Shown: positions 1 to 64,000 of the stretch, piece by piece
How the letters are laid out: each line of letters starts with the position of its first letter
How positions within the stretch are numbered: position 1 is the stretch's first letter
Assembly (NCBI RefSeq): GCF_004152935.1
Contig: NZ_SETE01000001.1
Span: 372,001-436,000, forward strand
DNA length: 64,000 bases
Direction of reading: 5' to 3'
Source: Brumimicrobium glaciale
GTDB taxonomy: Bacteria > Bacteroidota > Bacteroidia > Flavobacteriales_D > Crocinitomicaceae
The notes under the pieces: model-generated
Databases searched by the model: none
The model's input: only the letters and a program-made list of their open reading frames with translations
Told to the model about the DNA's origin: nothing
Made by a program: the position numbers and the translations under genes

Positions 1-41
1 ATGGCGAGATTTTAAATTTTTATAAAAATCGATAAAATATT

Positions 42-1895
42 ATGTGCGGCATAGTTGGATTGAAGAAATATTTTGAAACCCCTAAAGATAAAGATATAAA
101 TCGTGTGAAAAGCGCTATTTCTTGTCAAACTCATCGTGGACCAGATAATACTTCGTTGGAAGTTTTTGGTAGAGCAATTTTAGGACACAACAGATTGGCA
201 ATTATAGATTTGAATGAGAGATCAAATCAACCATTTTATGATGTTACTGGAAGATATTCAATCATTTTTAATGGAGAAATTTATAATTATCCTGAATTAA
301 AAAATGATTTACTGAAAAAAGGAGTTGTCTTTGAAACTTCTTCTGATACTGAGGTTTTATTGTACCATATTATCGAAAACGGAACAGCCGGAATTGATGA
401 TTTGCAAGGTTGTTTTGCATTTGCATTTTTCGATGAACAAGAAGACGAAATGTTGTTGGTGCGAGATCACATGGGAATCAATCCTTTGTTGTTTTCAATA
501 CAAGAAGATGAGGTTTTATTTGCTTCTGAATTAACAGCGTTTAAATATTTATTGAACGATTCGGTTATTAATGAAGATGCTTTAAACGCTTATTTTCAAT
601 TTACGTATGTTCCAGCGCCCGACACCATGATTGTTGGAGTTCATAAATTGTTACCCGGACATTATGTGAAAATCAAAGGAAAGAATGTTGATGTCATTGA
701 ATATTATTCTGTGCGCAATGCTCCTGATATTAAAATTCCGTATGAAGAAGCCGTTACAGAAATAAAGAAAAAAGTCGAAAATGCAGTAATTAAAAGATTG
801 AACGCTGATGTTCCAATCGGCACTTTTTTGAGCGGTGGAGTGGACAGTTCAATTGTTTCTCAAATTACCGCAGATTTTAAAACTTCTATCAATACATTTT
901 CAATTGGTTTTGTAGGAAATGACTTTTTGGATGAATCAGAATACGCAAAAAATGTTGCAGAACATATTGGCTCCTCACATTTCCCAATTCAATTAGACAA
1001 AGAAAGCGTTGTTAAATCGTTTTCAACTGTTTTAGAAGCTTATGATGAGCCTTTTGCAGATTCAAGTGCTGTGGCGATGTATTTCTTATCTCGTGCAGCG
1101 AAAGAACAAGTAACAGTTTGTTTATCAGGTGACGGAGCAGATGAGCTTTTCGCAGGATACAACAAGCACAAAGCATATATTAGAAGTAAACATCCAGGTG
1201 TTTTATTGAAAGTCGCTTCAAAAGTTGCTGGACAAATGTCTGGCGGAAATAGAAGAGGAAAGATTTCAAATCGCATTCGTCAAATGAAAAAGTTTGGTGT
1301 TTTATTGCAACAAAAATGGCCGAATTCTTATTGGATGTTGGCACAATTTATTTCTAAAGACCGACGTGATGAATTGCTTTTGGTCAGCAAACCTTATAAA
1401 AGCATAGTTGACCCAGGAAAAGAAAGTTTACAAAGCTTTTTAATGACGGATCAGCAATTTGTTTTGCCTAACGACATGTTGAAAAAGGTGGACATGATGA
1501 GCATGCGGAATTCATTGGAAGTCAGAACACCATTTTTAGACAGAGATTTGGTTGATTTTGTGAATGGACTTCCTGACGATTATAAATATTCAGAAGGAGT
1601 AGGAAAGAGAATTTTACGAGATGCTTTCAGAGATGTTTTACCTGATGAGGTTTTCTCACGCTCCAAAAAAGGTTTTGAAGTTCCATTGCAAGATTGGATT
1701 CAAAGTGTTTGGAATAATGTGGTGGATGAATCATGGTTTTCAAAAGAGTACATCGAAAAACAAAATGTATTTTCTTTTAATGGAGTGACTCAATTGAAAG
1801 CAGATTTCGACAAAGGGGAAGAGGAAGAAGCTACAGTTACAATGTGGGCATTTATTGTATTTCAAAATTGGTTTGAACGATGGACAGAAAAATAA
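42..1895 (+). CDS. asnB: Asparagine synthase (glutamine-hydrolysing)
   Basis: This 617-residue protein matches class B asparagine synthetase, which makes asparagine from aspartate, ATP and glutamine in the cytoplasm. The N-terminal class II amidotransferase half begins MCGIVG, so Cys2 is the glutamine-cleaving nucleophile. The synthetase half carries the PP-loop LSGGVDSS near residue 263 and a CLSGDGADELFAGY block further on. Length is normal for the family. It overlaps the next glycosyltransferase gene by 16 bases and heads a run of surface-polysaccharide genes. AsnB paralogues in such loci often amidate sugars or sit there without known role, so a function in polysaccharide modification is possible (inference). 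Confidence 0.93.
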   Translation: MCGIVGLKKYFETPKDKDINRVKSAISCQTHRGPDNTSLEVFGRAILGHNRLAIIDLNERSNQPFYDVTGRYSIIFNGEIYNYPELKNDLLKKGVVFETSSDTEVLLYHIIENGTAGIDDLQGCFAFAFFDEQEDEMLLVRDHMGINPLLFSIQEDEVLFASELTAFKYLLNDSVINEDALNAYFQFTYVPAPDTMIVGVHKLLPGHYVKIKGKNVDVIEYYSVRNAPDIKIPYEEAVTEIKKKVENAVIKRLNADVPIGTFLSGGVDSSIVSQITADFKTSINTFSIGFVGNDFLDESEYAKNVAEHIGSSHFPIQLDKESVVKSFSTVLEAYDEPFADSSAVAMYFLSRAAKEQVTVCLSGDGADELFAGYNKHKAYIRSKHPGVLLKVASKVAGQMSGGNRRGKISNRIRQMKKFGVLLQQKWPNSYWMLAQFISKDRRDELLLVSKPYKSIVDPGKESLQSFLMTDQQFVLPNDMLKKVDMMSMRNSLEVRTPFLDRDLVDFVNGLPDDYKYSEGVGKRILRDAFRDVLPDEVFSRSKKGFEVPLQDWIQSVWNNVVDESWFSKEYIEKQNVFSFNGVTQLKADFDKGEEEEATVTMWAFIVFQNWFERWTEK

Positions 1896-3046
1896 AAGTG
1901 GTAAGGATAATAAATCGTTTCAATATTGGTGGACCAACTTTTAATGCCACTTTTCTAACGAAGTTTTTAGGAGATGAATTTGAAACTACCTTAATCGGTG
2001 GTGTTCCTGACGAAGGAGAAAAAGACTCTCATCATATTTTGGAACAATATGGAATTACACCAATCATCATTCCTGAGATTCAAAGAAGTTTAAATCCAGT
2101 TAAAGATTATAAAGCTTATAAAAAGATAAGAGAATTATTAAAGGAAATAAAACCTGATATTGTACATACGCATGCTTCAAAAGCTGGATTTGTAGGAAGA
2201 GCAGCAGCTATTTCTTTGAAAATACCTGTAATTTTACATACTTTCCATGGACATGTTTTCCATTCTTATTTTGGAAATGCGAAAACGCAATTATTTAAAC
2301 AAATCGAACGTTTTTTAGCCAAAAGATCTACGGGAATTATTGCGATCAGTGATATTCAGAAACAGGAACTCAGCGAAATTCATAAAATTGCTCCAGCCAA
2401 TAAGATTAAAGTTATTCCATTGGGATTTGATTTAGAGAAATTCTCTGAAAATAAGGCAGAGAAACGAGCAGCAATTAGAAAAGAATATAATATTCAAGAG
2501 AACGAGGTAGCCATTGCAATTGTTGGTCGATTGGCTCCAGTAAAAGACCATGATTATTTCTTAAAGGTCATAGAAGAATTACTCGGTCAAACAAAAACAA
2601 AAATCAAGGTTTTCATTGTAGGAGACGGAAGTGAAAAAGCGCATATTGAAGAAAGAGTAGCCGAAATTCACCAGAAATATCCTAATACAATCGTTATGAC
2701 ATCATGGATTTTAGATATTGCAACTTTTAATCAAGGAATGGATATCATGTGCTTGACTTCCAAAAATGAGGGGACTCCTGTAAGTATAATTGAAGCGCAA
2801 GCATCAGGCATTGCGGTCATTTCAACAGATGTTGGAGGAGTTCGAGATATTCTAGAAGAGGGTAAAGCGGGCTTTGTGATTAAAAGAGAAAATAGTGAAA
2901 CTTATACTGATAAATTACGTTTATTGGTTGAAGATTCATCCTTACGAGAAAAGTTTTCTATTTTTGGACAGGAAAACGTGAAGTATAAGTTTAGTTATCA
3001 TCGTTTAGTTGATGATACTAGGAAATATTATAAATCGCTATTGTAA
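1880..3046 (+). CDS. GT4-family glycosyltransferase
   Basis: A 388-residue GT-B fold glycosyltransferase of family 4. The N-terminal half has the FNIGGPTFN substrate loop and the HTHASKAGFVGR block. The C-terminal donor-binding half has VAIVGRLAPVKDH and an EGTPVSIIEA segment (about residue 297) with the E-x7-E arrangement of retaining GT4 enzymes. It probably adds a sugar to a lipid-linked oligosaccharide at the inner face of the membrane. The ATG lies inside the end of asnB, which implies translational coupling. Only three bases separate its stop from the downstream export gene. The sugar donor cannot be told from sequence. Confidence 0.88.
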   Translation: MDRKIKVVRIINRFNIGGPTFNATFLTKFLGDEFETTLIGGVPDEGEKDSHHILEQYGITPIIIPEIQRSLNPVKDYKAYKKIRELLKEIKPDIVHTHASKAGFVGRAAAISLKIPVILHTFHGHVFHSYFGNAKTQLFKQIERFLAKRSTGIIAISDIQKQELSEIHKIAPANKIKVIPLGFDLEKFSENKAEKRAAIRKEYNIQENEVAIAIVGRLAPVKDHDYFLKVIEELLGQTKTKIKVFIVGDGSEKAHIEERVAEIHQKYPNTIVMTSWILDIATFNQGMDIMCLTSKNEGTPVSIIEAQASGIAVISTDVGGVRDILEEGKAGFVIKRENSETYTDKLRLLVEDSSLREKFSIFGQENVKYKFSYHRLVDDTRKYYKSLL

Positions 3047-3049
3047 CAA

Positions 3050-3823
3050 ATGAAAATTATAACGTCACTTTTTATATCTGTATTATTTCTATCTCTATTT
3101 ACTTCTTGTAATGTGAATAGTCATGTGATGTTTAAAACTACCGATTCAGAGGTAATCACAGAAAATATTCCAATTTCTCCTGATGATGCTTATCGTTTAG
3201 CAACTGATGATAAAATTTCCTTTGTGCTTTACGTTGAGAATGGAAAGAGAATAATAGACCTTGCTGCAGGAATCAATTCAAACGGAGGTAGTCAGCAGGC
3301 TTCATCAATTAGTCTTCAATACCTTGTTCGTCAGGATGGAAATATAGAATTACCATTACTTGGTTTAGTTCAAGTTGCTGGAATGTCAACAATTGAAGTA
3401 CAACAAAAATTAAGTGAGTTATATGCTGTAAACTATATTGATCCGTTCATTCAGGTTGAAGTAACCAATAGAAGAGTAATTGTCTTTCCAGGAACCGGAG
3501 GGGATGCAAAGGTTATTTTAATTCAGAATGACAATACAACTTTAATGGAAGCAATTGCTTTAGCTGGTGGAATTACTGAGCGTGGTAAAGCGAATGTGGT
3601 AAAAGTAATGAGACAAACCGAGGAAGGAAGGAAAGTTTATCAAATTGATTTGAGTACAATAGATGGATTAAAGTATGCAGATATGATTGTCCAATCAAAT
3701 GACTATATTTATGTTGAGCCAACAAAACAATTATCTCGTGAATTCTTGAAAGAGGTAACGCCAATAGTATCACTGATATCTTCAGCAATTTTGGTCTTTT
3801 CAGTATTCACAACATTCAAATAA
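3050..3823 (+). CDS. Polysaccharide export lipoprotein, Wza/BexD-like
   Basis: A 257-residue outer-membrane polysaccharide export protein. The N-terminus is a lipoprotein signal with the lipobox LFTSC. A Poly_export (PES) domain follows (DKISFVLYVENG, then VRQDGNIELPLLG) and an SLBB domain after it (VIVFPGTGGDAKVILIQ, then MEAIALAGGITERGKANVV). A hydrophobic segment near the C-terminus (IVSLISSAILVFSVFTTF) would correspond to the outer-membrane helix of Wza. Its stop overlaps the start of the kinase gene by one base (TAATG), the usual Wza-Wzc coupling. Together they form the export channel. Confidence 0.9.
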   Translation: MKIITSLFISVLFLSLFTSCNVNSHVMFKTTDSEVITENIPISPDDAYRLATDDKISFVLYVENGKRIIDLAAGINSNGGSQQASSISLQYLVRQDGNIELPLLGLVQVAGMSTIEVQQKLSELYAVNYIDPFIQVEVTNRRVIVFPGTGGDAKVILIQNDNTTLMEAIALAGGITERGKANVVKVMRQTEEGRKVYQIDLSTIDGLKYADMIVQSNDYIYVEPTKQLSREFLKEVTPIVSLISSAILVFSVFTTFK

Positions 3824-6138
3824 TGAATAGTCAGAAAGGAAAAATATTTGTAAATACTACCTTTGATTTAAAGGTTTTAAAAATTGTTATCAAAAGAAAT
3901 TGGTACTGGTGTGCAATTATTTCAATTTTATTTTTCGTTTTTGCTTTCATATATGTAAGGTACACTAAGCCTGTTTACGAATCAAAAATGTTGATTCAGC
4001 TGAACAGTGAAAATCAAGGAGCAGATTTATTAGATTTTAAAGACGCTAGAAAAGATGGATCCATTGCCAAAGAAATTGAATTACTGAGATCTCAATTACT
4101 TTTTGAAAAAGCGATAGACGACTTGCCATTAAACGTTTCTTTGTATGCAAGAGGAGAATTTCTAACAGAAACACTTTATAAACAAGGTACAATTAGAATA
4201 AAACCTTTGATCATTAAGGATTCATCCTTGTTTGGTACTCCAATTTTTCTTTCCGCTTTTGATGATAAAGTAATCATGAACTTTAAGTATAACGGAGGGA
4301 ATTATAATTATAAATTTTCGCCAAATTCGTTACTTAAAACTCCATTTTTTGATATGCGAGTAAGCATTGATAATTGGGACCAATATCTTGCTAACACGAC
4401 AAGCAATAAACTCTACTTTGTATTAAATGAAAAAAAGTCTATTGCACGTCAATTGAGGTCAGGACTAACCGTTACTCCGGTCGATCCAAATGCACGAACA
4501 GTTGAGTTGAGTTTTAGGAGTCACAGTCCTACATTGGCAATGGAGATAGTACAATCTTTAACGGCAAACTTTTTCAAATACGACGAAAATATTAAAAAAG
4601 AAAGTGCCGATAATATATTGGACTTTATAGCTGTTCAACTAGATTCATTAACCCAGGAATTGAAAGTTGCTAAGGACAGTATAATGGCTTATCAACGTCA
4701 GGAAAACATTACGAATCCTGAGTTTATAGCCTCAACAACTTCTCAAAAAATAGAAATTTTAAAGTTAGAAGAAAGAAATGGATTAGAAGAATTGAGGATT
4801 TTAAATTCTGTTGAATCCAAACTTAAAGGAAACCCGAATAGTCTTGATGTTTACCGTTTAATTCCTGTCATTATAGGGAAATCTTATGAATCTAGTTTGA
4901 GTATTCAAATTCAAGAGCTTTATAATTTAATTGAGCAAAAAGAAGATCTTTTGTATCAAGTAACTCCAGAAAATGAAAACATCAAGAAACTGATAATGAG
5001 AATTCAGGTTCGGAAAGAAAATATTGATGAAATCATAGCTTTATTGTCTAGTAGAATTCAGGAGCGACTAATCGTTATTCGAAAAGAATTAGCAGAATAT
5101 GAAGACAGTTATCTCAAGTTGCCTGAAAAGCAAATGGAATTGTCTAGACTGAATAATGTCAAAGAATTAAACGAGAAATACTTTTCTTTATTAACAGACA
5201 AAAGGGCAATCTACTCTATCTCAAATGCTGGTTACTCCTCAGATAATAAAGTGCTTAACGATGCTTCAACTTCTGGAACTCCCGTCTTTCCAAAAGTTGA
5301 AATGATTTATGCTGTGAGTTTATTTTTAGCCTTTAGTTTATCCATGGCGTTTTTATTCTTGCGCTATCTGTTATTTAATGAGATCAATCAACTTTCAGAT
5401 CTACGATCAATTATCCCAAGTAAAATTGGAGTTTTAGGTTCTATTCCAAAGAATAAAAATAAAGATACTTATTCTTTATTGGTGGTAGATAATAACCCAC
5501 GATCCATGATCAGTGAATCATTCCGAGCCTTAAGAACTAATTTGTCTTTTGTAAAAAATGACATTAGGACTATTACCATAACATCAACTGTTTCTGGAGA
5601 AGGTAAAACCTTTGTCGTGCTTAACTTGGCTGGAATTATAGCGATGACAGGTAAAAAAGTACTCGTTGTTGATCTTGATATGAGAAGACCAACTGTGCAT
5701 CATGGTTTAGGGGCTACCAATGAAAAAGGGATGAGTAATTTGTTAGCGCGATTATGTGAAAAGGAAGATGTAATTCAAAATACAAGAATAGAAAATTTAG
5801 ATTTTATTTCTGCTGGACCAATTCCGCCAAATCCATCTGAACTACTTTTGGGTAAACGTTTGGATGAATTAATCATAGAATTTAAAGATGTTTACGATGT
5901 TATTATATTTGATAATCCGCCTATTGGATTGGTTTCGGATGGAGTGCGCTTACTTACAAAAGTAGATGTTCCAATATATGTATTCAGATCAAATTATTCA
6001 AAAAGAAATTATAGTGATAAACTACATGAAATTTCTGAAATAGAAGAAATGAAAAACATCAATGTTGTATTAAATGCTGTGGATGCCAAGAAAAGTCTTT
6101 ACGGATATGGTTATGGTAATTATTACAATGAAGAATAA
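3823..6138 (+). CDS. Wzc-type polysaccharide co-polymerase / BY-kinase
   Basis: A 771-residue inner-membrane protein with the Wzz chain-length domain fused to a bacterial tyrosine kinase. Transmembrane segments lie near residues 27-47 (WYWCAIISILFFVFAF) and about 492-515. Coiled-coil periplasmic helices lie between them, with a GNVR-like segment before TM2. The cytoplasmic kinase has Walker A TVSGEGKT near residue 589, Walker A' VLVVDLDMRRP near 613 and Walker B IIFDNPP near 697. The tail is a tyrosine cluster (YGYGYGNYY), the autophosphorylation region typical of BY-kinases. With the preceding export lipoprotein it would control chain length and export. Confidence 0.92.
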   Translation: MNSQKGKIFVNTTFDLKVLKIVIKRNWYWCAIISILFFVFAFIYVRYTKPVYESKMLIQLNSENQGADLLDFKDARKDGSIAKEIELLRSQLLFEKAIDDLPLNVSLYARGEFLTETLYKQGTIRIKPLIIKDSSLFGTPIFLSAFDDKVIMNFKYNGGNYNYKFSPNSLLKTPFFDMRVSIDNWDQYLANTTSNKLYFVLNEKKSIARQLRSGLTVTPVDPNARTVELSFRSHSPTLAMEIVQSLTANFFKYDENIKKESADNILDFIAVQLDSLTQELKVAKDSIMAYQRQENITNPEFIASTTSQKIEILKLEERNGLEELRILNSVESKLKGNPNSLDVYRLIPVIIGKSYESSLSIQIQELYNLIEQKEDLLYQVTPENENIKKLIMRIQVRKENIDEIIALLSSRIQERLIVIRKELAEYEDSYLKLPEKQMELSRLNNVKELNEKYFSLLTDKRAIYSISNAGYSSDNKVLNDASTSGTPVFPKVEMIYAVSLFLAFSLSMAFLFLRYLLFNEINQLSDLRSIIPSKIGVLGSIPKNKNKDTYSLLVVDNNPRSMISESFRALRTNLSFVKNDIRTITITSTVSGEGKTFVVLNLAGIIAMTGKKVLVVDLDMRRPTVHHGLGATNEKGMSNLLARLCEKEDVIQNTRIENLDFISAGPIPPNPSELLLGKRLDELIIEFKDVYDVIIFDNPPIGLVSDGVRLLTKVDVPIYVFRSNYSKRNYSDKLHEISEIEEMKNINVVLNAVDAKKSLYGYGYGNYYNEE

Positions 6139-6170
6139 ATTAGAGTTTACCAATTGATAAAAAGTATATT

Positions 6171-6719
6171 TTGAAAATAATTGAAACGGGAATAAAAGAC
6201 TTAATTGTTATTGAAGCAAACGTTTTTGGAGATGAAAGAGGATATTTCTATGAATCTTTTAACGAAAAACAGTGGAAAGAAAAGGTAGGAAAGCTACCTG
6301 ATTTTGTTCAAGATAATGAGTCGATGTCTCACGCCGGAGTTTTAAGAGGATTACATTTTCAAAAATCGCCTCATGCCCAGGGAAAGCTTGTACGCGTTGT
6401 ACAAGGCAGTGTTTTAGACGTTGCAGTAGATTTAAGAAAAGATTCTGAAACCTATGGAAAGCATTTTAAAATAAAACTTTCAGGAGAAAACAAACAACAG
6501 TTGTATGTGCCTGAAGGATTTGCGCATGGTTTTTTGACATTGGAAGACAATACCATTTTTAGTTATAAATGCACTAATTTTTATAACAAAGAAAGCGAAG
6601 GTGGTTTGCTCTGGAATGATGAAGATTTAGCTATTGATTGGGAAATAGAAGAACCGATTTTGTCGGAAAAAGACAAGTATTATAAAAGTTTTATTACTTT
6701 TGTCTCGCCTTTCCTTTAA
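6171..6719 (+). CDS. rfbC: dTDP-4-dehydrorhamnose 3,5-epimerase
   Basis: A 182-residue RmlC-family cupin that epimerises dTDP-4-keto-6-deoxyglucose at C3 and C5 on the way to dTDP-L-rhamnose. Diagnostic blocks are ERGYFYESFNEKQW, VLRGLHFQ (catalytic His near residue 61), KLVRVVQGSVLDVAVDLR and YVPEGFAHGFLTLED. The only start that fits the family N-terminus is TTG at 6171, giving (M)KIIETGIKDL. RfbA, RfbB and RfbD are not in the window, so the rest of the rhamnose pathway must lie upstream of position 1 or elsewhere. Confidence 0.93.
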   Translation: MKIIETGIKDLIVIEANVFGDERGYFYESFNEKQWKEKVGKLPDFVQDNESMSHAGVLRGLHFQKSPHAQGKLVRVVQGSVLDVAVDLRKDSETYGKHFKIKLSGENKQQLYVPEGFAHGFLTLEDNTIFSYKCTNFYNKESEGGLLWNDEDLAIDWEIEEPILSEKDKYYKSFITFVSPFL

Positions 6720-6738
6720 ATCGGAATAACTTAACATC

Positions 6739-7818
6739 ATGAAACTTAGTCTTGTCACCGAATATATTATTTATCTTTTAGGAGCTTTTCTAGTCTCCTT
6801 TATAATCAATAAGCTTGTTTTGCGTTTCGCAAAAAGTCTCGGAATAAGAAATAAAAATGATGTTGTCGTTAGATGGAGTAATACCTCAAAGCCTTCTCTA
6901 GGTGGAATTAGTCTGTATTTTACCTTTATAGTCAGCGCACTCTTTTACGCAATAACCTCTTCGAATGATAATATTTTTGATAATATCGAATTTGTTGGAT
7001 TGATCACAGCTGCAACATTAGCATTTGTTATAGGTGTGGCAGATGATGCCTACAATACAAAGCCTTTATTAAAGCTTTTTGGTCAGATATTCTGTGGTGT
7101 AATTTTTGTCTATACAGATAATGCTATTGATATTTTTCACCTGCCTGTTCTCGATGGATTAATTACAGTTTTATGGGTTGTTGCAGTGATGAATAGCTTA
7201 AACATGTTAGACAATATGGACGGAATAACAGGAACTGTTTCCTTGTTTATATTAGTTACTTGTTTGGTTGTTTTTGGATTCTTTAATGATCCAAGTAATC
7301 TGCTTTGGTCAATTCTAATTATAGCCGAAATTGGAGCGCTAACAGCATTTCTATCTTATAATATTCATCCTGCAAAAATGTTTATGGGGGACACAGGAAG
7401 TCAGTTTATAGCTCTTTTCGTTAGTTTCTTCGGAATTAAAGCTTTGTGGAACTTACCATCACATTTTGAATTGCCTTCATGGTCAGCTGTTTTTCTTATT
7501 TTAGCTGCTTTTACACCAGCGGTAGCAGATACTTTAACTGTAGTAATCAACAGAACCAAAAGAGGTGTTTCCGTAATGCTTGGTGGAAAAGACCATACAA
7601 CGCATCATATGGTTTATAAAGGGTATTCAGAACTAAAAGTTTGGGTTATTTTTCTAGTTATTAGTATTCTTTCAACTGTAATAGCTTTCATTATTGGTTA
7701 TTTTATTAGTCTAGGGTATCTTGTTCCATCACTGGCAGGATTAGTATTGTTTGTCGTGGTATTTGTTCTCCTTTATAGAAATACCATTAAATATAAAGAA
7801 CCAGAAAAAGTTGAATAA
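6739..7818 (+). CDS. MraY/WecA/TagO-family glycosyl-1-phosphate transferase
   Basis: A 359-residue polytopic membrane enzyme that transfers a sugar-1-phosphate from a UDP-sugar to undecaprenyl phosphate, the first committed step of polysaccharide assembly. Family motifs are KPSLGGI near residue 52, the Asp-rich VADDAYNTKP, NMLDNMDGITG, the catalytic MFMGDTGSQF and the cytoplasmic His motif GGKDHTTHH. About ten hydrophobic segments are visible. Position at the end of an exopolysaccharide operon fits a WecA/WbpL-like initiator rather than MraY, which is normally in the dcw cluster. The sugar (GlcNAc, QuiNAc or FucNAc) is not determined. Confidence 0.88.
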   Translation: MKLSLVTEYIIYLLGAFLVSFIINKLVLRFAKSLGIRNKNDVVVRWSNTSKPSLGGISLYFTFIVSALFYAITSSNDNIFDNIEFVGLITAATLAFVIGVADDAYNTKPLLKLFGQIFCGVIFVYTDNAIDIFHLPVLDGLITVLWVVAVMNSLNMLDNMDGITGTVSLFILVTCLVVFGFFNDPSNLLWSILIIAEIGALTAFLSYNIHPAKMFMGDTGSQFIALFVSFFGIKALWNLPSHFELPSWSAVFLILAAFTPAVADTLTVVINRTKRGVSVMLGGKDHTTHHMVYKGYSELKVWVIFLVISILSTVIAFIIGYFISLGYLVPSLAGLVLFVVVFVLLYRNTIKYKEPEKVE

Positions 7819-8012
7819 GGTACCGTTAGTTTCTTTTTAGACCTTATAAATTTAAGCTTCAAAATCTTTTCGCCAATTTAACATTCCTGTTGAATAGGTT
7901 AAGACTAATGATTAAATATCAGTTTTTATAAATTTTATCCATAGTGGATTCATAACGATTTATGTTTCTTGGTCTGTTGAGAAACGGTAAATAAAAATCA
8001 CTTTAGTTTCAT

Positions 8013-8020
8013 TACTTTTG
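8013..8020 (+). promoter_or_regulatory. Bacteroidota-type -7 box (TACTTTTG)
   Basis: TACTTTTG matches the TAnnTTTG -7 consensus of Bacteroidota primary sigma factors and lies 20 bases before the ATG of the lytic transglycosylase gene. No convincing TTG -33 element is seen, so this is a single-element call. Confidence 0.45.
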
Positions 8021-8039
8021 CACTAAAATTTATATAAAA

Positions 8040-8966
8040 ATGAGAAACGTTTTTGTTATTGCATCGATTTTTATTTTGTTCCTGTTTTCCTGTAAGGACG
8101 AACCAAAAACGACTTTAGAAAAACCTGAATTCACGAAAGAATCTATAAAAAATCATTTTGTTGTGCCTGAAGTTCCTGATGGTATATTTTTCGCTGGAGA
8201 CAGTATCTCATTTAAAGATTTAGATTTAAAAGAGCGAATGGACAATGAATTAGTTATCAATAATTTTTGGCATTCGAATACTATAATGATGATGAAGCGC
8301 TCTAATCGTTGGCTTCCTGTTATGAAAAAGATTTTTAAGGATGAAGATGTGCCAGCCGATTTGGTTTATATTTCTATTATTGAAAGTGGTTTGCAAAATG
8401 TCACCAGTCCAAGTGGAGCAAAGGGATTTTGGCAATTCATGGCGCCAACAGCAAAAGAGCAAGGACTAATTATTAACGAACAAATGGATGAGCGCTACCA
8501 TGTTGAGAAAAGTACCCGAGCGGCTTGTAGATATCTGAAAACTGCGCATGAAAAATTTGGATCGTGGGTTTTAGCCGCTGCATCATATAATTTAGGAATA
8601 TTTGGAATGTCAGATAACCTACAAAGACAAAAAGTAAACAATTATTTCGACTTGTCTTTAAATCCAGAAACAGCCAGATATATTTTTAGATTAATGGCGA
8701 TTAAATTGGTGTTTGAAAACCCAAGTAATTACGGTTTTTACATCAACAATGAAAGTCTATATCCTGAATATGTTACAACAGACGTGATTATCGATACTTC
8801 AATTCCTAATCTTTATGAATGGTCAATTGAACATGGAATAACAATCAAAATACTAAGGAAACTTAACCCTTGGATCAGAGGAAAAAACTTTATTGTTGAA
8901 GAAGGGGAGGTCTTTACTTTTAAAATCCCGAAAGACAATGAACAACTTGGAGTGTTCAAAGGTTAA
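8040..8966 (+). CDS. SLT-family lytic transglycosylase lipoprotein
   Basis: A 308-residue MltD-like lytic transglycosylase that cleaves the MurNAc-GlcNAc bond in peptidoglycan. A lipoprotein signal ends at LFSC, so it is probably anchored in the outer membrane. The goose-lysozyme-like domain has the catalytic Glu near residue 115 in SIIESGLQNVTSPSGAKG, then FWQFM and the AAASYNLG motif. The C-terminal 60 residues resemble a degenerate LysM-like tail (EHGITIKILRKLNPWI). A larger paralogue with two clear LysM domains is encoded at 20982-22457. Confidence 0.88.
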   Translation: MRNVFVIASIFILFLFSCKDEPKTTLEKPEFTKESIKNHFVVPEVPDGIFFAGDSISFKDLDLKERMDNELVINNFWHSNTIMMMKRSNRWLPVMKKIFKDEDVPADLVYISIIESGLQNVTSPSGAKGFWQFMAPTAKEQGLIINEQMDERYHVEKSTRAACRYLKTAHEKFGSWVLAAASYNLGIFGMSDNLQRQKVNNYFDLSLNPETARYIFRLMAIKLVFENPSNYGFYINNESLYPEYVTTDVIIDTSIPNLYEWSIEHGITIKILRKLNPWIRGKNFIVEEGEVFTFKIPKDNEQLGVFKG

Positions 8967-8993
8967 TCTATTGTATATACAAGTGCATTAAAT

Positions 8994-11795
8994 ATGAAAG
9001 ATCAAATAGAGATTCTTGGAGCTAAAGAACATAATCTTAAAAATATAGACTTAATTATCCCAAGAGATAAATTGGTCGTTTTTACTGGACTCAGCGGAAG
9101 TGGGAAGTCATCACTGGCTTTTGATACTATTTTTGCAGAAGGTCAGCGCCGTTATATTGAAACATTTTCAGCCTACGCAAGACAGTTTTTGTCGGGAATG
9201 GATCGTCCAAACGTTGATAAAATTGATGGACTTTCGCCTGTTATTTCGATTGAACAAAAAACGGTTTCTAAAAATCCGAGATCAACTGTAGGAACAATTA
9301 CTGAAGTTTACGACTTTATGCGTTTGCTTTTTGCTAGAATTGGAACTGCGTATTCTTTCATTTCGGGAGAAGAAATGGTGAAATATTCAGATGATCAAAT
9401 AGTTTCCTTAATTATTGATGACTTTGAAGGAGAAAAAGTAGTGTTTTTAGCGCCTTTAGTAAAAGGAAGAAAAGGACATTACCGGGAGCTTTTCGAAAGA
9501 ATGCTCAAAAAAGGTTTTACGAAAATGCGTGTCGATGGTCAAATTGTGGATATGACTCCGGGAATGAAAGTCGACCGTTACAAAGTGCACGACATTGAAT
9601 TGGTGGTTGATCGATTATCAGTAGATACAAAAGATAAAAAGAGATTAAAGAAAGCAGTAGAGACAAGCATGGAAATCGGTGAGAAATCCATGATGCTGAT
9701 GAAATTTGACGCTAAGGAAGTTCGTCATTTTAGCCGTACTTTAATGTGTCCTTCTTCGGGAATTAGTTATCCAGATCCTGAACCGAATTTATTTTCATTT
9801 AATTCACCTTATGGAGCTTGTCAAACTTGTAATGGTTTAGGAGAAGTTTCTGTAATTGATTTAGATAAAATTATTCCAGATAAGAAATTATCAATCAAAA
9901 AAGGAGGTTTAGCACCGCTGGGAGATTATAAGCGTACTTGGATTTTTGAAGAATTAGAGAAATTCTTAGAGGATGAAGGATTTACGTTAAATACGCCGCT
10001 TGAGGAAATTCCAGATGATTTATTGACAGCAATTCTTTACGGGCGCGAAGCAACAAGAAATAACTTAGGAAAAAATGTTGCTGCTTTCGAAGGAATTATT
10101 GATTTCTTGACGAGACATATTGAAGAGAAAACTTCTGCTAAAATTACACGCTGGGCACAAACGTTTATGAATAAGAAAACGTGTCCAACTTGCGAAGGTT
10201 CAAGGCTGAAAAAGGAAGCGCATTATTTCGAAATTGATGGTCAACACATTGGTCAGCTAGTTGAAATGGACATCGATGAATTGGCGCATTTCTTTGAAGC
10301 TTTACCTCCGAAATTGAGCAAATCAGAAATGATTATCGGTAAAGAAATTCTAAAAGAAATTGGCGATCGACTTTCATTTATTTTGTCTGTTGGATTAAAT
10401 TATTTGACCTTGAATCGTTCGGCAAGAACTCTTTCAGGGGGAGAAGGTCAACGTATTCGTTTGGCTACTCAAATTGGTTCGGAATTGATGAACGTTTTGT
10501 ATGTGTTAGATGAGCCAAGTATTGGTTTGCACCAAAGAGACAATACAAGATTAATAGATTCTTTAAAGCATTTACGTGATTCAGGAAACTCAGTAATAGT
10601 AGTTGAACATGACCGTGAAATGATTGAAGCTGCTGATTTTATTGTGGATATTGGACCAGGAGCTGGAGTGCGTGGTGGAGAAATCCTTAACGCATGCAGT
10701 TGGGAAGAATTAATTAAAAGTGATTCATTAACAGCTCAATATTTATCGAATAAAAAGAAAATAGAATCACCAAAAGTTCGCCGAAAAGGAAATGGTAAAA
10801 AACTAATTCTTAAAGGAGCAACAGGTCATAATTTAAAGAATGTTGATTTGAAAATCCCTTTGGGAACTTTTACTTGTGTAACAGGAGTTTCAGGAAGTGG
10901 AAAATCTTCACTGGTAAACCATACCTTATATCCAATTCTAAATGCACATATTTATAATGGAGTAAAAGAACCATTGCCTTATAAAGAAATTAAAGGAATG
11001 GAGCATGTGGATAAAGTGATTGAAATTAATCAAGATCCAATTGGTAGAACGCCAAGGTCAAATCCTGCTACCTATACTAAGGTTTTTGATGAAATCAGAA
11101 CTTTGTTTTCTACAATTCCTGAAGCACAAATTCGTGGATATAAACCCGGACGTTTCTCATTTAACGTTAAAGGTGGAAGATGCGAAACTTGTAAAGGTGG
11201 CGGATTGAAGCAAATTGAGATGAATTTCTTGCCAGATGTATATGTAGAGTGTGAGACTTGTGGCGGAAAACGTTACAACAGAGAAACTTTAGAAGTACGT
11301 TATAAAGGAAAATCAATTTATGATGTTTTGGATATGACCATCGAAAAAGCAACCGTGTTTTTCGAGCCAATTCCAAAGATTCATCGTATATTGTCTACTT
11401 TGCTTTCCGTAGGACTTGGTTATATCAAGCTTGGGCAACCATCAACAACAGTTTCGGGAGGAGAAGCACAACGTATAAAGTTATCCACTGAACTCTCGAA
11501 GAAAAGTACTGGAAAAACAATTTACATCATGGATGAGCCTTCAACAGGTTTGCATTTTGAAGACATCAGAATGTTGTTGGATGTTTTAAATCGATTGGTT
11601 GAAGAAGGAAATACAGTTTTGGTAATTGAACACAATCTAGATATTGTGAAAGTTGCCGATTATGTTATTGATGTTGGTCCAGAAGGTGGAAAAGAAGGTG
11701 GTCGCATCGTTGGAGAAGGAACTCCAGAGCAATTAGTAAAGAAATTTAAGGATTCGATTACAGCAAAATATTTAAAAACAGAACTAGAAAGATAA
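8994..11795 (+). CDS. uvrA: Excinuclease ABC subunit A
   Basis: A 933-residue UvrA, the damage-sensing ATPase of nucleotide excision repair. Both ABC modules are complete: Walker [10 protein letters not shown] near residue 32 and GVSGSGKSS in the second half, with signature motifs [12 protein letters not shown] and [12 protein letters not shown]. Zinc-binding Cys pairs are seen in [23 protein letters not shown] and [10 protein letters not shown]. Length is standard. It is 27 bases downstream of the transglycosylase gene and 11 bases upstream of the LOG-family gene. Confidence 0.97.
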
Positions 11796-11806
11796 TTAGA
11801 AGATAT

Positions 11807-12490
11807 ATGAGTCACAAACCAGGAAAAGATTGGAATGAAATAAAGTCGAACGACAGTTGGGCGATTTTTAAAATAATGGCAGAATTTGTACAAGGATATG
11901 AGAGCATGGCGCGCATAAATCCAAGTGTTTCTGTATTTGGTTCAGCAAGAACTCAACCCGATAGCAAGTATTATCAAAAAGCAGTCAATATTTCAAGATT
12001 GCTTGGAGAGAAAGGCTATGGTGTAATTACTGGCGGAGGACCTGGAATTATGGAAGCGGGTAACAAAGGAGCGCAAGAAGGCGGAGGGCAATCCATTGGG
12101 TTAAATATTGACTTGCCATTTGAGCAAAGTGGGAATAAATATATTGACCAAGATGCTAACTTGAAATTCGATTACTTCTTTGTTAGAAAAGTTGTGTTCG
12201 TAAAATACTCTCAAGCATTTGTTGTTTTGCCAGGTGGTTTTGGAACGATGGATGAATTGTTTGAAGCGTTAACTTTAATTCAAACCAAGAAAATTGCACG
12301 CAAACCAATCGTTTTTATTGGAACGGAATATTGGCAAGGTTTAATTGATTGGATAAAAAATACAATGTTGACAGAAGGAAATATTCATGCGGCAGATCTA
12401 GATTTATTTAAAGTGTTAGACGACGAAGAAGAAGCGGTTAAATATATCGATGACTTCTTTAAAACTCATTCTTTGAAGCCGAATTTTTAA
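11807..12490 (+). CDS. LOG-family (TIGR00730) Rossmann protein
   Basis: A 227-residue protein with the lysine-decarboxylase-like/LOG fold. The nucleotide-binding motif GVITGGGPGIMEAGNKGA and the hallmark PGGFGTMDELFEALT are both intact. Members hydrolyse cytokinin-type or other nucleoside 5'-monophosphates to base plus ribose 5-phosphate, and many bacterial ones have no known physiological role. The older label lysine decarboxylase is not supported for this family. It directly follows uvrA. Confidence 0.88.
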   Translation: MSHKPGKDWNEIKSNDSWAIFKIMAEFVQGYESMARINPSVSVFGSARTQPDSKYYQKAVNISRLLGEKGYGVITGGGPGIMEAGNKGAQEGGGQSIGLNIDLPFEQSGNKYIDQDANLKFDYFFVRKVVFVKYSQAFVVLPGGFGTMDELFEALTLIQTKKIARKPIVFIGTEYWQGLIDWIKNTMLTEGNIHAADLDLFKVLDDEEEAVKYIDDFFKTHSLKPNF

Positions 12491-12616
12491 TTTCATTGGT
12501 AAAGATTATGCATGCTTAACACATTATAACAATTACATATTGATATAGTCACTTACTTTGCGAAATATTACAAAAAAGTAATTATCTTTTAAAGAAGAAT
12601 TATTAAAACAATAAAT

Positions 12617-13618
12617 ATGAAATTAAGAAGTGTATTGCCATTTGTTGCCGGATTAGTGATTTTACAATCTTGTTCAACACCAAAGAACGAAGTGATGTGG
12701 GTTGGAGGAATGAAAACGGAATGTGATGCTGAGGCTGGAAAAACGGAATGTTTGAATGTTTATGAAGGTGAAGAATTGAAAGATGAAAAATGGCAAGGTA
12801 TGTCAGCTGACATCGAAGGTTTTTCATTTGAAGAAGGATTCATGAAAAAAATTGAAGTGAAAAAAGAAGAAGCAAAAGGAAACGAAACTTCTCCAAAATA
12901 CACTTTAGTTAAAGAATTAGAGAGAAAAGAAGATCCACGTATGCACTTGAATGGACAATGGGTTTTGGCTTCTATCAATGGAAAAAACATCAATAAAATG
13001 ATTGTTTTACCAACCATGAAATTTGATTTAAAAGCAAAGCTAATTTCAGGAAATGGAGGTTGTAATTTATATTCAGCTCAAATTGATGAATTGTCAACTC
13101 AAAATATCAAGTTAAGTAAAAACGCTGGTACTTTAATGGAATGTGCCAATGAAAACATGGAAAACGAATACCATACTGTACTTTCTGAAATCGCTAAATA
13201 CGAAGTGAAAAATGAAAAATTAACTTTCCATAATAAAGATGGAAAAGAAACGATGACATTTATTAAAGTTGATCCTTCACAGCCAAATCCAGCTCTTGGA
13301 GGAATGTGGATGAGCACTAGATTGATGGGGGATACAATTATTAAAGCAGATAATAATCCAAATATCACCTTTGATTTAGATAAGATGATGGTTGCTGGTA
13401 AAGATGGATGTAACAATTACAATGCATCAATTGAAACTTTGTCAAACGCTGATTTAATTATAGGGCAAATTGCTTCAACTAAAATGATGTGTCCAAATAT
13501 GGATATGGCAGATAAATTCACAGAATTAATTGCTAAAGTCGTAACTTATAAAGTTGTTGGAAGCGAACTAATCATGATGGATCAAGACGGAAACGAAGTT
13601 TTAGCTTTTGTAAAATAG
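12617..13618 (+). CDS. Double META-domain lipoprotein
   Basis: A 333-residue secreted lipoprotein (lipobox LQSC near residue 19) with two META/HslJ-type domains. Domain 1 covers about residues 110-215 (LNGQWVLASINGK, GNGGCNLYSA, MECANENMENEY). Domain 2 covers about 225-333 (LGGMWMSTRLMGD, GKDGCNNYNASI, MMCPNMDMADKF). The paired Cys in GC-N-Y and M(E)C motifs are typical of META domains. The family is linked to heat-inducible outer-membrane proteins such as HslJ, but its biochemical role is unknown. It stands alone and ends in a hairpin terminator. Confidence 0.82.
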   Translation: MKLRSVLPFVAGLVILQSCSTPKNEVMWVGGMKTECDAEAGKTECLNVYEGEELKDEKWQGMSADIEGFSFEEGFMKKIEVKKEEAKGNETSPKYTLVKELERKEDPRMHLNGQWVLASINGKNINKMIVLPTMKFDLKAKLISGNGGCNLYSAQIDELSTQNIKLSKNAGTLMECANENMENEYHTVLSEIAKYEVKNEKLTFHNKDGKETMTFIKVDPSQPNPALGGMWMSTRLMGDTIIKADNNPNITFDLDKMMVAGKDGCNNYNASIETLSNADLIIGQIASTKMMCPNMDMADKFTELIAKVVTYKVVGSELIMMDQDGNEVLAFVK

Positions 13619-13643
13619 GAAGAAATATCTAATTTAAGATATT

Positions 13644-13680
13644 AAAAGGGCGGTGCTGATTATTCAGTATCGCCTTTTTA
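13644..13680 (+). terminator. Rho-independent terminator after META lipoprotein gene
   Basis: An imperfect stem of about 14 bp (AAAAGGGCGGTGCTGA pairing with TCAGTATCGCCTTTTT) has a 4-nt loop and ends in a T run, 25 bases after the stop. Confidence 0.7.
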
Positions 13681-14260
13681 AGTTAAATTCTTTTTTTTAT
13701 TAAAATGACTATCTGTTAATAGACCAGTAGATTAATGTGTTTAGGAGCTGCTCTTGTTTTAATAATTGATTGGAATCGATAAACAAGGTTGTAATTTTTA
13801 ATGTAGACATTCACTGATTTTTTTAACCTGTTGTAATTTCAGGATTTAGCAGATTTTAAAATACGTTGTTCTGCGAGAAGAGGGCCGTAAGATTTATTCT
13901 TGATTGTCAAGTACGCAAATTGATCATCTTATCATTACATGAAACCAGGCCATCTAGTGATAGTAAGATTTAATTGTCGACTTACTGGTAAACATAGGTG
14001 GCATTGTTAATAAATAGGATTACCACGTTGAAGTGTAACTTTTGTAGCTATTGGCAGCTATAAGTTGAATCAATAAATATAGAACGAATAGTTGATTTGT
14101 CTAAAAATAATAGTTATCTTACAGAGGAGGAATTGCTAATCAGGATGTTTTTTTGATTTGGAGTTTCCTAACGCCTAAAACATTAAATTAAAATAGTTCA
14201 AGATTAAAGCTAAATATAACATGAAATTGTTTTAATCTTGTGCCAAGAAATAAAACGAAA
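13681..14260. other. 580-bp AT-rich spacer, no gene seen
   Basis: No credible open reading frame, RNA gene or repeat was found. Reading frames are short and without family resemblance, and composition is like other spacers here. Confidence 0.5.
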
Positions 14261-15427
14261 ATGAAATTAAAATTAAAACAATCTATATTAGTTGCCCTGT
14301 CTGTTATTAGTTTTGGATATGCCAACGCACAATCGCAAATTATTAAGTTGGATAGTGAAAATGGTTCATTTAAAAACTTCCCAGTTCTTCCAGATAACGA
14401 GGCTTTCGCTATTGAAGGGGAAATTGATAAATCCATCAAGCTTGTTGAAGTAACGATAAAAGAAAATAAATCTGGAAACGATCCTGTTGTTTATAGTTGG
14501 AACAGGTCATTGCATAATAATTCCGAAAATTTCGAAGTTTTAGTTACTCAGCCATTAAAAGCTGGAGCAACTTACGATTTTGTTGTTACTACTTTTAAAG
14601 AATTAGAGGTAGATGCTAAGAAAAGGATTCTTGGTAATATCTTAATTCGCAGTAATCACTTGATTAAAAGTGAAGTTACTATTGATAAGCATGAGCTAAA
14701 AGTTGATAACGCTAAGAGACTAATCGAAGGATTGAATGAAATAGTTTATGAAGGAATTGCACTTCAAAGATCAAGAAATGGAATTGAATTCGATGGATTA
14801 TCTGGATTAGTTGAAAATGAGATTAAAAAAATCAATAAATTCAAATTTAAAAAGCTTCTCCACAGAAAAGATGGAACTGAAAAAGATTCTATTTCTAATG
14901 CTGCTTTAGATAAAAAAGTAAACTATTTAACAGAGTTGATCTTAACTGAGATCAAGCCATTTATTGCTTCAGAATTGGTTGAACAATACAGAAGATATCC
15001 TATTATGGAAGTAAAAACCAGAAAAGGTAATTTCACACTTCCTATCAATGGTGGACTTTATGCATGGAATCTAAACTCTAATATCAATGATGTTAGCTTT
15101 TCAAATACAGGTTTAACACCTGGAGTGGGTTTTACAATTCCTTTCAAAAGATCATTTAGTGTAAGAGGGAAATCCTTAACGGCATTAGGTATTTCATTAG
15201 GAGTTTTAACAACTAAAATGAAAGATGCAAATGGTGACCGTTTTGCTACCCCAACCATTACACTTCCTGTATACGCAGCATTAGGAGTTAACGTTTTTAG
15301 AGTTATTAGAGTTAACGCGGGAGCGATAATGGTTAGTAATATGGACGCAATAAATAGTAAAATACAGTTTATACCAACATTTGGTATTGCTTTGGAATTA
15401 GACGCATGGATTGGAGTAAGAAAATAG
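14261..15427 (+). CDS. Unrecognised exported protein, probable outer-membrane protein
   Basis: 388 residues from the ATG at 14261. An in-frame GTG at 14240 would add seven charged residues before a good signal peptide (MKLKLKQSILVALSVISFGYANAQ), so the later start is chosen. The C-terminal third (NGGLYAWNLNSNINDVSF, GVGFTIPFKRSFSV, LTALGISLGVLTTKM, LPVYAALGVNVFRV) alternates hydrophobic residues like transmembrane beta strands. I do not recognise the family. Its end overlaps the start of the OmpA-family gene by 22 bases, so the two are probably co-expressed and may act together at the envelope. Confidence 0.65.
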   Translation: MKLKLKQSILVALSVISFGYANAQSQIIKLDSENGSFKNFPVLPDNEAFAIEGEIDKSIKLVEVTIKENKSGNDPVVYSWNRSLHNNSENFEVLVTQPLKAGATYDFVVTTFKELEVDAKKRILGNILIRSNHLIKSEVTIDKHELKVDNAKRLIEGLNEIVYEGIALQRSRNGIEFDGLSGLVENEIKKINKFKFKKLLHRKDGTEKDSISNAALDKKVNYLTELILTEIKPFIASELVEQYRRYPIMEVKTRKGNFTLPINGGLYAWNLNSNINDVSFSNTGLTPGVGFTIPFKRSFSVRGKSLTALGISLGVLTTKMKDANGDRFATPTITLPVYAALGVNVFRVIRVNAGAIMVSNMDAINSKIQFIPTFGIALELDAWIGVRK

Positions 15428-16830
15428 GATTATTAATACTTGCGGTGCTAGTTTTAGCAGCTTGTTCTTCTAGGAAAAATTACGGTTCAGTATATTTTGC
15501 TAGGGGAGATGTCTTTAATGACGCCGAATTGGATTATGACTTAACTGTAAGTGATTACATTGATTATGCAGATTCAATAAACAATGACATCAAAAGTTTA
15601 AATCATTATGAAAATGATGTTATCAACTCTGTGGATACAACTGTTTCTGGTGAAGAAATCAGTTCGTTAGACACCTTGAGATTAGAAGAAAAGGTTTTAA
15701 AAGACACTTTGTTGCGTTTTCAGGATGCTACAGATACTATTTTTACGAATGATTTAACTCTGAAAAATGAGGAGATCATGGATACCGTTATTGTTGATTC
15801 TATTGAGCTAGTTAAAACGGATAGTTCAAGCCTTAAGGTTAATGACTCTATCTTGGAATTAAAAGGTGAAGACAATTTTATTGCTGATTCATTAGAGTTT
15901 CTTAAAATGGATACTTTAACGAATGTTGGTGACTCAATACAAGTAATGTCAGATACTTTGAATAAGGTGAATATTGATTCAAGTAAAGTGAAAATGGTTC
16001 AACCTGCGGATTCTATTCAGTCTGTCATTAAAGAAAAGAAAGCTTCAGACGCAACGAAAATTATTTACACAGATACAATAGGTGTGATTCGTGAGAAAGG
16101 ACTTGACAATGGAAATAAATCAAATGCAGATTCAAACTCTGAATCAAAATCAAGAGGCGATGATAATTCTTCTAAGGCCAATAATATTATTATAGTTAAT
16201 CCTTCAAAAAGCAATTCCACTAACGATAAACCGTTAAGTGATTCCACTAAAAACAGTGTTAAATCACCTGAAAAGTCGAATTCGCAAAACAAAAATCAAA
16301 GTCAAGAAACTCAAACTACTGAGAAAACTGTTGATAATAAAAATGCCACAGCAATTGTTCCCGTAATAACTACTGAAAAGAAAGAAGTAAAAACAGATAC
16401 GGTTACAATTGTAAAAGAGAATTCATTTTATACGAAAGAAATTGATTCACTTATAAGTATAAATGAAGGATTGAGGTTGAAATCAAAAACTGACGATTCA
16501 ACTATTGATACTTTAATTTACTCTGTCTTCTTTGATACAAGTCAGAAAAACCTGAGTGAGAGCGGTAAAGGGATATTAAGAACTTTAATAAGTGATGCAA
16601 ATAATAAAAGCTACGTGCTACAATTAGCTGGATTTACCGATAAAAGTGGTTCCCCAAGCTTTAATAAAACATTAAGTGAACAACGTGTTAAAAGTGTTTT
16701 GGACTTTCTAGTTGCGAACGGATTAGATGAAAGAAAAATTTACTTCCAATCTTTTGGGGCGAATTATGCAACCAGTCAAAGTGATTTGAATATGCGCATT
16801 GTTTCTTGTAGGTTGATTCTTAATAATTGA
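15406..16830 (+). CDS. OmpA-family peptidoglycan-binding lipoprotein
   Basis: A 474-residue lipoprotein (lipobox LAAC near residue 20) with a long low-complexity middle rich in Asp, Ser, Lys and Asn (about residues 40-350), then a C-terminal OmpA-like domain. That domain has VFFDTSQKNLSESGKGIL, LQLAGFTDKSGSPSFNKTLS and SEQRVKSVLDFLVANG, with the Asp and Arg that bind diaminopimelate in the family. The last motif (NMRIVSCRLIL) deviates from the usual N-R-R-V. It would tether the outer membrane to the wall. The repeated Asp-Ser/Asp-Thr tracts suggest a flexible spacer. Confidence 0.8.
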   Translation: MDWSKKIGLLILAVLVLAACSSRKNYGSVYFARGDVFNDAELDYDLTVSDYIDYADSINNDIKSLNHYENDVINSVDTTVSGEEISSLDTLRLEEKVLKDTLLRFQDATDTIFTNDLTLKNEEIMDTVIVDSIELVKTDSSSLKVNDSILELKGEDNFIADSLEFLKMDTLTNVGDSIQVMSDTLNKVNIDSSKVKMVQPADSIQSVIKEKKASDATKIIYTDTIGVIREKGLDNGNKSNADSNSESKSRGDDNSSKANNIIIVNPSKSNSTNDKPLSDSTKNSVKSPEKSNSQNKNQSQETQTTEKTVDNKNATAIVPVITTEKKEVKTDTVTIVKENSFYTKEIDSLISINEGLRLKSKTDDSTIDTLIYSVFFDTSQKNLSESGKGILRTLISDANNKSYVLQLAGFTDKSGSPSFNKTLSEQRVKSVLDFLVANGLDERKIYFQSFGANYATSQSDLNMRIVSCRLILNN

Positions 16831-16860
16831 AAATTGATAATTGTGACACTTGAAATGCGT

Positions 16861-17402
16861 ACCCAAATTATGGTTCTATATGAAATACTGTGGGTAATCA
16901 ATTTTAATCCTTTGAAAAATTAATAGTTCTAGTACGAATTTAACTGTAACCTACACGAGTTGTATTTTAAAGTATTTAACCAAATCATCATTTCATTTTT
17001 TACAAAAAAAGCATATGGATTCCTGTATTTCAGTTGGTTAGTCCCGGCGGGACGGCATATTAATAGCCAAGGACGTAAGTCCTTGGTTTAAAAAAAAATA
17101 GATATAATACAAAACCCAACAAAATCGACCTAATTGCATGCAATTAGGTCGATTTTGTTGGGTTTTGTTTCGGTTTGTATCGTTTGGCGGATGGACTTAC
17201 GTCCATCCCTATTAACATGCCGTCCCTCTGGGACTTCGTGCAATAAATACTTGAATAATAGTGGTTTATGAAATTAAGCGAAATGTATTTTAATAGAAAG
17301 TTTCCATTTAAATAAAAGTAGAACCAAATTAACAATCGTTTAGCTTCAATTAAAACCATAGATTTTAAATCTACCCACACAAAATCATATAGAACCCAAA
17401 TT
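16861..17402. repeat. Nested inverted-repeat element (REP/MITE-like)
   Basis: Three inverted pairs are nested. The outer pair is imperfect (about 16869-16915 against 17352-17400, sharing GGTTCTATATGA and GTGGGTA). The middle pair of 46 nt is 17041-17086 against 17189-17234. The inner pair is a perfect 60-nt palindrome at 17109-17168. Each 46-nt unit holds two small hairpins (GTCCC/GGGAC and GGAC-GTAA-GTCC). Between the two units CCAA/TTGG has become GGAT/ATCC, a paired change that keeps the stem. This resembles REP/BIME units mobilised by IS200-like TnpA-REP proteins. No transposase is adjacent. Confidence 0.75.
17109..17168. repeat. Perfect 60-nt palindrome
   Basis: Two 30-base arms are exactly complementary about a GCATGC centre with no loop. 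It lies between two REP-like units and could act as a bidirectional terminator, a cruciform, or the core of a non-autonomous element. Confidence 0.85.
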
Positions 17403-17586
17403 ATTAATGAAACAATGTATTTGCCTTTGATTTAAAAGAAGATCTGCGTAAAATCCGCGCTCGAAGGTTTGCGTCAGCCCGATTAAAATACGGGACAAAA
17501 GTCCGTGTACTATTCCACTCCAAAATGAATTATCTTCAAGTCTCTACAAATTCGTAATTACATCATTCGTAATTCGTAATGGATTT

Positions 17587-18795
17587 TCATTTAAGTTTCC
17601 CTGCAACAAACCCGGTAGTCCAAGCAGCCTGGAAATTATAACCACCCGTTATCGCATCAATATCCAGTACTTCTCCAGCAAAATATAATCCTGGAAGATG
17701 TTTACTCTCAAGTGTTTTCATATTTACACTGTTCAAACTTACTCCGCCACAAGTAACGAACTCTTCTTTGAAAGTAGTTTTCCCACTTACTTCATAAACA
17801 TCGTTGGCCAGCACTTCAATTAATTTATGAACTCCTTTTTTCCCAATCTCATCCCATTTTTGAACCAATGGCAATTCTACTTTATTCAATAAGTACAGCC
17901 ACAAACTTGACGGTAAATTATAAGGACGCATATTCTGCAATTGTTTTTGACCGTGTTCTGAAATAATGGCTTGAATTCCCTCTCGAACCACCTCCTGACT
18001 TTGCTCGTTAGTCCAATTCACTTGCAGGTTGAACTGATAGTTTTTATCGGCCAAAAGTCTTGCTCCAAATGAAGAAAGAGATAAAACCGCTGGTCCGCTC
18101 ATTCCCCAATGTGTAATTAATAATGGTCCATTTCCAATCAGTTTTTCTCCTTGAATTTTTGTTGTAGCATTTTCAACTGAAACTCCCATCAAAGATTTTA
18201 TCTTTTCTTTCGGCATATTGAAAGTAAATAAACTAGGCACCGGCGTTACAATTTCATGTCCCAGTTTTTCTAACCATCTTAATCCATCTTTCTTTGGACT
18301 TCCACCAGAAGCAACAATTACTTTGTTGAAAAACACACTGTTTACATCATCAAAAAACACATTAATTCCTTCAACGGTAGCTTCCAGTTTTTTAACAGCA
18401 GTGTCCATCTTAATGGAGATATCCAATTGATTAACTTCCGCCATTAAACAATCGATAATGCTTTGCGAATCGTTTGAGACAGGAAATACGCGTCGATCAT
18501 CTTGCGCATAAAGAGCAACATCACGAGAAGTAAACCATTCAAGCGTATGTTCATTACTAAATTCTTGGAATAGCTTTTTCAGTTGTTTTCCACCACGAGG
18601 ATAAGCCTTGCTTAATTCTGAAATAGAAGGAGTTGAATTTGTAACATTACATCTTCCTCCACCAGAAACTTTCACTTTCGCCAAGAGCTTCTTAGATTTC
18701 TCTAGAATAATAACAGTGCTTTCAGGGTAGTTTGTTTTTGCTTGTATGGCTGCAAAAAATCCTGCTGCACCACCTCCAATTATTCCAATTTTCAT
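17587..18795 (-). CDS. HI0933/YhiN-family FAD-dependent oxidoreductase
   Basis: 402 residues from the ATG at 18795. A longer frame to 18855 exists but the FAD-binding motif MKIGIIGGGAAGFFAA must be at the N-terminus, and a -7 promoter box lies between the two candidate starts. Other family motifs are GGGRCNVTNS, VIVASGGSPKKDG and the C-terminal GLYFAGEVLDIDAITGGYNFQAA. The family includes BaiN and YhiN flavoproteins, and most members have no assigned substrate. It stands alone on the minus strand between the repeat element and the tatA-gatA group. Confidence 0.88.
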   Translation of the reverse strand: MKIGIIGGGAAGFFAAIQAKTNYPESTVIILEKSKKLLAKVKVSGGGRCNVTNSTPSISELSKAYPRGGKQLKKLFQEFSNEHTLEWFTSRDVALYAQDDRRVFPVSNDSQSIIDCLMAEVNQLDISIKMDTAVKKLEATVEGINVFFDDVNSVFFNKVIVASGGSPKKDGLRWLEKLGHEIVTPVPSLFTFNMPKEKIKSLMGVSVENATTKIQGEKLIGNGPLLITHWGMSGPAVLSLSSFGARLLADKNYQFNLQVNWTNEQSQEVVREGIQAIISEHGQKQLQNMRPYNLPSSLWLYLLNKVELPLVQKWDEIGKKGVHKLIEVLANDVYEVSGKTTFKEEFVTCGGVSLNSVNMKTLESKHLPGLYFAGEVLDIDAITGGYNFQAAWTTGFVAGKLK

Positions 18796-18812
18796 CTTTA
18801 TTACTTTGGGTG

Positions 18813-18820
18813 CAAAGTTA
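18813..18820 (-). promoter_or_regulatory. Bacteroidota-type -7 box (TAACTTTG)
   Basis: On the minus strand TAACTTTG lies 17 bases before the ATG at 18795 and matches TAnnTTTG. It supports the shorter start of the flavoprotein. Confidence 0.5.
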
Positions 18821-18860
18821 GTAATCGAAGTTGAAACTGAGTCACCCCAAACCAAATTCT

Positions 18861-19034
18861 TATGAACTTCTGTATCTCTAACTATTGTTGGTCATAGTCG
18901 TTTATAACGGTTAGTAATGGTTGTTAGATTAGCTTCCTAGATTTGGTATTTAAACTTTTTTGAAATTATTAATGAATTCTGTATCTGCTGTTATGACTGA
19001 TCTTATTCGTTTATAACGGTTAGCAACGGTTATG
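18861..19034. repeat. Imperfect 65-bp direct repeat pair
   Basis: Two copies (about 18861-18925 and 18970-19034) share TTCTGTATCT and then TCGTTTATAACGGTTAG. The rest of the spacer to 19335 is a pyrimidine-rich tract (19063-19190) built from CTTCACT/TTTCATTT units. No gene is supported in it. Confidence 0.6.
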
Positions 19035-19335
19035 AGTTCAGCAAATGTAAATCAAATGCCTAACTACCACTCTTCACTCTTCACTCTTCATTCTTCACTT
19101 TTCATTTTTCATTTTTCTTTCTCCTTTCACCATTCTCCACTTTTCATTTTTAATTTTTCATTCTCCTTTCACCTTTCTCAAATACTACCCTTATGTCATC
19201 CTCAAAAAGACAAAAATGCAGCTCATCATTTTAATTTTGAGGACTTCAAGTTTGCAGTTTAAACGTCATGAAAATGATTTCTGACATTCTTCACAAACTT
19301 TATCAGCTATGGTCGTAGATTAATACAATAATACG

Positions 19336-19343
19336 TAACTTTG
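19336..19343 (+). promoter_or_regulatory. Bacteroidota-type -7 box (TAACTTTG)
   Basis: TAACTTTG matches TAnnTTTG and lies 22 bases upstream of the tatA start, with no other start or gene between. Confidence 0.5.
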
Positions 19344-19365
19344 CGTAAATTAAATTTGAAGCAAG

Positions 19366-19554
19366 ATGATTTTAGGAATGTTTGGTCCTTGGCAAGTTGT
19401 TCTCGTAGTGATAGTTGTGTTACTGCTCTTTGGTGGGCGTAAGATTCCTGAGCTTATGAAAGGTTTGGGAAAAGGAATGAAAGAATTCAAAGACGCTACC
19501 AAGAATGATGAAGATCAAGGTGGTGAAAATGAAAAAGAAAACAACAAGAAATAG
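19366..19554 (+). CDS. tatA: Twin-arginine translocase subunit TatA/TatE
   Basis: A 62-residue TatA-type protein: one N-terminal transmembrane helix (WQVVLVVIVVLLLFGG), the conserved FGGRKIPELMKGLGKGMKEF amphipathic helix and an acidic/lysine-rich tail. It would form the pore component for folded protein export. No tatC is nearby. It is 17 bases upstream of gatA and likely shares a transcript. Confidence 0.93.
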   Translation: MILGMFGPWQVVLVVIVVLLLFGGRKIPELMKGLGKGMKEFKDATKNDEDQGGENEKENNKK

Positions 19555-19571
19555 GATAAAATCCCTTATTC

Positions 19572-20981
19572 ATGTATAAAACTTTTACCGAGATAAAGGC
19601 TGCCCTTGATAAAGGACGGACAGTTCAAGATATTCTTCAGAAGTATTTGGAGAGTATTAAAGAACGTAAAGATTTAAACGCTTTTTTAGAAGTGTTCGAA
19701 ACTTCAGCTAAAGAACAAGCTGTAGTTGTAGATGAAAAAATCAAAAATGGAACTGCTGGTCGATTGGCTGGTATGGTTATCGGAATTAAAGATAACTTGT
19801 GTTATAAAGGACATAAAGTTTCTGCTGCATCCAAAATTTTAGAAGGATTCGAGTCAATTTATACGGCAACTGCGGTTGAGCGTTTATTGGCTGAAGACGC
19901 TGTAATTATTGGTCGACTAAATTGCGATGAATTTGCAATGGGCGGTTCAAATGAAAATTCAGCGTATGGTCCTGTTCGAAATGCATTGAATGAAGACTAC
20001 GTACCTGGTGGTTCTTCTGGAGGTTCAGCATCTGCTGTCGCTGCAGAATTATGTACAGTTGCTTTAGGTAGTGACACTGGAGGTTCAATTCGTCAACCTG
20101 CATCTTTTACTGGAACAATAGGATTCAAACCAACTTATGGAAGAATTAGTCGCTATGGTTTAATTGCCTACGCTTCTTCTTTTGATCAAATTGGACCAAT
20201 AGCTCATGACATTGCTGATATTGCTTTGGTAACAGAGATTATGGCTGGAGGTGATGAATATGACGGAACAGCTTCAAAGAAAGTAGTTCCTTCATTAACA
20301 CCAAGTCCGTTAAAGGGGAAATTAAAGATCGCTTATATAAAAGAAACACTTGATAGCGATGGAATAGATCCTGAAGTTAAGGCGAGAATTGAACAATTGG
20401 TAAACTGTTTAAGAGCAGATGGCCATGAGTTAATTCCTGTTTCTTTCGCTTATCTTGAGCAGATGGTTCCAACTTATTATGTTTTGACAACAGCAGAAGC
20501 TTCTTCAAACTTATCTCGTTTTGATGGTGTTCACTTTGGTTACAGAAGTGATGAAGCAAAAGGCGTTGAAGAGGTTTATATAAAGTCAAGAACTGAAGGT
20601 TTTGGGGATGAGGTAAAACGAAGAATCATGGCAGGTACATTTGTACTTTCTCAAGGATACTTCGACGCTTATTACACAAAAGCTCAAAAAGTAAGAAGAT
20701 TAATACAGGACCGTACCAACGAAATTTTAGCTCAAAATGACTTAATTTTGTTGCCAACGACTCCTACAACGGCATTTGAATTGAATTCGGTGAAAGATCC
20801 AATTCAAATGTATTTACAAGATATATACACTGTACAAGCTAATTTAGCTGGGAATCCTGCTATTTCTTTACCAATTGGAAAACACAGCAACGGAATGCCT
20901 TTCGGTTTGCAATTAATTGGAAAGCATTTTGGTGAAAAGGAATTACTTGATACTTCAGCTTACTTAATGGATTTCTGCTAA
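19572..20981 (+). CDS. gatA: Glutamyl/aspartyl-tRNA amidotransferase subunit A
   Basis: A 469-residue amidase-signature enzyme, the glutaminase subunit of GatCAB that converts Glu-tRNA(Gln) (or Asp-tRNA(Asn)) to the amide. The Ser-cisSer-Lys triad is present: Lys73 in GIKDNLC, the Ser-rich GGSSGGSASAVAAE near residue 148 and the nucleophile region GSDTGGSIRQPASF near 170. Motifs around the C-terminus (YTVQANLAGNPAISLPIG) separate GatA from general amidases. gatB and gatC are not in the window. The stop abuts the next ATG with no gap. Confidence 0.94.
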   Translation: MYKTFTEIKAALDKGRTVQDILQKYLESIKERKDLNAFLEVFETSAKEQAVVVDEKIKNGTAGRLAGMVIGIKDNLCYKGHKVSAASKILEGFESIYTATAVERLLAEDAVIIGRLNCDEFAMGGSNENSAYGPVRNALNEDYVPGGSSGGSASAVAAELCTVALGSDTGGSIRQPASFTGTIGFKPTYGRISRYGLIAYASSFDQIGPIAHDIADIALVTEIMAGGDEYDGTASKKVVPSLTPSPLKGKLKIAYIKETLDSDGIDPEVKARIEQLVNCLRADGHELIPVSFAYLEQMVPTYYVLTTAEASSNLSRFDGVHFGYRSDEAKGVEEVYIKSRTEGFGDEVKRRIMAGTFVLSQGYFDAYYTKAQKVRRLIQDRTNEILAQNDLILLPTTPTTAFELNSVKDPIQMYLQDIYTVQANLAGNPAISLPIGKHSNGMPFGLQLIGKHFGEKELLDTSAYLMDFC

Positions 20982-22457
20982 ATGATAAAACACGTAAATA
21001 AAATAGTATTTCAAACTTTGGTTCTGTTTATCGGAATTTCTGCTTATGGTCAAACGGATACATTAACACCAAAGGACAGTTCGGAAGTCATAGAGTATGA
21101 ACAATTTTTACGTGTAGTTGAGAATACATTAGAAGGTTATTACAGGGATTTTTCATCTACAGACAGTCAAACCGATTCTATCATAAAGTCTTTGGGCTAC
21201 GATGAAGACGATGTGCCTGAATTTGATGATTCTATTTATTGTCAGCGTATTGCTGAGATGAACGAGATGAGTCCTTTTCAATTAGAATGTAATAGAGATG
21301 TTGTAAGCGTTCTAAAGTTTTTTGCTAAAAACAGAAGAGGATTTACAAGTGTTGTTTTGGGTCGATCAAAATTGTACTTCACAATGTATGAACAGAAATT
21401 GGCTGAACACGGTTTGCCTTTGGAGTTAAAATATTTATCAGTAATTGAAAGTGGTTTGCGTCCACAAGTGAAATCCAGAGCTGGTGCTTTAGGACTTTGG
21501 CAGTTTATGTACCGTACAGGTAAGTATTATGGATTGGATCAAAATTCATATATCGATGAAAGAATGGATCCAGAATTGGCTACCGAAGCTGCATGTTTAT
21601 ATTTAAAAAAATTACACAGCTTATATGACGATTGGAACATGGCTCTTGCTGCCTATAATGCAGGTCCTGGAAATGTCAATAAAGCGATTCGTCGTTCTGG
21701 TGGGAAAATGACTTATTGGGAAATCCGCCCTTTTTTACCAAGAGAAACACAAGGTTATGTGCCTAATTTTATTGCAATGTCATATATGTTAACATATCAC
21801 GCAGAGCATAATGTTAAAGCAAGAGAAGCCAAGATTCATGATTTCGAAACAGACACTATTTGTTTGAAAGACGGAATGCACATGAAGGTTATTGATTCAA
21901 TTATTGGATGGTCTGTTGAAGATATTCAAGCTTTAAATCCAATTTACAAAACAACATACATTCCTAAAACATCACCTCCACAATGTATTTCTATTCCTAC
22001 AAAGTTAGTTGGGAAATGGGTAGAATTCGAAGACAGTATTTATGTTTTAGATTCTTTGATTTATGAGAGTGTAGTAGAGGTTGAAGAAAAAGAACGAGGA
22101 GATGTAACAGTTCACTATGTCAGACGAGGTCAGACTTTAGGACATATCGCAGATCAATATGGTGTTAAAGTGCGCAGTATTATGGAGTGGAATAATATGC
22201 GTTCAACACGTTTAGCTATCGGACAAAAATTAACAATTTATTCAAGCAGTGCAGCTCCAAAGCCTAAAGCTCCTGTGGCAAGCACAAATTCACAGTCAAA
22301 ACAACCTATAACTGGTCAAACCCATACCATTAAGTCAGGAGAAACCTTATGGACGATTGCAAATCGAACGGGAACAACCTTGGAAGAATTGAAAAAACTC
22401 AATCCAGGCTTAAATTACAGAGATTTAAAAGTCGGACAAAAAATTCGTGTTAAATAA
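20982..22457 (+). CDS. MltD-type lytic transglycosylase with two LysM domains
   Basis: A 491-residue exported muramidase. Signal peptide VFQTLVLFIGISAYGQ. The SLT domain (about residues 135-270) has the catalytic Glu156 in SVIESGLRPQVKSRAG, then LWQFM and LAAYNAGPGNVNKA. Two LysM domains follow: about 377-420 (VRRGQTLGHIADQYGVK) and about 447-491 (IKSGETLWTIANRTGTT), joined by a Pro/Ser linker. It trims glycan strands in the periplasm. Its ATG follows the gatA stop directly, an unusual pairing that implies co-transcription. Confidence 0.92.
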   Translation: MIKHVNKIVFQTLVLFIGISAYGQTDTLTPKDSSEVIEYEQFLRVVENTLEGYYRDFSSTDSQTDSIIKSLGYDEDDVPEFDDSIYCQRIAEMNEMSPFQLECNRDVVSVLKFFAKNRRGFTSVVLGRSKLYFTMYEQKLAEHGLPLELKYLSVIESGLRPQVKSRAGALGLWQFMYRTGKYYGLDQNSYIDERMDPELATEAACLYLKKLHSLYDDWNMALAAYNAGPGNVNKAIRRSGGKMTYWEIRPFLPRETQGYVPNFIAMSYMLTYHAEHNVKAREAKIHDFETDTICLKDGMHMKVIDSIIGWSVEDIQALNPIYKTTYIPKTSPPQCISIPTKLVGKWVEFEDSIYVLDSLIYESVVEVEEKERGDVTVHYVRRGQTLGHIADQYGVKVRSIMEWNNMRSTRLAIGQKLTIYSSSAAPKPKAPVASTNSQSKQPITGQTHTIKSGETLWTIANRTGTTLEELKKLNPGLNYRDLKVGQKIRVK

Positions 22458-22530
22458 AACATTAATCTTTCTTTTCTTGTTTCTTTAGCACAATTATTGC
22501 TGTTTGTCTACATCATAAAACGATTAGAAA

Positions 22531-23664
22531 ATGAAAAATTGGTTGGCTATACTATTCCTAAGTGTTATTCTTTCTTCATGTTTAGATGAAGTTAAATCTG
22601 AAAAAGAAACCAAGTCAAAAGCTGAAATAGCGCAAGATTCAACCCAACAAGGTGGAAGAAAAATAATAAACGCTGGCTCTGTATCTCAATATACTGGTAA
22701 GCCAGGAAGATTAATTGTTGTTGCAGAACCAACAGAATATATTAAAGAAATCGAATTTTTATTTGATTCTATTTTCGCTGCGCCCATACGACCTTTTTAT
22801 CCCATTACTCCTTATTTTGAAGTGTATCAACGTTCACCTCAAGATTTCAAAAGATTATCCACCCGACTAAGAAATGTTATAGAGCTTTCCATTGATGAGA
22901 AAATCGAAAAGGGATCTCCGACAATGCATATTTATGAAAATTACTATGCGAAAACTCAATTATACACCAAGTTGCAAGCACACGATATAAGCGATTTGTA
23001 TGATTTACTTCTCAAAGAAGTAGATTATCTCTTCCAAATTTACGATCGTCAAGAATGGAAACGTGAATACTATAGACATCCTTCCAAAAAAAATGAAGCT
23101 ACAAGAGATAGGCTTAAATCTAAATTTGGAATTGATTTAACACTTCCTTCCAAGTTTAGTTATGAATCTATTAATGATGAATATGCAATCATAATGTTCC
23201 CAGATAGAACACGTCAAATGGACATGGAAACAACCGGTGCGTATAGTACATCAAGAGCGAATTTCATACAAAGTGGAGTGATGGTTTGGCAATATCCGTA
23301 CACAGATGAAAGACAATTGCATCCTGACAATTTAATGATGATGCGCGACACTATTTTAAAGTATTACGCACGACATGAAATTGAAGGAGTTTATATGGGA
23401 ACGCAAGATCATCCAGCGGTTATTCCACAATATGAAAAATTGAAAATTGGTGACATCACAGGTTATCAATTTAGAGGTTTATTCAAATTCACAGGAAAGT
23501 CAGAACCTTCGGGTGGTCGTTTTTGGAGCTACCATTTCAAACATCCAAATAGAAATACGATAGTTGCAATAAGTGGTTATTTGGATGCGCCACCGACAAT
23601 GTCAGCAAGTTATGATTTTAATAGAATTCGTGCTGTGATTTATTCTTTGAAGGTTGTAAAGTAA
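22531..23664 (+). CDS. DUF4837 family lipoprotein
   Basis: A 377-residue lipoprotein (lipobox LSSC at residues 14-17). The mature part carries the blocks seen in the Bacteroidota family DUF4837: GKPGRLIVVAEPTEY, a long KREYYRHPSK central region, YAIIMFPDRTRQMDME and MGTQDHPAVIPQYEK. Function is unknown; members are cell-envelope lipoproteins. It is the last gene before about 1 kb of repeat-rich spacer. Confidence 0.8.
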   Translation: MKNWLAILFLSVILSSCLDEVKSEKETKSKAEIAQDSTQQGGRKIINAGSVSQYTGKPGRLIVVAEPTEYIKEIEFLFDSIFAAPIRPFYPITPYFEVYQRSPQDFKRLSTRLRNVIELSIDEKIEKGSPTMHIYENYYAKTQLYTKLQAHDISDLYDLLLKEVDYLFQIYDRQEWKREYYRHPSKKNEATRDRLKSKFGIDLTLPSKFSYESINDEYAIIMFPDRTRQMDMETTGAYSTSRANFIQSGVMVWQYPYTDERQLHPDNLMMMRDTILKYYARHEIEGVYMGTQDHPAVIPQYEKLKIGDITGYQFRGLFKFTGKSEPSGGRFWSYHFKHPNRNTIVAISGYLDAPPTMSASYDFNRIRAVIYSLKVVK

Positions 23665-23696
23665 GTTTGTCTATGTAGCTATCCCGAATCCTGAAT

Positions 23697-24031
23697 TTAT
23701 ATAATTGGGTTACCAAGCTAAGTCGTAATTATTTAAAAAGAGATTCCTCGTCGTTTCACTCCATCGGAATGACAGGTTTTCGTTGGCTTGGGTGGGGTAA
23801 AATTTGCTCAAGCGAAGCTTGAGCAAATTTTACCCCAAAGACTTCTCTACGAACTGTCATTCCGATAGTTGAGAAAATCTTAGATTTTAACAACTGAGGA
23901 ATCCCTTCTTCCTTTTTGCTAAAGTTTAACTCTAGATAAAATTAATCAATGCGATTACCGGCTGTATTATTGAAAAAACACATCGTTAAAATTAGGGATT
24001 AACAACCTATATTGGTAGCCCAATTATATAA
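23697..24031. repeat. Nested inverted-repeat element, MITE-like
   Basis: Outer 20-bp inverted repeats (23697-23716 and 24012-24031, 19 of 20 matching) enclose a second pair (ATCGGAATGACAG at 23763-23775 with its complement at 23854-23866). Inside that is a 21-bp hairpin (23793-23813 with 23817-23837, loop GAA). There is no coding capacity. The rest of the spacer, 24032-24363, shows nothing I can name. Confidence 0.7.
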
Positions 24032-24363
24032 TTTGTTTTGTTTAAAGGAATCTTGATCCTTAATTTAATTGGTTCTGTTGCGATTTTAGTGGAAAACAAT
24101 CATTTTGTAGTAATGTATTAAACTTAGTTTTAATACAAAAAAGCCCTTCTTTAATTAATAAGAAATTCTCTAAATCAGCTACCAAGAGATTTTATCTAGT
24201 GGTCTGATTTCAAATCAACTAGTCCCGTACTAATCATAATCTCATAATTTTATCACGGTAACGTTTTCTTTTAACAAATATTCTAAGTTTCAGGAATACC
24301 ATTAAATTCATGGTAGAATCATTTAATAGACATCAATATATTTTAGATTATCATAAAACAAAA

Positions 24364-24397
24364 AAAAACCTGATAATCAATTGATTATCAGGTTTTT
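24364..24397. terminator. Perfect palindrome, bidirectional terminator
   Basis: Two 17-base arms (AAAAACCTGATAATCAA and its complement) are flanked by A and T runs, so it can stop transcription from either side. On the minus strand it directly follows a tRNA-like 3' end. Confidence 0.65.
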
Positions 24398-24400
24398 ATT

Positions 24401-24416
24401 CTGTTGTCCCACTAGG
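24401..24416 (-). pseudogene. Probable tRNA 3'-end remnant
   Basis: On the minus strand CCTAGTGGGACAACAG resembles the T-arm end plus acceptor strand of a Bacteroidota tRNA, from memory closest to tRNA-Gln. It is followed four bases later by the terminator at 24364-24397, the order found after a real tRNA gene. Upstream of it on that strand the sequence stops looking like a tRNA at once. This is only 16 nt, so the call is tentative. Confidence 0.35.
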
Positions 24417-24600
24417 GAGCACCAAAAAACCTCAAACCCCTTATTTCACTTGCGTTTAAAAGGTTTTATTAAATGTAGGTCACCACATAGGACACGTGAA
24501 ATATCGTGTATTATGTACTTATATGAATGAACGTTTAAGTTGTAAATATACTCATTTTCATATTCATACAAGCATAAATAACACTAAATATTATGATGTT

Positions 24601-24714
24601 TTAAAACAAAACTTCCTCTACCTCAAGAACATCCAAACCTAGATATATAGAACATTCCTTTATAGTAACATACTGATGTGATTTTTTGAGGTGGTGTTCC
24701 TTCATCTTTTTGAT
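24601..24714 (-). pseudogene. 3' fragment of the small gene at 32432-32620
   Basis: On the minus strand this reads 37 codons equivalent to residues 26-62 of the 62-residue protein at 32432-32620, ending DVLEVEEVLF and a TAA stop. Over 24614-24715 against 32445-32546 there are 6 mismatches in 102 bases and no gaps. Residues 1-25 are missing; upstream on that strand similarity stops at 24715 and a stop codon appears within 12 codons. It marks the left edge of the metal-efflux module. Confidence 0.85.
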
Positions 24715-25191
24715 ATGCAAATATTGAATATCAATAAATATTATTTACTTTTGAAAAACGTGATTAAGAAATACACCTCCATATTAATGTTATTTAGTGC
24801 CTTAGCAATGATGCTGGGTCACAATTTAATACCACATAATCATCACGACCATGAAGTTGTTCATTTCGAGCATCAACATTCTGATGGAGAACAGCATGAT
24901 CATCACGAAAATAATCACGAAAACGATTCTGAGGATTTTGATTTTGGACATCTTTTTTCTCACTTTCAACATAGCGAAAAGGATGTTGCATTTTTAAGTA
25001 ACAACAATTCCCATACTACTTTTTCAAAACAACTATCCCTTTACCCTGCTGTATTATCAGATACTTATAATTTTCAGCATACTTCACCTTTTGTTCAGCA
25101 TTATACACAACCGCTGTACAAAACTGTTTATTTCAATTCACTTTACCACCTTCCTTCGGGGCTTCGGGCTCCTCCTTATTTCATCGTTTAA
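24715..25191 (+). CDS. Histidine-rich exported protein of metal-efflux locus
   Basis: 158 residues from ATG 24715; an in-frame GTG at 24691 lies inside the duplicated gene fragment and is not favoured. A hydrophobic N-terminal segment (YTSILMLFSALAMMLGHNL) is followed by a His/Asp/Glu-rich stretch of about 45 residues (PHNHHDHEVVHFEHQH, then EQHDHHENNHEND) and a C-terminal part without low complexity. The His clusters suggest periplasmic metal binding. It heads the gene run leading into the RND pump, so a metal sensor or buffer is likely (inference). I do not recognise the family. Confidence 0.7.
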   Translation: MQILNINKYYLLLKNVIKKYTSILMLFSALAMMLGHNLIPHNHHDHEVVHFEHQHSDGEQHDHHENNHENDSEDFDFGHLFSHFQHSEKDVAFLSNNNSHTTFSKQLSLYPAVLSDTYNFQHTSPFVQHYTQPLYKTVYFNSLYHLPSGLRAPPYFIV

Positions 25192-25282
25192 TTTCCTTTA
25201 TCTTCTAAAGGATTGATTTTACTTGCATTTTAATATGTCAAGTACAGATTTATTTTACTTAAAAATCAAAACAAAAATTACG

Positions 25283-25555
25283 ATGAAAAATTCAATTATA
25301 GTATTGGCTGTAACAGCCTTAATGTTTGCAGGATGTGACAATAAAGATTCAAATGGTCATGGACACGAGCATGATAGCGAAGGTGGACATACAAAAAGTG
25401 AAAGTGTTCACAAGCATTCAGATGGTTCGGTTCATGAGGACCATAAAGATGAAGACCATACGCAAGAAGAATTTAAAGTGAAAAGCGACAACTCTTCTAA
25501 TAAAACAGAAGAAGGTCATGGACATAGTCACGAAGACGGTGATCACAAGCACTAA
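25283..25555 (+). CDS. Small histidine-rich lipoprotein
   Basis: 90 residues from ATG 25283 (an upstream in-frame start at 25223 lacks a signal). The signal peptide ends in the lipobox FAGC. The mature peptide is mostly His, Asp, Glu, Lys and Ser, with GHGHEHDSEGGH, HKHSDGSVHEDH and GHGHSHEDGDHKH at the end. It is almost certainly a metal-binding periplasmic or outer-membrane lipoprotein working with the pump encoded downstream, 23 bases later. Confidence 0.75.
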   Translation: MKNSIIVLAVTALMFAGCDNKDSNGHGHEHDSEGGHTKSESVHKHSDGSVHEDHKDEDHTQEEFKVKSDNSSNKTEEGHGHSHEDGDHKH

Positions 25556-25578
25556 ACTAAATTAAAATCTAAAGAATT

Positions 25579-27081
25579 ATGAAAATAGCATCAATTATGA
25601 TGGTCTTTTTGGCATTCCTATTTGTTGGATGTTCTGACAAAAATGAAAACAGTCAAAGCCAAGAAGCAACAAGCAGTTTAGAACCGCTTGCATATACAAT
25701 TTACTCCGAAAAAACAGAATTATTTGTAGAATTCAAACCCTTAGTTGTAGGAAGTACATCTACTTTTGCAGCACATTTTACCATTTTGGGAGAAAACTTT
25801 TTACCACTTACTGCTGGCAAAGTAACAGTGAGTTTAGTAATGGGAGAAAATGGAATCCGAAATAGTGCGGAATCTGCGAGTTCACCAGGGATTTTCCGAT
25901 TGGCTTTAAAACCAAAAACAGAAGGAGATGGTAAACTCATTTTCGATATTGAGACAGAAGATTTTACTGATCAAATCATTATAGATAATATATCTGTTTA
26001 TTCGAATGAACAGGCTGCACTAGATAATCAAGAGGTGATTGAAAGTGGTGACGATATCACCTATTTGAAAGAACAAGCTTGGAAAGTTGAATTTGCTAAT
26101 GCCCCAGTTTTAAAAACACCTTTCAGTAACGTTATTAAAACGAGCGGACAAATTCTTTCTGCACCTGGTGATGAGATAATTATAACAGCCAATGCAAGCG
26201 GTTCTGTAATGTTTGCAAGTAACAAAACAATTGTGGGTTCTGAAGTAAAGGTCGGTACTAACTTGTTTACTGTGTCGGGTGGTAATATCTCAACAGGAAC
26301 TATTGACGCCAACTTTAAAGAAGCAAAAGCAAATTACGATAAAGCAAAAGCAGATTTTGAACGTGCAAGTGAATTGGTAAAGAGCAATATTATTTCCCAG
26401 AAGGAATACTTACAAGCTAAAGTTGATTTTGAAAATACGCAAACGGTTTACAATACGCTAGCTAAAAATTATTCAGCAAAAGGTCTTGCTATAGAATCAC
26501 CAATGGCTGGTTTTGTAAAGAATATTTTGATTAGTGATGGTCAGTTTGTAGAGGCAGGAACTCCACTTGCAGTTATTTCTAAAAACGAAAAATTAGTTTT
26601 GAAGGCAAATGTTTCTCAATTATATTTCAATAAACTTCCTACAATTTCGAGTGCTAATTTTAAACTAGTAGGAGTGGATGATGTTTTTGAAACACAAAAA
26701 TTAAATGGGAAATTAATTTCTTATGGAAAAAGTGTTTCTGACAAATCTCCTTTCATTCCAATCACTTTTGAGATAGACAACATTGGAAATATTATACCAG
26801 GTTCAGTTGCAGAGGTTTTTTTAAAATCAACACCGATTCCAAATGCATTAGTTATTCCTACATCAGCTTTAATGGAAGAGCAGGGAAGCTTTTATGTGTA
26901 TGTACAGGTTGGCGGAGAAAGCTTTCAAAAGAGAGAGGTCAAACTCGGATCAACTGATAGTATCAATGTTCAATTACTTTCAGGAGTGACTGAAGGAGAA
27001 AGGGTGGTGACAAAAGGAGCTTATCAAATTAAACTTTCCGCTGCATCAGGAGAATTACCTGCGCACGGTCACGAACATTAA
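25579..27081 (+). CDS. RND efflux periplasmic adaptor, CusB/CzcB type
   Basis: A 500-residue membrane-fusion lipoprotein (lipobox FVGC near residue 15). After an N-terminal beta domain (residues 40-145) comes a barrel-sandwich/lipoyl half (ITANASGSVMFAS), a short alpha hairpin (FKEAKANYDKAKADFERA) and the second lipoyl half (AIESPMAGFVKNILISDGQ). A beta-barrel and membrane-proximal domain (LVIPTSALMEEQG) follow, and the end is His-rich (HGHEH). It would link the RND pump to the outer-membrane channel and may hand over metal. Thirteen bases separate it from the pump gene. Confidence 0.9.
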   Translation: MKIASIMMVFLAFLFVGCSDKNENSQSQEATSSLEPLAYTIYSEKTELFVEFKPLVVGSTSTFAAHFTILGENFLPLTAGKVTVSLVMGENGIRNSAESASSPGIFRLALKPKTEGDGKLIFDIETEDFTDQIIIDNISVYSNEQAALDNQEVIESGDDITYLKEQAWKVEFANAPVLKTPFSNVIKTSGQILSAPGDEIIITANASGSVMFASNKTIVGSEVKVGTNLFTVSGGNISTGTIDANFKEAKANYDKAKADFERASELVKSNIISQKEYLQAKVDFENTQTVYNTLAKNYSAKGLAIESPMAGFVKNILISDGQFVEAGTPLAVISKNEKLVLKANVSQLYFNKLPTISSANFKLVGVDDVFETQKLNGKLISYGKSVSDKSPFIPITFEIDNIGNIIPGSVAEVFLKSTPIPNALVIPTSALMEEQGSFYVYVQVGGESFQKREVKLGSTDSINVQLLSGVTEGERVVTKGAYQIKLSAASGELPAHGHEH

Positions 27082-27094
27082 AAAAGATATTATC

Positions 27095-30000
27095 ATGTTA
27101 AATAAAATTATAAATTTTGCACTCAACAACCGGCTGCTCATTGTAGTTGCATCGGTTTTGTTGATCGTGTTTGGATCTTTCGTAGCGTCAAAAATGGAGG
27201 TAGATGTATTTCCAGATCTTACCGCACCTACAGTTGTTGTAATGACAGAAGCACATGGAATGGCTCCTGAAGAAGTTGAGAAATTGGTTACTTTTCCAAT
27301 CGAAACATCAGTAAACGGTGCAACCGATGTAAGAAGGGTACGAAGTTCATCATCTGCAGGGATTTCTATTGTTTGGGTAGAATTTGAATGGGATACCGAT
27401 ATTTTTAAAGCCCGTCAGATTGTCAATGAAAAAATCAGTGCAGTTGGTGAGAAGTTTCCTACAGGAATAGGGAGTCCAACAATGGCTCCTCAATCCAGTA
27501 TTATGGGAGAAATCATGTTGATAAGCCTTACAGCAGATTCTACAAATCAGATGGATTTGCGGACGATAGCGGATTGGACAATCAGACCGAGATTATTGGC
27601 GACTGGAGGAGTAGCACAAGTGGTGACAATTGGAGGAGAATTTAAACAATATCAAATTTTAGCCTCACCTCAAAAAATGGAATTTTACAATGTTTCACTT
27701 TCTGAATTACTTAAAGCAAGCCAAGAAGCCAATGGAAATTCATCGGGTGGTTTTATCAACGAATATGGAAATGAATATATCGTAAAAGGTATAGGAAGAT
27801 CAAATAACGTTGATGAATTAGGAAAGTCAGTGATCAAAGAAATAGATGGAAATCCAGTTAAAATTGAGGATGTTGCCGAAATCAAAATCGGACCTTCTCC
27901 AAAGATTGGTGATGGATCAGTGAAAGGCGAACCTGCGGTAATTATGACCGTTATGAAGCAACCCGGAACAAATACACTTGAATTGACTGATGATATTGAT
28001 GCAGCAATCGCAGATATTCAAAATAATCTACCCGAAGATATAAACATCAATACAGAGATTTTCCGTCAGGCTGATTTTATAAATGCTTCCATTAGTAATA
28101 TTAAGAAAGTACTCCTTGAGGGAGCAGCTTTTGTTGTTATTATCCTCTTTTTGTTTTTAATGAATTGGCGAGCAACTGCGATTTCATTAGTTGCAATTCC
28201 TATTTCATTGATTGTTGCAATCCTGACCTTGAAAGGACTCGGTTTTACGATTAATACGATGAGTTTAGGAGGAATGGCAATCGCCATAGGAGATTTGGTA
28301 GATGATGCCATTATTGATGTCGAAAATGTTTTTAAGCGATTGAAAGAAAATGCTTTAAAATCTAAGAAAGAAAGAAAGAAGAAACTCAAAGTGATTTTTG
28401 ATGCTTCTTTTGAAATACGTACAAGTATAGTTAACGCGACATTTATTATCATCGTTGCATTCCTTCCTTTATTTTTCTTATCTGGAATGGAAGGTAAATT
28501 ATTGGCTCCATTGGGTATTGCGTTTATTGTTGCCCTTTTTGCTTCATTAATCGTTGCTATAACGATTACACCGGTATTGTGTAGTTATTTACTAACCAAA
28601 GATAAAATGTTGGAAAAACAACACAAAGAAAGTTGGTTAGTAGAACGTCTTCAGAAACTGTATGTTTTATTACTTGAAAAGGTAATGCGTTGGAAAAAGA
28701 CAATGATTGCAGGAAGTCTTGTATTATTTGCTTTATCAATGTTTGCTTTTAGTCAGTTAGGAAGAAGTTTCTTACCTGAATTTAATGAAGGCTCTTTGGT
28801 AGTTAGTGCAGTAAGTTTACCTGGAATTTCTTTAGAGGAGAGCAACAAAATTGGAACTAATATTGAGAAAGAATTGCTTAATGTTCCTGAAATTAAAATT
28901 ACGAGTCGACGAACGGGAAGAGCAGAATTAGATGAGCATGCACAAGGTGTAAACGCTTCTGAAATAGATGCACCTTTCACGTTAGGAGAAAGAAGTAGAG
29001 CAGACTTTATGGCTGATGTGCGAGAGAAAATCGCTGGAGTATCTGGAGCAAACATTACTATTGGTCAACCAATTGGACACCGAATTGACCACATGCTTTC
29101 TGGAACTCGTGCCAATATTGCTATTAAACTGTTTGGTTCTGATCTGAATAAATTGTTTTCTATATCCAATCAGATTAAATCAAAAATCGAAGGGATTGAA
29201 GGTCTGGTGGATTTGAGTGTAGAACAACAGGTAGAGATTCCTCAAATTCAAATAAAAGCAAAAAGAGAATTGTTGAATCATTATGGAATTACCATTGGTC
29301 AATTTAACGAATTTGTGGACGTTGCTTTTGCAGGAGAAAAGGTCTCTGATATTTATGAAGGAGCTAAAACCTTTGATTTAATCGTTCGATTTGATGATGA
29401 TAACAGAGGTAAAATAAAGAATATTCGAAATACATTTATTGACACAAAAGAGGGGAAGAAGATTCCACTTCATTATGTTGCGGATATTGTAAGTTCGAGT
29501 GGACCTAATACCATAAATCGTGAAAATGTCGAACGAAAAACTGTTGTTTCCGCAAACGTTGCAGGACGTGATCAAAAAAGTGTAGTTGAAGATATTCAAC
29601 GAACTATTGAAGCGGAAGTAACACTTCCAGAAGGTTATCATATCGAGTATGGAGGTCAATTTGAAGCAGAAGCAGAGGCTTCAAAAACTTTGATGGCGAC
29701 TTCGTTACTTTCACTATTGATCATCTTTTTGTTGCTTTATCAAGAGTTTAAGAACATCAAAATTGCAGGTATAATTCTATTGAATCTTCCACTGGCATTG
29801 ATCGGAGGAATATTCAGTATCTATTTTACAAGTGGTATTTTAAGTATTCCTGCAATTATTGGATTTATCACCCTTTTTGGTGTAGCGACAAGAAATGGGA
29901 TTATATTGGTGTCACATTACAAAACCTTGCAAGATGAAGGTTTGAATTTATATGATACTATAATTCAAGGTTCAAAGGACAGATTAAGTCCCATACTAAT

Positions 30001-30184
30001 GACTGCTTTAACTGCTGGTCTGGCATTAATACCACTTGCAATTGCAGGTGATTTACCAGGTAATGAAATACAAAGCCCAATGGCTAAAGTGATTCTTGGT
30101 GGTCTATTTACAGCCACAGTGCTAAATATCTTCATTGTTCCTGTAGTGTACTTTTTAACTAATTCAAAATCAGAGAAAAAATGA
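27095..30184 (+). CDS. Heavy-metal efflux RND permease, CusA/CzcA family
   Basis: A 1029-residue inner-membrane proton/cation antiporter of the HME-RND family with 12 transmembrane segments in the 1+5+1+5 pattern and two large periplasmic loops. The N-terminal ADVFPDLTAP-type segment reads VDVFPDLTAPTVVVMTEA. The TM4 proton-relay motif is AIGDLVDDAIIDVENVFKRL. The TM10-12 region includes FGVATRNGIILVSHY and PILMTALTAGLALIPLAIAG. Metal preference (Cu/Ag or Co/Zn/Cd) is not readable with confidence; the His-rich partners fit either. Its stop overlaps the TolC gene start (ATGA). Confidence 0.93.
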   Translation: MLNKIINFALNNRLLIVVASVLLIVFGSFVASKMEVDVFPDLTAPTVVVMTEAHGMAPEEVEKLVTFPIETSVNGATDVRRVRSSSSAGISIVWVEFEWDTDIFKARQIVNEKISAVGEKFPTGIGSPTMAPQSSIMGEIMLISLTADSTNQMDLRTIADWTIRPRLLATGGVAQVVTIGGEFKQYQILASPQKMEFYNVSLSELLKASQEANGNSSGGFINEYGNEYIVKGIGRSNNVDELGKSVIKEIDGNPVKIEDVAEIKIGPSPKIGDGSVKGEPAVIMTVMKQPGTNTLELTDDIDAAIADIQNNLPEDININTEIFRQADFINASISNIKKVLLEGAAFVVIILFLFLMNWRATAISLVAIPISLIVAILTLKGLGFTINTMSLGGMAIAIGDLVDDAIIDVENVFKRLKENALKSKKERKKKLKVIFDASFEIRTSIVNATFIIIVAFLPLFFLSGMEGKLLAPLGIAFIVALFASLIVAITITPVLCSYLLTKDKMLEKQHKESWLVERLQKLYVLLLEKVMRWKKTMIAGSLVLFALSMFAFSQLGRSFLPEFNEGSLVVSAVSLPGISLEESNKIGTNIEKELLNVPEIKITSRRTGRAELDEHAQGVNASEIDAPFTLGERSRADFMADVREKIAGVSGANITIGQPIGHRIDHMLSGTRANIAIKLFGSDLNKLFSISNQIKSKIEGIEGLVDLSVEQQVEIPQIQIKAKRELLNHYGITIGQFNEFVDVAFAGEKVSDIYEGAKTFDLIVRFDDDNRGKIKNIRNTFIDTKEGKKIPLHYVADIVSSSGPNTINRENVERKTVVSANVAGRDQKSVVEDIQRTIEAEVTLPEGYHIEYGGQFEAEAEASKTLMATSLLSLLIIFLLLYQEFKNIKIAGIILLNLPLALIGGIFSIYFTSGILSIPAIIGFITLFGVATRNGIILVSHYKTLQDEGLNLYDTIIQGSKDRLSPILMTALTAGLALIPLAIAGDLPGNEIQSPMAKVILGGLFTATVLNIFIVPVVYFLTNSKSEKK

Positions 30185-31362
30185 AAAAGTCATTTTATAT
30201 AATATTGCTTTTATTTGGCATGGCCTTAAATGCAAAATCACAAATATCGATTGACTCTGTTCTTTATACTATTGAGCAGAACAACAAAACCATTCAAGCC
30301 AATGTGCAACTTTGGGAAGCAAAAAAAATGGAGTATAAGACAGGGTTAATGCCTTCCAATCCTAAGGTTGATTATGATTTCTTGAATGGTTCGCCTGTAG
30401 GTGCTGGTAATCAAATAGATTTTGCTGTTACGCAATCCTTTGATTTTCCAACTGTGTATAGCAAGAAAAAACAGCTTTCTGAAGAGCAAATCAAACAGGC
30501 TGAATTCCAATTGACTTCTGCTAAACAAGATATCTTATTGGAGGCGAAACTCACTTGTATTGAGTTGGTTTATAGATATAAATTTCAGTCGGAGGTTTTA
30601 AAGAGGAAAGAAAGTACCGACAAATGGCTTTCTGATTTTCAGTCGAGTATGGTCAAAGGTGAAAGAAGTATTTTAGACGTTAATAAAGCCAAGCTTCAAC
30701 TCACTGAGATAAATGCAGATTTTCAGAGAAACCTATCTGCGATCAATCAATTAAATCAAAAATTGACTGAATTAAATGGTGGTGTTGTGCTTAATGTAAC
30801 GGATCTGTCTTATTCTGAGATAATCGAAGTACCCTCTTTTGAAAATTTAGAAGAAGAGATTAAAGCAAATGATCCAATTCGTGAGTACATAGAGCAAGAA
30901 AATGTAATCATTGAAAAGAAGATAGAGTTGAGTAAAGCTATGTCCTTACCAAAAGTCGAAGCAGGTTATCGTTATCAAGCCATATTAGGACAAAGATTTA
31001 ACGGAGTTCATGTGGGGCTTACGATTCCACTTTGGGAAAATAAAAACAAAGTGAAAGCGCAGCAAGCCAACCTGGAGTTTAATGATTTGAACTTATTAAA
31101 TCATTCCAATGAACGTTATTATTACATACAGAATATCTATGAGAAACAACTTAATCTTAAATTAACGCTTGATGAATATGAGACACTTTTTACGGGTTTA
31201 AATACTGTGGAACTGTTAGATAAATCGCTAGAACTTGGGCATATTTCAACGATAGAGTACTTTATGGAATTGTCTTTTTATTACGGTGCCTTAAAGAACT
31301 ATTTAATGACTGAAAAGGAGTATCGTCAATCTATTGCCGAACTGTTTAAGTATAAACTATAA
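30181..31362 (+). CDS. TolC-family outer-membrane efflux protein
   Basis: 393 residues with an N-terminal signal peptide (ending NAKSQ) and the two-fold helical repeat of the TolC/CzcC family. The first half runs from SIDSVLYTIEQNNKTIQANVQ to LNGG. The second half (VEAGYRYQAILGQRFNGVHVG, then LTIPLWENKNKVKAQQAN) has the LTIPLW strand typical of CzcC/CusC. It would be the outer-membrane exit duct for the RND pump. The four-base overlap with the pump gene shows translational coupling. Confidence 0.88.
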   Translation: MKKSFYIILLLFGMALNAKSQISIDSVLYTIEQNNKTIQANVQLWEAKKMEYKTGLMPSNPKVDYDFLNGSPVGAGNQIDFAVTQSFDFPTVYSKKKQLSEEQIKQAEFQLTSAKQDILLEAKLTCIELVYRYKFQSEVLKRKESTDKWLSDFQSSMVKGERSILDVNKAKLQLTEINADFQRNLSAINQLNQKLTELNGGVVLNVTDLSYSEIIEVPSFENLEEEIKANDPIREYIEQENVIIEKKIELSKAMSLPKVEAGYRYQAILGQRFNGVHVGLTIPLWENKNKVKAQQANLEFNDLNLLNHSNERYYYIQNIYEKQLNLKLTLDEYETLFTGLNTVELLDKSLELGHISTIEYFMELSFYYGALKNYLMTEKEYRQSIAELFKYKL

Positions 31363-31371
31363 GTTAGTTGA

Positions 31372-31505
31372 GTAAACACAGTGACGAAGAATTATGTCTT
31401 TTATAAAAAGGACCTCTTTGTTGGTGTGTTTACTTTATTGTTTTGTATCGAGCAAAGCGATATCCGATATATGATCTTTCCGTATTGGATATCTTTGGCT
31501 GCTTC
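31372..31505 (+). terminator. Two hairpins between pump operon and CDF gene
   Basis: A long imperfect stem pairs 31372-31390 with 31415-31433 (15 of 19 positions, outer nine GTAAACACA/TGTGTTTAC perfect). A second stem around 31451-31503 pairs GATATCC with GGATATC. They may terminate the pump transcript or form a leader for the CDF gene that starts at 31558. Confidence 0.4.
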
Positions 31506-31557
31506 AATATAAACGATATTTTTACTGCCATAACCAAGTTAGTTATAAATTTTAAAA

Positions 31558-32427
31558 ATGAAGAACGAACAAACAGCAATAAGAACTACCTACTTCAGTA
31601 TAATAGGTAATACTGTCTTGGCTATAATAAAAGCACTTGCTGGCTTCTTCGGTAATTCCTATGCTTTAATTGCAGATGCAATTGAATCAACTACAGATAT
31701 ATTCGCTTCGTTTTTAGTTTTACTTGGTTTTAAGTATGCAAAAAGACCGGCAGATGAGAATCATCCATACGGTCATGGGAAAATTGAACCACTTATTACA
31801 TTTGGTGTTGTTGCTTTTCTAGTTATTTCAGCCACAGTTATCGCTTATACCAGTATTCAGAATATTCAAACACCACACGAAACTCCGAAAGCATGGACTT
31901 TAATGGTTTTAGGTTTGATAATAGTTTGGAAAGAAATCTCTTTTCAAGTAGTGAATAAGAAAAGTAAACAAACCAATAGTTCTTCACTTAAAGCAGATGC
32001 ATGGCATCACAGGAGTGATGCCATAACATCCATAATGGCATTTTTAGGAATAACTGTTGCAATAATATTTGGAGAAGGATATGAAACTGCCGATGATTGG
32101 GCTGCTTTATTAGCTTCTGCTTTTATCCTGTATAATAGCTATTTGATTTTTAGACCAGCATTAGGTGAAATCATGGATGAGCAATTATATGACGATTTGA
32201 TAATCGAAATTAGAGAAAAGGCCATAAAGGTTGAAGGAGTTCTAGATACAGAGAAGTGCTATGTTCGAAAAGCAGGAATGCGTTTTCATGTTGATTTACA
32301 TGCAGTTGTTGATAGTGAAATCTCTGTAAAGGATGGACACTATATTTCACATAAACTAAAGGACTATTTGAAAAAAGAAATACCGAATTTAGGAAAGGTA
32401 TTGATTCATATTGAACCAAATGATTAG
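31558..32427 (+). CDS. Cation diffusion facilitator family transporter
   Basis: A 289-residue CDF transporter: six transmembrane helices and a C-terminal cytoplasmic metallochaperone-like domain (about residues 205-289, VEGVLDTEKCYVRKAG, then FHVDLHAVVDSEISV). The intramembrane metal site reads ADAIESTTDIFASF in TM2 (Glu-xxx-Asp in place of the commoner His/Asp-xxx-Asp) and WHHRSDAITS in TM5 (His-xxx-Asp). The cytoplasmic loop has few His. It exports Zn, Fe, Co or Mn in exchange for protons and closes the metal module. Confidence 0.9.
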   Translation: MKNEQTAIRTTYFSIIGNTVLAIIKALAGFFGNSYALIADAIESTTDIFASFLVLLGFKYAKRPADENHPYGHGKIEPLITFGVVAFLVISATVIAYTSIQNIQTPHETPKAWTLMVLGLIIVWKEISFQVVNKKSKQTNSSSLKADAWHHRSDAITSIMAFLGITVAIIFGEGYETADDWAALLASAFILYNSYLIFRPALGEIMDEQLYDDLIIEIREKAIKVEGVLDTEKCYVRKAGMRFHVDLHAVVDSEISVKDGHYISHKLKDYLKKEIPNLGKVLIHIEPND

Positions 32428-32431
32428 TACT

Positions 32432-32620
32432 TCAGAATAAAACATCCTCTACCTCATCAACATCCAAACCTAGATATATAGAACATTCCTTTATAGTAAT
32501 ATACTGATGTGATTTTTTCAGGTAGTGCTCCTTCATCTTTTTGATAAGCTCTCGCGAATATCGTTCAGACTTTCCAGTGATGATCATGACGTCTTTTGTA
32601 TGGAGAACGATACGCTTCAT
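32432..32620 (-). CDS. Small conserved protein, possible DNA-binding (62 aa)
   Basis: A 62-residue basic protein (MKRIVLHTKDVMIITGKSER at the start). The segment TIKECSIYLGLDVDEVEDVLF looks like a helix-turn-helix with an acidic tail. I do not recognise a named family. That it is real is supported by the partial second copy at 24601-24714, where the differences are largely in codon position 3 or conservative (D-V-D-E to D-V-L-E, D-V-L-F to E-V-L-F). It ends 4 bases from the convergent CDF gene and marks the right edge of the metal module. Confidence 0.7.
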   Translation of the reverse strand: MKRIVLHTKDVMIITGKSERYSRELIKKMKEHYLKKSHQYITIKECSIYLGLDVDEVEDVLF

Positions 32621-32932
32621 TTTACTTATAATTATTTGGTGTCATTTGATGTTTATGATACTTTATCCATATACTATCTATACACCTTCAGTAGCCTTGA
32701 TATATACATATTGAGACTGTTTTCAGCCTTGATTACAAAATTATAGGAAATTAAATGATAATGAAAAGGCAAAAACTAGGCAAATCAGCATAAAGATTAT
32801 GGAACGGAAGCGATTGCTATAATAAAACTTAATGATGAGGTAGTTTTGAAGTATCGATTTCAAGTCGCGACGAAATTTGACCAATGTTGGGAAAGTCCCA
32901 ACAGGATATTTTAAAACTAAAATTGAGTAATC
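32621..32932. other. 312-bp spacer with a leader hairpin
   Basis: The only structure seen is a perfect 7-bp hairpin, GTTGGGA-AAG-TCCCAAC at 32886-32902, 31 bases before the ATG at 32933. It may be an operator or leader element. Reading frames across the spacer on the minus strand look like noise. Confidence 0.4.
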
Positions 32933-33682
32933 ATGGCAAAACAAAAAGGAATAATCAAGCTTACTGGTAAGATTGGAGATTTGTCCTTCTACAAGTCGAA
33001 AGACGGGTATTTAGCACGTGAGAAAGGTGGTGTTGACGGAGAAAGAATCAAGAATGATCCTGCGTTTGCAAGAACACGAGAGAACGGAAGTGAGTTCGGG
33101 TTGGCAGCAACGGCAGGGAAGACCTTGAGAAATGCTTTTCGTCCAATGATGATGCGTGCAGCAGATAATCGTGTAACTTCAAGGTTAACGAAATTAATGT
33201 CTGCAATTCGTAAGTTGGACACAACGAGTGATCGCGGAAGCAGATCTGTTGGTGTTGCAATCCAAGATCAACCTGCAAAGGATATGTTGAAAGGATTCAA
33301 CTTTAACATTCGTGCAATGTTGAACGCTATTTTGTATCGTCCAATTACATTGGATCCAGCAACTGGAGAAATTGAGATCGCAGATCTTATTCCAGCGAAT
33401 CATATTGCTGCATCAGGAAATGCAACTCATGTTTCATTTACAGCTGCATGGGCAAATGTGAACTTTGCAGATGGTACGTATGAATTGTCACTTTCAAGTG
33501 CAATGAATCTTCCATTAGATAGTACACAATCAACTGTGACTGTAACTCCGTCAGGAGTTCCTGCAGGAACGGGAACTGATGTGTATATCATGCTTGTAGA
33601 GTTTTTCCAAGAAGTTAATGGTACACAATACAGCTTAAACAATGGTGGCTACAATGCCATGAACATTGTTGACGTTGTCTAA
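32933..33682 (+). CDS. Unrecognised Bacteroidota protein, MAKQKGIIKLTG type (249 aa)
   Basis: A 249-residue protein with no signal peptide or membrane segment. The N-terminal half is basic (IGDLSFYKSKDGYLAREKGG, then RIKNDPAFARTRENGSEFG) with an Arg-rich helical stretch (TLRNAFRPMMMRAADNRVTS). The C-terminal half (about residues 135-249) looks like one beta-sandwich, with FTAAWANVNFADGTYELSL and VTPSGVPAGTGTDVYIMLVEF. I recall similar proteins of unknown function only in Bacteroidota. Three small genes follow it on the same strand. Its GC content is visibly higher than the defence genes downstream. Confidence 0.7.
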   Translation: MAKQKGIIKLTGKIGDLSFYKSKDGYLAREKGGVDGERIKNDPAFARTRENGSEFGLAATAGKTLRNAFRPMMMRAADNRVTSRLTKLMSAIRKLDTTSDRGSRSVGVAIQDQPAKDMLKGFNFNIRAMLNAILYRPITLDPATGEIEIADLIPANHIAASGNATHVSFTAAWANVNFADGTYELSLSSAMNLPLDSTQSTVTVTPSGVPAGTGTDVYIMLVEFFQEVNGTQYSLNNGGYNAMNIVDVV

Positions 33683-33695
33683 AACCTATAACATC

Positions 33696-33941
33696 ATGGA
33701 AAAAAGAATTCAAGACAAGTTAGCATCCCTTGGGAAACGATGCAAAAAAGAAACTCCTCCATTTTTCAAAAAGCTACGCACAGCAGGAATAGTGTTGGCC
33801 GCAATCGGAACGTCGATTCTTGCAGCGCCAATTGCTCTTCCAGCACTTGCGGTAACTATAGGCGGGTATTTAATACTTGGTGGTTCAGTTATCACAGCTG
33901 TAAGTCAAACTGCAGTTGTTGAAGCAGATTGTGAGGAGTAA
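33696..33941 (+). CDS. Small membrane protein (81 aa)
   Basis: 81 residues from ATG 33696 (an earlier in-frame start at 33666 lies within the end of the previous gene). A basic N-terminus (KRIQDKLASLGKRCKKETPP) is followed by two hydrophobic segments rich in Ala/Ile/Gly (AGIVLAAIGTSILAAPIALP and TIGGYLILGGSVITAVS) and a short acidic tail. The shape is holin-like, but no family is recognised. It is 13 bases downstream of the 249-residue gene. Confidence 0.65.
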   Translation: MEKRIQDKLASLGKRCKKETPPFFKKLRTAGIVLAAIGTSILAAPIALPALAVTIGGYLILGGSVITAVSQTAVVEADCEE

Positions 33942-34026
33942 ATCCGAATTAGCATGGAGCTAATTTGAAGAAAATTATCAAACTAGTCCTTCAGGATTTA
34001 AACTGGAGGACACAACATTTAAAATT

Positions 34027-34227
34027 ATGTCAGAGACAGCTAATGTAAAAGACGAATTAATCGTAGAACTTAAGAAAAAGAAAAAGCCAAAATTTAAGGC
34101 TGGATCAGAATTAGCAAGTTCAGTAAACCGAATGAGTATTGATTGGGATAATGATTTGGATGAAGATTTAAATTCAGAAACTCTTACGATCTCAATTCAC
34201 TTGACTTCAGAGCCGGGTGATGACTAA
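34027..34227 (+). CDS. Small charged protein (66 aa)
   Basis: A 66-residue soluble protein: basic run LKKKKKPKFKAGSELASS, then an acidic segment SIDWDNDLDEDLNSETLTIS. Not recognised. It lies in the same direction and register of spacing as its neighbours and is followed at once by a strong terminator, so it is likely the end of this transcript. Confidence 0.55.
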   Translation: MSETANVKDELIVELKKKKKPKFKAGSELASSVNRMSIDWDNDLDEDLNSETLTISIHLTSEPGDD

Positions 34228-34246
34228 ATAGAATTATTTAGAAAAT

Positions 34247-34280
34247 TAAGCCACCAAGCATTATGCCTGGTGGCTTTTTA
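34247..34280 (+). terminator. Rho-independent terminator
   Basis: AAGCCACCA pairs with TGGTGGCTT around an ATTATGCC-type loop, followed by TTTT, 20 bases after the 66-residue gene. A frame that reads through the hairpin from 34263 is therefore not a credible gene start. Confidence 0.75.
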
Positions 34281-34298
34281 AATTTAAAATCATTTAAT

Positions 34299-34481
34299 AT
34301 GGATTACTCAAATGACAATACAACAATTATAGGAACTATCTCTGGTACAATCTTGAGTATTATTGCCACATTCGATATGCAAGATATTGTAATGACTATA
34401 ATTCTGGCCGCAGTTGGTGCTACGGTGAGCTTTTTGGTGAGTAGGGGATTGAAGTGGATTTGGGGGAAGTGGAGGAGGTAG
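34299..34481 (+). CDS. Small holin-like membrane protein (60 aa)
   Basis: 60 residues from ATG 34299, which lies after the terminator hairpin. The protein is MDYSNDNTTIIGTISGTILS, then one or two hydrophobic segments (DIVMTIILAAVGATVSFLVS) and a basic tail RGLKWIWGKWRR. Size and topology resemble short phage-type holins. A peptidoglycan amidase with a similar phage-endolysin look is encoded at 62989-63918, but nothing else phage-like is near. Confidence 0.5.
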   Translation: MDYSNDNTTIIGTISGTILSIIATFDMQDIVMTIILAAVGATVSFLVSRGLKWIWGKWRR

Positions 34482-34752
34482 TAGATTTTATCATACTCAA
34501 TCTCCATCATTATTAAGATCAAATACTAAAATGTGAATTCTATAGTTTTTTGATTCATAGCAAGTAATACCTGATGAAAACGATTAATCCAACAAAACAT
34601 ACAACCATAAAATGGAACGAAATAGGGTTTTTTCTTTATACACTTATCAGTATTTTTAATCAAATGTTTAGGATATTTGATTAAGTTTGATTGTTAAAAG
34701 CTTACTTACAGTACTAGGCTAATTCCAATCCAATCTGTTAGAAATACAAATA
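34482..34752. other. 271-bp spacer before the defence module
   Basis: AT-rich. No terminator, promoter box or repeat that I can support. Confidence 0.4.
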
Positions 34753-37700
34753 ATGACACAAAACCTACACCTCTTTGAATTAGGCGAGAAAGTTAGTGAT
34801 AAACACATTGATCAAATTATTAATGATTTTTATATTGCTTTCAAAAATGATACCGGAAAGAAAAATAATTATGAATTTGATTTTTCGAAATTAAAATGGA
34901 TTTCTAATCAAGAATTATTGATTCTAACTGGATTGTTTCAATACTTAATAGATGTCGGTATTAGTTTTAAAGTTAATTTCTTAATTAAGGGTTCTAGTTC
35001 AAATATTGATAAAAAAATTGCAAGACAAATTATTCAAATTTGGGATGTTTGGAAAATATATCAAATTGTTCCAAATAATGATTATAACAGGTATTTCGAT
35101 ATTGATGGAGGTTTTGTTGATCGAATTAGAAAGCAATTCAACATAAGCTCATCAAACCAAGAAATTTATGATAGATATGGTGTTACACCTTTTTTAAGCT
35201 TACCTAAAATTGAAAAATATGATGATATTGCAATTTCAGAATTATTAAATAAAGTTTACAGTTTATCAGAGGCAACTAATCAAATATTGGAAAGTAATGG
35301 TTGTTACTTGCCTTTTGAAAACAAAACACTAAACTCCATAATAACTAAAGAACTTTATGAAAACTTTTTAGACCATTTCACTAAATCATTTTTAAATAGT
35401 CATAAAAATTATTCTTTTTTAAGTATCTCCTTAAAAAAGAAATTGAATAAAGATTATTTTGAAAAAGAGAAAATACAATCATTGCTGAAATTAAACTTTA
35501 AAGAAGAAAATTTATATGATTTAAAACCATTCTTTTTTAATGATTTTAAAAAAGAATATAAAAATGAATCATACCTTCAGATATCCTTTCTAGATTTTGG
35601 AGAAGGCATAACTAAAACATTAAATGAATCTTATTCTAATCAAAAAGAAGCTAGTATCACAGACTCGAACATACTTAAGTATGCTTTTGAACCTTTATCA
35701 TCGCAACATACAATTCAGGAAAGATTTAGTGAAAATATAATTACACCAAGAGGATTATTTGATGTTTTAGTAATTGTTAAAAGATTTGAAGGATTAATTG
35801 TTATTAGAAGTAACCATGGAAAAATAGCTTATGATTTTTCTAATAATAAATCTATTGAAGAGGCTATTATATCCTTTGGAGATGAAACTTTATATTTCCC
35901 AGGATCTTTAATAAGTATTTATTTGCCTGAAAGACAGTTAGAGAAAAAGTTTGACAGTACCTCCATTAAACCAAACGTTAACTTCAATAATTTTAATTTT
36001 AATAAGAGTAGTAAAAAAACAGTACGGTTGTTTGATATTCAGAATCAAATAAAATCAACATCTTCCTCGAAAAGTGAATTATATAATAATCTTTTTGAAT
36101 TATTATTAGGGGAATTGAATTCAGATAAAAACGATTCATTAATATATTTGGATTTTCAAGGTTATGAGATAGATGAAAGAGTAGCCAAGAAAATTATTTA
36201 CTTCATATGCACTGATTATAGGTTTAATTATCAAAACAATATTATAGTTCTTAATCCACCCGAAAAGTTTTTTCTTGAGAATATTAAAGATGAAATATCA
36301 GAATTAGAGGAGGTTGATAAAAAATTTAGATTTCATCCAACTCCATTTGTTTTTATAAATGAACTTGTAAATGAACTTGAAATTTTCTGGTTGGGAGTTT
36401 ATTCAGATAAGGATATTAATAAGCTTAATGATTTATTATTTGATGAACATGATTTAAGATCTTCTGATTTCGAATGCCCAGAGGATATTATTGGACATAT
36501 TAATAGATATGATAAATATGGTAATCTATATTCTTCAATTAATTCAAAAGAAATATTTAAGTTTTACAAGGAAATACAAAATGCTTCAATTCATGAAGAA
36601 ATACAAAGTATAGTAGAAAGTTGTATTCAGAAAGAAGAAAGTTGTATTTATTTATGTAATGGAAACTATTATCAATACGAGTATCTTTTGTTGAATGAAG
36701 TTCTTTCAAATGAAGAAAAGCTTAACTACCTCTCTAAAAATTTATTCTTAAAAATTCAAGAAAGATTCGGTAGTCTCGAAGATGTTTTATTTACCGGAAT
36801 TACGGCAAGTAGTCATAAGATATTGGACTCATTGATTAATCAGGATGATTTGAAAATGGAAAACTGTATATATCTTAATAATTACTTTTCTTTTGAAAAA
36901 GAGAAAGCATTTTTAAAGCTTATTAAGCATGATTCAAAAGTGATATTATTATGTGATGTGATTTCTACTGGTTTTTTAGTTAATAAATTTGAGTCCCATC
37001 TAATTGAAAACAATGTAGATTTAATTGGAATAGGTGCCTTAGTGAACGCGATAGATAATGATTATTCAGGTATTGATTATAGCTATATCATGAAAAAATT
37101 AACATCTACATTTAATTATAAATTAGAAAAAAAGCGAAGATCAGAAATTAGTGAATTGTTAAATCAAAATAAAATAAAAGTAATTAGAATAAATCCATTT
37201 ACAAATACTCCAATTACTCATTCTATAAAAGAAACTAATTCTAATGAGTCCATATTGATAGATAATCATGAATTTATAAAACTTTTAGATCCTTCCGAAA
37301 TAAAGATAGGTTATTTTGAGTTCAACAGTTTAATCCATCCATACTTTTTTGATATGGACACCATTCTTGATAAATCAAATCCAGCTTCAAATAAAATCTT
37401 AAGCGCATTAATAAATAGATTAGAAAATAAAATAAACATTAGAGATATAAATTTAATCTTTTATCCAAAGGAATCTGGGATAAAAAATATTGATTTTGAG
37501 TATTTCAAAAATAATATTATTCCTAACCATAGTTTAGAATTTATAAAGTTGGAACGATTTCAAACGAATGAAGGATGGAGGTTTTCTCATCCACCAAAAT
37601 CATTGATTGAAAAATGTAAAAATAAAAATGTTCTAATTTTAGATGATGGTTCATGTTCTGGAGAATCTTTATTGCAAATGATTAATGAAGTGGCATTTTT

Positions 37701-39462
37701 TGACGTTAAAGAAATTACCGCAATTTCAATTGTAGGAAGAGTTAATGACCATAAGCGAGAATTTTTTTCCAGATTAAAATCAGTTCAAGCAGGAGGGAAT
37801 TCGGTAGCAGTCAATATTTATTTTGGTTGCCATTGGCATCTGCCAACTTACCATCTTTCTAAAAGCCCAGTTATAGATGAAATAAATTGGTTAAAAACAA
37901 TACAATCTTTCACTAATTTACCACTTAATTTAAAAAAAATCATTCAAGTTGTCCATAATGAATTGAAATTAAAACCAATCAAAGAAAGTAATAATGATCA
38001 TATAATTAAATCAAAAGACAACTCGGTTATAATAAAGGATTTAATAATTACTAGAAATGAACTTGGGAAATTATCAGAATTTAGGTTTTATACAGAGTAT
38101 TTCAATTATCTAGACCATTTTATATCTCAATATGAATCGAAATCAAAAAAGAAAAGAGGTAAAAGCCCCTATAAAGATATTGAACTTATCTGTGGGGTTT
38201 TAATTCACGAACCATATTTATTTGAATCTCTAAAGAAAATTGTTCCAGATTTGGTAGACAATTTAAAGGATTTTATTTATGCTCTTTTTTGGAATGAAAA
38301 TATTATCGATCAGAAATTATTAAACTATAATTGGGATATCAAAAATTTTATTCATTTAGTATTTATCATTTTTAATGAAAATGAAATAATTAAAGATATA
38401 GGTATTAAAAAACTTTCAATTTTACTTAATAAGTTTTGTATAAAGAGCTCAGATAAAAACTATTTTTTTTACCGAATATTGAAGTATTTACATGTAAGTG
38501 AAAATGATAAAAGTTCTAAAAAGCACTCACCAGAATTTCTGAATTTGTCAATTGAACTAATAAGTATGATTGATGAGGATACTTCTCATTATAAGGCGAT
38601 TCCCTCCTTTTTTGCTTCATTACCGAATAATGTCGCGGATTATTATTTTCAACTTAACACCGTTATTAACAATTATAAAAAATTACATCAAGATTCTTCA
38701 CACAATGAATATATATTTAACGATAAACAGGTTATAATTTCCTCTTTAAAAGTAATTGAAAGAAATAATCGATTGCATTCTGATAGTGTAGAACAAATTA
38801 AAGTAATAAGAAAATCTTGGAAACAAATTTCGGAATTCATAGAATCTCTCCTTCGTTTCTCTAGTAGCTTCCCAAATTACTTTATTTTCAATCAAGATTA
38901 TCTTTTATTGGAGGAAGCAAACAGGTCTCTTAGAACATTACATGGTTATCTATCTAATGAATTGTATAATGGAGATTTTCTTAATATTTCTAATATTAAA
39001 TCACTTATTAATGAAGTGTTTGAAGAATTCATAAATGAAGATACTAATTATTCAAATCTCTTTTCACAATCTAAGAATGTGAATTTGAGTAGTAAGGTTA
39101 AACAATTGATTTCCGAATTGAAATCTTCAAACGAGGCTTGTTTTTTTGAATTAGATATAGAGAATGATGTATGGATTGAATTTCCAACTTATTACTTTGA
39201 ACAAATAATATCGAAGGAAATAATTGGAAATATGAGATTTGCGGATTTAAACAAACCGATTAAAATTAGCTTAGAAATAATAAATAGTTCGGTGTTATTA
39301 CTAATCAATAATAAAATAAACTTTAAAGATAAAATTTCAAAAGGAGGAGGTAAAGGAACTGATAGACTGGAAAGAATAAATTTATTTAATCATAATACTA
39401 ACTATGAGTCCCAAACCAACGGGGACTTTTATTTACAGAAAATAACATTTACAAAAACTTAG
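34753..39462 (+). CDS. STAS/GHKL/PRTase/PRTase/GHKL multidomain protein (1569 aa)
   Basis: I recognise domains rather than a named family. An N-terminal STAS-like segment (about residues 40-90, FDFSKLKWISNQELLILTGL). A GHKL-ATPase-like part with FLDFGEGI near 279, TPRGLFDVLVIVKRFEGLIV near 331 and FPGSLISIYLP near 382. A second STAS/DUF4325-like strand (SLIYLDFQGYEIDE) near 460. A phosphoribosyltransferase-like motif VILLCDVISTGFLVNKFE near 729 and another, NVLILDDGSCSGESLL, near 958. A helical region (1100-1470). A C-terminal GHKL domain with N-box-like ISKEIIGNMRFAD near 1487 and GGGKGTDRLERINLF near 1531. It is soluble, Lys/Asn/Ile-rich, and 4 bases upstream of a TIR gene. A sensor-kinase-like role controlling the TIR effector is my inference. 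Confidence 0.75.
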   Translation: MTQNLHLFELGEKVSDKHIDQIINDFYIAFKNDTGKKNNYEFDFSKLKWISNQELLILTGLFQYLIDVGISFKVNFLIKGSSSNIDKKIARQIIQIWDVWKIYQIVPNNDYNRYFDIDGGFVDRIRKQFNISSSNQEIYDRYGVTPFLSLPKIEKYDDIAISELLNKVYSLSEATNQILESNGCYLPFENKTLNSIITKELYENFLDHFTKSFLNSHKNYSFLSISLKKKLNKDYFEKEKIQSLLKLNFKEENLYDLKPFFFNDFKKEYKNESYLQISFLDFGEGITKTLNESYSNQKEASITDSNILKYAFEPLSSQHTIQERFSENIITPRGLFDVLVIVKRFEGLIVIRSNHGKIAYDFSNNKSIEEAIISFGDETLYFPGSLISIYLPERQLEKKFDSTSIKPNVNFNNFNFNKSSKKTVRLFDIQNQIKSTSSSKSELYNNLFELLLGELNSDKNDSLIYLDFQGYEIDERVAKKIIYFICTDYRFNYQNNIIVLNPPEKFFLENIKDEISELEEVDKKFRFHPTPFVFINELVNELEIFWLGVYSDKDINKLNDLLFDEHDLRSSDFECPEDIIGHINRYDKYGNLYSSINSKEIFKFYKEIQNASIHEEIQSIVESCIQKEESCIYLCNGNYYQYEYLLLNEVLSNEEKLNYLSKNLFLKIQERFGSLEDVLFTGITASSHKILDSLINQDDLKMENCIYLNNYFSFEKEKAFLKLIKHDSKVILLCDVISTGFLVNKFESHLIENNVDLIGIGALVNAIDNDYSGIDYSYIMKKLTSTFNYKLEKKRRSEISELLNQNKIKVIRINPFTNTPITHSIKETNSNESILIDNHEFIKLLDPSEIKIGYFEFNSLIHPYFFDMDTILDKSNPASNKILSALINRLENKINIRDINLIFYPKESGIKNIDFEYFKNNIIPNHSLEFIKLERFQTNEGWRFSHPPKSLIEKCKNKNVLILDDGSCSGESLLQMINEVAFFDVKEITAISIVGRVNDHKREFFSRLKSVQAGGNSVAVNIYFGCHWHLPTYHLSKSPVIDEINWLKTIQSFTNLPLNLKKIIQVVHNELKLKPIKESNNDHIIKSKDNSVIIKDLIITRNELGKLSEFRFYTEYFNYLDHFISQYESKSKKKRGKSPYKDIELICGVLIHEPYLFESLKKIVPDLVDNLKDFIYALFWNENIIDQKLLNYNWDIKNFIHLVFIIFNENEIIKDIGIKKLSILLNKFCIKSSDKNYFFYRILKYLHVSENDKSSKKHSPEFLNLSIELISMIDEDTSHYKAIPSFFASLPNNVADYYFQLNTVINNYKKLHQDSSHNEYIFNDKQVIISSLKVIERNNRLHSDSVEQIKVIRKSWKQISEFIESLLRFSSSFPNYFIFNQDYLLLEEANRSLRTLHGYLSNELYNGDFLNISNIKSLINEVFEEFINEDTNYSNLFSQSKNVNLSSKVKQLISELKSSNEACFFELDIENDVWIEFPTYYFEQIISKEIIGNMRFADLNKPIKISLEIINSSVLLLINNKINFKDKISKGGGKGTDRLERINLFNHNTNYESQTNGDFYLQKITFTKT

Positions 39463-39466
39463 AAAT

Positions 39467-40396
39467 ATGGAATGGAATGAAATTGCAGAAGAAACAATTT
39501 TAATGTTTTTTGATGAGAAAGTTAATTTTGAATTACCTAAAACTAAACAGAAATTAGCAAAAGAATTGTTTAGTGATATAAAACTAATACAAAGTCTAGC
39601 TGATTTTGAACAGATTATTGAACAAGAAGAAACGGATCAAAAGTTCTTATTCTTTGTCCACCTTAATCACAGTAAAAAAAACAAAGGCTATGATGATTTC
39701 AAAGCTTCTAAAATAAAACTTAGATATCCTAATTTAAGATGTTACTATATCTCATCTGTTCCTAAGAAAACTATATTTAAAGATGGTAATGATTCATTAG
39801 ATGTATTTTCTTACGATAATTTTCATGATAAAATTGGAGAAACATTCATTCCTCAAATTAGTTCAGAAATTTCTTCTCAAGAGAAAAGTGAAGAAATATT
39901 CAGGAAAGGAATATTTTTGAGCCATTCTTCAAAAGATTCAGAATTAGTTAGGAAATTTAGGGATTTAATTTTAGTGTCTGGACTTGGCTATGATCCTAAA
40001 ATTATAAAATTTACTAGCCAAGAAAGTTATGGAATCCCAGGAGGAATTAATATTCCTGAAGACTTAAGAAATTTCCTTAGAAATGAGATGGGATTATTTA
40101 TTCAGTTTTTAACTCCTAATTATTTGGATAGTAGGATATGTTTGAATGAAGAAGGTGCGGGTTGGTGTCTTTTAGATGATGAAAAATATTTCATTCCTCT
40201 TCTTATCCCTCCAAATAATCATAAATTACTTTCTTGGATAAAAACTTCAAACAAAGGTATTTGTATAGATGATAAAGGTTCATTATCAAATATATATGAA
40301 GATCGGAAAGTTTTTTTTGGAACAAATGTCAATGGAACAAATCTTCAACAAAATATTGAGAAATTCGTTGATTATCTTAAAAATCAAGTTGTTTGA
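39467..40396 (+). CDS. TIR-domain protein, probable effector of the PRTase/GHKL module
   Basis: 309 residues. A TIR domain runs from about residue 147 (GIFLSHSSKDSELVRKFRDL) with the middle strand/loop LFIQFLTPNYLDSRICLNEE and the probable catalytic Glu near 228 in LNEEGAGW. A C-terminal strand FIPLLIPPNN follows. The first 130 residues alternate helices and strands (FLFFVHLNHSKKNKG, RCYYISSVPKKT) and could be a degenerate receiver-like or adaptor domain. TIR domains of this type in defence systems usually cleave NAD or make cyclic-ADPR signals. It starts 4 bases after the large gene and has no other partner, so the pair is likely one system. Confidence 0.82.
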   Translation: MEWNEIAEETILMFFDEKVNFELPKTKQKLAKELFSDIKLIQSLADFEQIIEQEETDQKFLFFVHLNHSKKNKGYDDFKASKIKLRYPNLRCYYISSVPKKTIFKDGNDSLDVFSYDNFHDKIGETFIPQISSEISSQEKSEEIFRKGIFLSHSSKDSELVRKFRDLILVSGLGYDPKIIKFTSQESYGIPGGINIPEDLRNFLRNEMGLFIQFLTPNYLDSRICLNEEGAGWCLLDDEKYFIPLLIPPNNHKLLSWIKTSNKGICIDDKGSLSNIYEDRKVFFGTNVNGTNLQQNIEKFVDYLKNQVV

Positions 40397-40409
40397 TTTA
40401 ACCATTCGT

Positions 40410-40728
40410 TGTTCTTAAAATGCTCTTTGTGCATGCTGGATTGATATGATACATGTTATCTGATTTTGTGTTCAATCCACCTCATCATTTTTGAGATGGA
40501 CTTAACGGATTTATAATTACTGTTTAATTAATTGGTGAACTAGAAGTTGGCGTAATTGCTTTAAAGTGTTCTGGATTCGCTTGTAGTTCTCTTCCTGCTG
40601 CTCCAATTGTAAAAATTATGAAACAGTCTTCTTGATTGCTTCGGGTTTATGAGAAGTGACTTTTTGTGCATCCTTAATAATTTTGATGAGGTCATCATTT
40701 CGAATGAAGGGGATGATTGATACGATTA
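40410..40728. repeat. Left copy of a ~320-bp direct repeat
   Basis: 40410-40728 matches 42741-43059 at a nearly constant offset of 2331 with scattered substitutions. It includes the shared GTTCTTAAAATGCTCTTTGT start and the 3' part of the DUF6943-like gene. The two copies bracket the DUF4365-like gene pair. The rest of the spacer up to 41013 shows no gene or structure. Confidence 0.85.
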
Positions 40729-40735
40729 GAGTTAA
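40517..40735 (-). pseudogene. Broken 3' copy of the DUF6943-like gene
   Basis: On the minus strand about 72 codons align with the last half of the gene at 42849-43271 (IPFIRNDDLIKIIKDAQKVT equivalent to IPFIRKSDLIKIIADAQKVT; end LVHQLIKQ and stop). An in-frame TAA replaces a Ser codon in the TVSS segment. The 5' half is absent. It is a decayed fragment at the left border of the inserted pair. Confidence 0.85.
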
Positions 40736-41013
40736 TTATAACATATTTGCTCAATAGCATAAAGGTTAGAAGAGTATAAAATTTAATCCAGTGATTTTTC
40801 AAACAAAATGTTAGAGATTTTAAAATTAGATGGATATTTAAACATAAAACTTGCTATACTTGAAAAATAATAATGTAAACATCCTGTATTATTATCAGTT
40901 AATTCTCGACTTTTTATAAAGACATAAGATAGTTTTTATTTATATTAGTTGCATAAAACTCCACTAATAAACGAAAAGCCGATGTGAACCACTATAAATA
41001 ACCCAACAAAAGA

Positions 41014-41793
41014 ATGACAAAATATTTACAGACCAACGCAACATCCAAGAAGGGAATAAACTATATCAAACGAGTAATAAAATCTGTTAATTGCGAATTC
41101 CATTCAATTCATCAAGAAAATGATATTGGATTAGATGCTATAATTGAATTGAATGATAATTCTGGTAGAAAAGGACGACTGGTGGCAATCCAAGTTAAAT
41201 CAGGTAAATCTTTCTTTACAACTAAAGCCGGAAAATGTAAAATAAATATTTCAGATCACAGGGAATATTGGCTTAATCATGATTTAGATGTATATGGTAT
41301 TGTATATATTCCTGAACTATTCAAAGCATTCTATGTTGATATAAAAGAATATATAAATAATAATCCTAAGCGTACCGTAATAACTTTTTCAACAGCTCCT
41401 GAAAATGAGTTTAATTTTGAAAATTTCGGTAACAGCATAAATAATTATCGACCTAAATCATTAGACCAAATAAAACTCTATGAGGAATTTGTAAATTCTA
41501 TTGAAAATAAGATGATTAAAATTATATTCAACCATTTAAATATTTCTGTTAACCTTGTGATTGAAAAAATGATGGTTTCCTCAAGTTTTCAAGAATTATT
41601 GATAAAAATAGGATGTAATATTGTTTCAGCAACAGAAAGAGATAGAATAAAAGTAGAAATTGGGATGCCAACATGTTCTAACAAAGAAGGTTCTTTTATG
41701 TATTCAATAAACAGAGATATTTATCTTGACAATTCTTCACTAAAGTTTTATGAGAATAAATTTCAAACCTTAAAAAACATCATTCATGGATAA
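41014..41793 (+). CDS. DUF4365-like nuclease-fold protein
   Basis: 259 residues. The N-terminal 150 residues match DUF4365, a PD-(D/E)xK-type fold: start TNATSKKGINYIKRVI, catalytic Asp in NDIGLDAIIEL near residue 48 and the Q-x-K strand VAIQVKSGKSFF near 67, then DHREYWLNHDLDVYGIVY. The C-terminal 100 residues are unassigned. DUF4365 proteins are common in defence islands as predicted nucleases. Its stop overlaps the next gene by 8 bases. Confidence 0.8.
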   Translation: MTKYLQTNATSKKGINYIKRVIKSVNCEFHSIHQENDIGLDAIIELNDNSGRKGRLVAIQVKSGKSFFTTKAGKCKINISDHREYWLNHDLDVYGIVYIPELFKAFYVDIKEYINNNPKRTVITFSTAPENEFNFENFGNSINNYRPKSLDQIKLYEEFVNSIENKMIKIIFNHLNISVNLVIEKMMVSSSFQELLIKIGCNIVSATERDRIKVEIGMPTCSNKEGSFMYSINRDIYLDNSSLKFYENKFQTLKNIIHG

Positions 41794-42550
41794 AACCAGG
41801 TCTATAGCGATAGATTCAGTTATTGATATTGTTGAAGCAAACAATTGTATTTACAACCCTATCATAACTGAAGATTATAAGGGGATGGATGGCATAATAG
41901 AATTAATTTATAATGAAAAACCATTACACAAGACTATTGCTATCAATGTACAATCAATTCCTACTGAGACCAATTTTGAACAGCTTGATTATACATCTTT
42001 GGAATTTTATGAAGAGTATTTTGACTCATTAGATCTCCCTCTTATAATTGTTGCCATAAAACCTGATACAAGAACAGGTTATTGGTTTGAATATGTGAAG
42101 GGCATCCCTTTTAAAAAGCAAGTAATGTCTCCCAAATTAGACCGCGAGTTTTCTTTCGCTGGTTTTAACAGAAACTTTCTAAATTATTTCCTTTTAGGAA
42201 AAGACAGTTTTTACGAAGTAGAGAAGTACCTTAGATCTCCTGATAGAGAAATTTTACGAAGTTTTTTTATTTCAACTTTTAATTTACTAGAGTATGCTAT
42301 ACCATATGTCTTACTTTACCCTAATTCAAAGGATTACTTTAAGTCACTTGAAATAAAAGTTTTTCCTGCTGAACCTGATATGATTGAAATAACTAAATAT
42401 TTTACTAAAGAAAGTAAAGACGTTTACATGAGGAACGATTTCTTATGGTATGTTAAAGATGAAAATGGAAATTTTAGAATGCCCTTAACTATGTTTATTT
42501 ACTTAAGTAATGAATACAATCTTATATCAAAAAAAACGGGTATACTTTAA
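41786..42550 (+). CDS. DUF4365-like partner with altered active site
   Basis: 254 residues, overlapping the DUF4365 gene by 8 bases. Its N-terminal part resembles the same fold (SVIDIVEANNCIYNPI, DYKGMDGIIEL, then TIAINVQSIPTETNF and LIIVAIKPDTRTGYWFEYV). The Asp of GMDGIIEL is kept, but where the neighbour has Q-V-K this protein has N-V-Q, so the catalytic lysine is missing. It may be an inactive subunit that pairs with the first protein. I see no membrane segments. Confidence 0.65.
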   Translation: MDKTRSIAIDSVIDIVEANNCIYNPIITEDYKGMDGIIELIYNEKPLHKTIAINVQSIPTETNFEQLDYTSLEFYEEYFDSLDLPLIIVAIKPDTRTGYWFEYVKGIPFKKQVMSPKLDREFSFAGFNRNFLNYFLLGKDSFYEVEKYLRSPDREILRSFFISTFNLLEYAIPYVLLYPNSKDYFKSLEIKVFPAEPDMIEITKYFTKESKDVYMRNDFLWYVKDENGNFRMPLTMFIYLSNEYNLISKKTGIL

Positions 42551-42848
42551 TAATTATAATCAATTATTAATAAAACCACAATGGATCCATTTTTGTTTTC
42601 CGTTTTTAAAAGGCTTAAGAAATCAACTTCTCACAAAACTTATAAAGCCTTACAAACTTACTCCTCTCATTTCCTGGAGGAGTTTCAGAAATCTTCTCTT
42701 TAATTTTCTCCATTTCTGCAGGAATTTCCTTCCTGGGCATTGTTCTTAAAATGCTCTTTGTACATGCTGGATTGATATGATACATAATATTTAGTTTTAT
42801 GCTCAACCCACCTCATCATTTTTAGAGATGGGTTGAACGGATTTATAA
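42551..42848. other. 298-bp spacer, includes right direct-repeat start
   Basis: From 42741 it repeats the sequence at 40410. A minus-strand frame through 42615-42806 (ending SKFVRLYKFCEKLIS) has some coding-like look but no start signal and no recognised family, so it is not called. The convergent gene ends at 42849. Confidence 0.4.
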
Positions 42849-43271
42849 TTACTGTTTAATTAATTGATGAACTAGAACCTGCCTTAATTGCTTTAATGTG
42901 TTCTGGATTCGCTTGTAATTCTCTTCCTGCTGCTCCAATTGTAAAAGTGATGAAACAGTCCTTTTGATTGCTTCGGGTTTGTGAGAAGTGACTTTTTGTG
43001 CATCAGCTATAATTTTGATGAGGTCACTTTTCCTAATGAAAGGAATCACAGATCCAACCAAAGCAATTTGAAATTGTTTTCCTTGATGCAGGGAATAAAC
43101 TATCCAGTACAAACTTTCTTTTTCGCTTTCTGAATTGCAGCTTATCACAAAGCAATTCGGGCAAGGCTTTTTGAGTGGTTTTCCACTGTTTAATCCTTTG
43201 TTTAGGATAAAGAAGTGCGGGCCTTTATACACGCCTTCTGGTCGATAGGTAATCATTTTGAAATTAGACAT
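42849..43271 (-). CDS. DUF6943-like small protein (140 aa)
   Basis: 140 residues from ATG 43271; a longer frame to 43418 has a low-complexity Phe/Ser-rich extension that is not protein-like. Diagnostic text is MITYRPEGVYKGPHFFILNK, then GKPLKKPCPNCFVIS with a CPNC motif and a C-terminal coiled-coil (LQLEQQEENYKRIQNTLKQL). This resembles the Bacteroidota family I know as DUF6943, often carried on integrative elements; function unknown. A broken 3' copy lies at 40517-40735. Confidence 0.7.
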   Translation of the reverse strand: MSNFKMITYRPEGVYKGPHFFILNKGLNSGKPLKKPCPNCFVISCNSESEKESLYWIVYSLHQGKQFQIALVGSVIPFIRKSDLIKIIADAQKVTSHKPEAIKRTVSSLLQLEQQEENYKRIQNTLKQLRQVLVHQLIKQ

Positions 43272-43640
43272 AACTCGTTGTTTAAAAATTAAGTCATATC
43301 TAAGTCGCTTCGCTCCACCATTAACTCCAAAAGAAAAAACCAAAGAAAACGACCAAAAAGGCCGAAAAAAAAGGAAAAAAGAAAGCTCATTCACAGGGCT
43401 AAAGAGCAGGTTTGTCAAGGTTTTTGACGATAAAAATTTTGACTCCTGCCGTTAAACCCACAAATGAATTAGCATCTTTTGATAAAAGCAAATGATAGTT
43501 AGAATGTGATCACAAAATTATTATTGCAAAACCCGGAGGGCTCGACCTTTACAAAGCTGTGGTTAGCCCTATCTTTGCTTTTATTTTTTTATTTTATTCT
43601 CTCAGGGATAAGGTAGATTCCTTTTTAAATCGAAGCTTTA
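43272..43640. other. Gene-free spacer upstream of RNA array
   Basis: Contains a purine-rich tract (43325-43390) and a segment AACCCGGAGGGCTCGACC near 43531 followed by a T-rich stretch. I see no gene. The segment may be an element terminus or promoter region, but nothing decides it. Confidence 0.3.
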
Positions 43641-44950
43641 AGCTCAATAGAAATACTGTAATGATTGTACAGAGGTATTACTTCTTTATTCAAGTGTAGG
43701 TGTTCTTTTGTATGTAAGGAAAGGTGTTTCGAAAGGAAAAACGATTTAGACAAAGCAAAAGTTAGATGTACAAGCGAACACATACTCTTGACTTCCTTAA
43801 TGTTTAATTGGAACAGAAAGATTAAGTACCTGCTGACCTTTTGGGAGGCTGGTACATTTCAGGAGAAATGCTAATCGGAAAAGTTACTAATGTTCTAATC
43901 AGAGAGGAAAGTATTTAATCGAAGAGGTATGCTTTTTTTTATTCGAAGGGATTCGTTTTTACAAGTGTATGTGTTTATTGATTAAAGGAATTGTTGTTTC
44001 AATAGGTGCAATGACCTTTAATAGTTTAAACTAATGTAATAGAGAAACACATACTCTTGACTACTTTAATGCTTAAATGGAAAGGAGAGTTAAAGCACCT
44101 GCTGACCTTTTGGGAGGCTGGTGCATTTTAGGATATGTGGTAATGATTATTCAGAGGAGTAAAGTTTATAATCGAAGAGAGTAGGAGCTTTGTTTTGTTC
44201 GAAGGTATCATGTTTTACAAGTGTATGTGTTTTTTGATTTTAGGAAATGTGTTTTCAAGATGGTAAACGATAGTGCTAAAGCAAAAGCCAATTAAATGAG
44301 AAACACATACTCTTGACTTCTTTAATGCTTAAATGCAAAGGAAAGTTAGAAATACCTGCTGACCTTTTGGGAAGCTGGTATATTCTAAGAGAAACTCTAA
44401 TCCATAGAGTAAGTTTAAATCGAAGGCCTTATGTTTGATTAAATGCATGGTAACTTTTTTTATAATGCAAGTCTTTGGAAGTATTGGCAATCTTGAGAGT
44501 AATCTTTTAAGAGTTTAATTCAGGTCGGAAACTGTTAAATCGAAGGAATATGTAAGAATATTCATTTAGTGCCAATTAACACTGATAATAGCACAGGAAA
44601 AACAGCCTTGAGCTTTCTATTCAACAAGAACGGAGAAATAATGATTTAGTTTTGGATAAAGCATAATTCGGAGGACGCGAGCCGCCTTGCGAGTGGAACG
44701 AGGGGGGGCGCAACAAATGGATGTGGAACAGACAGGTTGCAACCTCTGTGCTTTTTGGCACACGAGGGGCGTTTCCAGTTTTTTGAATTCGAAGGTATAA
44801 TGTTTTACAAGTGTTGGTGTTTTTTTGATGCAATGCAATGGAGACAAAAAATAAGCCAACGCTTGACTTCGGTAATGCAAAATAGAATGATAAAGTTAAA
44901 GTGCTTGCTGACCTTTTTGGGGCAGCTTGCACATCTTAGGGTAATGCCAA
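43625..44950 (+). ncRNA. Tandem array of four structured repeats, strand tentative
   Basis: Four units each hold hairpin H1 and hairpin H2. H1 arms are 43692-43705/43776-43789, 43963-43976/44045-44058, 44219-44232/44301-44314 and 44809-44820/44853-44864 (AAGTGTATGTGTTT with AAACACATACTCTT in unit 2). H2 lies at 43826-43855, 44095-44124, 44352-44381 and 44901-44932, with core CCTGCTGACCTTTTGGGAGG. Arm changes are compensatory: H2 ends are GTACC/GGTAC, GCACC/GGTGC, ATACC/GGTAT and GTGC/GCAC. A box TTTAATCGAAG recurs between units; a degenerate stretch at 44410-44560 has the box without H1 or H2. No protein frame is conserved between units. Transcription and function are unknown. Confidence 0.65.
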
Positions 44951-45215
44951 AAAACTGGAAGCGCCCTGAAGCCTGAGAGACCAGCAGGCGAGCCATACAA
45001 GACGCTGCGGTGACACCCCATTTAAAAACTTCGCTTTAGCGAAAACCGAATAGGGGTTTGGGGTGGCAGAGTAGCAGCAACTGAATGAGGAGACACCCAC
45101 AGCGAGAAAAATAAGTGGAGTGTGGCGCGCGGAGTTTCCGAGTACGACACAATGGAACGGTAAAAACAAGCCCGTAGTGCAACGGAGCTTTGTATAGGCT
45201 TGTTTTTATATTTTT
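44650..45215 (+). ncRNA. GC-rich, probably structured RNA with terminator
   Basis: This segment is far richer in G+C than its surroundings but has no convincing frame. It contains an 18-bp helix (44767-44784 with 44949-44966, one G-T pair) enclosing unit 4 of the repeat array. It also has a small hairpin TGTGC-TTTTTG-GCACA near 44746, a CACCCCA/TGGGGTG helix (45014-45020 with 45059-45065) enclosing hairpin TTCGCT-TT-AGCGAA (45030-45043), and an 11-bp terminal stem (45162-45172 with 45197-45207) followed by a T-rich run like a Rho-independent terminator on the plus strand. Several overlapping frames on both strands here look like spurious products of a conserved RNA. Confidence 0.5.
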
Positions 45216-45671
45216 TGAGCAGGGTGGTGGTGACGATTGAAGACCACTTTTCCTGTGCCATACAATCTTTAGAAATCACCAAAATATGCGAAGCTAAAAA
45301 CCAAAAAATCGGCAGCTGTTGGTTGCGGAGGATAAGGTTTAATAATTCAGAGATGTTAGTTCGTGGCCTTTTATCGGAGGAGTAAGCTCTTTCTATTGTG
45401 GAATGCTTAGTTTGAAAAGCAATATTATGCCCCGATGGAGACGGAAAGCTTTATGAAATGGTTTGCACAGGAACACGCTAGAACAAAGCGACCTTGTGAA
45501 GCTCTTGGAATAGCGATTGTTTCCGTAGCAAAAGCATGAATAAACTTGGAGGTGGAGACGGATTAGGCGCATGATCTTAAGACATTAAATCTTATTAATC
45601 TTGAGTAGGAATCTTTATAGTTCATAATATGGGAGAATGTCTTAGGTATTGGGTAGTTTGAAATCAGTCTG
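45216..45671. other. 456-bp spacer, no gene seen
   Basis: Composition returns to the local average. A few short stems are possible but none stands out. The convergent minus-strand operon ends at 45672. Confidence 0.35.
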
Positions 45672-47387
45672 TTACAGAAATCTTCTCCATTTATCGGGAA
45701 AGTAAGGAGTTTTAAAAGTAAAATGTGCTAAATCTCTAATTAATTCATATCCTGAAGAATCAGTTCGATATTTATATGAAAATTCATCCTTACAATCGAT
45801 TAGGTTCTTCTTAAATTCAACAAATGAAATAGGTTCTTGCTTGTTATTCTTCAAAGAGATATTTAATTGATAGCCATCAGTAACCGATTTTGAAAATAAT
45901 TGCTCTTCAAGGTCATTTTCTGTATCTTCAATTAGGTTTAATGAGTTAGATTTCTTTCCATGATGAGGTATGAAAAGTGCTAAATCAATATCATATTTGA
46001 TTGAGAAATCCCTTATTTGAAAAAAGTATTCTGGTAAGTCTAGGACTACTGTTAATTCGATTAACATACCTAATAATAGCGATGTGTCATCTATATAAAA
46101 CACTGGCTTTTCACCGTTAACAAAGTACTTTACAAGATTTTCAGGATTATTACTAGGGTCAGGAAAACGATTGGATGTTTCTTTAGCAAATTTAATATAT
46201 GCGAAAACTTCTTTTAAGTGTTGAATTGCTAGATCATCTCGATTATTATTTTTAAAGAATAAAATTATATCAAGTATTGATAGAGAATGAATATCAAGTA
46301 AAGTTCTTCTAGAAACGGAGTTATTAGTAACTAACAAAGATATGATTTCTACTGTATTAGGATTGGCACTTTTGCTTAAAGAATTATTAAACCCAAAAAT
46401 AATATTTGATAAATAATTGTGCGTTCTTAATGTATAGCCAATTTGTTCATAAGCGCCTCCGTTTGGATAATACAGGCCGTCTTTTTTAATGGCTATTTCT
46501 AATGTTCGTTGACCATATTCAGTAAGAACATATAAGTAAAGCGAATAAACTTCTTCAAAGTATTTATGTACAGCTTTGCGTTTTTCTAAATTGTTTTTTA
46601 ATATCCAAAACCAATAATCAAGTAAAAGGATACGGATGTGTTTTTCAGCGGTAGCTAAATTATTATGAGAAACTGATTCACGATAAATTATAAATCCAAT
46701 TAATTTAAGAGATTTGAATCTTAACTTCCAGGATCTTGGAATAGCACCTCTTTTGTTTGACCATTCTTGTTGATTTAATAATCCTTTAATTAGTTCTTTA
46801 AAGTCAGCGGTAACATCTTGAACAGAGTCAAGATTAATTAATACACGGTTTAGGTTTTTTCTAATGGAGTCATCACTTAATAAATATGGACCAAATAAAT
46901 GATTAGTGAATTTAAGAGATAATTCTTCGATGCCCCATCTCATGAATTTAGTTTCAGGACATATTTTTATCATTTTCTTAAGAAAACCATTTAATAATTC
47001 CGAAGCATTACCTTTTAAAACACCATTATGAACGATTACAATTACAAGTTCCAAATTCTGAAAATTTGGATATATTGTATTATAATCAACAAAAGCTGCG
47101 TCCTGAATAGAGCTAATTATTCCATCTTGCTTAATTAATGAATTTTCATTTATATGTCTATCCTGTCCTCCTTTCAATTCAAAATAAAATTTCTTTTTCA
47201 CTCCACTCTCATCCTTTCCAATGGCGATAATATCCTTACCATACTCTTTTAGACCTAGGTTTTCTGATGGGGTAGTTAGAATTTTAAAACCCATTGCCTC
47301 AAGCAAGAAGCCGAAAACAACATTTAACTCATTTTTTTCGGTAAGTGACTCCAAGTACTCTCTTACGAATATTTTGTTTGTATTCAT
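45672..47387 (-). CDS. Restriction-endonuclease-fold protein (571 aa)
   Basis: The N-terminal 130 residues look like a PD-(D/E)xK nuclease: helix with VVFGFLLEAMGFKILT, catalytic Asp in LKEYGKDIIAIGKD near residue 50 and E-x-K in KKFYFELKGGQDRH near 69. The rest is mostly helical and unassigned (KHIRILLLDYWFWILKNNLE, LSILDIILFFKNNN). Its ATG follows the stop of the 634-residue gene with no gap, so the two are coupled and form the tail of the restriction-modification operon. It could be a second nuclease effector; target unknown. Confidence 0.65.
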   Translation of the reverse strand: MNTNKIFVREYLESLTEKNELNVVFGFLLEAMGFKILTTPSENLGLKEYGKDIIAIGKDESGVKKKFYFELKGGQDRHINENSLIKQDGIISSIQDAAFVDYNTIYPNFQNLELVIVIVHNGVLKGNASELLNGFLKKMIKICPETKFMRWGIEELSLKFTNHLFGPYLLSDDSIRKNLNRVLINLDSVQDVTADFKELIKGLLNQQEWSNKRGAIPRSWKLRFKSLKLIGFIIYRESVSHNNLATAEKHIRILLLDYWFWILKNNLEKRKAVHKYFEEVYSLYLYVLTEYGQRTLEIAIKKDGLYYPNGGAYEQIGYTLRTHNYLSNIIFGFNNSLSKSANPNTVEIISLLVTNNSVSRRTLLDIHSLSILDIILFFKNNNRDDLAIQHLKEVFAYIKFAKETSNRFPDPSNNPENLVKYFVNGEKPVFYIDDTSLLLGMLIELTVVLDLPEYFFQIRDFSIKYDIDLALFIPHHGKKSNSLNLIEDTENDLEEQLFSKSVTDGYQLNISLKNNKQEPISFVEFKKNLIDCKDEFSYKYRTDSSGYELIRDLAHFTFKTPYFPDKWRRFL

Positions 47388-49292
47388 TTATAATATGTTA
47401 TTAAGCTGGAACTCTAATAAGTCTGGATTTTTATAGATTCTTGAATCAATAAGAGTACTCGCGCTAACTGATCCTAATGGAATGACTTCAGATTCAGAAT
47501 TACCATGACGGAAACTATTACCTCGAACAATACTTGAGTTTTTGAAATGTGATGTCAGAAAAGATGGATCGTTTCTTGATTCTTGCATAAGCTTTGTTTG
47601 ATTTTCATGAGAAAGAGCAAAGTAATACTCCATCAATTTTTTCTCCTGATAGTATGGATTCAAATCATTGATTTCAAATTTTTTAATTCTGAATTTTTCA
47701 TGTAATTCAGCAGCGTGCTTAATTGGCTTTAAAAAAGAATGTACGTTCTTTTCTTTACCAATTATAACTTTAATCCATTCGATCAATTTGATTCCATAAA
47801 CTTCATGTGCTAGTATGGATAGGTGTCCTTTCAAACTCTCTCGTACTTTTAAAAAAGGAGATTTCCTAAGAACTATGAGAATAGGAAGGATTTTGTCGAA
47901 ATTTATAGTTGTAAGACAAATTTTTTGAATGGCTGCCAATTGTATTTCTTCTGTACTTAATTTTAATAAATCAATATGAAAAACAGATGAATGTCCTATC
48001 ATTATGATATCTACAGGTAGTGTTTTAAGATTGTAAATAGGATTGAATTGCTTTAAAATACAGTTTTCAGTTTCTTCTGGGTTGCTTCTGAAAAAGTGCT
48101 TTATTGGGTTGCTAAAGGATCGAGTAAGTGAGAGTTTTCTACCAGGAGTCTTTTGGTATAGATCTGAAAGTAATTTATACAGAAAGTTGGGGTCTTTAAA
48201 TTGAGAAAAAAAGCTATTGACAATAGAGAAATTCTTTGTTTTATTCAAATATGACATTAGCATATTGAATCTGTAGGCTTCATCTTCTTCTCTTCCTATG
48301 AGTCTAACAAGATGGATGATTTGAAGACTAAATCCTGTTTCTGAATTATCTAGAAACCTCATCCATAGATCATAAGCCTGTTCTCTTTGTATTGACGATG
48401 CTTTGTTACTTCCTGCAATATTATATAGGAGGTTGTTTATTTGCTCATTTAAAAAAGATTCATCAATATAATTTGATGCGGTATCTATTGCTTCCCTGAT
48501 ATGTTCTTTTTTTAATTCACAGAACGCAAGCAATCTAATTCCGATATTTGAATTTTGTGCTAGTAGCTCAATTATTTTCTTAAAAATTTCTTCTGTATGG
48601 GTGTTATAAAGCTTTAAAATGATTCTTATTTGGAATTCAGATTGTTCGTATTCTTCTTGTGTTGTGCCAAATTTGTATAATTTATATGCTAGATCATTAG
48701 GTTGTTTGAAAACTTCCTGAATTAGTTTTCTGTATATAAAACTATTTTCTGTTTGTGTGGATATTTGACACAAACAATATACTTGCTCTAAAGAATAATC
48801 AGATGAAGTTAAGTGATATATAAATCCATTATCGAAATAATCCAAAAACCTGTCTGATTTATCGGATTTAATTCGCTCAAAGGCGTATGAATAAACGTCG
48901 AAACCACTTGACTTTAATCGACCTAACAAAAAACCATATAATCCTTCTAAAATTTTTCGAGAAGTAAGGTTTTGATTTTCATTAAACTCTTTTTTAATTA
49001 GCGTCTCAAACTGATCGATTATTTCAGTTATATCAGAAATAGAGGTTGGGTGAATATAATTTGCCCTTGATTTATAATAATTGAGTAGGCACTCATTAAA
49101 TTTTACTGACTTTAGGTTTGTAAAAACCTGATTAATATTTGACGAGTCTTCAAGTATGACCCCTAATTCAATAAGTAAATCAATATTTTCTAATTCGATA
49201 CGTTCGAAGTTTGTTTTTGATTTTTGAAGACAAATGATAACTAGGTTATTTATAGCATTTTCTGATGGAGTAAGCTTTATTTTTTTTGGCAT
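47388..49292 (-). CDS. Large helical protein, HEAT/ARM-like (634 aa)
   Basis: A 634-residue soluble protein, almost wholly predicted helical, with repeated amphipathic pairs (for example NIGIRLLAFCELKKEHIREA and TEEIQLAAIQKICLTTINFD) that suggest an alpha-solenoid. No catalytic motif is visible and I do not recognise a family. It begins 11 bases after the endonuclease gene and abuts the nuclease-fold gene, so it is probably an accessory or sensor subunit in the same operon. Confidence 0.6.
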   Translation of the reverse strand: MPKKIKLTPSENAINNLVIICLQKSKTNFERIELENIDLLIELGVILEDSSNINQVFTNLKSVKFNECLLNYYKSRANYIHPTSISDITEIIDQFETLIKKEFNENQNLTSRKILEGLYGFLLGRLKSSGFDVYSYAFERIKSDKSDRFLDYFDNGFIYHLTSSDYSLEQVYCLCQISTQTENSFIYRKLIQEVFKQPNDLAYKLYKFGTTQEEYEQSEFQIRIILKLYNTHTEEIFKKIIELLAQNSNIGIRLLAFCELKKEHIREAIDTASNYIDESFLNEQINNLLYNIAGSNKASSIQREQAYDLWMRFLDNSETGFSLQIIHLVRLIGREEDEAYRFNMLMSYLNKTKNFSIVNSFFSQFKDPNFLYKLLSDLYQKTPGRKLSLTRSFSNPIKHFFRSNPEETENCILKQFNPIYNLKTLPVDIIMIGHSSVFHIDLLKLSTEEIQLAAIQKICLTTINFDKILPILIVLRKSPFLKVRESLKGHLSILAHEVYGIKLIEWIKVIIGKEKNVHSFLKPIKHAAELHEKFRIKKFEINDLNPYYQEKKLMEYYFALSHENQTKLMQESRNDPSFLTSHFKNSSIVRGNSFRHGNSESEVIPLGSVSASTLIDSRIYKNPDLLEFQLNNIL

Positions 49293-49303
49293 ATAAAATA
49301 ATT

Positions 49304-50263
49304 TTATCTTGGCCCCATAAAACGGTCGCCATTAAAGTGTATCATATGATCGGGAATTTCTGAAAGCCAAACTTCTGTTTCCCACGCAATGTCATTGGAG
49401 TATTTCTTAAAGTCTTTTAAGTCGATAAAAGCGGTGACATAAACTTTTCCTACTTTACAGTTTATTAGGAGCTCTTCTAATTCTACAATTCTTTTTGGTG
49501 AAATAGGACCATGAGATGTTACTGCTTCAATTAAGAAGAGCCAATTTCGTTTCGTATCATGAATTACTACATCAGGAAGTTTACTATGCTGATCTATTGG
49601 TATTCCTAATCCAGCTAGTGCGGAGTCATTTCGGTACAAATCTTTTTTTGCGGTATCACCGACATATAACAATTGACTTCCTGGTGCAAAGCGAGGAGCA
49701 AACTCCTTTATAATGTCAATTTGTAATTCATTATGTTTGCCAGGAGAGAACTTTAATTCTGTACCGTCTTCTAGCTTTAATGGAATTTTTCGATATTCTC
49801 GTTTCTTCGAATACTTTTCTTTTAAAGAGCCTATTTCATTTAGAAAAAGATCGATTTCTTTTTTCCATTTTGTAGATCCATAAGATTGTACAACCTTTAA
49901 AGCCTCGGGTGAGATACGATAATGATTGTCTTTACTGTTTGTTGCTAACTCTGGGTTTTCAGGATTATGGTTGACTATTCCTGCTTGAACAAATTGATGT
50001 AAAGTTTGTCGTCTTATAGTCTCTCTTGAGTTTTCAGCATAGTTTTTATCGTATTCATCAGCCATAAATCGCATAATGCCATCGTATTTTGCGTTATTTT
50101 TATTCCCCATTACAGACATGCTGAGGGCTTTTGCATCTTTCCATTTAGATTTAGGTGATATTTGGCAAAGTGCGAGTAAGGTTAATGCTGAACGATCATT
50201 TTGTTGTCTTGTAGGTAAACCTAGTTCTTTTAAAATGGCTTTGGCTTCTTCAATTTTATTCAT
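49304..50263 (-). CDS. BsuBI/PstI-family type II restriction endonuclease
   Basis: 319 residues with the two-part layout of the BsuBI/PstI family. A helical N-terminal domain (ALTLLALCQISPKSKWKDAK, MRFMADEYDKNYAENSRETI) is followed by a PD-(D/E)xK domain: LLYVGDTAKKDLYRND, KLPDVVIHD with the catalytic Asp, and FLIEAVTSHGPISPKR carrying E-x-(V/T) in place of E-x-K, as in relatives. Family prototypes cut CTGCAG, but specificity here is not proven. Its ATG overlaps the methylase stop (ATGA). Confidence 0.88.
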   Translation of the reverse strand: MNKIEEAKAILKELGLPTRQQNDRSALTLLALCQISPKSKWKDAKALSMSVMGNKNNAKYDGIMRFMADEYDKNYAENSRETIRRQTLHQFVQAGIVNHNPENPELATNSKDNHYRISPEALKVVQSYGSTKWKKEIDLFLNEIGSLKEKYSKKREYRKIPLKLEDGTELKFSPGKHNELQIDIIKEFAPRFAPGSQLLYVGDTAKKDLYRNDSALAGLGIPIDQHSKLPDVVIHDTKRNWLFLIEAVTSHGPISPKRIVELEELLINCKVGKVYVTAFIDLKDFKKYSNDIAWETEVWLSEIPDHMIHFNGDRFMGPR

Positions 50264-51840
50264 TCTGTTAATTCTAATTCTATTTGATTATTAACTAATT
50301 CATTTATAAAGTCAATTGTGAAATTGTTATTTTCTAAAATTGTACTTCCAATATTTTGTATTACTTCTAGGTCAGGCAATGTCATTTCTTTTAATTCGGT
50401 TGCACTGACATTTACGTTTCCGTTGAAAATCCGAAAATAGGTATCATAGATAGTGCTCGATAACAAAGCTGCAATACCAACTGTTTCTTCATTGGATAAT
50501 TCACCACCTGGGCGATATATATAATTCACTTTGTTTTCTAAACCTATCAGCTCAGCTTTTTTATAATATTGTAGATATGGCGCTGCAACTAATCTATTCT
50601 TATCGTCCTTACTGCTAAATCTTCGCAGTAGTACATAATTTTTGTTTGGTACTAGAAGAGGTTTAGCTAACGGTTCAATATTAATGTATTGCTCTTTTTT
50701 AGGTTTTACAATGGGCCATTCAATTTCCATTTGCTTAATGTTGTGTAACCAATATAGAGGTGCTAAATAGACGTTTGAGTTTTGATACTCACTTCTCAAG
50801 TATTTTTTTGAACGAAATGCTACAACAGGGCCAGTAGAGACTTTAACTCCGTAATCAATAAATTTGTTACGCCAAGTTCTAAAAACACCTAAAACATGTT
50901 CTTCATAATCAGAAGTAGGTAAATACATTATCTTTTCATCGGTGTTTAAATCAAGAACTCTATCAGAAGAATAAGTTCTTTTTCTTGCATTGTCAATATC
51001 AACTATACCTGAAGATGAAGAGATTTCTGTTTGATTGCCTAATTTGTATTCTTGTTTAAATCCATTAATTATCACTGTTTCTTGAAGTACTTTGTCTCTG
51101 CTAAAGGTGTCTTTTCTTGAAACAAATAGATGAACGTTGTTCAATTGAATTTTCTTAAAAAAGAATGAACGAAATACTTTAAAGTAACCTCCAGATGCAT
51201 AGCTTCTTGGTGTGATAAAAATTAATTGACCATCATTCTTTAGAAGTAAAGTAGATAATGCCATGAAAATAGAATAAATATTCGCATGACCACTATAAAC
51301 AGCAGAAGCGGCAATTGCTCGCAAATCAGTTTTAGCTATCTTGAAATATGGAGGGTTTGAAATTACTATATCAAACACTTCTGATTCTTTATAAAATAAA
51401 TCACCAGATGTATCTCTAAAACAGTGTGCGTTGTGAAGAATGAAGTCATGTTGTCTAATTTCGTAGGTTAAAACAACTTCATTTTTAGCTGCGAACTTTA
51501 AAAGATATTCCAAGGATTGAATTGTTAATGGTATGACGTCCTTATCTATTTCATAAACAACTAATTCAATTTTCCGAACTAACTTATTATTAGCTATTAT
51601 CTTTTCAACCAATGCACATGATAAAATTCCTACTCCAGTTCCCGGATCTAGAATTTTCAATTCCTTTCTATTGGAGTTGAAGTAGGCAGCCATGAAATGT
51701 GCTATTTCTAATGGTGTAAAAAATTGCCCATTCTTTTTCTTATGGTCTTTTGAAACTGAATCTGCATATAATTCGCCTAATCTTTTAGCAAAAGAACTAG
51801 GAGACTCATCATTTTTTGGTTTTAGGTGAATTGATTCCAT
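50260..51840 (-). CDS. Adenine-specific DNA methyltransferase (N6, gamma-type)
   Basis: 526 residues. SAM-binding motif I is LKILDPGTGVGILSCALVEK near residue 61 and catalytic motif IV is VISNPPYFKIAKT near 158. The N-terminus (KKNGQFFTPLEIAHFMAAYF) is typical of Eco57I/PaeR7-like N6 methylases, and the C-terminal half is a target-recognition region (YRPGGELSNEETVGIAALLS). It would protect host sites from the adjacent endonuclease. It overlaps the controller gene by one base and the endonuclease gene by three. Confidence 0.9.
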   Translation of the reverse strand: MESIHLKPKNDESPSSFAKRLGELYADSVSKDHKKKNGQFFTPLEIAHFMAAYFNSNRKELKILDPGTGVGILSCALVEKIIANNKLVRKIELVVYEIDKDVIPLTIQSLEYLLKFAAKNEVVLTYEIRQHDFILHNAHCFRDTSGDLFYKESEVFDIVISNPPYFKIAKTDLRAIAASAVYSGHANIYSIFMALSTLLLKNDGQLIFITPRSYASGGYFKVFRSFFFKKIQLNNVHLFVSRKDTFSRDKVLQETVIINGFKQEYKLGNQTEISSSSGIVDIDNARKRTYSSDRVLDLNTDEKIMYLPTSDYEEHVLGVFRTWRNKFIDYGVKVSTGPVVAFRSKKYLRSEYQNSNVYLAPLYWLHNIKQMEIEWPIVKPKKEQYINIEPLAKPLLVPNKNYVLLRRFSSKDDKNRLVAAPYLQYYKKAELIGLENKVNYIYRPGGELSNEETVGIAALLSSTIYDTYFRIFNGNVNVSATELKEMTLPDLEVIQNIGSTILENNNFTIDFINELVNNQIELELTE

Positions 51841-52145
51841 TATCTTTTAGGTTTATTTAGGTATTCAACTTTGGCTTCGGCTACTTTTAGTATTTCTGAA
51901 GCGAATTCTTCATTAACAATTTCATAAAGTACTTTGTCACTAAAGTAATTAATAAGCATTTGTTTTTCATCAACATTAAATAATTCAGCAAACTTAATGA
52001 TTAGCTCACGTGTTGCTCTTCTTTCCCCACGTTCAATTTTGCTCAAGATTGATTGATCTATATCAACTGCTGCAGCTACCTTTCTTAAAGGAAGATCGTT
52101 TGCTTCTCTCAATTCACGAATTTGTTGGCCTATTGTTTTGGGCAT
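51840..52145 (-). CDS. XRE-family controller protein of the R-M system
   Basis: 101 residues: an HTH_3 domain at residues 6-60 (IGQQIRELREANDLPLRKVA, then DIDQSILSKIERGERRATRE) and a short C-terminal helix. Its position at the head of the methylase and endonuclease genes, with one-base overlap, is that of a C (controller) protein which delays endonuclease expression in a new host. A matching inverted repeat lies 6 bases before its start. Confidence 0.85.
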   Translation of the reverse strand: MPKTIGQQIRELREANDLPLRKVAAAVDIDQSILSKIERGERRATRELIIKFAELFNVDEKQMLINYFSDKVLYEIVNEEFASEILKVAEAKVEYLNKPKR

Positions 52146-52151
52146 AATCTA

Positions 52152-52172
52152 TTTAGACATATTTTGTCTAAA
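52152..52172. promoter_or_regulatory. Likely controller-protein operator
   Basis: A perfect inverted repeat, TTTAGACA-tattt-TGTCTAAA, lies 6 bases upstream of the controller ATG. The half-site recurs at 52386-52393 followed by ATTTGTCAG, giving a second imperfect site, and CTGACAAAATT appears twice nearby (about 52377 and 52427). Autoregulation by the XRE protein is the likely use. Confidence 0.6.
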
Positions 52173-52714
52173 GTTATGAATATATGTTGAAGTTTAATCA
52201 ATTCAAGTAATATTTTATTGGATTGCCATTCGCAATTGGGTGTTCTTCTATGGATGTGGATGGTTTTCTAAACCTGGAATCTCTTTTCCTGAGTTGAGAT
52301 GGATTTCAGGGAGCTCGTGTTTGAATTGGGTGGAGGTTCTTTTGGTTTCTTTAAGGGTATTTGTTTTGGACTAAAACTGACAAAATTTAGACAAATAGCG
52401 ACATTTGTCAGTCAAACTGACAAAATTAGCTGTCGAATTAATACTATTTAGGTTGTTTTGTCATAAATTAACAAACGGCATAGAGGTTGATGAGAAATCT
52501 CCTTTAATAGAAATAGCCGCCCTAAGGAGAGCGACTATTCAAGATTGTGAATCAGCTGTGACCAAACTAACTGATTCATGAACTTTTTTCAAGTTTGAGA
52601 GTGCAAATGTATCAACTTTTTTGATAACACCTAATACTTCCAATCTTTTTTCTCTTTCGTGGTTCACACATCGTGAAGTGTGTATACTATTTATTCATTC
52701 TCAAAATAAAAGAA
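52173..52714. other. 540-bp divergent intergenic region
   Basis: Lies between the minus-strand R-M operon and the plus-strand Thoeris operon. Apart from the GACAAA/TTTGTC repeats at 52377-52437 it holds no gene or RNA that I can support. It must contain both promoters. Confidence 0.4.
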
Positions 52715-52942
52715 ATGGGAAAAGGAAAAAATCAACATGTTGTAAAACACCCAGATGGATGGGCTGTTAAAGGAGCTGGTAATTCAAAGGCTACCAAAGT
52801 AACGAAAACGCAAAAAGAAGCCGCCGATGTAGGAAGAGGTATTGCGAAAAACCAAAAATCTGAATTACTGATTCATGGTAGAAATGGGCGAATCCGAGAG
52901 AAAGATTCGCATGGTAATGATCCGAGAAATGTAAAAGGGTAG
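52715..52942 (+). CDS. DUF2188-like small protein (75 aa)
   Basis: 75 residues from ATG 52715; an upstream in-frame start at 52673 adds a hydrophobic stretch not seen in the family. The sequence HVVKHPDGWAVKGAGNSKAT, then QKEAADVGRGIAKNQKSELL and IHGRNGRIREKDSHGNDP, matches the DUF2188 pattern of one small beta-rich fold of unknown function. It is 4 bases upstream of the first TIR gene and leads the operon. Confidence 0.78.
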   Translation: MGKGKNQHVVKHPDGWAVKGAGNSKATKVTKTQKEAADVGRGIAKNQKSELLIHGRNGRIREKDSHGNDPRNVKG

Positions 52943-52946
52943 GAAT

Positions 52947-53552
52947 ATGGGATTATTTACAAAAGAGAAACTTATAAATAGGGTTCAAAATGAATTAAGA
53001 AAAGGCGGTGAAATTCATCTCAGCGCTAATGATAAGGCTACAACATTTTTAAATGAATCAAAAACTGAACAAAGAAGGTTTTCTGAGAAGATCTATGATA
53101 TATTTTTATCACATAGTTCTGACGATTCAAGATTAGTGGCTGGATTAAAATTAGAATTGGAAGACATGGGGTATTCTGTTTATGTAGATTGGATTGAAGA
53201 TCCTGAATTGGATAGAACTAGAGTGACTAAAGTGAACGCGAATTATTTAAGAGAAAGAATGAAACAATGCAAAACGCTTCTTTATGCTTTTTCTAAAAAT
53301 GCATCAGAGTCTACATGGATGCCTTGGGAACTTGGATATTTTGATGGAATTAGGGGGTTTGTAGCAGTAGTTCCTATCGCTGAAACTAATACCTCTACAT
53401 TTAATGGAAACGAATACCTAAAAATATACCCTTATATTGATAAACATGGCTTGAATTTTACTAACAAACCTCATATTTGGGTTAATGAATCAAGTGATAC
53501 CTATGTACTATTTGATAAATGGATTCAAGGAACTAAACCAATTAAAAGATGA
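52947..53552 (+). CDS. TIR-domain protein, Thoeris-associated (thsB-like)
   Basis: 201 residues. After about 45 helical residues the TIR domain begins IYDIFLSHSSDDSRLVAGLK, then MGYSVYVDWIEDPELDRTRV, TLLYAFSKNAS and the catalytic Glu near residue 128 in WMPWELGYFDG. In Thoeris such TIR proteins sense infection and make a cyclic-ADPR isomer that activates ThsA. Its stop overlaps the ThsA start (ATGA). Confidence 0.85.
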   Translation: MGLFTKEKLINRVQNELRKGGEIHLSANDKATTFLNESKTEQRRFSEKIYDIFLSHSSDDSRLVAGLKLELEDMGYSVYVDWIEDPELDRTRVTKVNANYLRERMKQCKTLLYAFSKNASESTWMPWELGYFDGIRGFVAVVPIAETNTSTFNGNEYLKIYPYIDKHGLNFTNKPHIWVNESSDTYVLFDKWIQGTKPIKR

Positions 53553-54982
53553 AAGCAGAACACGAGTCGTTTATAAAAGATTTTCTAGAAAGTATTATAG
53601 AGAATAAAGCCGCAATATTTGCAGGAGCAGGCTTATCTGTTGGAGCAGGATACGTTGATTGGAAAGGGCTTTTGAAAGATGCAGCTGAAGAAATTGGTTT
53701 AGATGTTAAAAAGGAAGATGATTTAATCTCGTTGGCACAATTTCATTATAATGAAAATGGTGGACGAAGCAAATTAAATAAAAAAATTCTGAAAGTTTTT
53801 ACCGATGAAGTTGAAGCAACAGAAAATCATGGAATATTATCACGACTACCTATTGACACATTCTGGACTACCAATTACGATAGTCTAATTGAGGATTCAC
53901 TTGAATCCTATAACAAAATAGTAGACGTTAAACATGAAAACGGTCAGTTACCTAATTCCACTCCAAAAAGAGATGTAACAGTTTATAAAATGCATGGGGA
54001 CGTTAAACATGCACATGACGCTATAATCACTAGGGACGATTATGAAAAATATTTTCGTACTCATGACCCATTTGTAACCACATTAAAAGGTGATCTCACA
54101 ACTAAAACATTCTTATTTATAGGTTTTAGCTTCTCGGATCCTAACCTCGATTATGCATTGAGTAGAGTCAGGTTAAATTTCCATGAAGGTGCTAGCCATC
54201 ATTATTGTTTTGTAAAGACTATTTCAGAGGAAGAATGTGAAGACAAAGCTGAGTTTGATTACAAAACTAGAAGACAAGAACTTTTAATGAATGACCTTAA
54301 AACTTATCAGATATTGCCTGTTATTGTTAACTCCTATAGTGAAATAACAGATATTTTATCAGAGATAGAAAGACGATATAAATTGAAAAGTGTTTTTATT
54401 TCTGGAAGTGCTGAAGAGTATGGAGAATGGGGAAGGGATCGAGCAATAAAGTTAATTCACAAATTATCATCTAAACTGATTTCGAAAAACTATAGAATTG
54501 TCAATGGATTTGGTTGGGGTATTGGTAGTGCAGTAATCAATGGAGCACTCGAACAAATATATCTCAAGCCTAAAAAGTATTCAGAAGATCAATTGATTGT
54601 TAAACCCTTTCCTCAATTTGCTACTGGTGAAAAGGAGCTTCCTGAACTCTGGCAGGACTACAGGGAGAGAATGATCTCACTCACAGGGATAGCAATATTT
54701 CTATTTGGGAATAAAATAGATCATAAAGCACAAACGATAGTTAATGCTGGTGGAGTTAGAAAGGAATTTGATATTGCTGTCAGACAAGGTTGTATACCAA
54801 TTCCAATCCATTCTACAGGTTATATTTCAAAAGAACTATGGGATGAGGTTCTAGAAAATACAAAAAAGTACTTTCTAGAAAATGATTTAAAGGAAGACTT
54901 CGAATCACTTTTAGACGAATTTGCTGCAGACAAAATAATACAAATTGTTATAAGAATGATTGAAAAAATAAACAAAAAGTAA
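53549..54982 (+). CDS. thsA: Thoeris effector ThsA (SIR2 + SLOG)
   Basis: 477 residues, about the length of characterised ThsA. The SIR2 domain has AAIFAGAGLSVGAGYVDW near residue 22, TTNYDSLIED near 106 with the catalytic Asn and YKMHGDVKHAHD near 146 with the catalytic His, then FLFIGFSFSDPNLDYAL. The C-terminal SLOG domain has SVFISGSAEEYGEWGRD near 282, NGFGWGIGSAVINGAL near 320 and a signal-binding region GGVRKEFDIAVRQG near 395. It depletes NAD+ when the TIR-made signal binds SLOG, causing abortive infection. Confidence 0.92.
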   Translation: MKAEHESFIKDFLESIIENKAAIFAGAGLSVGAGYVDWKGLLKDAAEEIGLDVKKEDDLISLAQFHYNENGGRSKLNKKILKVFTDEVEATENHGILSRLPIDTFWTTNYDSLIEDSLESYNKIVDVKHENGQLPNSTPKRDVTVYKMHGDVKHAHDAIITRDDYEKYFRTHDPFVTTLKGDLTTKTFLFIGFSFSDPNLDYALSRVRLNFHEGASHHYCFVKTISEEECEDKAEFDYKTRRQELLMNDLKTYQILPVIVNSYSEITDILSEIERRYKLKSVFISGSAEEYGEWGRDRAIKLIHKLSSKLISKNYRIVNGFGWGIGSAVINGALEQIYLKPKKYSEDQLIVKPFPQFATGEKELPELWQDYRERMISLTGIAIFLFGNKIDHKAQTIVNAGGVRKEFDIAVRQGCIPIPIHSTGYISKELWDEVLENTKKYFLENDLKEDFESLLDEFAADKIIQIVIRMIEKINKK

Positions 54983-54984
54983 TT

Positions 54985-55614
54985 ATGGCTAATAAAATAT
55001 TCGTTTCATATAAACATAAGGATTCTAAAGTGAAGCCAATTTTGAATAGCTCTATTAGTGTTATCACTACTGCACGTCATTATGTTGATGTGATAGAGGA
55101 ATTACTTGATGAAACTGACCATTTATATAAAGGGGAAAGAGAAGGTGAGGATATTGGTAGTTTTGTCGATACAACAATAGGCTCAAAGTTAGGAGATAAA
55201 ATTTTTGATAGCTCAGTAACAATAGTTTTGATATCAAAAGGTATGAAAGAAGATAGAAGTGAAAAAGAACAATGGATTTGGGAAATTTCATATTCACTTA
55301 GAGAACAGACTAGATTGGGGGGTAGGAGTAAATCAAATGCCATTTTAGCTGTTGTGCTTCCCGATGAATATGGAGACTATTCTTATTTCATGACTGCAAA
55401 TTCAGCTTGTAATAGTATTACATACAAGGCTGGGGAGTTATTTCAAATTCTGAGAGACAATATGTTTAACTTAAAAAATAAAGAAGATAATATCAGGGAG
55501 TGCAATGGCACTACTGTTTATGCTGGAGAACCTTCATACATTAAAGTTATTGAATGGGATAAATTTAAACATAACAGTAATTATTATTTAGAAAAAGCTA
55601 TAAATATTAAGTAA
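54985..55614 (+). CDS. Second Thoeris TIR-like protein
   Basis: 209 residues with a divergent TIR-like fold: KIFVSYKHKDSKVKPILN, a long acidic insert (IEELLDETDHLYKGEREGED), SVTIVLISKGM, then QWIWEISYSLRE with the candidate catalytic Glu and a strand AILAVVLPDEYGDY. This matches the Thoeris ThsB-type TIR seen as a second sensor in multi-TIR loci. It begins 2 bases after thsA. Confidence 0.8.
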   Translation: MANKIFVSYKHKDSKVKPILNSSISVITTARHYVDVIEELLDETDHLYKGEREGEDIGSFVDTTIGSKLGDKIFDSSVTIVLISKGMKEDRSEKEQWIWEISYSLREQTRLGGRSKSNAILAVVLPDEYGDYSYFMTANSACNSITYKAGELFQILRDNMFNLKNKEDNIRECNGTTVYAGEPSYIKVIEWDKFKHNSNYYLEKAINIK

Positions 55615-55655
55615 AATATAAACGATTATAATATTGTAAAAAAATCAAATAAGTT

Positions 55656-56294
55656 ATGTCCAGAAGAGTTTTTTTTAGTTTTAATTTTGAAGATGTCTCT
55701 GACTTTAAGGTAAATGTTGTAAGGAATAGTAGGGCTTTTAAAAACAATGGTTTAGAAACAACATTTGTTGATAAATCTTTATGGGAAGAGGCATTAAAAA
55801 AAAGTCCTAATACAATAAAAACTTTAATTGATATTGGAATGAAAGGAACTAGTGCAACTACGCTTCTAATAGGTGTGAACACTACCAATAGAAGGTGGGT
55901 GAACTATGAAATAATAAATAGTTTTGTGGAAGGAAAAGGGATTTTAGCAATTCATTTAAATAGAATTAGATCAAGAACTACAAAAAAAATATCTCGAAAA
56001 GGAGTAAATCCATTGTCTAGGCTTAAGTTAAGAATTGATTCGGAATGTAAAAAAATATATTTTTATGAATTAAAGGATGGGAAATGGATTGTTTTTAAGG
56101 ATATTCCATTCGTTAATAATCGAAAGACTAATTCTTTTTACTTTAGAACCGGACATATTTTTAGAAGAAGCCAGGCGGGGAGTGAGTATAAGTTTTCCGA
56201 ATTATTCGATATGGAATACTGCTGGAAAATTGATGATGGATATAAAAACTTTCCTAATTGGGTTGAAAAAAGCGTGAAAATAGTTCAAAGATAA
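55656..56294 (+). CDS. thsB: Thoeris ThsB, MTH538 TIR-like domain (DUF1863)
   Basis: 212 residues of the DUF1863/ThsB type: RRVFFSFNFEDVSDFKVNVV at the start, TFVDKSLWEEALKKSPNTIK, TSATTLLIGVNTTNRRWVNY with the Glu that follows in YEIINSF, and GILAIHLNRI. The N-terminal phrase is close to that of ThsB proteins that pair with ThsA. A 41-base gap separates it from the second TIR gene, so three separate TIR sensors may feed one ThsA. Confidence 0.85.
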   Translation: MSRRVFFSFNFEDVSDFKVNVVRNSRAFKNNGLETTFVDKSLWEEALKKSPNTIKTLIDIGMKGTSATTLLIGVNTTNRRWVNYEIINSFVEGKGILAIHLNRIRSRTTKKISRKGVNPLSRLKLRIDSECKKIYFYELKDGKWIVFKDIPFVNNRKTNSFYFRTGHIFRRSQAGSEYKFSELFDMEYCWKIDDGYKNFPNWVEKSVKIVQR

Positions 56295-56305
56295 ATTGTG
56301 AAAAA

Positions 56306-57559
56306 ATGAGCAAATCTCTTAAGGAAAAACTTAATGAGTTAAAAAAAGACTTACCTAACTTCATAAAACCTGAGGGGAAGAAAGGAGATAAATGTTTTTT
56401 TCACGATTGTAATGGGAAGGCTATTAAGTCTCATACTTTATCAGAAGCACAAGTGCTTGGCTTGCTAGAAGGCGAAAATGAAAAAGGGAGAGTTGTAGTT
56501 TATCATATCGATGATGTTCCTGATGTAGATTTCAAGAACGAATTATCTCTTTCTACTTTTCAAAAAACGAATCGTAGGTTATTTGAAAAAGGGAAGTCTG
56601 ATACATCTGTGTTTTATGGATTTTGTGAAGATTGTGATAGAGATTCATTTCGCTTGCTTGATAATTATCCATTTTTAGATAATAAGGAAATTAATTTTCT
56701 TCATAATTTAAGGACAACTGCTTATACTCTTACTTACCATAGAAATTTATATACAGACTTTAAAGATAGAGTACTCCCTTTAGGCGATAAAGTTGAAGAA
56801 GGTACTGAGGCAGCTAATCATGGATTTAATTTTTTATCTTCATATCTTCATAATATACCCGATTCAAGCGATATTTCATTTGATGAAGTTAAGGATCTCA
56901 AAGAATTAATTAATTTAAGTACTATTCCAATAAAAAAACAAAGAGATGAGGTTATTGAATTTCAAAAAGATTTTTTTTCAGATCTGTTTAATGAATCTAA
57001 TTACCCTATGAATGGGTTTGTCTTCAAGCAGGAATTAATGAAATTAAAGCCGCTTTTGGAATCAGTCGATAACGATATTGATGAAGATCATTTTAATCTT
57101 ATATCTAAGGAACTTGATCAAAAGATTTTTGAATATCAGAAAGCAATTCAATTAATAACCAGTTTATATAGAGAGAAGTCTTATGAAGCTTATCGATATT
57201 TGACTATTTCCATCGAAGGTATGTTTCAAATTGCAGGAGCATTTAATTATTCTATTGATGGGGTAACAAATTTATCTTTAACTTTTTTCCCTGAAAAAGA
57301 GACCAATAAGACCCATTTCATATTTTCAGGACATGTAAGCGAGAACAATTTAAAATACTTTTCGCAGTTGAACATTATGCCAGCTTCTGATTTTAAACTA
57401 AAGGTTACTGAGATCATTTTAGCACATGGAACTAATGTTTATATTTCTCCTGAATTATGGAGAAAAACACCAGAAAGGGTTAAAGAGTTAATGCTAAGTG
57501 ATAAAAGTAAAGTGATTTCTGAAGGATTTAACTTTTTCGATTCAGTTTCCAATGGTTAA
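56306..57559 (+). CDS. Cys/His-rich protein at the end of the Thoeris operon (417 aa)
   Basis: 417 residues. The N-terminus has a metal-site pattern: GDKCFFHDCNGKAIKSHTLS then, 60 residues later, YGFCEDCDRDSFRLL. Such C-x5-C plus S-H plus C-x2-C arrangements occur in treble-clef or HNH-like zinc sites. The middle is helical (TIPIKKQRDEVIEFQKDFFS) and the end is mixed. I do not recognise a family. It begins 11 bases after ThsB on the same strand and is followed by a strong terminator, so it is probably part of the operon; a passenger gene is possible. Confidence 0.55.
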   Translation: MSKSLKEKLNELKKDLPNFIKPEGKKGDKCFFHDCNGKAIKSHTLSEAQVLGLLEGENEKGRVVVYHIDDVPDVDFKNELSLSTFQKTNRRLFEKGKSDTSVFYGFCEDCDRDSFRLLDNYPFLDNKEINFLHNLRTTAYTLTYHRNLYTDFKDRVLPLGDKVEEGTEAANHGFNFLSSYLHNIPDSSDISFDEVKDLKELINLSTIPIKKQRDEVIEFQKDFFSDLFNESNYPMNGFVFKQELMKLKPLLESVDNDIDEDHFNLISKELDQKIFEYQKAIQLITSLYREKSYEAYRYLTISIEGMFQIAGAFNYSIDGVTNLSLTFFPEKETNKTHFIFSGHVSENNLKYFSQLNIMPASDFKLKVTEIILAHGTNVYISPELWRKTPERVKELMLSDKSKVISEGFNFFDSVSNG

Positions 57560-57656
57560 CTAACATAGAATGATTGATTCTTGAAATTTAATTGTTTTAG
57601 CAGATATATCTTTTTTAATAAGGCAATTTAGACTAACATGACACAAATATCATTAT

Positions 57657-57757
57657 TCCTTTGCCACTTCTCTTAAAACCTATATATTAGTATCGATTTA
57701 GGTGGTTAGGTTAGGTTTATAAGAGGGAATAGAACGCTCGTTCATTCCCTCTTATTG
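57657..57757. repeat. 101-bp direct repeat, left copy
   Basis: Matches 59471-59571 with 5 differences and no gaps. It includes the hairpin at 57721-57753. The pair brackets the PIN-domain gene. Confidence 0.9.
57721..57753 (+). terminator. Terminator hairpin inside the left repeat
   Basis: AAGAGGGAAT-a-GAACG pairs with CGTTC-ATTCCCTCTT (15 bp, one bulge, 2-nt loop), then ATTG and a T run. It ends the Thoeris transcript. Confidence 0.75.
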
Positions 57758-57859
57758 TTTTTTATAAATGCAGTAGTCACCTTTGTACGTCATCCAAATT
57801 CTTTTTCTAAACCCTTTGTTTTATAATTTATTAATTCAGAATACTTATTAGGTTTGGAC

Positions 57860-59140
57860 TCATGAATTTGCAAAATTATCCGTTGGGTTCTTTATTCCTT
57901 TTAGTTTTTCTTGAGCACTAATAAATTTATCAAATGGATTCATGATTTTATCCATTTTATCTTGAGTCATACTTAAGTCATCCATTGGTTTTTTTATTTT
58001 TTCAAGTGATTCCTTAGCATTGATGAATTTACCCATTGGATTCATTATACTTTCAAGTTCTTCTTGTGAAAGGCTTATTCCATCCCTTTTTATTTTTTCT
58101 AGTGCTTTTTGTGCGTTAAAATATTCCTCTAATGGAGTTTGAGTTTGGTTTAATTGTTTTTGTTTCTCAATATTATTGTTTTTCCATATTTGTAATCTAG
58201 TAAGATTATATCGGGTGTTATCAATTTCTTTTTGTTGAATATTTTTCTGGATGGTCTCTGTTTCCTCCTCTAATGTTTCTGTGTCTTTAATTTTGTAAGA
58301 TTCAGAAATTAAACGAATGAAATTTTTTGTTGTAATTGAGTAAAATAAATTATTAGTATTTTTAATAAATTCCTTTATCAATTCTTTTCTTGGTCCTAAA
58401 TCATGCCCTTTAAATTTAATTGCCCAATCTTCTTTTCTATCATCTGAAATAAACAAAATAGGTTTACTTGTTTTTACTGATAAAGCTTGTAACTCATTCC
58501 AAATAATTAAGTCTCCAAACTTTTCTATTGAATCCTTATGATTATCTTTATACCCTGGAGGTATTTCCTTTTCATATCTTTCAATACCGCCTTTATATAT
58601 TGCTTCGGTCTCTTCTAAAGTTAATTCTAAACTTACTTTATCATTAATGATTTCAACTAATTCTTCTAAAATTGGATCTTTACCTTGTACATAATTAAAG
58701 TCTAAATCTTGTTTAAATTTATCAATAGAAGAGTCTATTTTTTTCAATGATGTTTCTAATTCTGAAACTATACATTCTTTTAATTCATTTTCATGTTTTA
58801 GAATGCTTAATGCAGAATTATATTTATCTGGTCCAGAATAATTATTAATTATGTTTAATAATTTATTTTGATTTTCTTCGATCAATTCTTTTATTGTGTC
58901 TTTAAATGATGATCGATTTTCAATTATGGTTAATCTGTTTTTATAAAATTCATTACATATATGATGAGTTAAATATAATCTATCTTTTGCTTTTTTAAGT
59001 ATTTCAAAATATTTTCCTCTATTTTCCTCACTATATCTATACAGGTTTAATATAGAATTTGTGTCCAAAACGATTATTGCATCTTTATAAATTTGTTCAA
59101 CAAAATCTATTATGTGATGTTCTTTAAACTTAGTTTTCAT
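57860..59140 (-). CDS. PIN-like nuclease with C-terminal repeats (426 aa)
   Basis: An N-terminal PIN-like domain (PIN_8/DUF4935 type) covers about residues 1-275. Acidic residues lie in AIIVLDTNSILNLYRYSEEN near residue 24, ICNEFYKNRL, SIEKFGDLIIWNEL near 205 and ILFISDDRKEDWAIKF near 228. A Glu/Gln-rich linker follows (285-335). The last 85 residues hold three copies of a 33-34 residue unit (YFNAQKALEKIK, FINAKESLEKIK, FISAQEKLKGIK, two of them with IMNP). PIN_8 proteins are predicted RNases found in defence islands. It lies alone between 101-bp direct repeats. Confidence 0.75.
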   Translation of the reverse strand: MKTKFKEHHIIDFVEQIYKDAIIVLDTNSILNLYRYSEENRGKYFEILKKAKDRLYLTHHICNEFYKNRLTIIENRSSFKDTIKELIEENQNKLLNIINNYSGPDKYNSALSILKHENELKECIVSELETSLKKIDSSIDKFKQDLDFNYVQGKDPILEELVEIINDKVSLELTLEETEAIYKGGIERYEKEIPPGYKDNHKDSIEKFGDLIIWNELQALSVKTSKPILFISDDRKEDWAIKFKGHDLGPRKELIKEFIKNTNNLFYSITTKNFIRLISESYKIKDTETLEEETETIQKNIQQKEIDNTRYNLTRLQIWKNNNIEKQKQLNQTQTPLEEYFNAQKALEKIKRDGISLSQEELESIMNPMGKFINAKESLEKIKKPMDDLSMTQDKMDKIMNPFDKFISAQEKLKGIKNPTDNFANS

Positions 59141-59276
59141 ATGCTTAATTTGATTTAAGTTACTATGTAAATGGAAGCAAATGTTTCTTTTTCAACAGAC
59201 GCTCGCTGTTTATGATTGTATTAATGATTTAGAATATTTGCTGGATTCAAATTTAAACTAATTTTTAAGATAATAC

Positions 59277-59345
59277 TCACAACTCCAACAACATCTCCTG
59301 ATGGGATTCTATTCACTTCGGATTTAGGTCAAGCACCAAGGTTGT
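59277..59345 (-). pseudogene. Decayed amidase 3' end, copy 1
   Basis: On the minus strand the last codons read EMLLEL and a TGA stop, as at the end of the amidase gene at 62989. Weaker matches upstream (TTCGGATTTAGGTCAAGCACC against the ATTCGCATGAGACCAAACACC region) continue after a small deletion. Confidence 0.55.
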
Positions 59346-59470
59346 CAATGATTGTTTAATTTCTTATCATTTTAAAAGCCTTTTAGGGTTTCAGCTTTTT
59401 ATGAAATTTAATGGCTTGATATTTTAGTTTTAGTAATCAATTTAAAGCATCATCACACAAAAATAATTAA

Positions 59471-59571
59471 TCCTTTGCCACTTCTCTAAAAACCCATATA
59501 TTAGTCTCGATTTAGGTGGTTAGGTTAGGTTTATAAGAGGGAATCGGACGCTCGTTCATTCCCTCTTATTG
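59471..59571. repeat. 101-bp direct repeat, right copy
   Basis: Second copy of 57657-57757 (96 of 101 bases equal). Its hairpin, 59535-59567, keeps pairing through a G-T pair. Since no plus-strand gene ends here, its terminator has no obvious client, which supports duplication. Between 59572 and 59682 there is no other feature. Confidence 0.9.
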
Positions 59572-59682
59572 CTTTTAAACGAGTTTTCAAAAATTAACTC
59601 TAGATAAATCCAGTACCTATCTTATGTTTCTCCAGCTTATAACATTCATTTTAATTATTGCTATTAGTTGTACATTCGTTTT

Positions 59683-60630
59683 ATGAAGCTTTTTAATCAC
59701 CTTCGATTTCAACTACTGTTTTTCTTAATTTTTGGATGGGGTATTAATTACGCTCAAATACCAAAAGGCTATTATAATTCTGCAGAAGGATTAAAAGGAA
59801 CGAATCTGAAAGCAGCTCTTAATGATATCATTGATGGTCATGTTAAATTCCCTTATACGAGTTCAAATACTGATGTTTGGGATATTCTCAAGGAAACTGA
59901 TAAAGATACTATTGATCCCAGTAAAGTTATTTTACTTTACACGGGCTGGACTGTTGATGCAGCTCAAGAATATAATAGGGGAGGAGGTTGGACACGTGAA
60001 CATGTATGGGCAAAGTCAAGAGGGAATTTTGGTACTTCTCAGGGTGCTGGAACAGATGTTCATGCTTTACGACCTTGTGACGTTTCTGTAAATTCAGCTA
60101 GAAGTAATAGGTGGTTTGATTGTGGGGATTATGAATATATTGATGGGGATGGAGCAACTGGAAGTTATACAAGTTCTTCAAGCTGGGTTTGGGAACCTCG
60201 TGATATGGTAAAAGGCGATGTTGCCCGAATGATTTTCTATATGGCTACAAGGTATGAAGGAGAGAGCGGAGAGTTGGATTTGTTTATGATTGATTCTATA
60301 CCTAGTGATAATAAAACAAAAGCACCGGTTCACGGAAGACTTTCTGTTTTACTCCAATGGCATAACGATGATCCTGTTGATGATTGGGAGCTTAATAGGA
60401 ATGAGGTTATTTACTCATATCAAGGTAATCGTAATCCTTTTATTGATAGGCCTGAGTTTGTGGAGGGGATTTGGGGTGAGGCTTCTATGTTGGAGGAGAA
60501 GGTTGGAATTGAAAAGGTTGAGCTTGCGAAAATTGTAGACATTTTTGGACGTGAGGTTGAAGCTAGAGATGGTGTTGTTCGGTTTTACTTTTATAGCGAT
60601 GGAAGGGTGGTTAGAGTGTTTGAACCATGA
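59683..60630 (+). CDS. Secreted endonuclease I family nuclease
   Basis: 315 residues from ATG 59683 (the TTG at 59668 would precede the signal peptide). The signal peptide is LRFQLLFFLIFGWGINYAQ. The Endonuclease_1 (Dns/EndA/BsnI-type beta-beta-alpha metal) domain has the motif TREHVWAKSRGNFG with catalytic His near residue 108, ALRPCDVSVNSARSNRWFD, KGDVARMIFYMATRY and LLQWHNDDPVDDWELNRN. The last 35 residues (IVDIFGREVEARDG, then VVRFYFYSDGRVVRVF) look like a shortened type A T9SS sorting domain. It degrades extracellular DNA. Confidence 0.88.
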   Translation: MKLFNHLRFQLLFFLIFGWGINYAQIPKGYYNSAEGLKGTNLKAALNDIIDGHVKFPYTSSNTDVWDILKETDKDTIDPSKVILLYTGWTVDAAQEYNRGGGWTREHVWAKSRGNFGTSQGAGTDVHALRPCDVSVNSARSNRWFDCGDYEYIDGDGATGSYTSSSSWVWEPRDMVKGDVARMIFYMATRYEGESGELDLFMIDSIPSDNKTKAPVHGRLSVLLQWHNDDPVDDWELNRNEVIYSYQGNRNPFIDRPEFVEGIWGEASMLEEKVGIEKVELAKIVDIFGREVEARDGVVRFYFYSDGRVVRVFEP

Positions 60631-60687
60631 GCTATATTTTTTGTGCAACTGATAATAAATTCATTTAAATATTAAACAACAAAATAT

Positions 60688-61419
60688 TTAATATTGACAC
60701 CTTGTATTTTCAAGTTGAGATAAGTCAGTAGAAATTCTATACCAACCATTAGTATGTGTTATCAATTGGAAATGAATCACTTCCTTACCATTTTCATTTC
60801 CTCTTTTAATAAGTAGTACTAGTTCTTCTCGGAAATTTTCATGTTCTAAAAATCTATATCCGTTTTTGTCTTCAAATATTCCTGAATAATAAATTGCTTT
60901 GAATTTAGGAACAAAGCCGTATTCTTTCCTCTCAAGCTTTTTTAACTCCTTTTCATATTTTCCTTCATTAATTTCTTTTCTCCACTTCTTTTCCATCAAT
61001 GTAATTGATTCTCTTGATTTCTCTAGGTTGGATGTGTCGAAAAGATAAAGGGTGTCATTTCTCCAAATAAAAATATCATCAACTAAGAAAGAAACTACTA
61101 CTGTTGCATTTTTTTGAACTTTTGTTGCATATTTTTTAATGTAAAAATCTGGAGCAAGGGCAGTTTTTTTAAAGGTTTCAAGATTTTCAGCGACTGAACC
61201 ACCCCAAGATCTCACAATAATTGTATCACCTATAACTTTTCTGTAAGCAGGCCTATTTTTACAATCTGTAAACGGCTCGAATCCAATCTCTCTTGTTGTT
61301 TTATTGAACTCAATGCCATTCGATTTAATCCAATTCTCTAACTCTAACTGATTTTTGTTTTGAGCTATTATAAAGATTGAATTTAAAATAATAACAAGTG
61401 TTAGAATAATTGTTTTCAT
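60688..61419 (-). CDS. Unrecognised exported protein (243 aa)
   Basis: 243 residues from ATG 61419; an upstream in-frame ATG at 61497 gives no signal peptide at the N-terminus. Signal MKTIILTLVIILNSIFIIAQ. The mature part is mixed alpha/beta with VVSFLVDDIFIWRNDTLYLF, a Lys/Glu-rich helix (KKWRKEINEGKYEKELKKLE) and RFLEHENFREELVLLIKRG. No family recognised. The bases 61420-61607 upstream of it hold a decayed amidase 3' end. Confidence 0.55.
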   Translation of the reverse strand: MKTIILTLVIILNSIFIIAQNKNQLELENWIKSNGIEFNKTTREIGFEPFTDCKNRPAYRKVIGDTIIVRSWGGSVAENLETFKKTALAPDFYIKKYATKVQKNATVVVSFLVDDIFIWRNDTLYLFDTSNLEKSRESITLMEKKWRKEINEGKYEKELKKLERKEYGFVPKFKAIYYSGIFEDKNGYRFLEHENFREELVLLIKRGNENGKEVIHFQLITHTNGWYRISTDLSQLENTRCQY

Positions 61420-61535
61420 GAATGGATTGTCTTTGTACGATAAAAATACCTTTTTAGATTTGAATTTACAAATACTGACGAAGACGCTTGAATGCATAAT
61501 GTTTTTTTGATTCTCTTTCTAGAGAATTGTTAGCC

Positions 61536-61599
61536 TTACAGCCCCAACAACATCCCAATCAACTCTTCCTGATGTGCAGTTTCATTCACTTGTACGAAT
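61536..61599 (-). pseudogene. Decayed amidase 3' end, copy 2
   Basis: On the minus strand the last codons read AHQEELIGMLLGL and a TAA stop, aligned with APQEALIEMLLEL at the end of the amidase at 62989. Similarity fades after about 60 bases. The amino-acid differences show it came from a diverged allele or relative rather than a recent local copy. Confidence 0.7.
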
Positions 61600-61607
61600 T
61601 GATTTAA

Positions 61608-62819
61608 TTAAAATCTAAAAGGTTCCAGTATTCTAAGAAGCAGAGTTTTAAAGCCAGCTTGCTCTATAATCTCTTCTTGGTTTAACCCGATTCTCGAGAA
61701 AACTCCCATTGTAGCGCACTGTTCTATAATCTCAAGAGAAAGGTAGTCTTTTGATTTTAAAAATTCTGACAACTCATTTGTTTCTTTCATTCGCTTACTG
61801 AAAAGTGAGAGCCTTGAAAAATTATAATTTTCAGTAACTTTTAAATTACGTTTTTTATATCTTATTGAAATAGAATAATAACTATCGGTTGTGTTTTTTT
61901 TAATTCTCACCCAATAAGGGATTAATTTGTATTGGTTATTTAAATGATAGGATATTTCTATTCTATAATTTTCATCTTGGCAGGTATACGATATTTCCTC
62001 CAGCTCTTTAAAGTAGTTAAAGCTTAGCGAGTATCCGTTTTCTACCCCCTTTTTTAAATTTATCACATGGGTTAGTTTATTGTTGCTCTCATAAAATTTT
62101 AAAGCAGTACCACTGTAAGCGTCCCAGTTATCATAAATGAAATGACTAGAGAAAAGAAACTTCCTATTATATGCTGAGGGAAAACCTAACTCTTTAAGTT
62201 TATTGAATGAAGAATCATAGACAATATTCTTATACACCGCTAACTTATCTTTCCACTTTTCATTAAGCGCTTTTTGTTCTACAGCTTTTTCTAAATTGAT
62301 TTTGGCAGTATTATAACTTGAGACTAATTGAATTGCTTTTTCAAATGAGTTAATCGCTAAATCGAACTCTTCCAGCATAAAGTATGCATACCCCATATTG
62401 TTGTATGTACTGCTGTATTCGGGGTTGACATTAATTTCTTCTTTAAAATAATCAATAGATGCCCCAAACAGTCCTTCGTCAAACTTTAGGTTTCCAATAT
62501 TGTATCTAACAAGTCGCGCGGAAGAGTCAATATATAAAGCCTTTTCATAATCCTGTATTCCTTTTTCTACTTCACCCTGATCCACAAATAAGTTTCCTCG
62601 GTCGTTGTAAGCACGATAATCATCGGGGAAAGTGTTAAGTTGTTTGTTATAGAGTTTTAATGCTTTTTCATAGTCTCCAGCCTCATGTGCTTTTAGCCCT
62701 TTCGCAAAGTAATCGGTCGAATCTTCCGTAGGTATTTGACCAACCAAGGAAAAATCTATAAGCGTTATAATAATTATGAAAAGTTTAAGAAAACATTTAA
62801 AACCGAAGACAAATTTCAT
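61608..62819 (-). CDS. Tetratricopeptide-repeat protein, exported (403 aa)
   Basis: 403 residues. A signal-like segment (CFLKLFIIIITLIDFSLVG) is followed by four to five TPR units at about residues 37-185: AKGLKAHEAGDYEKALKLYN, AYNDRGNLFVDQGEVEKGIQ, VRYNIGNLKFDEGLFGASID, TYNNMGYAYFMLEEFDLAIN. The C-terminal 210 residues are unassigned and rich in Tyr/Lys/Ser with a beta look. TPRs suggest protein binding at the periplasmic side. It is flanked by amidase 3' remnants and the intact amidase gene. Confidence 0.75.
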   Translation of the reverse strand: MKFVFGFKCFLKLFIIIITLIDFSLVGQIPTEDSTDYFAKGLKAHEAGDYEKALKLYNKQLNTFPDDYRAYNDRGNLFVDQGEVEKGIQDYEKALYIDSSARLVRYNIGNLKFDEGLFGASIDYFKEEINVNPEYSSTYNNMGYAYFMLEEFDLAINSFEKAIQLVSSYNTAKINLEKAVEQKALNEKWKDKLAVYKNIVYDSSFNKLKELGFPSAYNRKFLFSSHFIYDNWDAYSGTALKFYESNNKLTHVINLKKGVENGYSLSFNYFKELEEISYTCQDENYRIEISYHLNNQYKLIPYWVRIKKNTTDSYYSISIRYKKRNLKVTENYNFSRLSLFSKRMKETNELSEFLKSKDYLSLEIIEQCATMGVFSRIGLNQEEIIEQAGFKTLLLRILEPFRF

Positions 62820-62988
62820 GAGGTTAAATTAGATAAATTGTCTAAATAACAGTGTTAGTAATTGCTTTTTTTTCGTTAATTCAAGTCTCTTTAATAGAAC
62901 CTACCAATATTTTTAGGAATAAATTTTATAAAGACATTCTCTAAACTAAGCGTTTTAACTTTCTTGTTTTTATGGATATATAGTTGTT

Positions 62989-63918
62989 TTACAACTCCAA
63001 CAACATCTCTATCAACGCTTCCTGAGGCGCAACATCCAACTTAAATTTATTCACATTCGCATGAGACCAAACACCAGGAGTATCTGCACATGTTTTAGTT
63101 CCAATCAAATCAAAAGCTTTAACTCCTTCTTTCCGGATGAGGTTTGGAAGTCCTTCTCTGACATCAATATTGTGCTCATTTGCTAATTTGAGCAATAATC
63201 CTTTGAGTGATTTGAGTTGTTCGACAGAATACTTATGAAAGTAATTATAGCCTCTAAATTCATCCTCTAATTCAATTACTTGATCAGGAATTACTTCTTG
63301 GCCAACATAAGTGAAGTATGAATTTTTATCTCTCTCAATGATTTTTGGTTTTCCGTTTACTTCTTTTTCAAAGTAGCCTTTTGTCAATTGACCAAAGCTA
63401 CATATTTCAATTCCTATGCTTTCACGGTGCAGTGGCTGGCTGCCTATTCCAAGGTGCCAAGCCCAGGCATTATTTGGAATTGCTTGAAGTATTTTACCAT
63501 CGTGATCTGAATTATCATTGTGAATGGATTGGCCACCAATTACAAATTCTGTTGCTACTTTGTGTGGTCGTTGCCCCCAATCATCGATAACGCGATAAGG
63601 GTTTTGCCAACCTGCAGTATGATGCAAGAAAATCCATTTTTTCTTTGTGGGTTGGTTATGGTATGCATGTTCTGGAAGAAGATATTCGGAGAATATTTCT
63701 TCATCATCATTTGGATTGTTGAGCATTTCCCAACCGTCGCAGAGTAGAGACCAGGTTGCTGGTCCTACGATTCCATCGGGAGCAATGTTTTGTGATTTTT
63801 GAAAGAACAAAACAGCATGATGGGTTTGTGGTCCGAAGATTCCATCTGGTAGGAGGTTGAGGAGGAGCTGGAGTTGTTTTACTTCTTGGCCGTGGGAGTG
63901 GAGTTTTAGTGTTTTCAT
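62989..63918 (-). CDS. N-acetylmuramoyl-L-alanine amidase with PG-binding domain
   Basis: 309 residues. An N-terminal PG_binding_1 domain (residues 1-65, HSHGQEVKQLQLLLNLLPDG, then QNIAPDGIVGPATWSLL) is followed by an Amidase_2 domain: WIFLHHTAGWQNPYRVIDDW with zinc-binding His, ATEFVIGGQSIHNDN, WAWHLGIGSQPLHRESIGIE and KTCADTPGVW near the end. It cleaves the MurNAc to L-Ala bond. There is no signal peptide, as in phage-type or T6-like endolysins. The 3' tail of this gene recurs in decayed form at 61536 and 59277. Confidence 0.88.
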   Translation of the reverse strand: MKTLKLHSHGQEVKQLQLLLNLLPDGIFGPQTHHAVLFFQKSQNIAPDGIVGPATWSLLCDGWEMLNNPNDDEEIFSEYLLPEHAYHNQPTKKKWIFLHHTAGWQNPYRVIDDWGQRPHKVATEFVIGGQSIHNDNSDHDGKILQAIPNNAWAWHLGIGSQPLHRESIGIEICSFGQLTKGYFEKEVNGKPKIIERDKNSYFTYVGQEVIPDQVIELEDEFRGYNYFHKYSVEQLKSLKGLLLKLANEHNIDVREGLPNLIRKEGVKAFDLIGTKTCADTPGVWSHANVNKFKLDVAPQEALIEMLLEL

Positions 63919-63941
63919 AGAAAAATTATTTTATAATTTTT

Positions 63942-63961
63942 GGGCGTTTTGCAAAACGCCC
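63942..63961. repeat. Perfect 20-nt palindrome
   Basis: GGGCGTTTTGCAAAACGCCC, about 23 bases upstream of the amidase start codon. It may be an operator, a terminator for a gene beyond the window, or an interspersed palindrome; nothing decides between these. Confidence 0.6.
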
Positions 63962-64000
63962 GTACATATTATTTTCTTTTGTCTTTTGTTTCGGGTGGAA

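Follow-up and report, generated by a model that had tools for sequence, protein, structure and literature searches.

Only a few described RNAs invite comparison with the locus reported here. GOLLD and ROOL are large, ornate RNAs of phages and prophages, described in the literature as having no known function. OLE RNA, likewise large and ornate, is ~600 nt long, forms part of a ribonucleoprotein, and is reported in Gram-positive extremophilic or anaerobic bacteria. Noncoding transcripts are also abundant in the PLE phage satellites of the ICP1 system (PMC7567579). The subject of this analysis is a stretch of 64,000 nt from Brumimicrobium glaciale (contig NZ_SETE01000001.1, positions 372,001 to 436,000; here called the window), in which repeated hairpins very probably belong to a new structured RNA of a mobile island. 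Like GOLLD and ROOL, this RNA is large and elaborately folded. Unlike them, it lies in islands of Bacteroidota, downstream of genes for two proteins designated P249 and P91; it also carries a multiplied domain and lacks a phage or viral-contig match (one blastn search and two exact patterns). It shares with OLE its size and ornate fold and differs from it in its Bacteroidota host and in having no Rfam match. PLE noncoding RNAs can be likened to it in kind; the PLE host is from a different phylum.

Repeat units and the large RNA

A sequence-only reading of the window had described four structured repeats, each with two hairpins (H1 and H2), as a tandem array at 43625-44950. Direct repeats do stand at this place, in four units spanning 43691-44932, and their start-to-start spacing of 269, 256-257, and 549-550 is that described (269, 256, and 550 by repeat pair D1; 269 and 257 by D3). 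The arm changes were also read correctly, with GTACC/GGTAC, GCACC/GGTGC, ATACC/GGTAT, and GTGC/GCAC in H2, and with TATG/CATA becoming TTGG/CCAA in unit 4 and TTT/AAA becoming TTC/GAA in unit 1 in H1. The H2 core, said to be nearly invariant, is indeed kept: with at most two mismatches, TGCTGACCTTTTGGG is found four times in the 64 kb, every time inside the units, where 0.11 occurrences are expected, and none of 100 shuffles reaches four. Across the 4.27-Mb genome, there are four matches at the locus and five elsewhere that are at chance level (E values of 0.28 to 0.99). As for the claimed absence of an open reading frame (ORF), among ORFs of at least 80 aa none longer than 103 aa overlaps 43625-44950; unit 4 is overlapped by two on the minus strand, of 87 and 103 aa.

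The array is thus real, and it was delimited too narrowly: conserved noncoding sequence extends from an upstream element to ~45261 (Table 1). Nor do the units form a stand-alone array family. When ten copies from the genus and 22 further copies from the family were aligned, a conserved noncoding stretch of ~670 nt became apparent, with a long-range closing stem of 14 nt that is 93% complementary. Within it, a long helix bearing unit 4 at its tip shows double changes in 10 of 18 pairs (28 sequences). Units 1-3 align to the same part of the large-RNA profile as unit 4 (positions of about 209-389) and so represent additional copies of its domain. By eye, units 1, 3, and 4 of the window resemble units 1, 2, and 3 of a Brumimicrobium aurantiacum locus (L021), where unit 2 has no obvious counterpart; the array therefore seems to predate the species and yet to be still changing.

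Table 1. Positions of the RNA, its parts, and the associated genes in the window
Feature	Position	Strand	Remarks
P249	32933..33682	+	Uncharacterised 249-aa protein; conserved partner
P91	33666..33941	+	Small protein with TPPFFKKLR motif and hydrophobic stretch; conserved partner; start codon uncertain
DUF6943 (PF22105) gene	42849..43418	-	Frequent neighbour on opposite strand; start codon uncertain
Conserved upstream element	43395..43595	+	Hairpin region and promoter-like box TATCTTTG at 43570-43577
Unit 1	43691..43855	+	H1 arms 43691-43702 / 43779-43790; H2 43826-43855
Unit 2	43962..44124	+	H1; H2 44095-44124
Unit 3	44218..44381	+	H1; H2 44352-44381
Large structured RNA, ~670 nt	44588..45261	+	Closing stem 44588-44601 / 45248-45261
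Long helix	44766..44967	+	Arms 44766-44785 / 44948-44967; unit 4 at tip
Unit 4	44808..44932	+	H1 arms 44808-44819 / 44854-44865; H2 44901-44932; within large RNA
Source stretch of covariance model R1	44966..45087	+	122 positions

The stretch has the marks of a large ornate noncoding RNA, being longer than 500 nt, conserved, covarying, multi-branched, and without a long ORF; GAGTAGCnGC and ACTGA flanks are conserved outside the predicted helices. In the window, minus-strand ORFs that overlap it reach 103 aa. Several observations count against this reading. Antisense ORFs overlap the RNA in some relatives, with lengths of ~93 aa in seven loci and ~227 aa in five (L126, L127, L138, L139, and L140). 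In addition, the unit domain is missing from the RNA of two genus copies (L055 and L059), and another locus (L060) has two units with the large RNA absent. Decayed copies are seen in L063 (8214-8381) and L061, where the RNA core is gone and pieces of both flanks are left.

Covariation and strand

That compensatory change reflects selected structure had been proposed from the four units, and the larger alignment supports it for both hairpins. Across 22 units, 97.7% of the 220 H2 cells are paired and double changes occur in 7 of the 10 pairs, giving a covariation score of 0.529, compared with 0.274 ± 0.023 for shuffled and no more than 0.145 for slid controls. Further pair types in H2 are not above shuffles (354/500). 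H1 in the same number of units is 88% paired with 30 double changes, as high a value being reached in 0 of 1000 shuffles, and the result also holds for the 16 distinct arm pairs. In the 3' domain (30 copies), 92.2% of 1697 cells are paired, and 37 of 57 pairs show double changes; its score, which is favoured by the structure having been derived from the same alignment, is 0.412, where shuffled controls give 0.138 ± 0.008 and slid controls no more than 0.120. The shuffle controls ignore relatedness, and the slid controls keep it. As judged from these alignments, the RNA-like structure is conserved and covarying.

To which nucleic acid the structure belongs is addressed by the G.U and A.C cells. 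G.U outnumbers A.C by 13 to 1 in H2 and by 48 to 20 in the 3' domain, and this excess, in a count that leans to RNA as the structures were predicted with RNA rules, favours an RNA read on the plus strand over a DNA cruciform. Folding energy cannot tell the strand, because the ~670-nt stretch lies 6.4 standard deviations below shuffles on the plus strand and 6.3 on the minus strand; of the two coding controls, one is near zero and the other at -2.2 and -2.6.

Relation to known families and distribution

The sequence-only reading knew of no RNA family that fits, and we likewise find none: of the 4227 families of Rfam 15, a set that we take to include GOLLD, ROOL, OLE, and introns, not one reaches its gathering score in the locus. 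At an E value of ≤5, only Thr_leader (22.4 bits; gathering score, 55) and TMV_UPD-PK3 (16.1 bits; gathering score, 34) appear. A known RNA family was rejected, with Rfam lacking a match at gathering or relaxed threshold. A search of titles and abstract beginnings on large RNAs, Flavobacteriales islands, Bacteroidota satellites, and integrative elements, with subscription papers mostly outside its scope, did not have the RNA among the matches listed.

As phylum-wide blastn among 395 genomes recovered only the genome of origin and one other (G241), a covariance model was needed. This model, R1, matches 62 of 240 genomes of the family, in 16 of 24 genera (E ≤ 0.001), and 33 of 395 genomes of the class, in 28 of 197 genera (E ≤ 0.01), the class-level search having used stricter filters that lost some matches. 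Named Brumimicrobium strains carry the RNA, among them B. salinarum, B. oceani, and B. aurantiacum. The window region gave zero blastn matches to phages and plasmids, and two exact patterns gave none in viral contigs. Four loci (L179, L180, L181, and L188) have the same genes followed by a conserved noncoding stretch, most with the H1 motif AAGKG...CTCTT. R1 does not match them, which counts against our reading; the stretch is probably a diverged form of the RNA.

Conserved partner genes

Among 39 sequences examined, the P249 family is present in 29, P91 in 22, and DUF6943 in 17. The maps that were drawn place P249 and P91 on the same strand as the RNA and upstream of it, with DUF6943 on the opposite strand. 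P249 and the RNA occur together in 50 of the 240 family genomes, and 158 have neither (Fisher P = 6.6e-24, uncorrected for relatedness); against the pairing stand 20 genomes with P249 and no R1 match and 12 with an R1 match and no P249. There are 104 RNA places in these genomes; P249 is on the same contig for 62 of them and within 30 kb for 61. In these 61, the strand is always the same (61/61) and the RNA is downstream of P249 in all but one (60/61), at a median distance of 4.0 kb (range, 1.0 to 26 kb). For the other 43 places, P249 is either more than 30 kb away (one place) or missing from the contig (42 places), which counts against a fixed association, many of the contigs being short. A single-contig genome (G059) contains six RNA places and six P249 genes, paired one to one. 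Outside the family, P249, P91, or DUF6943 is upstream in 7 of the 13 RNA-seeded loci fetched, and 6 have no partner. Locus L219 (G673:C1:50000-69000) holds the complete module twice, arranged head to head with P249 next to P249.

Neither a family nor a fold match was found for P249. Its AlphaFold model has a mean pLDDT of 76; Foldseek gave nothing at E ≤ 0.001 against PDB and BFVD, and the best VIA-align Z score, 4.5, is uninformative, falling mostly over the C-terminal beta-sandwich with the helical N-terminal part barely covered. Searches of 50,697 phage records and of viral contigs gave no match for P249, and P91 likewise had none in phages; the plasmid collection contains P249 on one plasmid. 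DUF6943 is named in no paper of the literature searched, and DUF5675 is named in phage papers. In other families, the gene that follows P249 encodes DUF5675 in the five whole proteins scanned (L179, L184, L185, L186, and L189, the match in L189 being below the cut-off). P91 may be holin-like, and DUF5675 might act on the cell wall. If these roles are right, they would point to a lysis- or release-like function of the P249-DUF5675-P91 module, and the island that carries it might be a phage satellite; no helper or packaging gene was seen in the limited search made.

A promoter-like element upstream

The element upstream of the RNA, ~200 nt long, was matched by nhmmer 48 times in 45 of 68 sequences. 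In every row with a computed distance it lies 5' of the RNA, 68 to 6437 bases away. Considering the last 110 bases of the 46 full matches, TAnnTTTG is present in 36, TAnnTTGY in 5, and neither in 5, compared with 135 and 132 occurrences, respectively, in 2250 random 110-mers. In Flavobacterium psychrophilum, TAnnTTTG has been described as the -7 box of sigma-A, and TAnnTTGY as a further motif (PMC9723704). The five elements without a box count against our reading, as do the cargo genes that often stand between the element and the large RNA; since cargo often intervenes, a single transcript over both is not general. In the window, one transcript would likely span the promoter-like element and the RNA. 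As mapped, the place of the RNA is constant, being downstream of P249, P91, and this element.

An integrative island bounded at tRNA-Lys

The clearest view of the mobile context comes from G050, where a 23.2-kb island is bounded by the 3' end of tRNA-Lys and an 18-bp att repeat. The tRNA gene ends at 65418, the 18-bp copy of its 3' end is at 88578-88595, and a tyrosine recombinase is encoded at 65656-66936. Between the repeats lie the recombinase, an HTH_17 protein, an ATPase, cargo, the RNA, DUF6943, P91, and P249. Domain matches are to Phage_integrase and HTH_17; the ATPase has sub-threshold NCBIfam matches only (PRK08116, 38.4 bits versus 189; DnaI, 18.8 versus 228). Direct repeats of a tRNA end together with an integrase, as expected of an integrative island, were found for this one copy. 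This gene and repeat content places the RNA in an island that carries its own tyrosine recombinase and whose ends, in one genome, are tRNA-Lys and an 18-bp repeat. In G780, G846, and G072, a second copy of the tRNA end is absent from the stretch examined, and the window contains neither a tRNA nor recognizable bounds of its own island copy.

Further loci bear on attachment at tRNA genes. In L126, L144, L220, and L221, P249 has a tRNA-Lys(ttt) at a distance of 267-858 bases, and in L136 a tRNA-Arg at 940 bases; 47 of 54 sequences scanned have no tRNA. Elsewhere in the genome of the window, a truncated piece of the P249 end stands beside two tRNA-Lys genes. In L138, the att core shared with G050 lies between the recombinase and P249, with a flank equal to the left end of the G050 island, an order expected of a joined circle or a tandem. 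Plasmid p1 of Marivirga (L240; NZ_CP129969.1), circular, 25.3 kb, and typed as non-mobilizable, carries an integrase, a frameshifted P249, DUF5675, a P91-like gene, and the RNA (R1, 41 bits; E, 3e-9). This plasmid looks like a circular form of the island; its P249 is unannotated.

A known array of recombination sites had been named in the sequence-only reading as an outcome that would overturn it. That alternative is right in one sense only, as the RNA belongs to an integrative island; the att site in the one bounded copy is the tRNA-Lys 3' end and not the units. Integron attC sites form series of imperfect inverted repeats whose loops vary, within an element that encodes a tyrosine recombinase, and the units resemble them in each of these respects. 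They differ in that the att site of the bounded island lies elsewhere than the units. An integron attC array was rejected, units 1-3 separating no gene cassettes, as was an IntI-type integrase, the G050 recombinase scoring 48.8 bits against an integron integrase cut-off of 265.

Defence genes and composition of the window

By PADLOC, 143 sampled neighbouring proteins match 343 models and 147 control proteins match 13, these being counts of models rather than of proteins, as one protein can match many. The neighbour sample is 143 of the 277 proteins that remained once near-duplicates, core families, and locus L062 had been taken out, and the controls are 147 of 194 proteins from 14 regions of 12 related genomes. 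Two alignments in the scan join unrelated proteins, the sole purpose being to scan every member. With Pfam, genes for metal transport and further accessory genes were recognized near the RNA. By these domain matches, the neighbouring genes are defence-rich, and the cargo changes between relatives.

Beside the RNA in the window, 49304-57559 encodes a BsuBI/PstI-type endonuclease, an Eco57I-type methylase, a TIR protein, SIR2 with STALD, and a ThsB-like TIR. At 34753-40396, a 1569-aa protein with a weak phosphoribosyltransferase match adjoins a TIR-domain protein, the two possibly forming a two-gene defence system. The window looks composite, with duplicated pieces at 24605-24718 and 32436-32549, 40409-40714 and 42740-43046, and 57582-57762 and 59402-59576. 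Among them are the sequence that precedes P249 and some of the DUF6943 region, and the duplications are perhaps marks of cargo insertion. An Acido-Lenti-1 RNA (RF01687) is found at 17040-17086 on the minus strand (47 bits; gathering score, 37), in a Bacteroidota host outside the groups of its name.

Interpretation and alternatives

We consider it probable, the proposed role included, that the units are a repeated two-hairpin domain of a large noncoding RNA of Bacteroidota integrative islands. The RNA would be transcribed from the promoter-like element, here over about 1.7 kb comprising units and core. Its repeated domain may be a binding module whose multiplication would bring in additional copies of a partner, and the RNA could work with the products of P249, DUF5675, and P91 as a ribonucleoprotein or assembly scaffold, its action timed to excision, replication, or transfer of the island. 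We offer this ribonucleoprotein or scaffold mechanism only tentatively, and with less assurance for any one partner.

It is quite improbable that the units instead act as recombination sites for cargo insertion, made of DNA folded as single strands (attC-like sites or recombinase-binding cruciforms). An integrative island family with a tyrosine recombinase and differing cargo would suit such sites, variable-loop hairpins resemble them, and both strands of the region fold better than shuffles. Against them, units 1-3 have no gene between them at a spacing of 256-269 (no ORF of at least 80 aa), the bounded island uses the tRNA-Lys end, and orientation to P249 never varies. The flanks conserved outside the helices fit RNA, and the G.U excess points the same way, with its bias from RNA rules.

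The two other alternatives accept an RNA and differ on its task. The conserved promoter-like element and the long structured stretch could make up a very long leader or regulatory RNA that controls a gene downstream in cis, a reading made very improbable by the genes 3' of the RNA, most of which lie on the opposite strand and which vary from copy to copy. The RNA might also serve defence, as an effector or regulator of toxin-antitoxin-like or abortive infection type, and be cargo of the island instead of part of its machinery. The excess of PADLOC models among its neighbours would agree with this; we hold it unlikely, as the position and strand of the RNA with respect to P249 are preserved whereas the surrounding defence genes vary.

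Beyond the probable reading as a repeated RNA domain lies a speculative and rather doubtful extension, in which these Bacteroidota islands are built around an RNA-protein machine, the RNA and its multiplied hairpin domain joining P249 and DUF5675/P91 in a particle, or in an apparatus for transfer, by which the island is moved. If so, the RNA would be a structural part of horizontal transfer. Bacterial RNA classes this large are few. A conserved protein module, a promoter-like element, and a bounded mobile element accompany the present RNA, which is found in named Brumimicrobium strains, so that partner, particle, and transfer can each be tested, and it points to a defence-carrying island family of Bacteroidota.
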